A stretch of DNA of 64,000 nt, from contig NC_092810.1 of assembly GCF_040954645.1 (NCBI RefSeq), forward strand, positions 76,266,660 through 76,330,659. Reading direction: 5' to 3'. The stretch's first letter is position 1; each line of letters starts with the position of its first letter. The notes beneath the pieces are model-generated. The model saw only the letters and a program-made list of their open reading frames with translations. It had not been told where the DNA came from and did no database searches. The stretch comes from Diabrotica undecimpunctata. Lineage: Eukaryota > Arthropoda > Insecta > Coleoptera > Chrysomelidae. The position numbers and the translations under genes are program-made. Shown one piece after another: positions 1 to 64,000 of the stretch.

Positions 1-119
1 GTACTGAATCGATTTTAAGAACCGTTATTCTGTGACGCTACCCGTGATGACGCTATTTCGTGGCGCTAGTTCTATGACGCTCACCTCAGCATTTTGCTGT
101 AAAGAAAAAAGTAATATAA

Positions 120-1815
120 TGCTAGTATAGAAGCTTCGCTTCAAATCTTCAGTTAGATATCCGATAACAGAGCAGAAGTTGCTGTATTCTTGGCGAACAA
201 CACAGTGTGCTTAAACAAAACCACCAAAAATACCAAGAAAGAAGGAATTTTAAATATAAAAACAAATGGACTAGCAATTATAGCCTGTTAAATCTCACCT
301 AATATAAATCTGACACAATATGCAGAGCGGATTGAAAAAATCATAAAAGCGTCACAGGAAGAAACAAGCCATATAATCGCTGGTGATGTAAAAGCCAAAT
401 CCATTCTTTTGGGTCCGCAAAAATGACAAAAGAGGTAAAATTTGGATCGAATGGATTTCCTCCACAAACCTGACTGTGTTAAACAAACAAAGGTAAACCC
501 ACATTCAAAAGAGGTGAGTCGCAAAGTCACACATTACGCTAGCAACCAACACCCGTGCCAAGAAGATCTTGTGATGAGACGTGCTTGATGATAACATCTT
601 CACGTTTCACAAGTACATCTTATACGAAGTCGGTATCAAGGTCACAACCAGGTACGGGTTAACTCGGGATTCCTCGAGTTCGATAAGAACAAATTCACCA
701 ATCATATACGGAACTTACAAGTTGAAACTACCAACTTTAATAACCTTAGAGGTACCATAATAAAAGCACACAAAGCGAACAGCAAAAGAAAGCATGTAAC
801 ATACACAGTACCATACTGGTGAAATGAGAGCATTCGCAAAAAGCGAACAGAATGCCTTAGAATTAGGCGTACGGCACAGATAAATAAGACCCAGCAAATC
901 AAGGAAGAATATAAGAACGCCAAAAAGGAACTCAATAAATTGATCAAAAGGGCTAAACGCACATGCTGGCAGAACTTATGCGAGGCGTTGGAGAACGATA
1001 TATGGGGCGAAGCTTACAGGATCGCCACTAAGACGCTGAGTTCAGAGACCCCATATAACCTGTGCGATGACAAAAGAAGGGAAATAGCGAATACCCTGTT
1101 TCCTAATAAACCTATAAACGACTTTCCGATTAAAGACGATGAGAACTGTCCCGAAGAATTAACGGCGGCTTAACTCGCCAGAGCCGCCAATTCCATCAAA
1201 ATAGGTAAATTGGATCGGACCGTGTGCCATCAAATGCGATAAAAATACTACTGAATGAATGTCTAGAAGCTACTAAAAGGGCACTTAATAAGCTGCTAAC
1301 AAGAGAAAATTTCCCAGAGAAGCTAAAACTAGCTTAACTTACACTGATACATAAACCCGGTAAAAGGTTTTCCCTGTCTGAGAAAAATATACGAAAATTT
1401 TTTCAAAAATCGCTTATAAGACGAATTGAGTGAAAGAGAGACCATACGGATTTAGAAAAGCTAGGCCAGCAATAGACGCGTTAGAAAGTTCAACTGACCC
1501 TGTAAAAAACACAAAGAAAAGATGGCCCATACTAGTTATGTTTGATGTCAAGAATGCCTTCAACTCTGTCAATTGGGGGCATATCTCATAATAAAACTGG
1601 AATCAGCACAAGTTTAATCATGATTAAAAAGTACCTTACTAATAGATACGTTACCTTGGCAAAAATACAGAAGAGTATTAGAAGAGTATTAGAAGTTAAT
1701 AGCCGACGTATCTTAACGTTACGTATTAGTTCCAACACTCTGGAATACATTATATATTATATACTAAAAATCGACTATGGTAGAGATACTCTAGCTATCA
1801 ATCTAGGCACCGCAA
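120..1815 (+). mobile_element. Decayed R1-like non-LTR retrotransposon
   Basis: Remnant of a LINE of the R1-like group, read on the plus strand across many stops and frameshifts. Around 330-535 the translation recalls an APE endonuclease (IIAGDVKAKS, then WIEWISS and a VNPHSK-like stretch where PTF-x-RG normally stands). At 940-1173 there is an open stretch typical of the linker between endonuclease and reverse transcriptase. At 1440-1600 the RT palm is recognisable (ERPYGFRKARPAIDAL, then FDVKNAFNSVNW). At 1735-1800 a PTLWN-like motif followed by KIDYG marks the region before the catalytic YADD, which is missing. No complete ORF survives. The family call rests on motif order and wording only; a related LINE clade is possible. 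Confidence 0.72.
940..1173 (+). pseudogene. R1-like LINE ORF2 fragment (EN-RT linker)
   Basis: This 77-codon open stretch is a piece of the surrounding R1-like element and not a gene of its own. It reads MIKRAKRTCWQNLCEALEND at its start, then a segment with IATKTLS and IANTLFP. That style is usual for the region just upstream of the RT fingers in R1/LOA-like ORF2 proteins (K-x(4)-CW...WG-x-AY). The frame is broken on both sides. The matching RT palm motifs follow about 270 bases downstream in other frames. No catalytic residue lies in this part. Confidence 0.6.
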
Positions 1816-1986
1816 AGCCCCCCTAAGTTTCGTTCACTAACTGAATACGTACGGGGGAGTCTTAATATGATATAGAAAAGAAAGGGGTCAAACTCATATA
1901 GAATTTCTTCTGCAACACAAGCTATATGTCATGGACACTCATTTTAAAAAAACTTCCCCAAAGAAAGTGGACTTGGCAATCACCAA

Positions 1987-2343
1987 ATGGCTCAAAACCA
2001 GAACGAAATTGACTTTATATTTACTAACAAGAAAGACGCTGTTCACGACGTACGTGTATTAAATCAATTTTCAACCGGAAGTGACCATAAAATGGTAAGA
2101 GCGAAGATAGTCTTCAACGTAAAGAAGGAAAGAAGAAATATGGTAACAAGGACTAAAAATGTCACATTCACTGCAATTACTAATACAAGGGCATACCAGA
2201 AAGAAATAGAGAGTAGCCTACAGAAAGATGTGCCAGATAAAACAGATATTGAACAGATTAACGAAATGTTGGTCGACGCCCTAAAGGATGCCAAGCCAAG
2301 GAAACATGAAGAACTCACAAAAAACACAATTACCCTATTGTAA
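1987..2343 (+). pseudogene. RTE-like APE endonuclease C-terminal fragment
   Basis: 118 codons covering the end of an apurinic/apyrimidinic-type endonuclease, the enzyme that nicks the target site for LINE integration. The GSDH motif (residues about 31-34) contains the catalytic histidine and aspartate-adjacent signature of this fold, and EIDFIFTNKK precedes it as in RTE-like proteins. The N-terminal half with the other catalytic residues is only partly present upstream (1911-1985) in another frame. A K/R-rich linker follows. It is part of the decayed element and cannot encode an active nuclease by itself. Confidence 0.72.
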
Positions 2344-3105
2344 AAAGAAGGGAAATGAAAGATGTGCAGACAACGAACATTGCAAAGCTTAGGAAGTTAA
2401 ACAAAACCATTTCAAAAGCCGTTAGGAAAATCATAAGGAACTTTTACACTAACGAAACAGCTCATATCATAGAACAAAACAAAAGCCTAAAAGTTCTAAA
2501 ACAAAAGTTAAAGACAAGAACGAGGAATATTTATAAGTTAAAAAATAAACAAAGACACGCCATATATGAACAACAAGAAATCCCGAAAATCATCGAAGAG
2601 TACTACAGAATATTATATAGTCAAGATGCTCACATTCCAGAGGTAGAAATCCCAGCAATACAAAATTAAGGATCAGAGGAACTGCCAGATACAACTGAAG
2701 AGGAAATTAAATCAGCGTTAAAAGGTATGATGAACAACAAAACACCTGGAAAAGATGGCATTGAAAGTGAAATGATAAAATTGGGGGAAGAATGCTCCAT
2801 AAAAGCTTTAAAAACTCTTTATAATGCCTGCCTATTTGAAGGAATTATACCAGAAAAATGCAGTAGTGGTATTATGATAATATTGCATAAAAAAGAGATG
2901 TAAAAGAAATTGGATAGTTGTGCTATCACAGTGTGATAGTACAACTACAACCTATCTCATTTATATAAGCTCTTTATAAGAATAATTACTAACAAACTGG
3001 GACCTAAGCTAGATTTTCACCAACCACTAGAGCAAGCCTGATTTAGGAGTGGCATTGGAATGAATGGCCATATACAAGTAATAAAATCCTTGATAAAGAA
3101 AGCCA

Positions 3106-3654
3106 TTGATTATAGAATACAACAAGCTATTGATATTAATATTTGTAGACTTTGAAGCATTCGACTCAGTTCAGCATAGCTGCATGGTGAAATCTCTTAC
3201 AGAGTGCAGTATTGCTCATAGGTACACAACTCTTCTTCGAAATATATATAATAGCGCAACAGCTGTAGTGAGTATGTCCTTTGGAAATATTTATGCTTGT
3301 AATAGCAAGGAGACACCATCTCTCCTAAACTATTTACCGCTGTATTACAGAGTCAACATTGGAGTCAATATTGGAGTCAACATAAATGGTGAGTTTTTGA
3401 TCAACTTGAGGTTTGCAGACGACATAGTTCTTATTGCTGACCTGGTAGATCATGCCTGTCAACTTCTTCAAGACTTTCAAAGCTCTTGTATACGAGTTGG
3501 CCTTAAAATTAACTTTTCCAAAACGCTATACATGCCAAATCTTGTACTGGCCAAAAACATTTTAACTAATGGCACGCAAATTGAACAAGTTTATACCTAT
3601 AAGTATCTGGGCCACGAGATTAAAATAGAAAGAGACAGTCAACAACAGAGTTAA
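3106..3654 (+). pseudogene. RTE-like reverse transcriptase palm/thumb fragment
   Basis: 182 codons of a LINE reverse transcriptase. FVDFEAFDSVQHS (near residue 14) is palm motif A, with the first catalytic aspartate. LRFADDIVLIADLVDHA (near residue 101) is motif C, with the two aspartates of the xADD box. YTYKYLGHEI close to the end is the conserved thumb-side motif. A short in-frame duplication (NIGVNIGVN) lies before motif C, where motif B should be, so the primer-grip region is damaged. The frame stops after HEIKIERDSQQQS, and the 3' part continues in other frames to about 4060. Confidence 0.78.
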
Positions 3655-4065
3655 ACAGGAGAATATGAGCAGCTTACGGAAAACTGAGAGAAGTCTTAGA
3701 TCAGATATTCCGATGTGCTTAAAAATAAAGGTCTTTGATCAATGTGTACTTTCAGTTCTAACGTGTGGAACAGAAAAATTGACCCTAACCAGAAAAATAA
3801 AGATTAAGATACAGGGGGCACATTGAGCAATGGAGAGGTCAATGTTGAATATATCCCTCAGAGACCGAGTTTAAAATCAAATAGGAGAAAAGCTGGTATT
3901 ACGAACGCAGTTAAAATAATTACAACGCTGAAATGGAGTCCTAGACACGATGCTTATCGTAATTGAGGAAGTCTCAGGGTGCTCAAGATTGAATGCAATT
4001 GAATTATTTACGGAATGCCTATGTTCAGCAGTGGACTCAAAACAGCTAATGATGATGAATACATG

Positions 4066-4380
4066 CCCCTACCATATAGATTTTGCTATGTATTTGATCG
4101 GGTATGTTTTCCCAGTGAGAGTTATGTTGCCTTTGGATACAAGCTTTTTTCCGCGGACGATGCTTTTTGGTACTCCTACGACCTGCTCTGGACTGAAGCA
4201 TTTAGTAGCTTATGCTCTTCTGGTAAGTTCCTTCTTGTGGTATTCTCAGTGTTCCCGGTAATCTTATATACTAAAACGCTAAGCCCTTTTCTTGTCCACC
4301 ACTTTACTCAAAAACCATATTAGATAATTAAAATATGTTTTCGGAATATTATTAGTATTACGTATGAGATTGTCAAGATA
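4066..4380. other. No recognisable gene
   Basis: About 315 bases between the RTE-like remnant and the CTTCCGG-rich stretch. Two overlapping plus-strand open stretches exist here, but neither has a recognisable motif. The minus strand can be read as a short basic peptide with a stop. I see nothing to support a gene. Confidence 0.5.
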
Positions 4381-4394
4381 TACTGTTGGTACAA

Positions 4395-4800
4395 AAATTC
4401 ACTTCCGGTTTTGAGATGACCGGAAGTTAAAATTTACTTTAAGTTTTAGACCCCACAATGTATATATGGATCGAAAGGACTCGTCGAGACGAATCTAAAT
4501 ATGTACTTCCGGTTGCGATCCGACACCGGAAGTGACCCGAAACGCGCATAAGACGTCAAGATAGAGCAAATCTGACACCGGATTCGTGATCAGCATGCAA
4601 AATTAACTGCTAAATGATATCCATGTCGACATTTGATGAACTAAAAATTGCATTCCGGTTTTGAGGTCGACTTCCGGTTTAGTTTTTATTAGTCAAATCA
4701 ATAGAGAATTCAACGTAGATTTCAAAAATGTAAGTTCACGAAATTATCATTTATAGTTTTTGAGTTATTGATAAAAATATTTTTACTTCCGGTCATTGTA
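4395..4800. repeat. Cluster of CTTCCGG motifs in both orientations
   Basis: Within about 400 bases the heptamer CTTCCGG or its complement CCGGAAG recurs at least six times, some in facing pairs a few tens of bases apart (for example near 4402 and 4420, and near 4505 and 4527). Imperfect versions (TTCCGG, CACCGGA) lie between them. Longer shared strings such as CCGGTTTTGAG occur twice (near 4405 and 4656). This looks like a degenerate short-unit repeat. The core also resembles an ETS-factor binding site, but nothing nearby suggests a promoter. Confidence 0.5.
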
Positions 4801-4849
4801 TATATTGTATATTTTTCTCGCAAAATAAAAATTTCATTTGAAAAACTCG

Positions 4850-5173
4850 ATGTCGAGTTGGTCCGCTAGTGTGGAACTCATACCAATGTGACCCTGTTAT
4901 GTTCCGCCAGTTTATCGAGTTTTTCTTCACGCACTAGCCTACAGTCCCTATAAGAGCCCTCATGGCTGGTTGGCTATCTGTGTATATACTAATCCGCTTT
5001 AGTTCGAAATCCCTCATGTCAATTTCTCTTGCACAATGCAAGATTCTAAAAATCTCTAATTGAGATAGTCGAATATCTCTGCTAGTGGAATAGAAATGTT
5101 TAAATGTCCACCACTACTGAGTATTTCTGTACTTAACACTTCTGCAGTTTTAGACCCGTCTATGTACCAAGTA
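4850..5173 (-). pseudogene. LINE RNase H domain remnant (I/Jockey-type)
   Basis: On the minus strand the sequence reads like the RNase H domain found at the end of ORF2 in some LINEs. TWYIDGSKTAEV (RC of about 5140-5173) holds the first catalytic aspartate. A middle portion with SIYTDSQPAMRAL (RC of about 4950-5000) corresponds to the TDSQAAL motif with a second aspartate. LAEHNRVTLV followed by a degraded VPH (RC of about 4860-4920) corresponds to the V-WVPGH motif. Stops and frameshifts are present. The neighbouring R1-like pieces lie on the other strand, so this is a separate insertion. Confidence 0.72.
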
Positions 5174-5189
5174 TAAACCTGCAGTCCAG

Positions 5190-5880
5190 ATTGAACAGAA
5201 AATCAGAAAAAATGCCTGGATCTGGTGGTAATTTAAAAGGTAGTAGAAGTAAGGGGATGCATTGAAATAAGCGTAATATGAAAACAAAATTCAAAGGTAA
5301 TCAGTTTACTGCAGAAAACAATTCTGAATTTCTCAGTTGCTCGGCAAAATTGGAGATAAAAAAACAAGTTGGAATAAAAACGAGTTGGTCGGAAAATATC
5401 GCCAAGGCTTGTATTGCTCAAACCAATAGAAGGAGCAGCGAGACGTCAAAAGAGACAGAGTTATGAAAAAAAAAAAGCTTTGAACGATCGTTTACAGCCT
5501 GTATTGGATCGTGAGGGCACCCAATATACACCAGAAATCGCTGATTATAGGTAAAATATATAAATATGACCATTTTATTCTTTAAAATTACAGTAAAAAT
5601 ACTTAATGCGTTTTTCGAACTTTTTATAAAATCGCGTTTTAAGGGATAAAAATATAAGAAATTTATTTTTGAAAGGTTTATTTATTCGTCTTAAGTCACA
5701 CGAATTGAATCCTGTTAAAATTTAAAAAAAATATATACAGGAATGCAGAAAATGCACCTTTTGAAAGACGCACTCTGGAGTGGTGAAAAACAACTAAAAG
5801 TACCAAAAAAATTTTTTTTGTATACCTCAAAACCTTCTTTACAATCAATAGAAAATATTATATCCATATAGTTTTTTTTG
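5190..5880. other. No recognisable gene
   Basis: AT-rich sequence with short open stretches on both strands at 5233-5466 that overlap each other and carry no known motif. Poly-A and poly-T runs occur near 5465 and 5805-5880. It probably holds further eroded repeat sequence, but I cannot assign it. Confidence 0.45.
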
Positions 5881-5894
5881 TTTTTAATATTTAA

Positions 5895-6550
5895 AAATTG
5901 CGTTCAGCTTATTGAGTACATCGATGATCTTGCTGTCGTGACCTTGGCTAGAATTAGAACCAGCTTAGACTGGATTTAACGACACAAAAGGCAGAGGCAG
6001 TTTTGTTAATAGGGCGGAGAAAAACAAGAGTGTTGGGTATAGGTTGTGACAAATAAGAGCGTGCCTAACATTGGGTTGAATTTACTTCGGAATCTCAGGA
6101 TGGTCGCGCACGTTGAGCGAATTATTAAGAGAGGAGCAACTTATTGGGCATCCTAGGTAGACTCATGGCGAACGTTAGTCGATTCAAAGCAATGAAAGAA
6201 ACTCCTCAGTGTTTGAAGTGGTTATCAGTACCAATGGATGTGGTGGGAAGTGCACCACCAATAGATCTGACGGCTGAGATCAGGACGAATAATTGGAGAC
6301 AAAATTACCGCGGAGCATAATCTGTTTGTATGAGAGAGCTGGACGAGAGAAATATGAGAGTGTGGAAGGGGCTAAGGTAAGAGAATACCTTCACCACAGT
6401 GGGGGTGCTGGTTGAATTGATGCCGCGTAGCGAGAAATAGTGGAAGCTTGTCAGGGTGTAACTGCTATGGTAATCGAAGATGAAGAGAGATTGGACAGCA
6501 AGCGAAAGAACGCAGTCTCTAATTAGGATTGGAACGGTTTTATTCCTCTT
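5895..6550 (+). pseudogene. R1-like LINE ORF2 C-terminal remnant
   Basis: Plus-strand frames between stops reproduce the second half of an R1-type ORF2. YIDDLAVVTLARIRTSL near 5915 corresponds to the catalytic Y-x-DD box with A changed to I. LGIL/GRLMANV-like wording near 6140-6175 and VSTNGCGG-APPIDLTAEIR near 6225-6280 match the conserved V-A-G-PPIDL-A-ER block. The W-rich tail near 6330-6500 follows. Many frameshifts make it non-functional. It is colinear with the remnant at 120-1815 and may be the other half of the same old insertion, separated by later events. Confidence 0.65.
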
Positions 6551-7637
6551 TATTCTCTCCTCTGCTATCTACACAATAAGATAACAAACATATTTCCTAA
6601 GAATAAGAGTATTCGAAGAAACCAATGTATTCGTTAGAGAGGTCTGCAAGATTAAAGGGGAGAAATAAGCTTTAAGTTTATTGAGTGTACATTTACGATA
6701 AAACATCTGTAGCCGTAGTATTAGAGCTTATTTCTTGTAGATATTATTTCTATTGAACAGTTTTCCGCTTTCTGTTACTAATTGCGCGAGATCTCTAAAA
6801 TACTTTATATTGTAATATATTTCAGTTACTTATATAAATCTCTTATTCTATGAATTACCAGCTTTATTGCTATTTATTGGTATTATACTGTTGACTTCAT
6901 TTGTACGTTAAAACTGTTTTATATTAATTATCAGTTTTATTTCATTTTTTAGATCCTACTTTTACCTTAATGATACTTTAAAACTCACTTGATTATTCAG
7001 GCGTTTTTAGACAGTTGCTAATGAGTCATAAAAATAAATGTAAAATAGGAAGTGAGTGCAACTCCTATTTTAGAACTTTTATAATTTGTCAGACACGTGC
7101 ACGATATCTACGTTTATAACATTCTTTAAGGCGAAAGTAGTTCGAACAAAATTATAGCACTTTTTCCTCTTGTCATAGTAATTCAAAAAATATTATCGTG
7201 AAGTTTTCTATTCTTCTCTCGAAAACTTGAAGTTAACGACGTCTTTCAGCACTGCGGGGCTTCAAGATTTTTATTTGTTCTAGCTATTATTGTAATGTAC
7301 CCACGGGACGCGTTAAGTGTTATCGTATTTCACTCATCCTGTTGTTGTTTCTTTGGGAAAACGCTTGGCTGTATATGTATACTCATGCCGTGTTTACCAT
7401 CCCAAGTTATGAATATCATTTACTTTTATTGCTTTCATTGAGGTTCTTGAACCTGATTCTTATTTCTTGTGGAAAAAAGTCTCAAAATTATATTACATTA
7501 TACGCATCCTCTAAAAGTCGATGTTACATTCGTTTTAATTTAAGAATACATATTATATACTATAAATATGAAAATAATTAATGAGAATAAACCTCAATTT
7601 TAAATATTTAAATATTTTTAAGTAAAACGTATTCTCA

Positions 7638-7639
<2 letters not shown>
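6551..7639. other. No recognisable gene
   Basis: About 1.1 kb of AT-rich sequence. The only long open stretch (7342-7581, plus) has no motif and a composition expected by chance. I see no repeat or RNA gene here. Confidence 0.5.

Positions 7640-7683
<44 letters not shown>
7640..7683. repeat. (TA)n microsatellite
   Basis: About 22 uninterrupted TA units. It abuts the foldback element that follows and is the first of a series of (TA)n tracts found at element borders up to 24.6 kb. Confidence 0.95.
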
Positions 7684-7688
<5 letters not shown>

Positions 7689-7720
7689 ACAAATACTGGA
7701 TATTAGTGACTGTCAATATA

Positions 7721-8286
7721 AACAAACAACACAGTTTATTAGGGTTGCAGTCAGAAAATTGGCCGGGATGTTAATGAAACACTCTTATGACTTTTTTTTC
7801 TAGCTTTCGGAATGGTTTTATTCCTTTTTCAAGACACTGTAATAAGAAAAAAAAAAATGTAAATATTAGTAAAATATCACAAATCTTCAGTGCAAGTTAC
7901 TAGTCATTGAGATTATTTGTAAAAGCATAGACACTCAACATTAATAACACACATATAAAATATAAAATAGTGGACAAAATACATTTTAAAATTCTTTAAA
8001 ATTTAGGTACAGATAGTAAAAATTTAGTTTGTCATCTTTTACTGGTGTGTTTTAACTCTGACACATAGAGAACAAAAAGAAAAAACCCTATGATTAAAAA
8101 GTAATTAGATGTACTTAATATTATATTTCTTTTTAAGAAATACTAGAGGCCCATCTTAGGTGATTTTAATTTTTAAACCTGTCTTAATGGTATGCAAACC
8201 ATTGTACAGACAAAAAAAAGTCATAAGAGTGTTTCATTAACATCCCGGCCAATTTTCTGACTGCAACCCTAATAAACTGTGTTGTT

Positions 8287-8289
<3 letters not shown>
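7721..8289. mobile_element. Foldback element with PLE-like ends
   Basis: The first 79 bases (7721-7799) are the reverse complement of the last 79 (8211-8289) with near-perfect match, and (TA)n lies on both outer sides. The 410-base interior has no ORF. Just inside the left arm, on the minus strand, is a hairpin of the form UUGANAA-stem-GAAA, the same layout seen at the ends of PLE2 and PLE4. That, the inverted ends and the TA flanks suggest a non-autonomous Penelope-like terminal repeat unit, about 570 bases long. A simple MITE of a TA-targeting transposon is the alternative. Confidence 0.65.
7801..7834 (-). ncRNA. Hammerhead-like core (variant)
   Basis: Minus strand: UUGAAAA, one unpaired A, a 5-bp stem GGAAU/AUUCC, then GAAA, AGCU and UA. 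This follows hammerhead order (core, stem II, GAAA, short palindromic stem III, UH site) with positions 3 and 8 as U-A in place of C-G. Stem I is weak (about 2 bp). Confidence 0.4.

Positions 8290-8371
<82 letters not shown>
8290..8371. repeat. (TA)n microsatellite followed by (GA)n
   Basis: About 36 TA units and then four to five GA units. It separates the foldback element from PLE1. The GAGAAAAGGAGTACGACCG string that follows recurs after the (TA)n at 24601, so the border belongs to the PLE family. Confidence 0.93.
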
Positions 8372-8372
<1 letters not shown>

Positions 8373-8397
8373 AAAGGAGTACGACCGTCAATCCAAT

Positions 8398-8996
8398 ATA
8401 AACTAAGGTACACTCGAAGAGTGGTGGGTTTTTCGGTCAAAGTGGAGAAATAAAAGACAAAGACGATGGCTACTTCATCTATTTATTGAAGACGTTTCGC
8501 TTTCTGCTCAGAAAGCATCATCAGTTCATCTAAAAAGAACAATATGAAACCAAACATCCATAGAGAAGTTATAACCAAAGTGTGTTACCTTACAAAGACA
8601 TGTAGCAGTCAGTGATGTTAAAAATATGAAAAAGCTTACAAAGCTGGACATTCAGAGTTAACGTTGTATATGACAATTAATTGAAACTAGGTAAAGTTTG
8701 CAATTTGACAAAATTAGCACAGCAAAAGAACATGTGATAAAAATACATGTATATATAAAAAAAAATTTTATAAAAACTTAGTAAAAAACATTAAGGTTTA
8801 TTTTAAAGTGTAAAGAACTAGAAAGATCATTAGATTGCACTTCCAACAAATTTATTTAAAAAATTATATTTTAATTTTAACTTTAGGTAACATTATAAGT
8901 TATTAAAGATTAATAGTAATAAAGAAAAAAATTGAAGTTACCAGTCTTTAGCTTACTGAGGCTCGTTGGTAAATGAATTTAAAGGTTTGACACATT
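8398..8996 (-). repeat. PLE1 left inverted terminal repeat (pLTR)
   Basis: About 600 bases, reverse complement of 10550-11144. It contains a minus-strand hammerhead motif at 8487-8528. A related but diverged copy is at 24604-25200. Confidence 0.9.
8487..8528 (-). ncRNA. Hammerhead ribozyme motif in PLE1 left pLTR
   Basis: Same motif as at 11017-11058, in the inverted arm. Stem I UGAA/UUCA, CUGAUGA, an unpaired U, a 7-bp stem II GCUUUCU/AGAAAGC, GAAA, then ACGU-C. Confidence 0.65.
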
Positions 8997-9009
8997 TGAC
9001 ACTAATTTT

Positions 9010-10143
9010 TTGGTCTTCAACGACAAATATTACCTTCAAATTTTTGGGACACCTATGGGTTCCTCAATCTCTCCCATCCTAGTTAATTATGTACTGGATG
9101 ATTTAGTATCTGACCGTCTGGGTCTTTTAGATTTCCAAATCCCTTTTATTAAACGGTATGTTGATGACTTATTACTAGCCTTACCTCCAGACAAGTTTCA
9201 GGCCACCTTGTCTTTATTCAATGAGTTTGATCCTCATTTACAGTTCACTGTTGAACTTGAGGACTCCAACACAAATAGTATTCCCTTCTTAGACATGCGT
9301 GTCATTAGAATGGGAGATAACACCCTTACTACAAGTTGGTACAGGAAACCAATGGCCTCTAATAGGTTTCTCAACTACCATTCTTGTCATCCCTTTAAAT
9401 ACAAATTAAACCTTATTAAAGCTTTAAGCTGCAGGCTAAATAGACTGATACATCCGATTAATCGAAGGGAATCCTTTCAATTACTTAAAAATATTCTGAT
9501 TGAGAATTCCTATCCATCCTCCCTTATTAATAAATACCTTTTCGCTCAAAGCTATGGTTCTTCTTTAAATGATATACCCAATGGTGACCAACTTAGAATG
9601 ATATCAAATAATTCAATTAATAACACTGTTCTGCCTAATACTGTACTTGGGAATCCAACTACCCATTACTCCTCTTTACCTTATTTTCCTCAAGTTACTG
9701 AGAAACTCGTTAAACTGTACAAACATAATAACGTACCTGTTAAAATTGCTATTAAGAATGCTAAGACTGTCAGGAATTTGTTCTCTAAAACTAAAACACC
9801 TCTGTCCCTTCTGGAACAAGTGAATGTAATATATCATATACCTTGTGCTGAGTGTGACTCATGTTACATCGGTCAGACTGGGAGATCACTGAGAGGGCGT
9901 CTTACGACACACCGCAGTGATATCAATTTATCTAAGCATACTTGTGCTCTTGCCCAACATGCCATTAACACTAAGCATGAAGTAAACTTTAATGAAGTTA
10001 AAATTCTTGGCACTGAACGCAATCTCGTTAAAAGACATTTTTTAGAAATGTGTGCAATATTAAAACATCCTAATACTCTTAATAAGAGAACGGACATTAG
10101 TAATTTGAGCCAAATTTATCATGCATTAATTTTACAGAATTAG
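9010..10143 (+). pseudogene. Penelope-like RT (C-terminal half) plus GIY-YIG endonuclease
   Basis: 377 codons open without an ATG start; the reading frame simply enters from the pLTR junction, so the protein is 5'-truncated. GTPMGSSISPILVNYVLDDL (residues about 15-34) is RT motif B, and RYVDDLLLALP (about 49-59) holds the catalytic YVDD of motif C. After a linker, LPYFPQVTEKL (about 224) leads into the GIY-YIG endonuclease: VIYHIPCAECDSCYIGQTGR (about 275-294), then LRGRLTTHRSD and the catalytic-side ALAQHAINTKH. PLE endonucleases nick the target for target-primed reverse transcription. RT fingers and motif A are missing, so it cannot prime alone. No stop or frameshift interrupts what remains, which argues for recent insertion. 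Confidence 0.9.
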
Positions 10144-10549
10144 GCTTGATATGTTGTTTACTTAAATTTTGTCCCATTTTGGGGTTTTCTTTATCACATT
10201 TTCTTATAATAAATTTAAATAAAAATAAAAATAAAATATAAATAAATTATTCCTTCTTTAATTAAGATTTATCAACTTACTTTTTATTAATATTTGTCAA
10301 TAACACTTTTACATAATTAAGTAATTGTTCTTTTTGATGAACTTGTTTGATAAAACTTTAAATTGAATCTGATTCATAGAATCCTTTTCATTATGGTTGT
10401 CATGTGTTATGTGTTATGTGTTACAAGTTGTCAACCAAATTTATCACATTCTTTGAATATACCGCCTTAATACATAGAGGTTGGTAGCTTGCCTTGCTGT
10501 TTATGTCATTGTGACTTCAAGGCCACTTCTACTCACGTTGTTATGCGTG
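10144..10549 (+). other. PLE1 3' untranslated region
   Basis: AT-rich sequence between the ORF stop and the right pLTR. It contains AATAAA-like strings near 10209-10246 and a GTGTTATGTGTTATGTGTTA triplication near 10403. No coding content. Confidence 0.6.
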
Positions 10550-11139
10550 GGTGTCAAACCTTTAAATTCATTTACCAACGAGCCTCAGTAAGCTAAAGAC
10601 TGGTAACTTCAATTTTTTTCTTTATTACTATTAATCTTTAATAACTTATAATGTTACCTAAAGTTAAAATTAAAATATAATTTTTTAAATAAATTTGTTG
10701 GAAGTGCAATCTAATGATCTTTCTAGTTCTTTACACTTTAAAATAAACCTTAATGTTTTTTACTAAGTTTTTATAAAATTTTTTTTTTATATATACATGT
10801 ATTTTTATCACATGTTCTTTTGCTGTGCTAATTTTGTCAAATTGCAAACTTTACCTAGTTTCAATTAATTGTCATATACAACGTTAACTCTGAATGTCCA
10901 GCTTTGTAAGCTTTTTCATATTTTTAACATCACTGACTGCTACATGTCTTTGTAAGGTAACACACTTTGGTTATAACTTCTCTATGGATGTTTGGTTTCA
11001 TATTGTTCTTTTTAGATGAACTGATGATGCTTTCTGAGCAGAAAGCGAAACGTCTTCAATAAATAGATGAAGTAGCCATCGTCTTTGTCTTTTATTTCTC
11101 CACTTTGACCGAAAAACCCACCACTCTTCGAGTGTACCT

Positions 11140-11144
<5 letters not shown>
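10550..11144 (+). repeat. PLE1 right terminal repeat (pLTR)
   Basis: About 595 bases in the same direction as the ORF, inverted relative to 8398-8996. Contains the hammerhead motif at 11017-11058 and ends at the next (TA)n. Confidence 0.9.
11017..11058 (+). ncRNA. Hammerhead ribozyme motif in PLE1 right pLTR
   Basis: Stem I UGAA (11017-11020) pairs with UUCA (11055-11058). CUGAUGA is at 11021-11027, one unpaired U follows, then a perfect 7-bp stem II (GCUUUCU with AGAAAGC), GAAA at 11047-11050 and a palindromic ACGU stem III with C at 11054 as the predicted cleavage position. Short palindromic stem III is known from hammerheads that act as dimers. Hammerheads in Penelope-like elements are established knowledge; the unpaired base before stem II departs from the textbook consensus. 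Confidence 0.7.

Positions 11145-11199
<55 letters not shown>
11145..11199. repeat. (TA)n microsatellite
   Basis: About 27 TA units directly between PLE1 and PLE2. Confidence 0.95.
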
Positions 11200-11202
<3 letters not shown>

Positions 11203-11277
11203 AATACTTTTTTCTTTTTGGGTGTGGTAGTCAATAAAAAATAGAGCTTTGCTAAGGCGTACTATTTATTCTGAATC

Positions 11278-11313
11278 CAAGCTTTCGGTGTTTTTTTGCC
11301 ACCATTATCAAGG
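11278..11313 (-). ncRNA. Hammerhead-like core (variant), PLE2 left arm
   Basis: Minus strand: UUGAUAA, an unpaired U, stem II GGUG/CACC with an A-rich loop, GAAA, AGCU, U. Same order as a hammerhead with U-A at the paired core positions 3 and 8. Stem I is short (CC/GG). Confidence 0.42.
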
Positions 11314-11900
11314 TCTACAAAGAAAATTACTATGTTGTAACAATTTGAATGATGCAATAAAAAAGCTATAAAAAACTTACCCGAATGTAAGATTCGTGGC
11401 ATAAATAACAACGTTAAATAACATGATATGTAATGAAATTGCAACTGACCTTAAAAATGTTACTGTTTAAAAAGACACTTTGAAAAATAATACATACGTT
11501 AAAAAGTTAAAAAACAAAATGAAAGATGACATGTTAAAACAGTCATCATTGCAAACTTGATTTCAGTCACATTTCACGTGCAGAAAGAGAAGGTGGGGGG
11601 ACAATTATTGTTTAATAGTTTGAAGAAAATACAAAAAACAACTTTCAAACTAATGTCTAACAAAATACTGTTTATGAATTTTGAGTACTACCAACTGTAT
11701 TACCAACTTGAAATTGAGCGGGAAATTACAAATATTATTTATAACATAAACAATAAAAAGAAAATAGTATTTAGTAAATAGGTTTAGAAAAAACAACCAA
11801 ACAAAGAAAACTGAATTAATAACTGAAGTTTGATCAAAAAAATTCAATTAATCAAGAAATTTTAAAAAAGAGAAAAGAAAACTCTGAGATTCAAAATAGC

Positions 11901-12437
11901 TCAGTCACAAGTCAATATAAAATTGTAAATTTTTCTAAGATTCTGGATCTCAGATCTTTTATTCAGATTCTTAATATCACTTTTGCTGATATGTACCATC
12001 TCTAAGAAAGTTCTCTTAAATTTATTTTTCTCTCTGGCTAATATTTTTACATTGTTGAAATCTATCTTATGGTCTAGATTGATAGTATGCTCTGCCAAAG
12101 CACAAGTAGGTTTGTTTAATCTACAGTCACTCTTATGAGAAATGATACGACTAGACAGATTCCTTCCAGTTTCACCAATGTACGTGGATGGACATTCGGT
12201 ACATTGAATGCAATAAACAACATCTGTAGTCTCTAAAGTAGTTAGGGGTTGTTTTATTTTACTATACAGCTGACGTATGGTTTTGATGTTCTTGTTAGCT
12301 ATTTTGATATTCTTAAATTCTTTGAAATTCTTAGTGAGTTCAACGGTTAGTTTCGGAATATATGGAAGGGCATAAAAAGTACACACTTGTTGGAGCAGAA
12401 TTATTTTGTGCTGAGGGCACTGATTGTGACATAACAT
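11901..12437 (-). pseudogene. Penelope-like GIY-YIG endonuclease fragment
   Basis: 178 codons on the minus strand, from an ATG at 12437, but this ATG is internal to the original ORF. LPYIPKLTVELTKNF (about residues 24-38) is the segment linking RT and nuclease in PLEs. VVYCIQCTECPSTYIGETGR (about 73-92) is the GIY-YIG core, with a CxxC-type pair before it, followed by RIISHKSD and TCALAEHTINLDHKIDF. The tail KNLNKRSEIQNLRKIYNFIL closes the domain as in PLE1. The RT is missing. No internal stops in this part. It is the same protein family as at 9010-10143 but clearly a different PLE lineage. Confidence 0.87.
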
Positions 12438-12446
12438 AGATTTAAG

Positions 12447-12612
12447 ATAGATTTCAACAATGTAAAAATATTATCCAGAGAGAAAAATAAATTTAAGAGA
12501 ACTTTCTTAGAGATGATACATATCAGCAAGAGTAATAATAACAATCTGAATAAAAGATCTGAGATCCAGAATCTTAGCAAAATTTACAATTTTATATTGA
12601 CTTGTGACTGAG
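12447..12612 (+). pseudogene. PLE2 endonuclease C-terminal fragment, opposite arm
   Basis: The plus-strand arm repeats the last 50 or so codons of the minus-strand ORF: IDFNNVKIL, then KFKRTFLEMIHISKS and NLNKRSEIQNLSKIYNFIL before a stop. It begins abruptly at about 12447, with no start. It differs from the left arm by a few substitutions, including a run of Asn codons. Confidence 0.8.
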
Positions 12613-13202
12613 CTATTTTGCATCTCAGAGTTTTCTTTTCTCTTTTTTAAAATTTCTTTATTAATTGAATTTTTTTGATCAAACTTCAGTTATTAATTCA
12701 GTTTTGTTTTGTTTGGTTGTTTTTTCTAAACCTATTTACTAAATACTATTTTCTTTTTATTGTTTATGTTATAAATAATATTTGTAATTTCCCGCTCAAT
12801 TTTAAGTTGGTAATACAGTTGGTAGTACTCAAAATTCATAAACAGTATTTTGTTAGACATTAGTTTGAAAGTTGTTTTTTGTATTTTCTTCAAACTAATA
12901 AACAGTAATTGTCCTCCCACTTTCTCTTTCTGCTCGTGAAATGTGACTGAAATCAAGTTTGCAACGACGACTGTTTTAACATGTCGTCTTTCATTTTGTT
13001 TTTTAACTTTTTAACGTATGTAATAATTTTCAAAGTGTCTTTTTAAACAGTAACATTTTTAAGGTTAGTTGCAATTTTAGTACATAATATCATGTTATTT
13101 AACGTTGTTATTTATGCCACGAATCTTACATTCGGGTAAGTTTTTTATAGCTTTTTTATTGCATCATTCAAATTGTTACAACATAGTAATTTTCTTTGTA
13201 GA

Positions 13203-13239
13203 CCTTGATAAAGGTGGCAAAAAACCACCGAAAGCTTGG
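13203..13239 (+). ncRNA. Hammerhead-like core (variant), PLE2 right arm
   Basis: Plus strand: UUGAUAA, an unpaired A, a 5-bp stem II GGUGG/CCACC, GAAA, AGCU, U. Compared with the left arm, stem II is one pair longer, a change that keeps pairing. Confidence 0.42.
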
Positions 13240-13357
13240 ATTCAGAATAAATAGTACGCCTTAGCAAAGCTCTATTTTTTATTGACTACCACACCCAAAA
13301 AGAAAAAAATATTTACATATTTTTCCAAACTAGTCAAAAAATTTTGGACTACTTTTT

Positions 13358-13360
<3 letters not shown>

Positions 13361-13414
<54 letters not shown>
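13361..13414. repeat. (TA)n microsatellite
   Basis: About 26 TA units abutting the left LTR of Gypsy-A copy 1. Confidence 0.95.
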
Positions 13415-13420
<6 letters not shown>

Positions 13421-13770
13421 GAATTTATTAAAAGGTTCAATATTTATAACACTTACGGATTTAATTTATTTCTTTATTTATATTAACTTATCTGACAATA
13501 ATTTATTATATCCGTACGTAACAAATTCGCGAGCGCGGGTCTTGAGAATTAACTGTTCCTTCCAAATAAAGTTCCGTTATTATATACCAGTGCCGTTATC
13601 TCGAAAACTCTAAAACCTTCGATGGCGAAACGGTAAAGGCAAACTGGATTTCCCTCGCATCGGTTCTGGAAGGTCGCTCAGGTAAATCGAAGTCTCTCGT
13701 AAATTCTAAAACATATTAGAATAAAAACATGTTTACAGGTTAAAACTATGACTCATATTTTTACGTAACA
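13415..13770 (-). repeat. Gypsy-A copy 1 LTR (3' LTR of the element)
   Basis: 356 bases, TG at the plus-strand left end (TGTTGTGAA) and CA at the right end (CGTAACA). The last codons of the ORF overlap its inner edge. Confidence 0.9.
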
Positions 13771-16700
13771 TTGCCCCCCTCTCAAAAGATGGTTCCTCCT
13801 GGAACCTTGTCGGGACTAGAACCGGAACGGTATGCTGGTATCGGCAACTGGACCCTCTTTTACAACTCCCAGTTGTATAAAAATGACAAGGGACGGTTTT
13901 CTCTCCGCACCAGTAACTATGCGGATTGCAACAGACTAACACCTGGACTTCGGTGTCTTTAAAGATCTCTTCCACCATATTTCGGATAACCCTCCAATCT
14001 AATTGGCGGCACTCCAACTTTGGCATGGCTAACTTTTGCACGTCGGACTCCAGTACGTGCTCTCTCAATTGAAGTAAGGCTTCCCATACATCTCGGTAGG
14101 TAGGTTGGTCACGGGCAGTGTCTTTTGTTACCAGGTAGAAAAGGTAACGTGATGCATCTTGGAGTTTCAAGGTTTTACCGGGAGCTGGCACTTGGCATTG
14201 AAGTTCTGCAACTCGACCAAACTTCCTTCGAAAGACGGATGCCAACCCTGGTGCGTCTTTGATACTGGCCGGGATGGTAAGGGCCAGCGAGTAGTCATCG
14301 GGGAGCGCGAGTAGATCTTGCTTTTCTTCAGTGGTAACACCATGTCTCGCTTTACCGGTACCTCCATAGGCACCCATGAATTCCTCAAACGTGAGGTCAG
14401 ACACATCGTGGACTTGGTTTACTTCCACTTCTTCATCTACGTTGTGGTCACCTTCGAAAGACGCCAACCGGTTATGGTGTACTATCATCGGCTTTCCCCT
14501 CGGAATCTTGCTTATTCGGTAGATGACATCGTTGATCTTCTCCATAATGAGGTATGGACCTTCCCAAAACTGCTGCAATTTGGGAGAACAACCTTTTCGC
14601 TTCTTGGGATTATACAGCCATACTTTGTCGTTCTTCTTAAAGCAACCCTTTTCGGCTTGTGTATCGTACCGTTTCTTCATTCTGTCGCTAGCGATCTGAA
14701 GGTGGGAACGGACCAACTCATGTACATCGTCCATTCTTCTTCGTAATTCGATCACATAATCTTCACCTGCTACATCTTCTCCAGGTTTACATCCAAACTC
14801 GAGATCACAAGGTAGTCGCATTTCGCGTCCGAATAGGACTTTGGCTGGTGTCTGGCCTGTTGATTCGTTAACAGCAGATCTGTAGGCCATTGTGAAGAAC
14901 GGAAGGTATTGGTCCCAGTCTCGCTGATGATCGGACACCATCTTTGTCAAATACTTGCCAACTGTCCTATTCATTCGTTCTACCATACCATCCGATTGCG
15001 GATGATACGCGGTAGTTCTTGTTTTCTTCATGCCTAGTCTATCACATATTCCTTGGAATAGATCGCTTTCGAAGTTCCTGCCTTGGTCACTATGTATCTC
15101 CAAAGGCACTCCAAATCGGCTGATATATTCTTGGATCAACTTATCTGCAACGGTGGCGGCCTTCTGGTCGGGAAGTGCGTAAATCTCGACCCACTTAGTA
15201 AAGTAATCCATTACTACCAGCATGAACTTGCCTCCATTTTCACTTTCTGGAAATGGCCCAGCGATGTCCAAAGCTATTCTTTCAAACGGGCTTCCAACAT
15301 TATATTGTCTCATAGGAGCTCTCCTTTTTCGGTGAGGCCCGTTACTCGTAGCACAAATAGTACATTTCTTACACCAGTCTTTTACGTCGTCGGAACTGTT
15401 CATCCAATAAAACCGTTCCCGAATTCGCTGAAGGGTTTTCCTTACACCAAAATGCCCTCCCGATGGACTGTCGTGTAACTGACGAAGTACTTCGGCTATT
15501 CTGCTCTTTGGGATCACCAACTGTCTTCTCTTCTCTGAACCGTCATCATTTTCCAGGACTCGTTTAAGCAAGCCATCTTCGATGATAAATGAGTCCCACT
15601 GGGCCCAATACGTCTTAACTACTGAGCATAGGTTTGATATTTCCTGCCAAGGTGGTCGACGGTTTTCCTCTTTCCATTTTCGGATTTTTTGTATAACTGG
15701 ATCTCTCTCTTGTTCTTCCCTGATCTTAGTAGGCGTCCAGTCGTTGTTGACAATCGTCGTTCTTAGCACTGCTGCTTCCTTGGATTCCGTTTTGTTGCAG
15801 TGGGAACACTCTGCTGAGCATGGCCTTCTGGAAAGAGAATCAGCGTTTCTGTGGCTAACTCCGGCCCGGTGCTCAATCTTAAAATCGTATTCTTGGAGTC
15901 GTTCGATCCACCTGGCTATCTGACCCTCTGGATTCTTAAACTGCATCAACCACTTAAGGGCGGCATGGTCGGTTCGGATTAGAAACTTTCTGCCATAGAT
16001 GTATTGATAGAAGTGCTCTACTGATTTAACTATTGCTAGAAGTTCTCTTCTCGTGACGCAATAATTCCGCTCAGGTTTTGAAAGAACTTTACTAAAATAT
16101 CCGAGGACTCGTTCCTGTCCTCCTTGAATCTGAGACAGCACTCCTCCAATTCCCACATTACTTGCATCCGTATCTAAGATGAACTCTCCTTCTGGCAGTG
16201 GATACCCCAAAATTGGTGCTGTTATTAAATGCTTTTTCAACGTTTCAAAGGCATTTTGGCAGTCTATATCCCAGCGGTATTCTCTTGCTTCCTCTGTAAG
16301 TCGCGTTAATGGCTTAGCGATATCTGCAAACTTCTTAATAAACCTCCGGTAGTAAGTACATAGTCCAAGAAAACTTCTCACTTGATGTTTGTCAGTTGGT
16401 TTTGGCCATTCCTTAATGGAATCGATTTTTCCCTTATCCACGGCCACTCCTTCTTTACTGACTATATGACCCAGATAATTGACTTTACCTTGAAATAGCT
16501 GGCACTTCTTGGGGTTTAGCATCAATTGGGCAGCTTTAAGTCGATTAAAAACGTTTTCTAAATTCCTCAAATGATCTTCGAATGTCTCCCCCAAGACGAT
16601 TATGTCATCTAAATAAACCAGGCATGTTTTCCAAGATAACCCTCTCAACACATTTTCCATAAGCCTCTCAAATGTCGCAGGAGCATTACAAAGTCCAAAT

Positions 16701-19216
16701 GGCATAACGTTGAATTGCCACAATCCAGATCCTGTGGTGAAGGCTGTCTTTTCTTTATCGACTGGGTCCATTTCTACCTGCCAGTATCCAGACTTCAAAT
16801 CTAAAGTAGAAAACAATTTACTTCCAGCCAATGTGTCCAATGTGTCATCGATCCGAGGCAGAGGATAACTATCTTTCTTGGTAACGTTGTTCAGCAAACG
16901 GTAATCCACACAGAACCTCGTCGTTCCGTCTTTCTTCTTAACCAGGACCACCGGAGAGACCCATGGGCTCGTAGAAGGTTCTATCACCCCGTCTTTCTTC
17001 ATTTCCTGAACAATCGTTTCAGCTTCCTCTCTCTTCGCCTGTGGTAATCGTCGAGCTGTTTGACGAATTGGCTTAGCATTACCAGTATCAATTTTATGCT
17101 TAACAACGGTAGTTCTTCCCGTCTTTCCTCCTTTCGGTACGAAAATATCACGATACTGCCGCAGAAATTCCCTTAATTTCCTTTTCTCCATCTGATTTAG
17201 AGACTGTCCTGCAACTGCAACCATTTGGTCGAATTTGTCGTTGGAATTATCAGATGTTGTCGCCTGACGGATTATGGATGTCACAGGTACACAAGTTCCT
17301 ACTTTTGTCTCTTTCTTTATGGTCACTGGGTAGTCGTTGACATTGATGAGTCTCACAGGAATTTCCTTAGCCGAAGTCACCAATTCCTTTCCAATTATGA
17401 TTCCACGGCCAACCTCATCGTCGTGGTTCCAAGGCTCCATCATAACAGGTCTCCCTTCGTCCACAAATCCCTGTAGCCGCGCTACTATGATCGTTTCGCT
17501 TCTCGCAGACACGACTGTATCTTCTGTAATGGCTGCTTGCACAGTGTTGTCATTATGTGGATGGAGAAATACCTCCTCGTTGCCAACTTTGATTACCTTA
17601 TTCTTAAAATCCAATTGGAATCCATGCATATTCATTACGTCCATTCCTAATATAACATCCTCTTCGATGTCAGCAACTATAACAGTATGGACGAACTTTT
17701 CTGCTCCAATTCCCAATTGTACCTGGATTTCTCCATGAATGTTAGCATTTTCACCTGTAGCGGTCCGAAGTCGCAACCTCGTTGGTAACAGTTTCTTTCG
17801 GCTGTTTATAACTGTCGGGCGTATAATGGTTCTGGTCGCTCCGGTATCCACCAACAACGTATGTCTTTTACCATTTATTTCTCCATCTACATATACACTA
17901 TCTTCACGACACTTCAAAGAAGCTATTAGTATGAGAGGGTCTTTGGAAAAGTTCCGGGTCGAAGCTGCTCCCCTAAAGCCGACTCGTTCTGGTTTTTCTG
18001 ATGGTGAGTTCCTTGATTTTATAGTCTTCGTTTTCTTGCATGTAATGCTTTTTATCATATTAACGAGCTGGTCAAGTTTATCTTCATCTCCTTCCTCTTT
18101 TACAGTTCTAACTTTACTGTACCCGCCAGAGGCCTGCGTAGCTGACTCGTATTCGAGGGCGGCGGATAAGACATCAACCAGCGTCTTGTGACGAGCTAAT
18201 CGTAGTGTTCTCTGCATTTCATGATCACGAAGACCATCAATAAACGTTTGAACGGCCAATTTTTCCATCATGTCTTCGGGAGCTGTTGGATAAGCATATC
18301 GTACTAATCTGGCAATATCTACCTCATATTCTTGAAGAGCCTCATCTTTCTTCTGTCTACGATTTTTAAGCTGCGACTGATATACATGCTCCAAATGTTC
18401 GTGGCCATATCGCATATTTAACCTCTTCTTCAGTTGTTCGAAATCATCGGTCTCCTCTACGGCTATGGTCTGAAGCACATCTAAGGCATCTCCTCGAAGA
18501 GCGATAGTCAGGTTTACAGCCTTTTCTTTTTCAGACCATCCATTCGCTCTTGCGGCTGATTCGAACTGTTTCATGTAGTTGTTCCATGATGATTTTCCGT
18601 CGAAAGTTGGGACTTTAACATGAATAGAACCTCCACTTCCTTCAAATTTCGGCCGTGTCTCCAACTTACATTTCGTCTCGTCTTCTTTTATCTCCACTGT
18701 AATCGGATTGTTACCTCTCTCTGCTGTCCCTGTTTCCTCCATCTTCTTTTCCATCTCTTTCCATATCTTTTCTTCGAAGGCCAACATATCGGCAGCAACT
18801 TGGTTTTTTAACGAAGATATTCTATCGTCCAGGGCAGACATCTCAGAAGTGACTTTAGAGATTTCCGAAGAGATGTTAGCAGAGACTTTGCTTTCCAGCG
18901 AAGAAATCTCGTTAGAAACTTTGTCTTCCAACGAAGCGATGTCGCCGGAAACTTTGGCTACATCAGAAGAAACTTTCGAAATATCGTCAGAAACTTTGTT
19001 CTCTAATGATGCGATGTCACCAGAAATTTTCGAAATCGACGAGAGGACAGCATCATGTTTGTCTTCAAATATATAAGTCTCTGGATCTAGTCCTTCTTCT
19101 AGCAAAGCGTTCTTTAGTCGTTGGACTAACTCAGCCTTTTTTCCGGTAGAAGCTAATTCTCTGTCTTCAAGATGTCTTCTTAAATTAGTCACTGTCAGCT
19201 CACAAATCGTAGCCAT
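13733..19216 (-). CDS. Gag-Pol polyprotein with SAP motif, macrodomain and CCCH finger
   Basis: A single 1,827-codon ORF. I start at the ATG at 19216; two codons upstream are open but have no ATG. Order (residues): SAP-like motif 5-40; coiled-coil of SKVSGDI/SLENKVS repeats 53-168; Gag capsid-like 196-360; protease LLVDTGA (DTG 457-459); RT with FCVDYRLLN and YLDD (868-871); RNase H with DTDAS (about 1015); integrase HHCC (1248-1290) and D1317, D1377, E1413; GPY/F-like WEGPYLI (1551). Then a macrodomain (about 1634-1766) closest in wording to TARG1/OARD1, with FRRKFGR, YLVTK (K1698), LAMPK, and a CCCH finger C1777-x7-C-x5-C-x3-H1795. No Gag zinc knuckle. All replication motifs are intact. Role of the tail is inferred: ADP-ribose handling and RNA binding. 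Confidence 0.93.
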   Translation of the reverse strand: MATICELTVTNLRRHLEDRELASTGKKAELVQRLKNALLEEGLDPETYIFEDKHDAVLSSISKISGDIASLENKVSDDISKVSSDVAKVSGDIASLEDKVSNEISSLESKVSANISSEISKVTSEMSALDDRISSLKNQVAADMLAFEEKIWKEMEKKMEETGTAERGNNPITVEIKEDETKCKLETRPKFEGSGGSIHVKVPTFDGKSSWNNYMKQFESAARANGWSEKEKAVNLTIALRGDALDVLQTIAVEETDDFEQLKKRLNMRYGHEHLEHVYQSQLKNRRQKKDEALQEYEVDIARLVRYAYPTAPEDMMEKLAVQTFIDGLRDHEMQRTLRLARHKTLVDVLSAALEYESATQASGGYSKVRTVKEEGDEDKLDQLVNMIKSITCKKTKTIKSRNSPSEKPERVGFRGAASTRNFSKDPLILIASLKCREDSVYVDGEINGKRHTLLVDTGATRTIIRPTVINSRKKLLPTRLRLRTATGENANIHGEIQVQLGIGAEKFVHTVIVADIEEDVILGMDVMNMHGFQLDFKNKVIKVGNEEVFLHPHNDNTVQAAITEDTVVSARSETIIVARLQGFVDEGRPVMMEPWNHDDEVGRGIIIGKELVTSAKEIPVRLINVNDYPVTIKKETKVGTCVPVTSIIRQATTSDNSNDKFDQMVAVAGQSLNQMEKRKLREFLRQYRDIFVPKGGKTGRTTVVKHKIDTGNAKPIRQTARRLPQAKREEAETIVQEMKKDGVIEPSTSPWVSPVVLVKKKDGTTRFCVDYRLLNNVTKKDSYPLPRIDDTLDTLAGSKLFSTLDLKSGYWQVEMDPVDKEKTAFTTGSGLWQFNVMPFGLCNAPATFERLMENVLRGLSWKTCLVYLDDIIVLGETFEDHLRNLENVFNRLKAAQLMLNPKKCQLFQGKVNYLGHIVSKEGVAVDKGKIDSIKEWPKPTDKHQVRSFLGLCTYYRRFIKKFADIAKPLTRLTEEAREYRWDIDCQNAFETLKKHLITAPILGYPLPEGEFILDTDASNVGIGGVLSQIQGGQERVLGYFSKVLSKPERNYCVTRRELLAIVKSVEHFYQYIYGRKFLIRTDHAALKWLMQFKNPEGQIARWIERLQEYDFKIEHRAGVSHRNADSLSRRPCSAECSHCNKTESKEAAVLRTTIVNNDWTPTKIREEQERDPVIQKIRKWKEENRRPPWQEISNLCSVVKTYWAQWDSFIIEDGLLKRVLENDDGSEKRRQLVIPKSRIAEVLRQLHDSPSGGHFGVRKTLQRIRERFYWMNSSDDVKDWCKKCTICATSNGPHRKRRAPMRQYNVGSPFERIALDIAGPFPESENGGKFMLVVMDYFTKWVEIYALPDQKAATVADKLIQEYISRFGVPLEIHSDQGRNFESDLFQGICDRLGMKKTRTTAYHPQSDGMVERMNRTVGKYLTKMVSDHQRDWDQYLPFFTMAYRSAVNESTGQTPAKVLFGREMRLPCDLEFGCKPGEDVAGEDYVIELRRRMDDVHELVRSHLQIASDRMKKRYDTQAEKGCFKKNDKVWLYNPKKRKGCSPKLQQFWEGPYLIMEKINDVIYRISKIPRGKPMIVHHNRLASFEGDHNVDEEVEVNQVHDVSDLTFEEFMGAYGGTGKARHGVTTEEKQDLLALPDDYSLALTIPASIKDAPGLASVFRRKFGRVAELQCQVPAPGKTLKLQDASRYLFYLVTKDTARDQPTYRDVWEALLQLREHVLESDVQKLAMPKLECRQLDWRVIRNMVEEIFKDTEVQVLVCCNPHSYWCGEKTVPCHFYTTGSCKRGSSCRYQHTVPVLVPTRFQEEPSFERGAMLRKNMSHSFNL
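13771..13784 (-). promoter_or_regulatory. Polypurine tract of Gypsy-A copy 1
   Basis: Minus strand GAGAGGGGGGCAA directly before the TGTTACG start of the 3' LTR. It primes plus-strand DNA synthesis in LTR elements. The same tract precedes the LTR in copy 2, and a close variant in Gypsy-B. Confidence 0.8.
13919..14320 (-). other. TARG1-like macrodomain region of Gypsy-A Pol
   Basis: Segment of the polyprotein after the GPY/F module. It follows the macrodomain order of OARD1/TARG1: SLA, G-x-A-SVFRRKFGRVAEL, a DASRYLFYLVTK strand, PTYRDVWEALLQLREH helix, VQKLAMPK, LDWRVIRNMVEEIF and a closing hydrophobic strand. The lysine matching human TARG1 K84 is kept (K1698). The loop that holds D125 in TARG1 is two residues shorter here (ECRQLDW), so the catalytic aspartate is not clearly present. 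The glycine-rich loop reads DAPGLA. Binding without hydrolysis is therefore possible. Confidence 0.8.
19094..19204 (-). other. SAP-like motif at the Gag N-terminus
   Basis: ELTVTNLRRHLEDRELASTG followed by KKAELVQRLKNAL fits the SAP pattern (two amphipathic helices, a G-x-K-x-EL-x-RL core). SAP motifs usually bind AT-rich DNA. Placement at the Gag N-terminus would suit chromatin targeting of the particle or integration complex; that is inference. Confidence 0.75.
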
Positions 19217-19279
19217 TTTCACAATTTATTTTATATTCACTTGTAATTTATTTTCGCAATTTATCTAAGTATTCCACTG

Positions 19280-19290
19280 TTCTGACACCA
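19280..19290 (-). promoter_or_regulatory. Primer-binding site of Gypsy-A copy 1
   Basis: Minus strand TGGTGTCAGAA, two bases inside the 5' LTR. It complements a tRNA 3' end of TTCTGACACCA, which matches animal leucine tRNAs as I know them. Confidence 0.7.
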
Positions 19291-19292
19291 TT

Positions 19293-19627
19293 TGTTGTGA
19301 ATTTATTAAAACGTTCAATATTTATAACACTTACGGATTTAATTTATTTCTTTATTTATATTAACTTATCTGACAATAATTTATTATATCCGTACGTAAC
19401 AAATTCGCGAGCGCGGGTCTTGAGAATTAACTGTCCCTTCCAAATAAAGTTCCGTTATTATATACCAGTGCCGTTATCTCGAAAACTCTAAAACCTTCGA
19501 TGGCGAAACGGTAAAGGCAAACTGGATTTCCCTCGCATCGGTTCTGGAAGGTCGCTCAGGTAAATCGAAGTCTCTCGTAAATTCTAAAACATATTAGAAT
19601 AAAAACATGTTTACAGGTTAAAACTAT
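19293..19627 (-). repeat. Gypsy-A copy 1 LTR (5' LTR of the element), outer end lost
   Basis: Matches 13415-13747 almost perfectly but stops at AAAACTA, where the other LTR continues for 23 more bases to CGTAACA. (TA)n and the DD41D element follow directly. Confidence 0.88.
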
Positions 19628-19640
19628 ATATATATATATA

Positions 19641-22129
19641 CAGGGTAAGTCATGAGGAACTTTACATACTTCTACCATATGTAGAGTCCCTCAGGGAGCA
19701 TATCATGTGGCCACTAAAAAATGTCAACTCCTCTTCTTTATTAGTTAACAGGGTGATTTGTGTAATTGACCGTTTATTTCATTTTACTGTAGTGTTTATA
19801 CGGCTCAATTGATTTTTTTAATTTTTGCATGATACAGTACACTACTATCAAGCATTCGACTGGTATTAGCTAAACTAAAAAATTCCAGGACTGGCTTTGG
19901 AAAAATTAATTTAGGGATTCGTATTAAATATTACACCCTGTATATATTTTTTTTTAAAATGCAATAAGTGATTTTTAAACTACATAAATAGCCAATGAAA
20001 ACGACATATGCGACAATGTTGTCGCACTTTTATTAAATTTTTAGTGAACGATCAAATCTTACCAAAAATAGAACAACCATAATGAAATATCAAATTATAA
20101 GGTAATTAATTTAAACAAATGTTATAAATTTCAAACATTTTAATTGAAATGATAAACTGAGTCACTGCACAACAAAAAACAGTAACTACTAACAATAACG
20201 AAGAACAATTTAAAAAAAACTAAGAATATGTACATAGTTATGATAAACCCATAAATTAGAACTGGAAAAGATACAATAATGGTAACAAAATAAAAATAAT
20301 TCAAAATAGATTTTCGAAATGGAACCCTGCAGCCTGTACACATTTTTGTTGCTGAATTGTTAATTGACGTATTGAATTACGGATACTCTGGGGATTGTTT
20401 CTAATAGTATTACAACAATGTATAATTCTATCAATTAATTGTTGTCGGTTATTAATATTCACTGCGTAAACTAGTTGCTTCAATCGTCCCCAAATATGGT
20501 AATCAACGGGATTGAAATCAGGGGATCTTGAAGGCCACGAAATAGGACCTGCACGTCCTATCCACCTGTTGCCATAAACATTATTGAGATGTTGTCTCAC
20601 TGCCAGTAAAAAGTGTGGGGGTGCCCCATCATGCTGAAAATACATCCCTCGGATAGGGATTTTCTTCTGCCCACACATGTGAATTTCGTGAATTATTTAT
20701 CCCGTCTCTGGTAAATTGGGCTTCATCTGTAAATAGTGTCCTGTATAGCGTTGGTCGATTATTGTTAATCCATCTAAAAAATTCCAACCTATCGATCTCA
20801 TCTCCAGCATGTAGTCGCTGAACCATTTGAATGTGATATGGGTATAGATTATTTTTTTGTAAGACTCTATTTACTTTTGATTGAGTAACATTGAGTTCTC
20901 GACTTACTTGTCTAGTGCTTATTGTAGGGTTCATAGTAACGGCGTCCATAATGTCATCTTCCTGCGCTTCATCTACATGTCGCTCTGTTGTTCCACTAGG
21001 AAAAGTGCCATTTTCTCGCAAATAATTAAAAACTGACCCAAATGTTGGATGACTGGGAGTTCGACGATTAGGAAATCTCCTGCGATATTCTCTACTAGCA
21101 GCCCTACCATTCCCATTACAGAATCCATAAAGAAATATTATGTCTGCATATTCTGTGGTCGAAAACTGATGTGGCATTTTGAACGAAAGTAACAAAAGCT
21201 CTACCAAAACTAACACAATGTACTTAACGTAGATATGACAGAAGAAATATGTATTCTTGTACACATAAATAACAATTGATAATGACAATAATGACAATGG
21301 GTATAAAATATCAAGAAACGTCAAACGGTCAACGCCAACCTTCATTTTAAACTTTTTTAGATTTATTTTTATTTAGTACAGTTGATGCAATGTATTATTA
21401 TTTGACATAAAATTTTAATCATTTACAATCAACAAAAACTAACACATACAAGAGGTTTGACTTTTTAATCAATTTAATTTATTATTTATCGAAAATAATG
21501 CCCCAATACGATCTATGAGTAAAAATTTAAAATTGAAAAACATTTGATTCTATCGTAGAGATAATACAAAGTGACAGTAAAGATGTTAATTTTCTACGTA
21601 TTAGATTATGTTGTAGGAACTCATTTTAATTAAAATGTTTGAAATTTATAACATTTGTTTAAATTAATACCTTATAATTTGATACTTCATTATGGTTGTT
21701 CTATTTTTGGTAAGATTTGATCGTTCACTAAAAATTTAATAAAAGTGCGACAACATTGTCGCATATGTCGTTTTCATTGGCTATTTATGTAGTTTGAAAA
21801 TCACTTATTGCATTTTAAAAAAATTTATACAGGGTGTAATATTTAATACGAATCCCTTAATTAATTTTTCCAAAGCCAGTCCTGGAATTTTTTAGTTTAG
21901 CTAATACCAGTCGAATGCTTGATAGTAGTGTACTGTATCATGCAAAAATTAAAAAAATAAAATGAGCCGTATAAACACTACAGTAAAATGAAATAAATGG
22001 TCAATTACACAAATCACCCTGTTAATTAATAAAGAAGAGGAGTTGACATTTTTTAGTGGCCACATGATATGCTCCCTGAGGGACTCTACATATGGTAGAA
22101 GTATGTAAAGTTCCTCATGACTCACCCTG
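19641..22129 (-). mobile_element. DD41D Tc1/mariner-like transposon 1, long TIRs
   Basis: About 2.49 kb between CAGGGT at 19641 and ACCCTG at 22129, flanked by TA repeats as expected for TA target duplication. Terminal inverted repeats are about 510 bases (19641-20157 and 21622-22129) with few mismatches. The transposase lies on the minus strand and lacks its middle portion. The long TIRs without other coding capacity suggest the element can still be mobilised in trans. Confidence 0.88.
20301..21177 (-). pseudogene. DD41D mariner-type transposase, internally deleted
   Basis: Starts at the ATG at 21177 (MPHQFSTTEYADIIFLYGFC); 56 upstream codons are open but belong to the TIR side. The first part has the helix-turn-helix segment common to this insect transposase group (REYRRRFPNRRTPSHPTF, then an HTH with TISTRQVSRELNVTQSKV) and the first catalytic aspartate in LFTDEAQFTRDG. 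After HVWAEENPYP the frame changes and resumes at MYFQHDGAPPHF, with the second aspartate, and SPDFNPVD, with the third, 41 residues later. About 80 codons of the RNase H fold between are missing. Inactive. Confidence 0.88.
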
Positions 22130-22159
22130 TATATATATATATATATATATAAATATATA
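22130..22159. repeat. (TA)n between two DD41D transposons
   Basis: Short TA run with one AAA interruption that links the right end of transposon 1 and the left end of transposon 2. Confidence 0.85.
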
Positions 22160-24173
22160 CAGGGTGGCGCATCGAAAACGAAACAGATGCATTTACTGGC
22201 AGATGATTCCTTTAAAAAAAAAACGCTTGGACCCGTCGATTTTGTTATCGAGGGGGAAACAAAATTGGCATAAAATCACATTAACATTTGCAGCCCCCTA
22301 AGCGGGGGTGGCACCATCCCTAAAATCTTAAATGGAAAGGGGGGTCGAATGATCCATCATTTAAAAGGTCTTTCAACTCCCTTTACAATGATGTAAAATT
22401 CATGTACTTCAATTCAGTAGTTTTGGAGATTTATTGATTTAAAGTTTAAATACATCATCGTAAGAGGAGATCAATACATAGCAGCAAAGTTGTTAAATAA
22501 TAAAGAATGAACTGACCTGTCAGCCGAGTAAATGTTGAAAATGACCACCATTACTTTCCATGCAATAATAAAGATTTTGCTGAAAACGTTGCCGGACATT
22601 TTGCAATATTTGAGGAGTAATTTGATGGCACTCATTCACAATTCTTTGTCGTAAATCTTTTAAGGATGTTGGCTGAGTAGCATAGATTTTGCTTTTTAAG
22701 TAACCCCACAAAAAGAAATCCAAAGGTGATAAATCTGGCGATCTTGGGGGCCATTCAACGGCACCTCTTCTACCAATCCATTGACCTGGAAAGGTCTGAT
22801 CTAAATAATGCCGAACTCTTAATGCGTAATGTGGTGGGGCACCATCCTGTTGGAACATCAACATATTCTCAACGTATCGACCATCATTCTGATTTTCAAT
22901 TATATCTGTTAGCGCAGGATCTATGGCATTTTGCAGTAATTCCAAATACATTTCACCAGTCAAATTTCCAGGTAAGAAAAAAGGACCAACCAAATGATCG
23001 CAAAAAATGCCAGCCCAACATTTAATTTTTGTGGCTGCTGTGTGTGTACCTCATGGTAAATTCTGGGATTAGAGTCCGACCAATATCGACAATTATGACG
23101 ATTTACTTCGCCATTTAAAAAAAAGGAACATTCGTCGGAAAAGCAAATGTTAAATAAAAATTGTTCATCGTTTGTAATTCGTTCACTCATAACTTCACAA
23201 AATTCTAATCGCTTATCAAAATCGTCTTCATTAAGTTCTTGTACAAGGTGAATTTTATACGGATGAAAATTATGGGCCTTTAGAATCCGTTGGATAGTAC
23301 GTCGACTAACACCACACGAAGTTTGCAATTCGCGGGTACTTAATGTAGGATCTACAATAACTTGCCCTAAAACCCCCACTTCTGTTGCTTCGTTCCTTAT
23401 AGGATTTTCAATATTACGTTTTTTATTGGCGACTGATCCAGTTTCCCGAAATTTAGCTACAAGTTCTAGAACATATTTTCGGTGCACATTATTGTTCTCA
23501 TGTCGCTCATTAAAAATTTGTGCTGTTCTATTAGCGCACTGATTATTTCCGAAAAATATTTCAATAATTTCAACCCTTTCTGCCGTGGAATATACCATGG
23601 TTAATTTATGTATAAAGCAATAAATGATATTTTAACAACAAAGATTGGTCAAATCAATCGCAAACTAATGTACTATTTCCTATTTAAAATAAGTACGTGG
23701 CATTCTCTACTTATCTTTCTTCAAGAAACAACTTTTTTTGTCACAAAGGACACTTCAATTGCTATTTTTATTATTAATAAACCATGGGCGTAGTAAATAA
23801 AAGCATTTACTTATCAAGAAAATGCTTTTACTCAAATTTCTTCTGAAAGAAGTACAAACTAATTTGATGTACCTATTAAAGTCTACTTTAAACTTTAAAT
23901 CAATAAATCTCCAAAACTACTGAATTGAATACATGAATTTTACATCATTATAAAGGGAGTTGAAGGACCTTTCAAATAATGGATCATTCGACCCCCCTTT
24001 TCATTTAAGATTTTAGGGATGATGCCACCCCCGCTTAAGGGGCTGCAAATGTTAAAGTGATTTTATGCCAATTTTGTGTCCCCCTCGAAAACAAAATCGA
24101 CGGGTCCGAGCGTTTTTTCAAAAAAGGAATCATCTGCCAGTAAATGCCTCTGTTTCGTTTTCGGTGCGCCACA

Positions 24174-24176
<3 letters not shown>
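22160..24176 (-). mobile_element. DD41D Tc1/mariner-like transposon 2
   Basis: About 2.0 kb from CAGGGTGGCGC at 22160 to the degenerate GCGCCACACTG at 24176, between TA tracts. TIRs are about 290 bases (22160-22451 and 23888-24176). One transposase gene on the minus strand, broken by a single frameshift. It is of the same superfamily as transposon 1 but the TIRs and protein are distinct. Confidence 0.88.
22520..23598 (-). pseudogene. DD41D mariner-type transposase with one frameshift
   Basis: Starts at the ATG at 23598. The N-terminal half carries two HTH regions (AERVEIIEIFFGNN and LSTRELQTSCGVSRRTIQRI) and the first catalytic aspartate in NICFSDECSFFLNG. Near 23015, after KLNV, one base is missing; the other frame continues with the expected VGPFFLPGNLTGEMYLELL, then LMFQQDGAPPHYALRVRHYL (second aspartate) and SPDLSPLDFFLWG (third aspartate). 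By my count 41 residues separate the last two, the DD41D spacing of rosa/visitor-type elements. Apart from the shift the protein looks complete to its C-terminus (GGHFQHLLG). Confidence 0.9.
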
Positions 24177-24239
<63 letters not shown>

Positions 24240-24272
24240 TTATATATTTATATGTATATATGTATATATGTA

Positions 24273-24327
<55 letters not shown>

Positions 24328-24352
24328 TTATATGTATATATGTATATATGTA

Positions 24353-24405
<53 letters not shown>

Positions 24406-24422
24406 TTATATGTATATATGTA

Positions 24423-24453
<31 letters not shown>

Positions 24454-24455
24454 TT

Positions 24456-24506
<51 letters not shown>

Positions 24507-24527
24507 CATATATAAATATATATATTT

Positions 24528-24600
<73 letters not shown>
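24177..24600. repeat. Complex AT minisatellite
   Basis: Long (TA)n tract with a higher-order pattern: blocks of TTTATATATTTATATGTATA followed by TATG repeats start near 24239, 24319 and 24397, about 80 bases apart. TTTGG interrupts the TA twice (near 24452 and 24525). Open stretches made of Ile-Tyr repeats here are artefacts. Confidence 0.9.
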
Positions 24601-24602
<2 letters not shown>

Positions 24603-24719
24603 AGAAAAGGAGTACGACCGTCAATCCAATATAAATTAAGGAACACTCGGAGAGTGGAGTGTTCTTCGGTCAAAGGGGAGAAATAAAAGACTAAGAAGGT
24701 GGCTACTTCATCTATTTAT

Positions 24720-24761
24720 TGAAGACGTTTCGCTTTCTAATCAGAAAACATCATCAGTTCA
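24720..24761 (-). ncRNA. Hammerhead ribozyme motif in PLE3 pLTR
   Basis: Minus strand: UGAA, CUGAUGA, unpaired U, stem II GUUUUCU/AGAAAGC (one G-U pair), GAAA, ACGU-C, UUCA. Relative to PLE1 the changes in stem II keep it paired and the core is identical. Confidence 0.62.
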
Positions 24762-25619
24762 TCTAAAAAGAACAATATGAAAAACCAAACATCCATAGAA
24801 AAGTTATTATAAGTGTGTTACCTCAAAAAGATATGTAGCAGTCAATGATATTAAATGTGTAAAGAAGCTTACGATAATGGACATTATAAGATTATGTTAT
24901 ATAAACAATTAATTGGAACTGAATACAGTTTACAAATTAACTCAAACTTAGAACAACAAAAGACATGTGGTAATTGTACGTGTATATAAAAAATATGTAA
25001 AAAACTTAAGTAAAAAACATTAATTTACAGAGAACTAAAAAGATCATCAGATGCACTTCCAACAGTATATTATTAGCTAAATTTAATTTTAACTTGAGGT
25101 AACATTATTAAATTGATTAAGATTTAATTATAGTGATATTTAAAAAAAATATAATGAAGTTACCACTCTTAAGCTTCTCAGTTGATGTCGGTAAAATGAG
25201 ACTAGCAGGTAGGAAACGCGCCAACCAACGAGAAAAGACAGTGGCCTTGAGGTCAAAATATGACAGAACAGCAAGGCGTATTTAAATGGTCTACGTTGTG
25301 GCTGAATAGCCAGCTAACAGGTGAAGATTGATTCAACTTCCAATAGTCCAAGGTTCATAACATTTGGAACTGAGACTAATAAAGATTCTACGAATCAATT
25401 TTAATTATAAAATTTTATTAAACTATTTAATCATAAAAAATTATTTCACATATGTAAAAGTAACATTGACAAATTATTCAATAAAATGTAAGTTGAATAA
25501 ATCTAAGTTAAAAAAGTAAGCAAATATTTTATTTTATTTTAATTTGAAATTATTTAATATGAAAATATGATAGAAAATACACCTTAGGGGACAATTTTAA
25601 AGTAAACAACATATTAAGC

Positions 25620-25817
25620 CTAATTCTGCAATATTAATGCATGATAAATATGGCTCAAGTTACTAATGTCCGTTCTCTTATTAAGAGCGTTAGGGTGTTT
25701 AAGTATTGAACACATTTCCAAAAACTGCCTTTTGACGAGATTACTTTCATTGCCAAGAATCTTAACTTCATTAAAGTCCACTTTGTGTTTAGTGTTAATA
25801 GCATGCTGGGCAAGGTT
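25620..25817 (-). pseudogene. PLE3 GIY-YIG endonuclease C-terminal fragment
   Basis: Minus-strand reading LAQHAINTKHKVDFNEVKIL, then NLVKRQFLEMCSILKHLNAL and NKRTDISNLSHIYHALILQN before the stop. It matches the end of the PLE1 ORF nearly residue for residue. The GIY-YIG core itself and all of the RT are absent. Confidence 0.88.
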
Positions 25818-26070
25818 TTTACATATTTTTTATATATATTTTGTCCTCTATAAGTAAAAAGTAACTACCATCGGTTCTACTTTGATACTTTTAAACTCAA
25901 TCCCTTATATTCATTTTAACGAGAACTTCAGTCATCTTCACACATCACATCCGATGTAAAATCTGTTCCAAGAGGAACCTCATGGTGAGTTAAATAATTT
26001 CATATCACGTTACATTTCATTAACATTCACCTAATTCTAGGTTCCCCAAGTTCGAAAGATCTCGATTCTT

Positions 26071-26119
26071 TTTCGAGATGCAACCGTTACATGGCCACGC
26101 TGAATGCATGTTCGTAACA
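26071..26119 (-). repeat. Gypsy-B left LTR, recognisable inner end
   Basis: GAGATGCAACCGTTACATGG through TTCGTAACA matches the end of the right LTR (29821-29866) with about five differences. Left of this the two LTRs diverge, so I do not give an outer edge. Confidence 0.7.
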
Positions 26120-26130
26120 CTGCTCCCCTC

Positions 26131-26700
26131 TTAGATCTGAGCGTCCTGATCAGCAACTCTAAATGTAGGCCCAGGATGGCGGAATCTACAAGACTCTCCA
26201 GCTCTGCATGAACCCCTCAGAAAGAAATAACAGTCCACTGTCTTTGAAGGACACGATCTCTTCGGATTAATGCAACACACAGTAATTCTTACGCCGGTTT
26301 CTCGGAAGATCACTTCAAGCATGCTTCGGACAATCTTCCAATCCAGATTATCTAGTGCATGGCCTATCTTGGGTAAGGCCAAATTCTTGATGTCATAATT
26401 ACACACGATTTTCTTCAAATTAGTTAGAGCACGCCATATATCCTCGTAGCTTGCCCTGTCTGTATACGACTTCCTGGTCACCATATACAGCAAAGATCAA
26501 GGGCCATCTTCTAATCTCAGTACTCTTCCAACTTTAGGCTGCTGATTTTTTCAACTCGTCTAAACGACCGAACTTCTTATAAAATACAGATGAGATTCCT
26601 TTAGTCATCTCAAGATCTTAGGCAACACAGTGAGCTAGAGAGACGTTATGCGGAACACTAAAAAGATCCTGCTGAACTTCTGTCGTCACGCCGAATCTAG
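26131..26700 (-). pseudogene. Gypsy-B macrodomain plus CCCH finger
   Basis: Minus strand, one stop and one frameshift in the N-terminal part, open from about 26493. RFGVTTEVQQDLFSVP leads in, exactly where Gypsy-A has GVTTEEKQDL. Then SLAHCVA, stop, DLEMTKGISSVFYKKFGRLD, and VLRLEDGP, YMVTRKSY, YEDIWRALTNL, LALPKIGHALDNLDW, RSMLEVIFRETGVRITV. This is closer to TARG1/OARD1 than the Gypsy-A domain: the SLAHC start and the ALD aspartate (TARG1 D125 position) are kept, while the K84 position reads R followed by K. The finger is C-x7-C-x5-C-x3-H (CYFFLRGSC...CRFRH). Confidence 0.85.
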
Positions 26701-26758
26701 CACTCTTAAAGCTTGGTCGCCGGTCATCTTTGATCTGATGTTGAAGGGTTCGTGCTTC

Positions 26759-27873
26759 TTATGTTTCATTTGAGCCAGCATAAGGTGCAAGACGATTTAT
26801 GTGAACTAGTTTTGGTTTACCTTTCGGCAACTTCTTAATTCGGTATATTACGTCATTTATTCTCTTTTTAATTTCGTACGGACCTTCCCATTGTCTTTGC
26901 AATTTAGGAGACAAGCCTCGACGACGTTGTGGATTATAAAGCCAAACAAGATCACCTACTTCATAGCTTTCATTCTTGCATTGAGAATCATATTGATCTT
27001 TCACTCTGTCACTGGCTAACTGGATATGTTGTCGGGCAAGTTCATGAATGTTGTTCATTCTTAACTTCAGGCGGTCGATATAATCTTCGCTTGCAACATG
27101 TTCTTCGGAAGGTCTGCAGCCAAACTCTAGGTTGCAGGGCAAACGAACTTCACGACCTAACATCAGGCAAGTTGGGGTCTGGCCTGTAGTTTCATTCATG
27201 GCCGAGCGGTAGGCTATTAGGAATAAATGAATGTGCTGGTCCCAATCTCTTTGATGTTCTGATACAACATTGGACAGGTGTTTACCCATCGTTCGGTTCA
27301 CCCCATCTCGGTCATTTCATCTGATTGAGGATGCAGGGGTGTCGTTCTGGTCTTATTGACACCAATCAATTTACAAACGTTTTGGAAAACGGTTGACTCG
27401 AAGTTTCGCCCTTGGTCGGAGTGGATCTCCAAGTATCCACTCCTTTGGTGTTAAAAATCGGCTAAAGAATTCTTTAACAAGTACCTCTGCAACGGTAGCA
27501 GCTTCTTGATTTGGTATCGCATACGCCTCAGTCCATTTCGTAAAATAATCCATGGCTACCAGGATGTATTTATTTCCAGCATTCGTCTCTGGAAGTGACC
27601 ATTACTGGTTGCACACAGTTCACATTTCCGGCACCATCTTCTTACATCATCTTTACAATTCACCCAATAGAACCGTTCTCGAACCTTTTGCAAAGTCGTC
27701 GTAATACCAAAGTGTCCACCTGATGCCCCGTCATGAAAATGACGCAATACTTCTGACACTTTACTTTTAGGTACAATCAACTCAAGCTTAGTTTCTGTAC
27801 CATCATCGTTCACAAAGGTTCTATACAGAAGATCATCTTTTAGCACTAGGTAATTCCATTGGCCCAGTAACAT
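26759..27873 (-). pseudogene. Gypsy-B integrase and GPY/F remnant
   Basis: From right to left (5' to 3' of the element): IVPKSKVSEVLRHFHDGASG through CRKCELCATSNG is the HHCC zinc-binding domain. A deletion then removes the first catalytic aspartate. MDYFTKWTEAYAIP follows, a frameshift disrupts the second aspartate region near 27420, and the third part begins with MNRTMGKHLSNVVSEHQRDW next to the catalytic glutamate position. The open stretch 26759-27301 continues to the GPY/F module (WEGPYEIKKRINDVIYRIKK) and ends in HINRLAPYAG. It parallels Gypsy-A residue by residue but at clearly lower identity. Confidence 0.85.
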
Positions 27874-28238
27874 TTGACTTCTGGACTACATGCTCTAATG
27901 TTTTGCCAAGAGGGTTTTTCACTTCGACGCACCCAATCCAATACTCTTTTTATACATGGATCATCTGCTTGAGGGTCTTGTAGCTGTTGAGGCTGCCATT
28001 GATCATTAATGACGGTGGTTCGCCTAACGAGGCAAAGTCGTTCGTCTAATCTAAGACAGTGATTACAATTTGCACTGCATTGCCGTCTTGACCGAGCCTC
28101 TGCATTTGAATGACTTTTTCCAGCCCAGTGTTCGATCTGTTCTAGCTTTCTAACTGTTGGTTTATTTTCTTGCAATTTACGACGAATGTGACCTACGTCG
28201 CCACCATTCCAACATCTGGTTTCGCGTCTCTTCGGCAT
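27846..28238 (-). pseudogene. Gypsy-B zinc knuckle fused to RNase H end by deletion
   Basis: 130 codons. The start (RRETRCWNGGDVGHIRRKL) is a damaged CCHC zinc knuckle from the end of Gag. It runs straight into EQIEHWAGKSHSNAEARSRR, the last part of the RNase H domain, and then the spacer before the integrase. In Gypsy-A these two points lie over 700 codons apart, so protease, RT and most of RNase H were removed by one deletion at about 28130. The join happens to be in frame. Confidence 0.82.
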
Positions 28239-28268
28239 TATGTTACGAACTACTTTTCGTACGATTTC

Positions 28269-29429
28269 CTACAGACGTTTATCGTTTCGTTCGTTGCTCT
28301 CTTCAGAGGTTCGTACTCGATAGCTCCGTGAAGCTTGACTAGCTGTTTCGTGCTCCAAGGCAATGGCAAGCGCTTTATCTAAAACTTTCGGTCTTGCTAG
28401 TCGTACAGCTTTCTGTAGTTCACTGTCACTCAACCCATTGACGAAGGTATCTACAGCAATTATTTCCAATATATTGTCTAGTGCCTCTGGATAAGCCAAC
28501 AGCGCTATACGAGCAAGATCTGCTTTAAATTCTTGCAAACTCTCACTTGCTCATTGAATTCCACTTCTTATTTGTACTTTGTAGACTTGTTGTAGATGGG
28601 CATCTCCGTAACGTTTGTCTAATCGAGTGAACAAGGTCTGGTAACATTTTTCTTGCCCCTTAGGAATTGATCTTAGGATATTCGCAGCATCACCTCATAA
28701 AGCAGCAGTCAAGGAAACAGCCTTTTCTTGTTCTGTCCAATGATTGGCTGTCGCAATAGCTTCAAATTATCTAAGATATATGGACCAAGAGGACTTTCCA
28801 TCAAATGGTGGCAATTTGTATCTCATATGATGTGTCGTTTCGTCTCTAGGTGATTCTTATTTCACTATTGCATCTAAGGCTACTGTTTTAACTGGTGGTA
28901 GCACTTTTATATTGGATATCATGCTCTCTAATTGTTTGATCTTCTGTTCTACGTGGTTTACATTTTTATGTATCTGATTGAATGTTTTAGAGACTACTTC
29001 AAATTTCTCATTGTTCTGAGTACATACTTCGTCGAATCTTCTAGAAACCTTTTCGAGTTTCTCGTCGTTTTGTCTAGCTACTTCTTTAATAATTTGTAAA
29101 GTCTCGTCGAATCTTCTAGATACATTTTCGAATGTTTCATCGAATCTTTTGGAAATGTTCTCTAATTTATCATCATTTTTTCTAGAAGATTCTTCACTCA
29201 TTTGCGAGAAATTTTCAAATTTCTTATCATTTTTTCTAGAACTCTCTTCGATCTTAATTAAAACTGCTTCTTCTGCTGATTGAAAATGGAATGTCTCTGG
29301 GTCATCTCAATTCTTGTTAAGGACATTCTTCAATCGTTCTTGGAGGATCTTCTTGGACCCGCTGCAGTCTTCATAGCGTTCTTCTAGTTGCTCACGCAAC
29401 TGTTTTACTGAAAGTTGTACTAGCAGCAT
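28269..29429 (-). pseudogene. Gypsy-B Gag remnant with SAP-like motif and coiled-coil
   Basis: The ATG at 29429 gives MLLVQLSVKQLREQLEERYE, a SAP-like start, followed by GSKKILQERLKNVL and a stop. A coiled-coil of RRFDE/NDEKLE heptads (28857-29201) takes the place of the SKVSGDI repeats of Gypsy-A. The capsid part (28269-28850) has stops but keeps LQEFKADLARIALLAYPEAL and LARPKVLDKALAIALEHETA. Unlike Gypsy-A, a zinc knuckle follows. The conserved plan with unrelated coiled-coil sequence suggests the heptad region evolves fast. Confidence 0.8.
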
Positions 29430-29578
29430 CTTTGGTCATGCACACACGTATTTTACAAATGTTCTCTTTTTACAAAGATCACTACCGAACTACGCAGATG
29501 TTCCCGACGAACAATACTTTTTAAAAGTTCAAAAGTCTTTTTCAAAAGCCACTGCTGAATTTCTTTTTAAATCTCACA

Positions 29579-29590
29579 CCGGACACCAAC
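29579..29590 (-). promoter_or_regulatory. Primer-binding site region of Gypsy-B
   Basis: Minus strand TGGTGTCCGG lies two bases inside the 5' LTR. It shares TGGTGTC with the Gypsy-A site but then differs, so a different tRNA may be used. Confidence 0.5.
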
Positions 29591-29866
29591 TGTAGCGAGA
29601 TTAAATAAAACGAGTGGTTCGAATTTATATAAATATATTTATTTATAAGTTTACAGTTCGATAGTATCTTAACAACGAAACTTAACTTATAGAAGGTAGG
29701 CTTATATATAAAATTAATTATGTACTAGAACATTCTGGAGTATCCCACCTCTAATTCGCCTATTTGACGGGTCGATCCCTCCCGCGCTTCATACCTCGCT
29801 CGAAAGTTCTCGGCGCTTTTGAGATGCAACCGATACATGGGCCACGCCGAATGCATATTCGTAACA
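29591..29866 (-). repeat. Gypsy-B right LTR (5' LTR)
   Basis: 276 bases, TGTAGCGAG to ATTCGTAACA on the plus strand, that is TG...CA. The minus-strand start TGTTACG is shared with Gypsy-A LTRs. Confidence 0.85.
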
Positions 29867-31154
29867 ATATATATTTTTCAGAAACAAGTCCTCTCTCTAG
29901 CCCTTTATTTATCTATTCCTCAAATATGTTTGCTACTGCTTTCTCTTGGTAAATTTTTCGCGTGTTTACAATTCTTGTTTTTTTGTCAAGTCTTGCTTAA
30001 GTTTGATTATTATAATTCGCTGATCGCTGGTCCCTCTGTAATTTCTGCAATTTTGATGGCTGTGATTCTTTCAATTTATTTATTGCATCCTTTATTTTAG
30101 TACTATATTTTGGTTGTCCTTTCTCTTCATTCCATGTTCATTCTTTCCAGTATACGATATTTTTTCAATATTTTACTTATACCTGTTTTTCTTTTATCCT
30201 TTCTTTTTTGCTATTTTGACTATTTCTTTCTGTATTTCTTTTTTTTACTGTTAGATAATTGTTGATATAGATTCGTTTTTTATATTGTTTTCACTTGATT
30301 TTTTCCTTAATATTTCTATTTTGACCATAAATTGTTCGTTTGTATGACGCAAATTGCTTCTGTTCTTATTACATTCCTAAATTTTATTTGTGTTTTCAGT
30401 CCTTGTACTAGTTTCCATTTATTCTTTTAATTTATTATCATAGTTTGTATTTGTATGTCAAATAAAATCAAACTATTGTTTTGCTGGTTTCACTTTTTTT
30501 AACGGGTTTTTTTCTTTTTTTTTTATTAGTTGTGTGTTAGTTTCTCTTTGCTTATTCCGTATTCGTTTTGTTTCCTTTAACGTTTTTTTATTTTTTCACG
30601 TTTATTCTTCCTACATTCTAATGATCGTCTTTTGTGTGTATCTTTTTCGGTGTCTTTTTTATTCAGTTTTTTTTTTTTTCATTTTCAAGAGTATTTTTCT
30701 TAGTTTTGTCTTTTGCGTCTCGTATTTTTTTGTGCATTTTTAAAAAAGGTATTAATAATTTTCAAAAAATCGACTTTTAAAGCTATTTTTGCAATAATTA
30801 AATAACAAATTATAGTTTATTTTTATGAACGAGAGAGTAATTAGCATAATTTTAACTGGTAGCTCCGACCACTCCATGGGCGTGCTCAAGATTAATTGAA
30901 AAATTACTTTGAATAATTGTAAAAAATAAATGAATTATTTCAGTGTTATAAAGTGTTATGTGTATGTAAACAAAAGTGACCTCTTTTATTACACACTATA
31001 TTAGAACTGACTGGCCTACATTAAAAAGGGTTTTAAAAAATTCACATTTTTTTTAATTTTTAAAAATTACAAAAGAGAAAAAGAGTTTTTAAAACCGTCT
31101 AAGGTATGTTAAATAGATGAATAAAAATATTAATATAAAACTTACAGCTACTTG
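29867..31154. other. T-rich sequence without recognisable gene
   Basis: About 1.3 kb. 29870-30760 is strongly T-rich on the plus strand, with poly-T runs; its complement can be read as short K/Q-rich peptides that may be eroded retroelement ORF1. 30595-30730 is repeated in diverged form at 33305-33450. 30760-31154 is AT-rich with nothing recognisable. Confidence 0.5.
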
Positions 31155-32495
31155 TTACAAATCCAAATCAGATTCAGAAGATGAACTTTCAGAACCAAGA
31201 TTTATAATAACTGGCTCGATCATTTTATCAGTAATATTGTCCAGCTTCCACATGTTTTCCTCTTCTTTAATAGTGTGATTTACTGCCTTTTCCCAGTTTT
31301 CAGGTTTTACATTATTTACGGCCTCCAAAAACAACTGTTTAACAGCATGAATTTTAAAAGTGGCATTTTTTCTTGAAACTTCACTCTTTATCTGTGCCCA
31401 TATCAGTTCAATCGGGTTTAATTCACAATGATATGGTGGGGATCTAAGTACTGTCATTCCACGATTTTTGGCAATTTCATCAATTTCGTATTTTTTAAAT
31501 TTTTCTTTATGAAGGGCACACAACGAATAAAGTTTCTTTCTTATAGATCCGGGATGGTACGTAATATTTTTTGAACTCAGCCAATTCTGCAAGTCTTTTT
31601 TTAACCACTTGGTTGTGGGCAGTCCTTCTATAAGTCTGGAGTGATAACTTGCATTATCCATTACTATTACACAGTTCTTAGGAAGAAGATCTATCATTTG
31701 TTCGAACCATTCTTGAAAGACATCAGCGTTCATGTCTTCATGGTAGTCACCGGTACGAGTTGATTCAAAAGTTAATAAACCACCTTCAACAAAACCGTCT
31801 GAACTGCCAATGTGTACTATTATCAGCCTGCGTCCCTTTCCTGATGGTGGGTTTAAACCAGTAGATAAGTTATTTACAAAAGCGTGCCTTTGACTTGTAA
31901 CAGTTTCATCCTGCCAAAATTTATTTGGTGTATGACCCTCGTTGATCCATGTTTCATCAAGATAAAATATTTTTCTTTTTTGGTTTCTCATTTCCTTTAT
32001 GGTTCTTAGAAAATGTCTTCTCCATATGACAATATCGCTTCTTTCTAATAAAATAGACTTTCTGGGATTCTTTTTCCAGCGGAAGCCTATTTCTTTTAAA
32101 AGTTTCCATAACGTACTTTGACTCATTTCTGGGTAATCCTTATCATCTCGAACTGAGACAAGAACTTTATCCAATGTTGGAAATTCTTGTCTAAAGAAGA
32201 ATTCATTCACTTTCCGTCGAAGTCCTTCTTTAAAATGATATTCTATTTGAAATTTTGGTTTCCCTGGAGCATTACGTGGCATTTGAAAACTACCACATTT
32301 CTCTTCTTTAATAACTCTGTAAATCGTAGATTTCCCAACACCAAGTGTACTGCTAACTAACTCAACGGTCTCATCAACACTTTCACATAAACGTTTGTCT
32401 GTAAATGATTTAAAACAATTAAATATTAATGTTTTTTCATTAACTGTTAGAGGACCAATTTTTCGGCGTTTACACGGCACTTCCAAATTTTCCAT
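31155..32495 (-). CDS. Intact IS630/Tc1-like DDE transposase
   Basis: 446 codons from the ATG at 32495 (MENLEVPCKRRK); nine more codons upstream start at another ATG (32522). N-terminal HTH (ETVELVSSTLGVGKSTIYRV), a second HTH-like region (MSQSTLWKLLKEIGFRWK), then the DDE_3-type catalytic core: YLDETWIN (first D), VIVMDNASYHS (second D) and CELNPIELIWAQIKSEV (E). By my count 82 residues separate the second D and the E, much more than the 34-41 of Tc1/mariner, because of an insertion containing KKYEIDEIAKNRG. The C-terminus is acidic and serine-rich (SESSSSESDLDL). No stop or frameshift. I find no clear terminal inverted repeats, so it could be active, stranded or domesticated. Confidence 0.88.
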   Translation of the reverse strand: MENLEVPCKRRKIGPLTVNEKTLIFNCFKSFTDKRLCESVDETVELVSSTLGVGKSTIYRVIKEEKCGSFQMPRNAPGKPKFQIEYHFKEGLRRKVNEFFFRQEFPTLDKVLVSVRDDKDYPEMSQSTLWKLLKEIGFRWKKNPRKSILLERSDIVIWRRHFLRTIKEMRNQKRKIFYLDETWINEGHTPNKFWQDETVTSQRHAFVNNLSTGLNPPSGKGRRLIIVHIGSSDGFVEGGLLTFESTRTGDYHEDMNADVFQEWFEQMIDLLPKNCVIVMDNASYHSRLIEGLPTTKWLKKDLQNWLSSKNITYHPGSIRKKLYSLCALHKEKFKKYEIDEIAKNRGMTVLRSPPYHCELNPIELIWAQIKSEVSRKNATFKIHAVKQLFLEAVNNVKPENWEKAVNHTIKEEENMWKLDNITDKMIEPVIINLGSESSSSESDLDL

Positions 32496-32739
32496 AACAC
32501 TAGTATACACAATAAACTGCACCTTGCAACTGAAGTACCTACTTTTAGTGAACTGTTAAGAATTTTGAATACGCCACTTGGACCTTCCTATATACAAAAT
32601 GGAAAAACCCACTATCACATTTTCTGTGGAATAAGTTTAGAAGGTAATTATCTAGTCAATTACTGTCGTAGATTCCTGGAATTAAAGAATTAAATGTTTG
32701 ATTGTTGAAACCCTTACTTCGTGGAATGCACTTATTTCA

Positions 32740-32885
32740 GATAAAATAAAACGTTTTATTTTATTTAAAGAATTAAACTTTATTTTGCAAATAGGCAAAG
32801 AATTAAACTTTATTTTGCAAATAGATAAAATAAAACGTTTTATTTTATCTAAAGAATTAAACTTTATTTTGCAAATAGGTAGGTA
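32740..32885. repeat. Tandem repeat containing a perfect palindrome
   Basis: A unit of about 83 bases occurs nearly twice: palindrome (32741-32764; 32823-32850), then AAAGAATTAAACTTTATTTT and GCAAATAG. In the second copy the palindrome is perfect over 28 bases. The AAAGAATTAAACTTTATTTT part occurs three times. TTATATATAA lies just downstream (32906). Confidence 0.85.
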
Positions 32886-33727
32886 CTTATTAAACTTTTA
32901 TTGGTTATATATAACCAATAAAATAAACATCTTACATTTCTTGCAAATTCATTAGTACCTGTTAACCTCCATCACTCCGACACTGGCAACCTTATTTAGG
33001 GATTAGTAACCCTCACAACTATTGTATTCTATTCTGCTCCAACCTTTATACCTGGTGGTCATACTCAATTTAAAATTGTTTTCCTATATATATACTTCTG
33101 TAAACTTGTTGACAAATATCTGTTTTTCATTGAGTCACCCGTATCAACAGTTTAGGGATTTGCATACATAATTTATTGTTTTATTACTCTCTCATACATA
33201 AAAATACACTATAACAACAATAACTTTACAAACTCTCATGTTAAAGGATTTTTTATGCTTTTTCAGTAAAATTGTGACACTTTGCCATATAATTTGCCGG
33301 TCTTCACTTTTAGTATTAAAAATCACACCATCATTCTAATGAAGGCCTTTTGTGTATTATTTTTTCGTTACCCTCTTTACTCGGTCCTTTTTAATTTTCT
33401 AGAGTATTTTTCTCGTTTTTGTCCTTTGCCTCTCGGTTCTTTGTCTCTCATTCTCTTGAAAACATATAAATTTTGAAATTTTGTGCTGCATTCATATTGT
33501 CATGAGTATATTTTAAATTGGATGTAAATAATTCTCAGAAAATTAATACTGGTATAACTTAATATGTGATCATATATTTTGGTTTTTTTAAGCAGTACAA
33601 GTAATGTTTATAAGTATTTTTTCTATTTTATCACAAAGTCGGCCTTAGATAGAGCATATTTCTTCTATCCTTAAAATATCTCCTATCACTAACAGCTAAA
33701 TATATTTGCGGTGTTATTATACCTTGT
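32886..33727. other. No recognisable gene
   Basis: AT-rich. 33305-33450 is a diverged copy of 30595-30730 (shared strings ATTCTAATGA, CTTTTGTGT, AGAGTATTTTTCT). No coding motif on either strand. Confidence 0.45.
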
Positions 33728-33993
33728 CTTTTACTCGACAACAATAAACTTAAACACGTTAGCTAGTTATTCATTAGCATCAACAACTTGGTGCTTAGTG
33801 GAATATAAATATTCCCAGCATCGCTCTTAATGGCTTGATTAAGCGTGAGTATACAATTTACTTTAATTGCTATCGACACATTTAACTTTATCTTTCATCA
33901 CTAGATGTCTCTAGTAGCATACTCTGGTAATTATTTTGTCTATAATTGCCGAGTAGCCGGTGCGTTTTGGTTTAGTTTGAGTTTTCTTACAAG

Positions 33994-34036
33994 CTCTCTC
34001 TGATGACGGGAAGACCCAGAAACACGTGTCAGGGAG
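33994..34036 (+). ncRNA. Hammerhead ribozyme motif, repeat unit 1
   Basis: Stem I CUCUCU (33994-33999) pairs with AGGGAG (34031-34036), including one G-U. CUGAUGA is at 34000-34006. Stem II is GGG/CCC with an AAGA loop and a C-A mismatch at its base. GAAA at 34019-34022, stem III is the palindrome ACACGUGU, C34030 is the predicted cleavage position. The near-zero loop of stem III implies action as a dimer. The C-A mismatch is non-canonical. Confidence 0.72.
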
Positions 34037-34348
34037 TGGTAAGAAGCTCAGATTAAATCGAAACGCAACCATTTTCGCATATTTATCGTCCTTACTCGAC
34101 GCAATGAGTACAAGAAAGATAGTAATTTACATGGGTAAATTGTTGATGCTTAGTGGAATATAAATATTCCCAGCATCGCTCTTAATGGCTTGATTAAGCG
34201 TGAGTATACAATTTACTTTAATTGCTATCGACACATTTAACTTTATCTTTCATCACTAGATGTCTCTAGTAGCATACTCTGGTAATTATTTTGTCTATAA
34301 TTGCCGAGTAGCCGGTGCGTTTTGGTTTAGTTTGAGTTTTCTTACAAG

Positions 34349-34391
34349 CTCTCTCTGATGACGGGAAGACCCAGAAACACGTGTCAGGGAG
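34349..34391 (+). ncRNA. Hammerhead ribozyme motif, repeat unit 2
   Basis: Identical to unit 1: stem I 34349-34354 with 34386-34391, CUGAUGA 34355-34361, predicted cleavage after C34385. Confidence 0.72.
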
Positions 34392-34581
34392 TGGTAAGAA
34401 GCTCAGATTAAATCGAAACGCAACCATTTTCGCATAAAATTTTTTAATAGGAATTTGGAAAATCCCAACAGATTCCTTTTGTTTTGTCCCAACAGAGTTT
34501 TAAAAGTATTAGATAAAATGTAACAATAAAACACTGAAAACTTTGTTTTCAAAACTTCCACAAAATTTATTTTAAATTCTT

Positions 34582-34622
34582 ATCACTACAGCTGTTTCGG
34601 CTGATTGCCTTTCTCAAGTGAT
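34582..34622 (-). ncRNA. Hammerhead-like motif (variant), PLE4 left end
   Basis: Reverse complement of 35086-35126, same structure on the minus strand: AUCAC/GUGAU stem I, UUGAGAA, GGC/GCC stem II, GAAA, ACAGCUGU, A. Confidence 0.55.
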
Positions 34623-34719
34623 CTGTTTTTGGCATTTTTCCTTTCTTTTTATGTGTAATAACACCAGCTTTCAGAACAAATAACACCTAGGCAAATATAT
34701 TAAAAACAACAAGAGCCAA

Positions 34720-35052
34720 CATAAAAAACACTTACACAGTGGTGTGTACAAACTTAAATGTGGCGACTGCCCAAAAACTTACATTGGTCAAACTGGTAGA
34801 AATTTTAATAAACGAATAGCAGAACATAAAAGGGCTTTCAATAATAGAAAAACTGATTCTACATACGCACTTCACCTTCTAGATCATAATCATTCTTTTA
34901 ATGACGAATTTAAAATTCTTCACATTCAAAATAAAGGCCTTAAGCTATATTTGTTAAAGTCTATGGAAATCAACAAATTAAAAAACACAGATATAATTCT
35001 GAATGACCAGCTTGAGACAAACAGTTCTCCCCTCCTCAACCTATTTCATTAG
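34720..35052 (+). pseudogene. Penelope-like GIY-YIG endonuclease fragment
   Basis: About 103 codons, open to the left border without an ATG. VYKLKCGDCPKTYIGQTGR is the GIY-YIG core with the paired cysteines typical of PLE endonucleases; FNKRIAEHKRAF follows with the conserved arginine and histidine helix. YALHLLDHNHSFNDEFKIL and a C-terminal LKLYLLKSMEINKL segment complete the domain before the stop. The endonuclease domain looks whole, but there is no RT. No frameshift. It differs strongly from the nucleases of PLE1 and PLE2. Confidence 0.85.
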
Positions 35053-35085
35053 AGACTATAAAGTGTAAACCCATGCCAAAAACAG

Positions 35086-35126
35086 ATCACTTGAGAAAGG
35101 CAATCAGCCGAAACAGCTGTAGTGAT
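35086..35126 (+). ncRNA. Hammerhead-like motif (variant), PLE4 right end
   Basis: Stem I AUCAC (35086-35090) pairs perfectly with GUGAU (35122-35126). Core UUGAGAA (35091-35097), one unpaired A, stem II GGC/GCC, GAAA (35110-35113), stem III palindrome ACAGCUGU, A35121 at the cleavage position. Core positions 3 and 8 are U and A, which can still pair. Confidence 0.55.
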
Positions 35127-35182
35127 AAGAATTTAAAATAAATTTTGTGGAAGTTTTGAAAACATAGTTTTCAGTGTTTTAT

Positions 35183-36110
35183 TGTTACATAAAATGAATT
35201 TCCATCAAGTAACGGTCGAATCCATCAATTATTAGATAAAAACAAATTTCAATGTCGTCGAAAGATTATGGTTTATTGTTTTACATACAGTAAATATTTT
35301 TGACTCCATACAGAGTAGATGAATAGCCAGGGGCGAACTGTTTTTCACGTACAAGAAATTTGTAGGCAATTAGTAGGCAATAACAGTTATTGCACTTAAT
35401 AATTAAAAAAAATGTCATATTAGGATTAATATGTAGTTTATTAACATTTGCATTTTTATCTCTAATTTGCACAGTATTATTCAAACACTGATAACAATGT
35501 TCCTTACATTTTGGAAATTAATACTGCCACTCGATATTTACTTTTATATCTGTATGGAAGTAATATTCGATAATTTTTGCCCTTTGCTGTGTTGAATACC
35601 ATTTTTACATAATTTTCTTAGACTTTGTTAGAATATGCTTTTATATTCAAACTTTTATGTGTTTGTGTTTAATTGTGTTATATCATAAATGTAACGTCAC
35701 TGTTAAATTTATTACTCGTCAGCAAAAATTGGTGGGGTCTAAACTATCAATAAATATCATAAATAAGGGATTTTGCAAACCCTAATTCACGAATTTTGTT
35801 TTTCGATGGCTTTATATTATTTACGCTACCCCCATACCAAAGATAACTTTGTTAACGGCATAAACCAAACAGGTTTACCAAATAAACGGCATATATACAA
35901 ACGGCATAAACCAAACAATATGCAGTCACTCTAAAAGCTGTAATGAATATAAAATAAGATTTGGATGGTTTTTTGTTTGACTAGCTGATAAAGTGTACAA
36001 CTTGTAATAAAATATACCACGACGCGCGACGGTCAAATTTCTGATAAATGATTAAAATCTATCCTTTTGCCCATACCTAAGAAAATATTCCTTTATCTTG
36101 CGATGAATAC
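35183..36110. other. No recognisable gene
   Basis: AT-rich. A short open stretch on the minus strand (35281-35484) has no motif. Near 35870-35930 AAACGGCATA recurs three times (AAACGGCATATATAC, AAACGGCATAAACCAAAC and a partial), a small local duplication. Confidence 0.45.
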
Positions 36111-36193
36111 TGATTAATTAGCCTCATGAGTCACACTTTAAAAATACTACTCAAAGTTATTCAACAGCGTATATATAAAAATGTGAAGAACAA

Positions 36194-36517
36194 TTGGACA
36201 ACACACAATTTAGATTTAGAGGTGGAATAGGAAAAGGAGAGGCATTATGCTCAATGACGGTACTATTACAAGAATGCAGGGATTATAGTAAAAGCGTATT
36301 CATATGTTATATAGATTTCCAAAAAGCGTTTGACAGAGTTGAGCAATGTAAGCTCATACATTTATTGAAACACATTCATCTAGATACCAGGGATAATAAT
36401 TTAATCAAAAATTCATGCTACAATCAAATAGCGGTCGCACGGGTGGAAGATTATAAGACAAGCAAAGTAGAAATTCAAACACGAGTCAGACAGGGATGTA
36501 TGCTGTCGCCACAGTAA
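36194..36517 (+). pseudogene. LINE reverse transcriptase palm fragment
   Basis: 107 codons. RFRGGIGKGEALCSMTVLLQ precedes motif A (FICYIDFQKAFDRVEQ, with the catalytic aspartate). QIAVARVEDYKTSKVEIQTR leads to motif B, RVRQGCMLSPQ, where a stop ends the frame at 36517. Motif C with the second pair of aspartates is not in this frame. Part of the interrupted element. Confidence 0.78.
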
Positions 36518-36606
36518 TGCGTACCCCCAACTAATATTTTAGGAGGCACTACGGGAAAGAACTGCAGGTGTAAGGATTGGAGAGAGCATCATTAATTAGT
36601 AGTCAT

Positions 36607-36883
36607 TGGAAGAGCGTGTGGTGAATGGTTTTGAGAATTTCACGTATAAATTTATTAAACAAACACTATAAACGACAAACTAACTGTATAATAATAACTT
36701 AAGCAAATATAATTTAAAAATATCTTCATCCAAGCAAGGGGGTGTCGTCATTCCCTGTTCATCTCTGCGTAAGCAACCCTCTGTCGATGGATCGCGTTCG
36801 GTTTGATCGCGTTGGATCATGACGCAGTCTCACAATTGGTAGGGTTTTAACTACGATGTGAGCGAGCAGGTCCGTACTTAACA
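36607..36883. repeat. Solo LTR with 5-bp target duplication
   Basis: TGGAAGAGCG...CTTAACA, 277 bases with TG...CA ends, flanked by GTCAT on both sides (36602-36606 and 36884-36888). It splits the LINE remnant. No matching internal region in the window; BEL/Pao or Ty3/gypsy origin both fit the 5-base duplication. Confidence 0.75.
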
Positions 36884-37486
36884 GTCATTAGTAGTAATTT
36901 GTAAATCGTCTTAATAATAGATGATTTACAAATTCTTGCAGAAATCATTAACAAAGAAAGCAGAAAGATACATCTGACGTTGGTGGGTAAACCGTTAGAG
37001 AGGGCCGACAAGTATAAATACCTCGGACCAATTATAAACTCACAGTTAGATCAAGATTAGGAGATAAAATACAATACAAGTCAATGTTTACAAATAAGAA
37101 ATTAAGTATGGCTATTAGATTTAGGTTCGTCGACTGTTCCGTAAAAAAACTGGCATTCGAATTTTGGATATATAAAAACTCAAACGAAGAAATATTAAGA
37201 CGAACAGAAGCTGCAGGGAAATTCATTGGAAGAAAGACGAAAACCAAGAGAAAAAATGGTTCGATCAAGGACACAAAAGATTCCTAAAGGAAACGAATAA
37301 AAAATATTGAATTGTAAACGTAAAAAGAAATCATATACACAATCAAAATAAAACATTTTACGGAGAATTAATTAACAGAAAGTAGGCCCGATTTTTCCAG
37401 CACTAAAAAGCATTACCAGTACATTAAATTCAAAAATATGGTGAATTCAAAAACAAAACAAAAGACACAATAATACAATGTCAGAC

Positions 37487-37604
37487 TTCTTCTTTATGTA
37501 CCATGTCCTTTCAGAACGTTGGTTACCATCATGGCTATCTTAATTTTATTCACTGCCACCCTAAATAGCATGATTGTATCAACACCATACCATACCATAC
37601 CATA
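37487..37604 (+). mobile_element. SINE-like insertion with 10-bp target duplication
   Basis: 118 bases starting TTCTTCTTTATGTACCATG and ending in a (CCATA)n tail, flanked by perfect AATGTCAGAC repeats (37477-37486 and 37605-37614). A short body, a simple-repeat tail and a variable-length target duplication fit a LINE-mobilised SINE, or the extreme 3' end of a LINE. Confidence 0.65.
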
Positions 37605-37614
37605 AATGTCAGAC

Positions 37615-38645
37615 GAAGGATTTGAAAGATGTGTTATAGGTAGGCAAATTCGTATTGCTGATCTGATCACATCTAATAAATATAATCAATTTATGAATCG
37701 CGCAAAAATGAGATCAAAAATGTGTTATAAAAATCTGAGTAGAAATGTCGCTTATTAAATTTATTTTACTTGTATTTTATAATACTAAATAAAGTTCTTT
37801 GTCAAAAAAGACTACGCTATTTGATAGATATAATGTTTATTGCGCTCTCTAGGACAATACTGAAGATATATAAACTTTCATTTCTATTCGAGAACCAATA
37901 TTGAGTTGAAAGTAGCCTTAATCTCCTTCAGAAAAACCGATTTGATTATTCACTCAAGCGAACTATTGCCGAAACTTTTGATATCTTTCAATTTTCGCTG
38001 CTATGTTTCAGTCACAGTAAAGAAAGAAAAAAGGAAAAAAATGACTTCAAATTTATTTACTTAAAAGGTCAATTTTGTTTACCAAAAAAATATGAATCGA
38101 CATCATAAATCAGTAAAAAGAGAAAAACACATTTTGTCGATCACTGCCACGATATTCGTCATTTATCAGCCCTTAGAGCTGTCTATTGAAACTGAGAATA
38201 GGGCTTTAATAATTTCAATACAAGTTAAAAGTTATTTATGTTGAGAGTTAAAAATGTTTCATTAAATTTTCCTAAAGACACTGGTTTTTGGAGACTAAAA
38301 ATTTCATAAGAAAGAAAAAAAAAAAAGAAAATAATCATATTTCCCAATTATCAATATTTTTTATTAGTTGATTGTATAATATCCATATGACGAGTGAAGA
38401 AAATTTTTTGTTTTTTAATTTTTTATTACGTTTTTATATTTTATTTGCTTTTAATTTCGTAGTACTCAATAGCGTTATTCTAATTTTATTTATTGTTTAC
38501 TGTTTACAATTTATATTTAGTTATAATATTTAATTAAAGTAATTTTAAATCGTGTTAAAAATTACTAGGTGTATCAAAATGATACAAGCTCGTCAATTTT
38601 CAATGCCATTATGAACCCTACATTAAGAAGAACCCACCTTCATAG
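37615..38645. other. No recognisable gene
   Basis: AT-rich. 37614-37760 is weakly open but unassigned. GTATCAAAATGATACAAG at 38571 resembles the GTATC...GATACATTGCGAC motifs at 59.6-60.7 kb. Confidence 0.45.
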
Positions 38646-38862
38646 TATAGTTTGTTTCACGAAAAATGGTTGAGTGCTTAATGGTTACCTGAGTTGATCC
38701 TATTGTGCATACAAGAGTATCTCAATAAACTACCGAAGTACAAAGGGTCGCACTTCAGAAAGTTTGTTATTTAATATATTTCATTGGTAGCTGTGTAATA
38801 CACGATTATAAAAATTTATTAAATTATTTCATATGGTATTTTCAGGTTGTTCTAGTGAATAT

Positions 38863-39259
38863 TGTAGTGACTTTATTTAACTGCTATGTCTTTATTTAAT
38901 TTATAATGTCTTTATATCAATTTATTTAACGAATAATACATAATTTATATAGGCGAACGTAACAATTAAAATCGCGAGCGCGGGTCTTCAGGTATTAACT
39001 AACTCCCTTTAATTAAAGCCCGTTATTATAAGCTCCGTTAAGCTCCGTTATTATATATGAAATCCTGTTATTCGAGAACAGCGGCGATCTCGCATCGAAG
39101 TAACCAGAAGCTCAGACCGGTCTCATTCGGCCTACCTGACCTCTAGTCGGATGATTCACCATAATTTGGGTCTAGATCCTTCGCCGAAATTTCTACAAGA
39201 AAACAGAATTAGTCATCATATATTTACAGTTATTTTAGGCCATGATATTTATCGTAACA
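38863..39259 (-). repeat. Gypsy-A copy 2 LTR (3' LTR)
   Basis: TGTAGTGAC to CGTAACA, 397 bases. Compared with the other LTR it lacks about 45 bases near 38910 and has a duplicated AAGCTCCGTT near 39030. Confidence 0.88.
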
Positions 39260-40112
39260 TTGCCCCCCTCTTAAAAGATGGTTCCTCCTGGAACCTTGTC
39301 GGGACTGGAACCGGAACTGTATGCTGGTATCGGCAACTGGACCCTCTTTTACAACTTCCAGTTGTATAAAAATGACAAGGGACGGTTTTCTCTCCGCACC
39401 AGTAACTATGCGGATTGCAACAGACTAACACCTGGACTTCGGTGTCTTTAAAGATCTCCTCCACCATATTTCGGATAACCCTCCAATCTAATTGGCGGCA
39501 CTCCAACTTTGGCATGGCTAACTTTTGCACGTCGGACTCTAGTACGTGCTCTCTCAATTGAAGTAAGGCTTCCCATACATCTCGGTAGGTAGGTTGGACA
39601 CGGGCAGTGTCTTTTGTTACCAGGTAGAAAAGGTAACGTGATGCATCTTGGAGTTTCAGGGTTTTACCGGGAGCTGGCACTTGGCATTGAAGTTCTGCAA
39701 CTCGACCAAACTTCCTTCGAAAGACGGATGCTAACCCTAGCGCGTCTTTGATACTGGCCGGGATGGTAAGGGCCAGCGAGTAGTCATCGGGGAGCGCGAG
39801 TAGATCCTGCTTTTCTTCAGTGGTAACACCATGTCTTGCTTTACCGGTACCTCCATAGGCACCCATGAATTCCTCAAACGTGAGGCCAGACACATCTTGG
39901 ACTTGGTTTACTTCCACTTCTTCATCTACGTCGTGGTCACCTTCGAAAGACGCCAGTCGGTTATGGTGTACTATCATCGGCTTTCCCCTCGCAATCTTGC
40001 TTATTCGGTAGATGACATCGTTGATCTTCTCCATAATTAAGTATGGGCCTTCCCAAAACTGCTGCAATTTGGGAGAACAACCTTTTCGTTTCTTGGGATT
40101 ATACAGCCATAC
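39249..40112 (-). pseudogene. Gypsy-A copy 2: GPY/F, macrodomain and CCCH finger
   Basis: The 3' end of the split Gag-Pol, open throughout. It enters from the Gypsy-C junction at 40112 and runs through WEGPYLIMEKINDVIYRISK, the linker with FEEFMGAYGGTGKARHGVTT, the macrodomain and the finger (CHFYTTGSC, then CRYQH) to a stop just inside the LTR. Relative to copy 1 the macrodomain has only a few replacements (for example APGLA to ALGLA and ARDQ to ARVQ) and the finger none. The lysine of YLVTK is kept. Cut off from its own 5' part by 12 kb. Confidence 0.9.
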
Positions 40113-42322
40113 TGTAACGATAAGATTACTTTATCGTTACTGAGAAATTTAAAATAACTTAATTCTGCCTGTAAGGTATGCAACCAACTATACATGTAAT
40201 CGTATGATCAATTGTTTATCAATTGGTCAAACTGCTTACCGCCGCTTCCGCTTAACTTGGAACTGACGGAAGCCGACGATTTTAAAAGTGGAAGAGCTCA
40301 CTTTATATCCAACCTTCGAACGGGTCAAAAGAGTGATCTTTCAACGACCAACGCCACATGGCTCAAGTTATCAGAAAAGAAATTTAAGTTATTCAGAGGT
40401 GATATTAAGTTAAAGAAGGTTTTTTTTTTATATTAGAAGTTTTGGAAAAAGAAGATTTTGGTTCAATTGTTGAAATATTGTTGCGTTGGGTGAGTTTCAT
40501 TTTAATTAAATTTTTTAAAAAATTTTTTAAAATTAATTAATTAAAGTACATCATTTTTTTTTAACCATTATTAGTTTCATATTAAAATCATTTATTCAAT
40601 AATTTTACCTTAATTATATTAGTCAAATCACGTTCAGAATTCTTTCTGTTAGAAATTCTCCTAAGTACACGTTCTCATCAATATCCAAGCAATTCGGTAA
40701 TGTAAGGAGATCCTTCATTACTATTTGCCTATAATATATTCGTGATAAGTTAAATTTTAGTTCTTCAGTGAAATATTCATAGTAAATTCCCAACATTTTT
40801 TTTTTAAATACATAATTTTCGATTAATTTTCCAAGGTCACAAAAAGTGTACGAAACCTTCACTAATTATCATCTTCTGACTAGTTTTTCTTGTCCTAACC
40901 GCCTTGTTGTTTATCAACTCTGAATAAAGCTAATGAGAGCTTCTTTGATTTTATTTTAGTCGTTGGAGGAAGAAAGAATATAAAGTCAATACAATAAACA
41001 TTATTTTGGATTTGGGGTAATAGCTTTCAGTTGAGTTTAGTTTGGAGTTTTTTCGGTTTTTCCCGAATATTGGAATAGCGGTTCAGTTTGGTGCTAGAAC
41101 AGTGGGCTTACAGCTTTCACCCGAACGAGTCCCGGCGGCGTAAGGCGTCCGGAAGAAGAACCTTCTCGGCTTGAGAGTAGACAGGTTTTTTTTTTTACTG
41201 TTTGGTAATATCGTAAAAATAAGTTACTTAAATATTGTTTAAACTTTAGTGAGTGAACGAACCAAAACTTAAAAATAATCCTAGTCAATTTTCGTAAATC
41301 ATATTTGCGTATCATTATATATCTTACATTCAATTTTTTTTCTTAACATCATTTGCTTATTTTTTTTGTGTCATTAAATATTTTAAATATATATATGTAT
41401 TAGTAATAACAGGGTAGGGGTGGATTTTAATACACTTTGTAAGGTCATTTGTGCACAAAGGTCCATTTTGTATTTTTACAGCCCTACTGGTAACGTCACT
41501 GATTTATCTTGGATCTGTTCCTTTCTGAACAGACCAATTGAAATATATTTACAGGTTATCTGATTGGAATCAACTTAGAAATTGTCGAACTGATACATTG
41601 TGTTAAATATAGGGAAGGGTAATAATTGTTTTAATATATAAATAGGTTGGTTGTAGTAAATTTTGTTTTAATTAATGAATAAAACTTCATAATAAAAGTT
41701 CCTACTTTTCTAGCATATTAGAGGGTGTAAATATATTGTAAATAGGGATCAATAGGTTTTTTTTGTATGATAGGGTATTTAAGTTAAATTGTATATTACG
41801 GTTTACAGGTTTTCTATTTTATTATTATTAAATTGGGTTATAAGTAATAATCTGTTTTATTAAACAACCTTTTTTTTAATAAAGTATATCTAGTTACAGA
41901 AAACATAGTTAGCAGCAGCAATAAAGTCACTAGGTGAAGTGTTTGTTAGACTAAGAGTCCAGTAAACATCTTCCCTGGCGCCCAAATCATTCTTCTCTCA
42001 TATATTCCTGTTGTCAGTACTTACCCTTAGTTCGTTTTGGTTATTCTTATATTTCCTTAGTTAATATACATCTTTTCTATTCTTTACTGTTTTCTCAGGG
42101 CATGCAAATAGGCCTAACCCTACCTTGAGTATCAACTGGCCAGTCTCAAGCATACCCAGCTAGCCTAACTGCATTCAGTTTCAACTCTTATTTTAATTTA
42201 GTTTCAAACTTATCTTCACACTACTCTACAGATCTTATAACATCAGGGACATAGTCCCAAGGGATCTGCCTACTATATTTGTTACAGTAGCGCCCAAAGT
42301 GGAGAAATATAATTTTGTTACA
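40113..42322 (+). repeat. Gypsy-C 5' LTR
   Basis: 2,210 bases. Starts with a hairpin (GTAACGATAA / TTATCGTTAC, 10 bp, 40114-40140). Contains a 30-odd-base AT insertion near 40508-40540 that the 3' LTR lacks. No coding content that I can support. Confidence 0.93.
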
Positions 42323-42323
42323 G

Positions 42324-42341
42324 TGGCGTAGTCCAACGTGG
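42324..42341 (+). promoter_or_regulatory. Primer-binding site region of Gypsy-C
   Basis: TGGCGTAGTCCAACGTGG starts one base after the LTR. A similar string, TAGCGCCCAAAGTGG, lies about 36 bases upstream inside the LTR. Confidence 0.55.
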
Positions 42342-42924
42342 AGCCCAGATTTTCAGTAAGATAGTATTCCTTAATTCATTTGTCTCTTTTTTAAACTGTT
42401 TCTAGTTTGTTTGTCTATTTTTGCATATTTTATAGTTATTTAGATCCAGTGTTCTTTGCTACAGTATCTCAGAAATATTGAATAGTGTCTTATATTGCTG
42501 TGTTGGTGGTTTTGTTAACTTTAAATTAATAACTAATTGTAAACCTTCATTTAGTATAATATTTTTCATAATTATATTGGTTTGACATTTCTGGTTTGAT
42601 CGGGTTAGTGATACCTGTACATTTGTTGAGAAATATTGAATAATTTATTGTATTACTATTTACATTGTTATTTGCCAATAGTGGTTTTGTTTAGGTGCGA
42701 TCACACTATATAATATATATTTTTTTTGGTCAATTATTGCATACTATATATAAAAATAAGTTCAATTTACTTATTGTCATTTGATCTCTCAAACCAACTT
42801 TAAATTATTTTAAATATATTTATATTTAAAGGTATAGGTACACCTTTATTAATTACATTTGGTTAAACACATTGTTGATTTTGGTTTGTTGGTGATATTT
42901 TTTTTTTTTTTCCTCTCTTTCATC

Positions 42925-44337
42925 ATGTGTACCTTTAAGGCTGAGCATTTATTAGTTAAGGAAGTGGATTATGAGCTGAGGATAAGGGGAATTCCCTTTG
43001 AAGAGTCTACCAAGGTTGAGAAAAAACACCAATTATTGCGCGGTGCCTTGAAACAAGAGCAAGGAAATAGGAGCTTTCGACAAATTTCTTCTGTAGATAT
43101 TCCTTTTCTGGAACAACAACAGGAGATAAACCAGACGTTGGAGGACCTGGCTCAGAGGATATCCGATTTTAGAGGGACTGTCCATGATAGCATGTATTCC
43201 AGGTTAATTTCTCGTCTTACTCATATCTCTGGTCGTGCACATTTACTATCTTGCTCAGATGAGGAGCAACAAATTTTCAAGCGCTCTATTTCCATTAGAA
43301 TTCTTAGTTTAGAAGGTGAACTTGATTCTCGAGTAAATCCGGCAGCCACTTCCACTCCTATCTCTTCTGTTCATGCAGCTAATTCGTTTTCACACCCTAA
43401 ACCAATTCAGGTACATAAGTGGGGAATTTTGTTTTCTGGTCAAGGTCATCATGATGAAGTCATTACCTTTTTGGAGAGAGTGGAATGTCTTCGTATTTCA
43501 AGAGGTGTGAGTGAGGATGATCTTTTTGCAGCTTCTGCTGAATTATTTACAGGTCCTGCGTTTACTTGGTTTATGAACAACCGTCATAGCTTTTCCACTT
43601 GGTCTGAGTTGGCTCAGAAATTAAAATCTGATTTTCTGCCTTATTCTTTCCAAGATGATCTCCTAGATGAAATCAAAAACCGTAAACAAAAGCCAAACGA
43701 ACCTGCCACTATGTTTATTAACACCATTTTGGGCATGTGTAGTCGACTTGAGACTCCTCTATCCGACTTTGCCAAAATAAAGATCATTCTTAAGTGTCTG
43801 TTGCCTTTTTACCATCAGCAATTAGCTTTAATGGACATTCAGAGTATCGAGGATATCACGGAGAAGTGTAAACGTTTAGAGGAAACTCTATCTTGGTCTT
43901 CTTCTTCTGCAAGGACGTCTCGACCTACTTCTGGTCCTTCATTTAACTTAAGCTTCTCTAGAAATCGTTCTTGGCAACCCAAAACTCATACACAGAATGT
44001 GTCTGTGGTGAATTCGTCTTTGACTTGTTGGAATTGTCGTGAGCCTGGCCATGCATTTTATGAGTGCGTGACACCTCGTACACGTGTTTTCTGTCACGGT
44101 TGTGGTAGAGACAACACACTCAAACGTAACTGTTTTAAGTGTTCGGGAAACGAGCGGACAGAGGCTCGTCCCCTGAGCGTTCCTCAGTCTACAACCCCAT
44201 CAGGGACTACAAACACAACAGTAAACGAAACCACAGGTCCAATACTCCCCAGCACTTCGAAATCACCCGCTCAAGAAAAGAAAAACACTCACCAACCAAA
44301 GCACAACAAACAAAAACCAAAGCAAGCAAAAAAGTAA
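42925..44337 (+). CDS. Gypsy-C Gag
   Basis: 470 codons. The open frame begins at about 42859, but the first ATG is at 42925 (MCTFKAEHLLVKEVDYELRI). A coiled-coil-prone N-terminal part is followed by a Ty3/gypsy capsid region: KWGILFSGQGHHDEVITFLE, FTWFMNNRHSFSTWSELAQK and LKCLLPFYHQQLALMDI. Near the end is a CCHC zinc knuckle, CWNCREPGHAFYEC, and a second cysteine cluster without the histidine (CHGCGRDNTLKRNC). It ends in a lysine-rich tail. The stop at 44335 is immediately preceded by a slippery heptamer. Structural protein that packages element RNA. Confidence 0.9.
   Translation: MCTFKAEHLLVKEVDYELRIRGIPFEESTKVEKKHQLLRGALKQEQGNRSFRQISSVDIPFLEQQQEINQTLEDLAQRISDFRGTVHDSMYSRLISRLTHISGRAHLLSCSDEEQQIFKRSISIRILSLEGELDSRVNPAATSTPISSVHAANSFSHPKPIQVHKWGILFSGQGHHDEVITFLERVECLRISRGVSEDDLFAASAELFTGPAFTWFMNNRHSFSTWSELAQKLKSDFLPYSFQDDLLDEIKNRKQKPNEPATMFINTILGMCSRLETPLSDFAKIKIILKCLLPFYHQQLALMDIQSIEDITEKCKRLEETLSWSSSSARTSRPTSGPSFNLSFSRNRSWQPKTHTQNVSVVNSSLTCWNCREPGHAFYECVTPRTRVFCHGCGRDNTLKRNCFKCSGNERTEARPLSVPQSTTPSGTTNTTVNETTGPILPSTSKSPAQEKKNTHQPKHNKQKPKQAKK
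44328..44334 (+). promoter_or_regulatory. -1 frameshift slippery site A AAA AAG
   Basis: In gag phase the codons read GCA AAA AAG TAA, so the heptamer A-AAA-AAG is correctly placed right before the gag stop. A -1 slip moves translation into the pol frame (KKVTVNH). I did not find an obvious downstream stimulatory hairpin by eye. Confidence 0.75.
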
Positions 44338-47300
44338 CTGTCAACCACACTGCGGTTAACTCGAGCTGTTTGCTTGACCTTAGATTATCTCCACCAGTCG
44401 TAAGTCATAATTTTAGTAATGAACATAATCAGCACAGGGAAACAGTTCCATTTTCTACACCAGTTTGTAAATTTGTTGGCAATGATAATAAGTCTAAGTT
44501 AGTACCATTTTATAATTTGGATGGCCAATATAATATTTTAGATTTTGATATTAATTCTTTATTAGTCAGAAAACATAATGATAACCGACCTTATCTTGAA
44601 ATTAAGATATTAGGACATTCTTGTTTGGCTCTATTAGATAGTGGCTCTAACATTTCTTTAATAGGTTCCTATTCATTACAATTGTTAGAAAACACTAATA
44701 TTAATATTATACCTATTTCTTCCCTGCAAGTCTCTACTGCAGATGGTACCATTCAGTCGATCACAGGTAAATTTGAAACTGAAATTTTAGTTGCAAATAT
44801 TCGCAAAACTATTACCTTTTATATTATACCTTCCGTGCAAAATTCTATAATTCTTGGCATGGATTTTTTAAATGCATTTAATAGCACATTAAATTGTTCG
44901 GACTTTTCGTTCTCTATTTCTTCCTTTAATTTATCAACTGTAAGTGTTATTCGTGAATTTTCTAGTTTGTCTGGAATGGAACAAAAACAGTTAGAGGATA
45001 TTATCTCTAAATTTTCATCTATTTCGTCTAAAGATAAATTAGGCCGTACACATTTAATGTCTCATACTATTGAAGTGAAAACTTCAACTCCTTTCAGACA
45101 GTATCAATATCCCATACCTCAAGCATGGCAAGCAGATTTAGGTAAAGAAATCGATTCAATGCTCTCCTTAAACATTATCGAACCTTCTACCTCTTCATAT
45201 TGTAGTCCTCTGTGGCTTACAAAGAAGAAAGATGGATCATTCAGAATTTGTTTTGATGGTCGTAAATTAAACAGTATCACATCGAATAGGGACGCTTATC
45301 CTATCCCTCGAATAGATGTTATATTAAGCAAACTCCAGAATGCGAAATACATCTCTTCCATTGACTTATCCAAGGCCTTCTTACAAATTCCTTTGAGTGA
45401 AGAGAGCAAGAAATATACTGCTTTCGCTGTTAGTGGTAAAGGATTATTTCAATTTGTCACGATGCCTTTTGGTCTAGTTTCAGCTCCTCAGACGATGTGT
45501 CGTTTAATGGACTTAGTTATTGGTCCACAACTTGAACCATTTGTATTTTATTATTTAGATGATATTTTAGTTGTTACTCCTGATTTTACTTCGCACATTG
45601 AAATATTAGAGAAGTTATTTTCACGCCTTAAAGAGGCTAATCTCACTGTCAACTTGGATAAATGTAATTTTTGTCGTCCTAATCTCAAATTCCTGGGATA
45701 TGTTGTTGATAGTCAAGGTTTGAGGACAGATCCTGACAAGGTAACCGCTATCAAGGACTTCCCCATACCTAAAACAACTACTCAGTTACGTAGGATCTTG
45801 GGTATGTGTGGGTACTATCGAAGGTTTGTACGTTCTTATTCCACTTTATTATCACCTCTTACTGACCTCCTTAAGAATAGGAAAAAGGGTCAGACTATTA
45901 CCTGGAATCCTGAGGCTGATGATGCTTTTCATCGTATTAAAGAAGCTCTTACCAGTGCTCCTGTCATGACTTCTCCTGATTTCAGTGAACACTTTTACCT
46001 CATGACAGATTGTTCTAATACTGCTTCAGGTGGTGTCCTCTTTCAGATGAAAGATGGTTCTGAGCACCCCATAGCGTACACTAGTAAGAAGCTCAATAAG
46101 GCCCAGAAAAATTACTCCACTACTGAGCGGGAACTCCTTGCTATAATTCATGGCTTGGAGGCCTTCAGGTATTATTTAGAAGGTCGTAAGTGTACTTTGA
46201 TCACTGACCATAGTTCGTTGTTGTGGATGCATTCTATGCGTAACCCGTCCCAACGGTTGTCCCGCTGGATTTGTAAGTTATCAGCGTTTGACTATAACAT
46301 TGTCCACCGTAAGGCAAATGGTGTTGTAGTAGCTGATGCTTTGTCTCGAACATTTGATGTCAATCTTCTTGACGTATCCACTTTAGTTCCGGATGCGTGG
46401 TACCATAAAATGTTGGAGAATGTTACTCAGAATCCTGGTCAGTACCCTGATTTTAAAGTGGAACATAATATCCTTTATAAACATGTTGTTAGTCCAATTG
46501 AAGCCTTGACTAATATGTCGGATTGGAAAATTGTCGTCCCAACCGCAAATAGGGATGAAATTCTTCGTACTTTTCATGATAATGTGACATCTGGTCACTT
46601 TGGTTCCTTTAAAACATTTAGTAGGATAGCGGAGCTATATTATTGGCCTGGTATGCGCAACTGTATTAAGAAATATATTTCTAGATGCAAAGTTTGCGCT
46701 ACATGCAAGCCAAGTAATAAGCCACAAGCTGGATTAATGGGTTCTTTTAGGAACATTGACTTCCCATGGCAGATGGTATCTATGGATTTAATTGGACCAT
46801 ACCCTCGTAGTTATAAGGGCAATACCTATTGTTTGGTGGTCGTGGATTACTTCACTAAATTTCCATTAGTTTTTCCTCTTCGTAATGCCACAGTTCCTGC
46901 CATTGTGAAATATTTGGAGGAGCAAGTCTTTTTGTTATTTGGTGTTCCCCAAATTGTCTCTTGTGACAATGGTCCTCAATTTGTAGCTAAGGCTTTTAAA
47001 GACCTTCTAACTAAATACAAAGTTCAGAAGATCTTTTATAACGCTGCGTACCATCCGCAAGCTAATCATAGTGAGCGTGTAAACCGCAGTATTGTTACAG
47101 CCCTAAGATCATATACATACCAAGACCACAGAGCTTGGGATCAATATATTCACTCCATAGCTCAAGCCATAAGAACTTCTGTCCATGAAGTTACGCAGTG
47201 TTCCCCAGCTTATTTAAATTTTGGTCGAAATGTTGCCTTATCTGGTGATTATTTTGGTTTAGTTTCAGGAAATTCCACAAATCTACCTCAAATATCAGAT

Positions 47301-47663
47301 AAACTTCATCGTTTAGATGATATACAGACTCTACCTCCAATATTTGCAGACATCAGGAAGAAATTAAAAACTTCTTACCTTAAGTCACAGGGTCAGTATA
47401 ACTTGAGGAAAAGAGATTTGCGATTCTTTGTTGGTGATCGGGTATTAAAACGTAATTTTGTTAAGTCTAGTAAAGGTGATGCTGTTTCTGCCAAATTTTG
47501 TCAAAAATACGTCCCATGTATTGTCAGTAAAGTAATATCTCCTTTAATATATGAATTGAAAGATAGTTTGTCCAACAAACGTCTTGGTCGATTTCATATA
47601 AAGGACTTATTACCAGATAACACTGTCAATGACTTAGACTCTTCATCGTCAGAAGAAGATTAA
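44338..47663 (+). CDS. Gypsy-C Pol
   Basis: The pol frame is open from 44139, but by the -1 shift it is used from about 44334, giving roughly 1,109 Pol residues after Gag. Protease LALLDSGSNIS (DSG), RT with LTKKKDGSFRICFDGRKLN, MPFGLVSAPQTM and YYLDDILV, RNase H with MTDCSNTASGGVLF, and integrase: zinc-binding FHDN...HFG...C-x2-C, then MDLIGPYP, SCDNGPQF and HSERVNRS for the three acidic residues. The C-terminal tail (GDRVLKRNF...KFCQKYVPCIV) is a GPY/F-like region. There is no macrodomain or CCCH finger here, unlike Gypsy-A. Fully open and motif-complete. Confidence 0.93.
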
Positions 47664-50242
47664 CCTGACAGGATTGATTAGGTTAATTCCTCTTTCTAAA
47701 TTTTGGTAATACTTGATTTTTTAATGAATAGGTAAATGATTGGATTTTGATTTTAGTCACCAGATAGACAATATGGTTTATCTATTATATAATAGTTTTA
47801 GCTTCCCATACTAAATTTAGCTTTGTTGTTATTAGTTATAATATTGAAGTAGGTACAGCAAATTTTTTTTGGTAAATCAAACTGGTGTAGAACTGTCAAC
47901 TCTTCGTACCTTATTATGTTTATATGTGTCATTGCTGTATATTGGTATACATAAATACATGTATATGTTTAGATTTTGTTTATTTGATCCTGAGGTTGTT
48001 TTTGGTAGTTCCTACAGGAAAATTATTAAAATACTTAGTAATATTCTTTGATACATTAGTTAGCATTTGGTCTAAAGAAGTTATCGCGTCATTTGTTTTA
48101 GATAATACAATTTTAGTATACAGTGTGATTCCTAAGTTAGACTTCATTCGTTAAAAATTCAATGAAGTTAGTTGAGATAAAAGTTACGCCGAATTATTAT
48201 GTAACCTTTTGTTATTTTTTTTTTGTATCTAACATTTCTTATGAAATTGGTTTGCCTCGCATGGCTATGCAAATACGTGGGTTCGAAACTTGTGTTACTA
48301 TCAATAGTGCGCACCTGATAGGAAGCAGATTTCAGGGCTCACAATTGCCTGGTTATATCTATCAGACCTTAATCAATTTAAATGCTGAATCTCTATGATA
48401 GAATGTTTAATCATCATCATCATTATTGAAGGATGTACTAAACATTCTAGTATTACAATTCAGAAGTATTATTCTGTTGAAACATAGTCTTAATTTTAAT
48501 CTCACTTCTATTATACATATATTGTCTACCCTTTGTAGCTTTATTATCTAGTTGTGCTGATACAAATGGTAACCTCTTAGATCTCAGCCTTATTAGAATA
48601 TATCTTTTGTATTCAACAATTGAATATTGTGTTTAGCATCAGCTTTCCTGGGAACTCATTTTGTTTTTATATGTAATTAGGAGTCAGGATCAATGTTCTG
48701 TTATATAGATACAAGTAACTAGTGAACATACCCTAATCTGCAGTTTCTTAAGAAATTGACTTTCTTGTTCTCTAGTACTTCTTTGATTGAATGTTTATAA
48801 GAGTTATCCATTTATGATGTCTTAAGGTATTGTATTAGCGATGATTTAGTGATATTTGGTTGGCTTTTTCTGGCTATTCTTATAAATCTGTTGTAGCTAC
48901 AGCTATAGTTAGAGAATTCCAGAATTAGTTAACTCCATTTCGTTATGTCAGTTCTTTAATTTGGTACACTTTCTTCCTGTTGTATTACTCTTATATGTGA
49001 AACTCAACTGTTCATCTATTAGTTCATATATTACTAATATTTGTGTTGGAATACCTTACTCCAATAAGTTTGTCATTCTTGTGTAGATCTTATCTTGAAT
49101 CTGATGCATAACAGATGATGAGCTTAATTTGGGGTGTAATCCATCGTAGGTTGTGGAACTTGATAGGGATACAATGTGGTCTGGAATTTGGTAACCTTCA
49201 ATGACACGAAAGGGAGTCCTAGGAAGATGATTTGGGATTCTTCCGGATGTTCGGCCTAGTCAGGTTGAGTCGTTAGTAGATTCTTGATTATGTTGTATAC
49301 TGACTAAGTATCCCTTATTATACCTATCTACTCATGACTGGAATCAGATCAATTCACATATGCTGCAGACACTTAGTCTGTTATTTCGTTCCAATGGTTC
49401 AGTTTCATGGTACCAAATATTTAGCATCTATAGAGCATAATGATTATTAGGTTGTGGTGATGACCCATGAATTTGCCTGATTGTTTCACATTGGATATGC
49501 CAATATAAATCTGTTGTCCATTGTCGGATCAATTTAGGATAAAATGCATGCTACGATCATTTTTCCTCAATAACTCTTATATCTAGTGTGGTTTTATATT
49601 ACGGTCCATATTTTGGTTTATTGCGAATTGGTTACGAAATCTACTGATTGCTTCACCTTGGATATGCTCTAAAATAAATCTGATGTCCATGGATGGATCA
49701 ATTTTGTATCGTTCATCCCATTCGTCAATTATTTTGAAGATTTGTATTTTTATTAGTTATTTAGTATAAGGTTTTAATAAACATACTATAACTTGTAGGC
49801 ATGAGTGCTTGTGTCATATTTAGTATATTGGATATTAGAACTACCCCTCTTGCATGACTCATAATCTGTGGTTAAGTATAATCGGTCGAGTTAAATGCAA
49901 ATGTGTGGAAGTTATTTGGTATATTCGGTTATATATTAGCAAGTTTTGTATTCATGTATATGATTGGTATAGTGTTCTTGTTGACAATAATTTGGGGTTT
50001 ATTTAAATCTACTTAATCAACTTGAACACAATTTTGGTTTTTAGAATGTCAGTCACGGATGGAAGATTCTGTGCATTTCATATGTTAGCTAGTGTGGTGT
50101 CCTGGACACGCTATATTATTGGCTATTTTGTTCACGTCTGTGATGGATCCCACAGTATATGATTGGTCTTGAATATCTATAGTTACACAGAAAAAAAAAT
50201 TGTTCTTAGGTCAATTTTTTTTTTCTCCAAGTAAAGGGAGAA
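47664..50242 (+). other. Gypsy-C long 3' non-coding region
   Basis: 2.6 kb between pol and the 3' LTR with only short open stretches (60-78 codons), some hydrophobic, none recognisable as an envelope. A diverged direct duplication of about 95 bases occurs at 49449-49545 and 49619-49715 (shared TTGGATATGC, ATAAATCTG, GTCCAT, GGATCAATTT). The polypurine tract GTAAAGGGAGAA ends at 50242. Confidence 0.7.
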
Positions 50243-52420
50243 TGTAACGATAAGATTACTTTATCGTTACTGAGAAATTTAAAATAACTTAATTCTGCCT
50301 GTAAGGTATGCAACCAACTATACATGTAATCGTATGATCAATTGTTTATCAATTGGTCAAACTGCTTACCGCCGCTTCCGCTTAACTTGGAACTGACGGA
50401 AGCCGACGATTTTAAAAGTGGAAGAGCTCACTTTATATCCAACCTTCGAACGGGTCAGAAGAGTGATCTTTCAACGACCAACGCCACATGGCTCAAGTTA
50501 TCAGAAAAGAAATTTAAGTTATTCAGAGGTGATATTAAGTTAAAGAAGGTTTTTTTTTTATATTAGAAGTTTTGGAAAAAGAAGATTTTGGTTCAATTGT
50601 TGAAATATTGTTGCGTTGGGTGAGTTTCATTTTAATTAAAGTACATCATTTTTTTTTTTAACCATTATTAGTTTCATATTAAAATCATTTATTCAATAAT
50701 TTTACCTTAATTATATTAGTCAAATCACGTTCAGAATTCTTTCTGTTAGAAATTCTCCTAAGTACACGTTCTCATCAATATCCAAGCAATTCGGTAATGT
50801 AAGGAGATCCTTCATTACTATTTGCCTATAATATATTCGTGATAAGTTAAATTTTAGTTCTTCAGTGAAATATTCATAGTAAATTCCCAACATTTTTTTT
50901 TTAAATACATAATTTTCGATTAATTTTCCAAGGTCACAAAAAGTGTACGAAACCTTCACTAATTATCATCTTCTGACTAGTTTTTCTTGTCCTAACCGCC
51001 TTGTTGTTTATCAACTCTGAATAAAGCTAATGAGAGCTTCTTTGATTTTATTTTAGTCGTTGGAGGAAGAAAGAATATAAAGTCAATACAATAAACATTA
51101 TTTTGGATTTGGGGTAATAGCTTTCAGTTGAGTTTAGTTTGGAGTTTTTTCGGTTTTTCCCGAATATTGGAATAGCGGTTCAGTTTGGTGCTAGAACAGT
51201 GGGCTTACAGCTTTCACCCGAACGAGTCCCGGCGGCGTAAGGCGTCCGGAAGAAGAACCTTCTCGGCTTGAGAGTAGACAGGTTTTTTTTTTTTACTGTT
51301 TGGTAATATCGTAAAAATAAGTTACTTAAATATTGTTTAAACTTTAGTGAGTGAACGAACCAAAACTTAAAAATAATCCTAGTCAATTTTCGTAAATCAT
51401 ATTTGCGTATCATTATATATCTTACATTCAATTTTTTTTCTTAACATCATTTGCTTATTTTTTTTGTGTCATTAAATATTTTAAATATATATATGTATTA
51501 GTAATAACAGGGTAGGGGTGGATTTTAATACACTTTGTAAGGTCATTTGTGCACAAAGGTCCATTTTGTATTTTTACAGCCCTACTGGTAACGTCACTGA
51601 TTTATCTTGGATCTGTTCCTTTCTGAACAGACCAATTGAAATATATTTACAGGTTATCTGATTGGAATCAACTTAGAAATTGTCGAACTGATACATTGTG
51701 TTAAATATAGGGAAGGGTAATAATTGTTTTAATATATAAATAGGTTGGTTGTAGTAAATTTTGTTTTAATTAATGAATAAAACTTCATAATAAAAGTTCC
51801 TACTTTTCTAGCATATTAGAGGGTGTAAATATATTGTAAATAGGGATCAATAGGTTTTTTTTGTATGATAGGGTATTTAAGTTAAATTGTATATTACGGT
51901 TTACAGGTTTTCTATTTTATTATTATTAAATTGGGTTATAAGTAATAATCTGTTTTATTAAACAACCTTTTTTTTAATAAAGTATATCTAGTTACAGAAA
52001 ACATAGTTAGCAGCAGCAATAAAGTCACTAGATGAAGTGTTTGTTAGACTAAGAGTCCAGTAAACATCTTCCCTGGCGCCCAAATCATTCTTCTCTCATA
52101 TATTCCTGTTGTCAGTACTTACCCTTAGTTCGTTTTGGTTATTCTTATATTTCCTTAGTTAATATACATCTTTTCTATTCTTTACTGTTTTCTCAGGGCA
52201 TGCAAATAGGCCTAACCCTACCTTGAGTATCAACTGGCCAGTCTCAAGCATACCCAGCTAGCCTAACTGCATTCAGTTTCAACTCTTATTTTAATTTAGT
52301 TTCAAACTTATCTTCACACTACTCTACAGATCTTATAACATCAGGGACATAGTCCCAAGGGATCTGCCTACTATATTTGTTACAGTAGCGCCCAAAGTGG
52401 AGAAATATAATTTTGTTACA
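50243..52420 (+). repeat. Gypsy-C 3' LTR
   Basis: 2,178 bases, nearly identical to the 5' LTR. ATAC target duplication follows at 52421. Confidence 0.93.
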
Positions 52421-52424
52421 ATAC

Positions 52425-55400
52425 GTTGTCGTTCTTCTTAAAGCAACCCTTTTCGGCTTGTGTATCGTACCGTTTCTTCATTCGGTCGCTAGCGATCTGA
52501 AGGTGGGAACGGACCAACCCATGTACATCGTCCATTCTTCTTCGTAATTCGATCACATAATCTTCACCTGCTACATCTTCTCCAGGTCGACACCCAAACT
52601 CTAGATCACAAGGTAGTCGCATTTCGCGTCCGAATAGGACTCTGGCTGGTGTCTGGCCTGTTGATTCGTTAACAGCAGATCTGTAGGCCATTGTGAAGAA
52701 CGAAAGGTATTGGTCCCAGTCTCGCTGATGATCGGACACCATCTTTGTCAAATACTTGCCAATTGTCCTATTCATTCGTTCTACCATACCATCCGATTGC
52801 GGATGATACGTGGTAGTTCTTGTTTTCTTCATGCCTAGTCTATCACATATTCCTTGGAATAGATCGCTTTCGAAGTTCCTGCCTTGGTCACTATAGATCT
52901 CCAAAGGCACTCCAAATCGACTGATATATTCTTGGATCAACTTATCTGCAACGGTGGCGGCCTTCTGGTCTGGAAGTGCGTAAATCTCGACCCACTTAGT
53001 GAAGTAATCCATTACTACCAGCATGTACTTGCCTCCATTTTCACTTTCTGGAAATGGCCCAGCGATGTCCAAAGCTATTCTTTCAAACGGGCTTCCAACA
53101 TTATATTGTCTCATAGGAGCTCTCCCTTTTCGGTAAGGCCCGTTACTCGTAGCACAAATAGTACATTTCTTACACCAGTCTTTTACGTCGTCGGAACTGT
53201 TCATCCAATAAAACCGTTCCCGAATTCGCTGAAGTGTTTTCTTTACACCAAAATGCCCTCCTGATGGACTGTCATGTAACCGACGAAGTACTTCGGCTAT
53301 TCTGCTCTTTGGAATCACCAAGTGTCTTTTCTTCTCTGAACCGTCATCATTTTCCAGAACTCGTTTGAGCAAGCCATCTTCCATGATAAATGAGTCCCAC
53401 TGGGCCGAATACGTCTTAACTACTGAGCATAGGTTTGATATTTCCTGCCAAGGTGGTCGACGGTTTTCCTATTTCCATTTTCGGATTTTCTGTATAACTG
53501 GATCTCTCTCTTGTTCTTCTCTTATCTTAGTAGGCGTCCAGTCGTCGTTGACCATCGTTGTTCTTAGCACTGCTGCTTCCTTGGATTCCGTTTTGTAGCA
53601 GTGGGAACACTCTGCTGAACATGGCCTTCTGGAAAGAGAATCAGCGTTTCTGTGGCTAACTCCGGCCCGGTGCTCAATCTTAAAATCGTATTCTTGGAGT
53701 CGTTCGATCCACCTGGCTATCCGACCCTCTGGATTCTTAAACTGCATCAACCACTTAAGGGCGGCATGGTCGGTTCGGATTAGAAACTTTCTGCCATAGA
53801 GGTATTGATAGAAGTGCTCTACTGATTTCACTACTGCTCGAAGTTCTCTTCTCGTGACACAATAATTCCGCTCAGGTTTTGAAAGAACTTTACTAAAATA
53901 TCCGAGGACTCGTTCCTGTCCTCCTTGAATCTGAGACAGCACTCCTCCAATTCCCACATTACTTGCATCCGTATCTAAGATGAACTCTCCTTCTGGCAGT
54001 GGATACCCTAAAATTGGTGCTGTTATTAAATGCTTTTTCAACGTCTCAAAGGCATTTTGGCAGTCTGTATCCCAGCGGTAATCTCTTGCTTCCTCCGTAA
54101 GTCGCGTTAATGGCTTAGCGATATCTGCAAACTTCTTAATAAACCTCCGGTAGTAAGTACATAGTCCAAGAAAACTTCTCACTTGATGTTTGTCAGTTGG
54201 TTTTGGCCATTCCTTAATGGAATCGATTTTTCCCTTATCCACGGCCACTCCTTCTTTACTGACTATATGACCCAGATAATTGACTCTACCTTGAAATATC
54301 TGGCACTTCTTGGGGTTTAGCATCAATTGGGCAGCTTTAAGTCGATTAAAAACGTTTTCTAAATTCCTCAAATGATCTTCAAATGTCTCCCCCAAGACGA
54401 TTATATCATCTAAATAAACCAGGCATGTTTTCCAAGATAACCCTCTCAACACATTTTCCATAAGCCTCTCAAATGTCGCAGGAGCATTACAGAGTCCAAA
54501 TGGCATAACGTTGAATTGCCACAATCCAGATCCTGTGGTGAAGGCTGCCTTTTCTTTATCTACTGGGTCCATATCTACCTGCCAGTATCCAGACTTCAAA
54601 TCCAAAGTAGAAAACAATTTACTTCCAGCCAATGTGTCCAATGTGTCATCGATCCGAGGCAGAGGATAACTATCTTTCTTGGTAACGTTGTTCAGCAAAC
54701 GGTAATCCACACAGAACCTCGTCGTTCCGTCTTTCTTCTTAACCAGGACCACCGGAGAGACCCATGGGCTCGTAGAAGGTTCTATCACCCCGTCTTTCTT
54801 CATTTCCTGAACAATCGTTTCAGCTTCCTCTCTTTACGCCTGTGGTAATCGTCGAGCTGTTTGACGAATTGGCTTAGCATTACCAGTATCAATTTTATGC
54901 TTAACAACGGTAGTTCTTCCCGTCTTTCCTCCTTTCGGTACGAAAATATCACGATACTGCCGAAGAAATTCCCTTAATTTCCTTTTCTCAATCTGATTCA
55001 GAGACTGTCCTGCAACTGCAACCATTTGGTCGAATTTGTCGTTGGAATTATCAGATGTTGTCGCCTGACAGATTATGGATGTCACAGGTACACAAGTTCC
55101 TACTTTTGTCCCTTTCTTTATGGTCACTGGGTAGTCGTTGACATTGATAAGTCTCACAGGAATTTCCTTAGCCGAAGTCACCAATTCTTTTCCAATTATG
55201 ATTCCACGGCCAACCTCATCGTCGTGGTTCCAAGGCTCCATCATAACAGGTCTCCCTTCGTCCACCATTCCCTGTAGCCGCGCTACTATGATCGTTTCGC
55301 TTCTCGCAGGCACGACTGTATCTTCTGTAATGGCTGCTTGCACAGTGTTGTCATTATGTGGATGGAGAAATACCTCCTCGTTGCCAACTTTGATTACCTT

Positions 55401-57070
55401 ATTCTTAAAATCCAATTGGAATCCATGCATATTCATTACGTCCATTCCTAATATAACATCCTCTTCGATGTCAGCAACTATAACAGTATGGACAAACTTT
55501 TCTGCTCCAATTCCCAATTGTACCTGGATTTCTCCATGAATGTTGGCGTTTTCACCTGTAGCGGTTCGAAGTCGCAACCTCGTTGGTAACAGTTTCTTAC
55601 GGCTGTTTATAACTGTCGGGCGTATAATGGTTCTGGTCGCTCCGGTATCCACCAACAACGTATGCCTTCTACCATCTATTTCTCCATCTACATATACACT
55701 ATCTTCACGACATTTCAAAGAGGCTATTAGTATAAGAGGGTCTTTGGAAAAGTTCCGGGTCGAAGCTGCTCCCCTAAAGCCGACTAGTTCTGGTTTTCCT
55801 GATGGTGAGTTTCTCGATTTTATAGTCTTCGTTTTCTTGCATGTAATACTTTTCATCATATTAACGAGCTGGTCAAGTTTATCTTCATCTTCTTCCTCTT
55901 TTACAGTCCTAACTTTACTGTACCCGCCAGAGGCCTGCGTAGCTGACTCGTATTCGAGGGCGGCGGATAAGACATCAACCAGCGTCTTGTGACGAGCTAA
56001 TCGTAGTGTTCTCCGCATTTCATAATCACGAAGACCATCAATAAACGTTTGAACTGCCAATTTTTCCATCATGTCTTCGGGAGCTGTTGGATAAGCATAT
56101 CGTACTAATCTGGCAATATCTACCTCATAATCTTGAAGAGCCTCATCTTTCTTTTGTCTACGATTTTTAAGCTGCGACTGATATACATGCTCCAAATGTT
56201 CGTGGCCATATCGCATATTTAACCTCTTCTTGAGTTGTTCGAAATCATCGGTCTCCTCTACGGCTATGGTCTGAAGCACATCTAAGGCATCTCCTCGAAG
56301 AGCGATAGTCAGGTTTACCGCCTTTTCTTTTTCAGACCATCCATTTGGTCTTGCGGCTGATTCGAACTGTTTCATGTAGTTGTTCCATGACGATTTTCCA
56401 TCGAAAGTTGGGACTTTCACATGGACAGAACCTCCACTTCCTTCAAATTTCGGCCGTGTTTCCAACTTAAATTTCGTCTCGTCTTCTTTTGTCTCTACTC
56501 TAATTGGATTGTTTCCTCTCTCTGCTGTCCCTGTTTCCTCAAGCTTCTTTTCCATCTCTTTCCATATCTTTTCTTCGAAGGCCAACATATCGGCAGCAAC
56601 TTGGTTTTTTAACGAAGACACTCTATCGTCAAGAGCAGACATCTCAGAAGTGACTTTAGAGATGTTAGCAGAATCTTTGCTTTCCAGAGAAGAAATCTCG
56701 TTAGAAACTTTGTTTTCTAATGAAGCGATGTCGCGGATACTTTGTTCTCCAATGATGCGATGTCACCAGAAACTTTGTTCTCTAATGATGCGATGTCACC
56801 AGAAACTTTTGAAATATCGCCAGAAACTTTCGAAATATCGCCAGAAACTTTGTTCTCTAATGATGCGATGTCACCAGAAACTTTTGAAATCGACGAGAGG
56901 ACAGCATCATGTTTATCTTCAAATATATAAGTCTCTGGATCTAGTCCTTCTTCTAGCAAAGCGTTCTTTAGTCGTTGGACTAACTCAGCCTTTTTTCCGG
57001 TAAAAGCTAATTCTCTGTCTTCGAGATGTCTTCTTAAATTAGTCACTGTGAGCTCATAAATCGTAGTCAT
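52425..57070 (-). pseudogene. Gypsy-A copy 2: Gag-Pol 5' part
   Basis: From the ATG at 57070 (MTTIYELTVTNLRRHLEDRE) to the Gypsy-C insertion. SAP-like motif, coiled-coil, capsid, DTGA protease, RT with YLDD, RNase H and integrase all align with copy 1. Damage: a frameshift in the coiled-coil repeats near 56710-56745, a TAA in the LPQA-REEAE stretch at about 54834 and a stop in the WK-ENRR stretch at about 53467. The coiled-coil differs from copy 1 in repeat number (extra SKVSGDI and SLENKVSGDI units). Integrase is open from about 53384 to the insertion point. It continues at 40112. Confidence 0.9.
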
Positions 57071-57134
57071 TTTCACAATTTATTTTATATCCACATGTAA
57101 TTTATTTTCGCAATTTATCTTATGTATTCCACTA

Positions 57135-57145
57135 TTCTGACACCA
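57135..57145 (-). promoter_or_regulatory. Primer-binding site of Gypsy-A copy 2
   Basis: Minus strand TGGTGTCAGAA, one base inside the 5' LTR, identical to copy 1. Confidence 0.7.
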
Positions 57146-57146
57146 T

Positions 57147-57563
57147 TCTAGTGACTTTATTTAACTGCTATGTCTTTATTTAATTTATAATGTCTTTATT
57201 AAAAGGTTCTTATTTTAATTTATTAAAAAGCACGATAACTTATATCAATTTATTTAACGAATAATACATAATTTATATAGGCGAACGTAACAATTAAAAT
57301 CGCGAGCGCGGGTCTTCAGGTATTAACTAACTCCCTTCAATTAAAGCTCCGTTATTATATATGAAATCCTGTTATTCGAGAACAGCGGCGATCTCGCATC
57401 GAAGTAACCAGAAGCTCAGACCGGTCTCATTCGGCCTACCTGACCTCTAGTCGGATGATTCACCATAATTTGGGTCTAGATCCTTTGCCGAAATTTCTAC
57501 AACAAAACAGAATTAGTCATCATATATTTACAGTTATTTTAGGCCATGATATTTATCGTAACA
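57147..57563 (-). repeat. Gypsy-A copy 2 LTR (5' LTR)
   Basis: 417 bases, TCTAGTGAC (TG mutated to TC) to CGTAACA; ATAT duplication follows. Confidence 0.88.
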
Positions 57564-57883
57564 ATATACTTGATAATTGAACAATTTTTAACATGAAGAA
57601 AGTAGTTTTTTTGTTCTACGTGAATAATTGTAGTATATGGAATGTACAGTAATAATAGTTCTATTTACAGTATATACATACAAACGAATACATAATGTAC
57701 AAAAAATAGATGAATTGAAAAAAAAAATATAGAAAAATATATACAAGTTAATATTTACAAAAAAAGTACCCAAAATAACCAAAATATATTTATGAATTCC
57801 TAAATAATTAATTCTGTTTCGCTGTCGCTATCCTCTTCAAGATTAATAACAATTGATTTAATTATGTGATTCAAAGTAACATA

Positions 57884-59093
57884 TCAATTGTCTACGTTAA
57901 TTACATGGCGTACTGAATTTTTCCAACTTTCTGGGGAGATATCATCAACACATTTCCTTATTAATTCGACTACACTACCACTTAAAGTCGGAGAAACATT
58001 TTGTGACCTAACATTTGACTTGGTGCCACATATGCTCCATGGGATTAAATAAACAATAGTAGGGCGGAAGCCGCAACACTGTATGTCCCATGTCCTCGGC
58101 CAATACGTCACAAACATATACTTTTTTAATAGAACATAGAAAAAGATTTTAACACTTCTAACAGTTCATTTTTTAAATAACTTTCTTCAAAATATATATC
58201 GTTTTCTAACAGGTAGTTTTGAATTTCAATTTTCGTGTTATTTGCACTTGGAGACTTATGTAATTGACGACTGTGGTAACTTGCATTGTCCATTACTATC
58301 ACACTATTTTGAGGAAGGTTAGGTATAAGACAATTCTTAAACCATTGCTAAAAAAGCTCTGCCGTTGTATCCTCATGGTAGTCCACGCAGGAGTCTTTAA
58401 TGTTCTTTGCAGAAAGCCATAAGGCATTTGGGACCCAACCATTTTCTGATCCTGCATGTAAAATTGTTATTCTTTTCCCTTTGTTTGACACCTGTTGGAA
58501 GAATCGGACCATCCTTTGGATGGTGTTTCATGAGTGTCAAACCATGTCTCGTCCAGATAAATTATTGGTCGATCTTCTGTACGGTACTTTCTTATGGAAG
58601 TTATATATTCAGTACGCCACTTTTGTAAACGATGGGACTCCATAAGCACTTGCCTTTTGTCAATTGTACGATATCTGAAGCCCATTTTAGACAAAATCCT
58701 CCAAAGACTAATGCGGCTACAGTTTATTTGTGTATCATCATTAGTAAGCCGTTGTTTTAAAGCATCTAATGTAGGTATCCGTTGCTCTTCGTACATTGTG
58801 TAAATTTTTCGTCTTATTAAGTCCTTATCATTTTCGTCAATACATTTGGTAGAACCGGCATCCTTACGCTTCCTTCTTGACTTAATGGGATTTGATGTAA
58901 TTCTTTTCACTGTGGTTAGAGGTATTTTCGTTAAATCGGATATTTCACTGGCAGCAGTATTAGCAGTAAGTCCTCTTGTAAGTAAAGAACTATATATTGT
59001 TTTTACGATTTCTCTAGCGTCAGCAGATAAATGCTTTTTCTTTGCTGGAACACTGGAAGAAGCACCATCAATGTTTTTCCACGGACGCCACAT
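57884..59093 (-). pseudogene. IS630-like DDE transposase remnant
   Basis: Starts at the ATG at 59093 (MWRPWKNIDGASSS). 59093-58467 is open: HTH (ANTAASEISDLTKIPLTTVK), second HTH (SRISLWRILSKMGFRYRTID) and the first catalytic aspartate in IIYLDETWFDTHETP. Then frameshifts. NSVIVMDNASYHSRQLHKSP (RC of about 58260-58310) carries the second aspartate; the region with the glutamate is degraded near 58010-58130; 57884-57990 ends with ISPESWKNSVRHVI. Same DDE_3-type superfamily as the intact ORF at 31155-32495 but only distantly similar. It belongs to the split transposon with TIRs at 38646 and 59561. Confidence 0.85.
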
Positions 59094-59645
59094 AATGCTG
59101 TTTTATAGGTATAAATAGGTATAACACTGGCAACACTTGTAACACTTTCAACTAAATGAAACAAAATGTATATTTAAAAACTTCTCATCGGTTTTATATA
59201 CTTTTACAAATTATACGGAATAGAGGGAACCTGTATAATGATTCCAGGAAATACTTAACGATCAACAAATTTATTGTGGTCATTAAAAGATCAACCATGG
59301 CTAGTGAAACTCACTGTTAAAATGTTTACAACTTTATGAAATAAAATGTATTCTAATCGTTTTTATAATTTTATACGATTTTTTAATCGTTTTTATATTA
59401 CCAGGAATTTATTATACAAACAAGATAACGACACTCCATAGTAGCTTCAATTTTACCTGAATACTTACCTGCTCAACTAATGTTGACTAAGCTGGGGTAC
59501 TTGCGATCGGGTTTTATTGCAATCATTAAGCACTCAACCATTTTTCGTGAAATAAACTATACCTTCCTAATAAACAGGTTTAGTCTACCGCCCAGTCGTA
59601 TTCGTAACGTTCTAGTGATTGGGTCTATTTACATATAAGCGTATT

Positions 59646-60712
59646 GTATCATATTGATACATTGCGACATAACGTGTAAGTGTTGTTTTACTTTGGTCGT
59701 ATTTCAGGTTATTTTCGGCCTACTTATTATAGGTGAGTGTTATTTTATATTTTTATTTTCAGTATAATCACTGCAAAGCGGGTTGTAGAAAAGATTGTAG
59801 AAAATTAATTATATTTTCTATAACAGTTTGTTTATTATTCTAATAATTATAATTATTCTCAATAATATATCTTACTAAATTAGAGACTATGCGATCAGCA
59901 CGACATTCCTTCTTCGTGTTGTTTCGTATCAGCTGCGCCTGTCAGTATTTTAGATTCAAAATATTCAAACCCAACTACCCTTAACGCCACTTCGTTTTTG
60001 CCTTCTCAAATAGAAGCACGCAACTCAGACTTATTTGTCAGCTTCTCAAAAAGAAGCAAGTTATAGTTCTCACGCTTCTCAAATAGAAGCAGTTTTCAAA
60101 TAACTTATTTTATTAAATAGTTAATTAACTATATTAAATTCAGTATCTGTGCATCGAATATGTAAGTGCCTGAAATTATTCTTTTATACAGAAGAGAATC
60201 TACAGTTTTGTGCCAACATTTCATAAATGCCGGTCCGACAAATTTTAGGGTTGCCGGATATACCACAAACAATAAACTTTCTTGTTCTATAAATCGCACG
60301 AATCTATTAAATCAGCGAACTAGCTACCTCGCCCTTTCCCCTACACGGATTTACAACCTAAATAATCCGCATGATATAGAATATCTTTGAATATTTATAT
60401 TATGAAAGTTATGTTTATGTTGTGAAAACACAACTAAAACACCACATATATCTGACTGAGTGTTAGTAAATTTTATAATCACGTATCAAACAGATACATT
60501 GCGACCGTTGCTGTCAATAGCTTTCTACCCGTAAGTCATGTCTTCGGATTTACATACACAAATAGTTTTTTTGTTATCACAAAGTATTTACACAAACAAA
60601 ATAGGAGGAATGAATTATTGGATGTAATCTACAACTACGCTTGATCCAAAAACTATTGCTGTTACTGTAATTTTAAGTTAAAGTTAGATGTATCATTTTG
60701 ATACATTGCGAC
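59646..60712 (+). repeat. Three dispersed GTATC...GATACATTGCGAC motifs
   Basis: 23-base motifs at 59646-59668, 60483-60505 and 60690-60712. Each has GTATCA, a variable core and GATACATTGCGAC, so the first half can pair with GATAC. The spacing is irregular (837 and 207 bases). Confidence 0.7.
59999..60100 (+). repeat. Three short hairpins, GCTTCT-loop-GAAGC
   Basis: CTTCTCAAATAGAAGCA near 60002, GCTTCTCAAAAAGAAGCA near 60041 and GCTTCTCAAATAGAAGCA near 60080, about 40 bases apart. Each is an inverted repeat with a CAAA-type loop. Confidence 0.7.
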
Positions 60713-61469
60713 AACTTTTATACAAGAGTAAGTTGCGACCGACGGAAGGTTAAGCATGAACACGTGCTTAGTTCGTCCTGTAGTCAGTTGTAAATAAAAG
60801 TTCTACAATAATTGGTATCTACATTTCTCATTTCAAACTAAATTAAAAATTGTATAGAACATTAGTCTCATCAACATTTCCTTTTTGTTAACTTTTTTCT
60901 ATTCTTCATTTCATAAATCTTGCCGTTTGGTTCCCATTTAATTTAAAACAATTTTATAATTTAAGGTTTACTATATAAAGAGTAAAAATTGTAAGTATAA
61001 ATTCATGATAGGTTTAACTTAAAATCACAATTTTGCTGTGAGAAATCTTACATGACAATGTTACTTACGTAACAATGAGCTTTTGGTATTTTTCTATTTG
61101 CTTATTGTTTAAATTGTTAAGTTAAATTGATTAGTCGTTGGTTAATCGTGGTGGTAAATAATTGATCGAAAGGGTGCAGAAATAACTTGGACGAAATCTC
61201 TTCACACGTTCTTTATTGTGCTCTTATGGCCACATATGGAAACATACTACTGCCTGTATAAAATTGTAACGACTTTGCCTAGGGCTTACAGGGTAAAACC
61301 CATGGCTTAGAATTTACATTTACATAGAATGAAAGTAGGTATCTTAAACAAATTTAAATTAACTCCCCCGTTGAAGGGTACCTTTTAAAAAGACAATAAA
61401 TATACATAAAATCTTATGTATCAATATTATCACTAACACACTCTTACTGCATTGGCAACGGTCACAAAT

Positions 61470-62330
61470 GAAGAACAGAACGAATAACAATCTTATTGTT
61501 TGTTTTTACCTCTGCCACTCTTTAAAGTTTATCTTTACCGCAATGCAAGCTAATAATACGTCCCAAAGGCCATCTTCATAGTGGTTGTTGATAACTACGA
61601 ATTAACACTAAAGTTCCAATATTCAAGTGAGGCGAAGATTGTTTCCATTTGTATTGATTTTTCAGTTGCGAAACGTATTCTTTCATCTAACGATTCCAAA
61701 ATTATTGATACATATCGTCGTTTTGTAGTTGAGGGGTCTGCCTATTGGAATTGTGCTTAAGTCAGTGTCGGTAATGGTTATAATAGGACGGCCAATCAGG
61801 AAATGGGAAGGAGTAATCGGCTTAAGGTCAGTTGGGTCCTTAGAGAGTGCAAACATAGGTCTAGAATTTACGAGTCTCTTGATCTGAATTGATAAAGAAT
61901 TGAAAACACCCTCTTTAAATGGTGTTTCATGCTTTTGACTGCCGCCTCCCAAACACTTAGATATTTCCTTAGCAAATTAATCTAATTGTGCAAGTTTTAT
62001 TAACCGCTATGATGCTTGCTCTACCTTGGAAAGAGTTAAAGGATCTATCGTTCTTTCTGACCTTTTTCTACAAGCATTATTACGAAATCGAAGACAATAA
62101 CTAACGACATTTTTTAAAGTTAAAATATTAGAAAATCTAGAGAACAGAAAGAGTGATGTAGCTTTACTTTTGGAGCAAATTAAATGACTTTGATAATTGC
62201 CACTTGCATCTATGCTTCGGAAATGTTCATCTAAATTTACTTTATTAGATGTGACTAGATTCGACAATATTGGATACATTATGACGATAAATAGTGTAAG
62301 AAAAAAATATCGGATGTGCAAAAGTATTTA
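61470..62330 (-). pseudogene. BEL/Pao retrotransposon pol remnant
   Basis: Minus strand, fragmented. RC of about 62010-62140 reads LFSRFSNILTLKNVVSYCLR, then PLTLSKVEQAS, the connector before the BEL/Pao integrase. A deletion follows. RC of 61683-61975 has the integrase end: QKHETPFKEGVF, LVNSRPMFALSKDPTDLKPI and TPSHFLIGRP, diagnostic for BEL/Pao. RC of about 61500-61700 continues with MKEYVSQLKNQYKWK, VGTLVLI-like and WPLGRII, the C-terminal domain. Stops and frameshifts are frequent. Gag, protease, RT and catalytic integrase core are absent. Confidence 0.82.
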
Positions 62331-62439
62331 TTTATGTAAAAAGTGTAGAGTGGCATCTACATGCCTAACGTTTCGAAAAGTTTGATCTTAAAATATAATT
62401 TGCATTTAAGATACAATATGTTCCTTTATTAAAAATTAA

Positions 62440-63005
62440 AAAGGGTTCAAGGCAAAATAACATATTTAAGTCTTTATTTTGGGTAATTTGATAAGTAGGT
62501 ACGTTATCTAACGTAAGCTTTGCTTTGAAAACCTGTATGTCAGATAAGTTATGTTAAAACTTTACACGCGCCTAACGCAGGGTAAAAGGCAAAATAACAC
62601 ATTTTGAAGTCTTTTTTTAAATAATTCGATAAGTATGTTACCTAATGTAATGATAAGTATGTTACCTTTGCTTTAAAAACCAGTATGTCAGATCTCTACG
62701 ATGTTAAAAGCATCTGGTTATACCTTAAGCTAAGGTATGTATATTGACTCTAAATATATTTTAACTGAATGTATCTTTCAGTAACTAAAGTGAAGTTAAT
62801 TTTATTAAGTTACAAGATTTACAGATACAGAGCCTATGTTTCGACCAGAAGGAGGTATTATTAGTATTAAAGGAAAATTAACACATTTTTGAACTCTTTA
62901 TTTTTCATAATTTCGAAATCTGTTGAATAACGTAAGTGAATTGAAAGCGTGTATGTCAGATATCTACGATGTTAAAAGCAACTGGCTTCAGGTTAAGCTA
63001 AGGGA
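62440..63005 (+). repeat. Three diverged direct repeats of about 140 bases
   Basis: Copies at about 62445-62575, 62582-62735 and 62865-63003. Each has GGCAAAATAACACATTTT-like, GTCTTTATTTT, TTCGATAAGTATGTTACCTA, GTATGTCAGAT and CTACGATGTTAAAAGCA blocks in this order. The second copy has an internal duplication of GATAAGTATGTTACC. No ORF. Confidence 0.75.
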
Positions 63006-63478
63006 ACATAATTGAATATAAGAATGCTAAACACCCAATCATCGATCGTTTGACTAATTTGACTAGGACCCCGTAACGGTGCGTTGCGTTATTGTTTCCT
63101 GAACAGTTTTAAACACACAAAACAATCTGATACAAATTTGATACTCAGAGGGTAAGCACCAACCTCAGATTTTTTTCAACCACAAGCATGCTGTTGCCTT
63201 CAAGATCGAGGTGAAGTAAGTCAACTATCAATTTTGAAAAACAACCTACAAACAACAACTTGTGGGTTATATATTTTTGCAGAATTTTTAAAATAATCAT
63301 TTTTGAAAACGATTTGCGTAGTAGAACATGCAATGCATCTAATATTAGTTAATTAAAAATGTAATTTTCATTACTATCAATTGTGGTCTAATCCCATATA
63401 AACATAAGATATTATTAATTAAACAAACATAATATCCCCTTCTTTAAAACATTATCTTCTCAAATTACTTAACCTTGC
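63006..63478. other. No recognisable gene
   Basis: AT-rich sequence; a 62-codon open stretch on the minus strand (63145-63333) has no motif. Confidence 0.45.
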
Positions 63479-64000
63479 TTGGCTAAATCGGCAGTTTCCA
63501 ATGCTCTGGATCAAATCCATAGTATTTCCCATTTTAAAAATCAACAAACACGTCTCGGTTTAGAGTCTTACAGACCGATTTCTGTCATTTGTGATATGAG
63601 AAAACTGTTGGAAAAAACAGTAAACTCTAGGCTACTGTGGACTTTAAAAGAATCAAATATTTTCATAACGGAACAAAATGGTTTTCGAAGAAATCGTTCT
63701 GCCATCGACAATATTCTTGACCTAGAGATCGGAATTCATGAGGTATTTTCAATTAAACAATTATGCATTACTATACCTTTTGGTCTAAAACGAGCATTCA
63801 ATACATATTGGGGATATATTTTAGAAAAACTACACTACTAATATCAGAGGTCATACTTTAGCTTACATCCAAAGCTTTCTAAAACAAAGAACTTTTCAAA
63901 AAAAGTAAATACCTGTTTTTTAAATATTCATGTTTCCTATGGTACTCCTCAGGGGTCTGTAATAAGTTCCAAATTATTGTTAGCTGCCATTAATAACTTA
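63479..64000 (+). pseudogene. Jockey-like LINE reverse transcriptase, cut by window end
   Basis: Plus strand. Open from 63479 to 63841: GLESYRPISVICDMRKLLEK (RT fingers), NSRLLWTLKESNIFITEQNG, FRRNRSAIDNILDLEIGI and a damaged motif A (IPFGLKRAFNTYW, where F-D-L-x-KA-x-D-T-W is usual, so the aspartate is lost). After a frameshift, the reading continues as TLAYIQSFLKQRTFQ and VSYGTPQGSVISSKLLLAAI (motif B) to the window end. Motif C lies outside. The missing aspartate and shifts mean it is dead. Confidence 0.82.

Follow-up and report, generated by a model that had tools for sequence, protein, structure and literature searches.

Two families of Ty3/gypsy retrotransposons in the window, that is, the whole 64,000-nucleotide stretch of Diabrotica undecimpunctata DNA analysed here, carry behind the integrase a C-terminal tail made up of a TARG1/OARD1-type macrodomain and a CCCH zinc finger, and between copies A and B of one of these families the tail is under purifying selection. 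Its presence in two related families suggests that the tail is useful to the element. The interpretation favored here, with moderate confidence, is that a Ty3/gypsy lineage took a TARG1-type macrodomain together with a CCCH finger behind its integrase, the macrodomain of copies A and B acting as a docking or reader module without hydrolase activity and the finger binding RNA.

Element copy A and its C-terminal tail

Copy A (13414..19627, minus strand) was recognized as a Ty3/gypsy (Metaviridae) element by its pair of LTRs and the domain order Gag-PR-RT-RH-IN. The 5' LTR (19627-19292, minus strand; about 23 nt short at its outer end) and the 3' LTR (13772-13414, minus strand) differ at just 2 of 336 aligned positions, so that the insertion is probably young; AT repeats are present at both edges of the element. 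A single Gag-Pol ORF (13733..19222, minus strand) comprises 1829 codons including the stop: Pfam searches identified a SAP domain and Retrotrans_gag in the Gag part and aspartic protease, RT, RNase H, the H2C2 and rve integrase domains and Integrase_p58_C in the Pol part, with DTG and YLDD as motifs and with three integrase segments that carry what we take to be the acidic residues. A CCHC knuckle was absent from the Gag of this copy. The SAP domain (PF02037, E 2.6e-7) is located at the Gag N-terminus within 18823-19222, is presumably unusual for a Gag, and is followed by a stretch with weak matches to coiled-coil families.

The first-pass annotation had described a macrodomain and a CCCH finger fused to the end of Pol, and this architecture was found in the single ORF, with a tail of 235 residues (13736..14440, minus strand) following the GPY/F-type module. 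The macrodomain (13928..14350, minus strand; tail residues about 31–171) had TARG1 as its nearest relative both by sequence and by fold, in agreement with the type originally named; the aligned structure model of the tail was used, and a single-sequence fold (pLDDT 41.6) was set aside. A match to the Pfam family Macro (PF01661), hoped for as support, did not materialize: none was obtained for the tail of copy A at E up to 1 or that of copy B at E up to 0.1, and a piece of element C reached 14.1 bits, below the cut-off of 22. Identification of the tail as DarG (partial match, 29.9 bits against a cut-off of 250) or as a phosphatase (weak match, E 7.9e-4, no cut-off given) was rejected, TARG1 being much closer in both cases. 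No chromodomain was present among the eight Pfam matches of the tail at E up to 1.

The finger (13832..13888, minus strand) has the spacing C-x7-C-x5-C-x3-H, as annotated initially and in accord with the C-x7/8-C-x5-C-x3-H pattern of zf-CCCH (PF00642, cut-off 20.5 bits), which scored 29 bits in copy A, 29.1 in copy B and 28.7 in element C. CPSF4 (CPSF30), which belongs to the poly(A)-signal recognition machinery, was its best solved relative (E 2.3e-5 for copy A and 3.7e-9 for element C). The finger was modelled poorly, with pLDDT about 31–35. It most likely binds RNA, and such binding may matter because the Gag of copy A is without a CCHC knuckle. This absence, the presence of the finger in all three tail copies and its relation to CPSF4 would also suit a tail that works through its finger, which would be CPSF30-like and might recognize A/U-rich or poly(A)-signal stretches in the RNA of the element; the macrodomain would then serve as a scaffold or offer a surface that binds poly(ADP-ribose) or RNA. 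We regard this as unlikely: the similarity spans 25–33 residues and leaves the specificity unfixed, the macrodomain is also kept between A and B, and the Gag of element C also had a CCHC-like motif.

In a tree of 20 macrodomain rows, with long branches and with element C filling 49% of the columns, A, B and C were placed together with human OARD1 at a support of 87/86, under the starred level; several phage rows outscored human OARD1 against the element C piece. The macrodomain may have been captured from an animal TARG1. Scans of IMG/VR (with the tail, the integrase and an RT alignment) and of prokaryote genomes (with the tail) yielded no element relatives; few animal elements are expected in either collection, and records near the genome of the window may be omitted from the results. 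The best match of the tail among predicted structures of viral proteins (BFVD) was VP8 of Kadipiro virus (A0A8E0KJF2, E 7e-15, 31% identity), a possible TARG1-like macrodomain in what we take to be a dsRNA virus.

Active site and ligand loops of the macrodomain

The macrodomain was compared with 15 relatives from viral contigs, out of 19 found. Across these relatives 50 columns were conserved at 70% or more, and copy A keeps 26 of them. The catalytic residues of TARG1 we take to be Lys84 and Asp125, the latter in the GCGLD loop. The first-pass annotation had stated that the lysine was kept and the aspartate loop shortened, and both points held: Lys106 of the copy A tail, in the segment LVTKDTA (14114..14134, minus strand), aligns with Lys84 of TARG1 and is also a lysine in copy B, while the GCGLD loop, kept on the phage TARG1-like/DarG side in 13–15 of 15 rows per column, is reduced in A and B. 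In the shortened segment of copy A, KLECRQLDW (13994..14020, minus strand), the first Gly (15/15 relatives) and the Asp (14/15) are changed or lost, the second Gly (15/15) and the Leu (14/15) are deleted and the Cys (13/15) is kept, with the gap placement being the aligner's choice and uncertain; no catalytic Asp stands at the aligned position in either A or B. Also changed or lost in copy A were the first-loop residues His (14/15), Cys (15/15), Ser (13/15) and Asp (13/15), as well as Gly (14/15) and Ala (13/15) of the GAG signature. Element C, a broken copy, has Arg at the lysine position but keeps LD at the GLD position of TARG1 and LAHC in the first loop. Because conserved loop positions are changed in A while C retains the Leu and Asp, the active site was probably more complete in the common ancestor of the tails, and the A/B macrodomain has probably turned into a pseudo-enzyme that is still under selection.

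The losses in the A/B loops count against hydrolysis and also against ADP-ribose binding, which is possible for this macrodomain. An Asp at tail residue 148 of copy A, three past the aligned catalytic position, could in principle act in place of the lost one. This neighboring Asp, the kept lysine of copy A and the residues retained in element C speak for an active or once-active eraser, in which removal of ADP-ribose from element or host proteins would counter PARP-based restriction. Such restriction of retroelements is described, L1 being restricted by the CCCH protein ZAP/PARP13 (PMC4441479), and mono-ADP-ribosylation of KAP1 by SIRT6 is reported in L1 silencing (PMC4695847); the macrodomains of RNA viruses (alphavirus nsP3, coronavirus nsp3), which have the same fold and likewise sit inside viral polyproteins, have been proposed as erasers (PMC9503650), albeit they are distant from the tail (11–14% identity for the alphavirus rows) and serve a different replication system. 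However, A and B, although under selection, have no Asp at the aligned position, are two residues short in the loop and lack the HCIS.D and GAG signatures, and the lysine is replaced by Arg in C, though C is a dead copy. An eraser therefore appears improbable: the ADP-ribose removal suggested in the first-pass annotation found no support for A/B, where the aligned Asp and several conserved ligand-loop positions are replaced, and action against PARP-linked silencing is a conjecture.

Tail copies in the window and selection on the tail

A tblastn search of the whole window with the tail found three places and no more. The first-pass annotation would have been refuted by absence of the fold, or of the tail from all other copies; the macrodomain fold is present, however, and three of the four Ty3/gypsy elements seen (A, B, C and D), from two families, carry the tail. 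The tail of copy B (39252..39929, minus strand) has an open frame and is 97.3% identical to that of A over 226 residues. It is separated from the remainder of copy B, Gag to integrase (52422..57076, minus strand), by element D (40113-52421), a nested Ty3/gypsy element with long direct repeats inserted inside the copy B integrase with an apparent GTAT target duplication; element D has protease, RT and IN domains and a Gag match below cut-off, and gave no match in the tblastn search with the tail. Copy B has a stop in its RT piece and a Gag matched in two frames and is therefore dead. Most coding pieces of A and B are 95–97% alike (89% in the N-terminal part of Gag), but the LTRs of B (38894-39260 and 57195-57563) align with those of A in part only (139 and 175 columns at 73–74%), which makes LTR exchange by recombination likely.

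Element C (about 26.1–29.9 kb), whose short terminal repeats are 85% alike, belongs to a separate family, its Gag being 34% and its integrase 44–51% identical to those of copy A. Its tail (26161..26701, minus strand) contains both the macrodomain and the CCCH finger but is interrupted by stops and a frame change; even so, a single open piece of it gives matches to TARG1 (E about 4e-10), to zf-CCCH (1.3e-6) and to CPSF4. The remains of Gag and integrase occupy 26774..29423 (minus strand), and of the RT/RNase H piece just the final portion gave a match. The Gag contains a degenerate CCHC-like remnant (28214-28173; two of four ligands), which weakens the explanation of the finger as a simple replacement of a Gag knuckle lost in the common ancestor. 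The tail would have been present before the A/B and C families split; its transfer between families by recombination, instead of shared ancestry, is possible.

The tails of A and B differ by 10 synonymous and 6 nonsynonymous changes (dN/dS 0.17), an excess of synonymous changes with a one-sided binomial p of 7e-4 under a null of equal rates, with 77% nonsynonymous expected from the site counts; this estimate rests on 16 changes, with three tail copies in total. Tail residues 31–204 show 9 synonymous and 2 nonsynonymous changes. The other four Gag-Pol pieces gave 0.14, 0.34, 0.23 and 0.17, and thus the tail behaves like the remaining Gag-Pol. Against element C the synonymous sites are saturated, and the dN of the tail (0.45 and 0.56) is somewhat above that of the integrase (0.39 and 0.47) and below that of Gag (0.67), these values being upper bounds for living lineages because C decayed after its death. 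LTR elements do capture host pieces, and the tail might be a chance fusion, a piece of a host transcript merely not yet lost; with the identical tail type in two families whose integrases are 44–51% alike, and with purifying selection on it, this is highly improbable.

The window also contains element remains with GIY-YIG-like ends (9010-10143 and 11901-12437), which we take to be Penelope-like, and DNA-transposon remains with Tc3-type HTH, DUF4817 or DDE_3 domains (20629-21345, 22960-23598, 31155-32522 and 58467-59093).

Possible role of the tail and comparison with known systems

The fold is kept and the catalytic loop is shortened, which suits a reader or docking role better than that of an eraser. 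The A/B macrodomain would be a folded module for residual ADP-ribose or a protein partner, placed on the integrase at the site of the chromoviral chromodomain, with a putative retention there after proteolysis, and it may contribute to the selection of chromatin for integration or protect the complex, while RNA of the element would be bound by the CCCH finger. Chromoviruses are described as Ty3/gypsy elements with a chromodomain at the integrase C-terminus guiding the choice of target (PMC3605345); the tail is likewise at the integrase C-terminus, but consists of a macrodomain and a CCCH finger with no Pfam chromodomain.

Other relatives differ in their arrangement. TARG1/OARD1 itself (C6orf130, terminal ADP-ribose protein glycohydrolase) is not only fused to Pol in the element version but has lost there, in A/B, the Asp at the aligned position together with several signatures of the ligand loops. 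TARG1-like phage proteins (Bacillus phage G gp437) are standalone ORFs without a Pol fusion, and the DarG macrodomain, an antitoxin by family name, is likewise not fused to Pol. Among retroelements, macro domains are mentioned in ray-finned fish for epsilon-like endogenous retroviruses (PMC4977317, with reference to Basta et al. 2009), there as additional ORFs of vertebrate retroviruses, whereas here the domain is of the TARG1 type, combined with CCCH and fused to a Ty3/gypsy Pol. Judged by title or start of abstract, none of the papers listed in literature searches outside subscription journals and repeat databases concerned a macrodomain in the Pol of a Ty3/gypsy element; the words "retrotransposon", "OARD1" and "TARG1" do not appear in the main text of PMC9503650.

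A more specific form, in which the captured TARG1 became a reader of ADP-ribose or PARylated chromatin on the integrase, steering integration to PARP sites such as DNA breaks while the finger holds the RNA, is quite doubtful; if true, such a reader would be a counterpart of the chromodomain. The fusion places an ADP-ribose-type domain inside the Pol of an LTR retrotransposon, where signs of selection persist despite the shortened catalytic loop. It thereby connects ADP-ribosylation, in a concrete and testable way, with the integration or silencing of retrotransposons, and the chromodomain may no longer be the only host-type domain to have been recruited behind the integrase.
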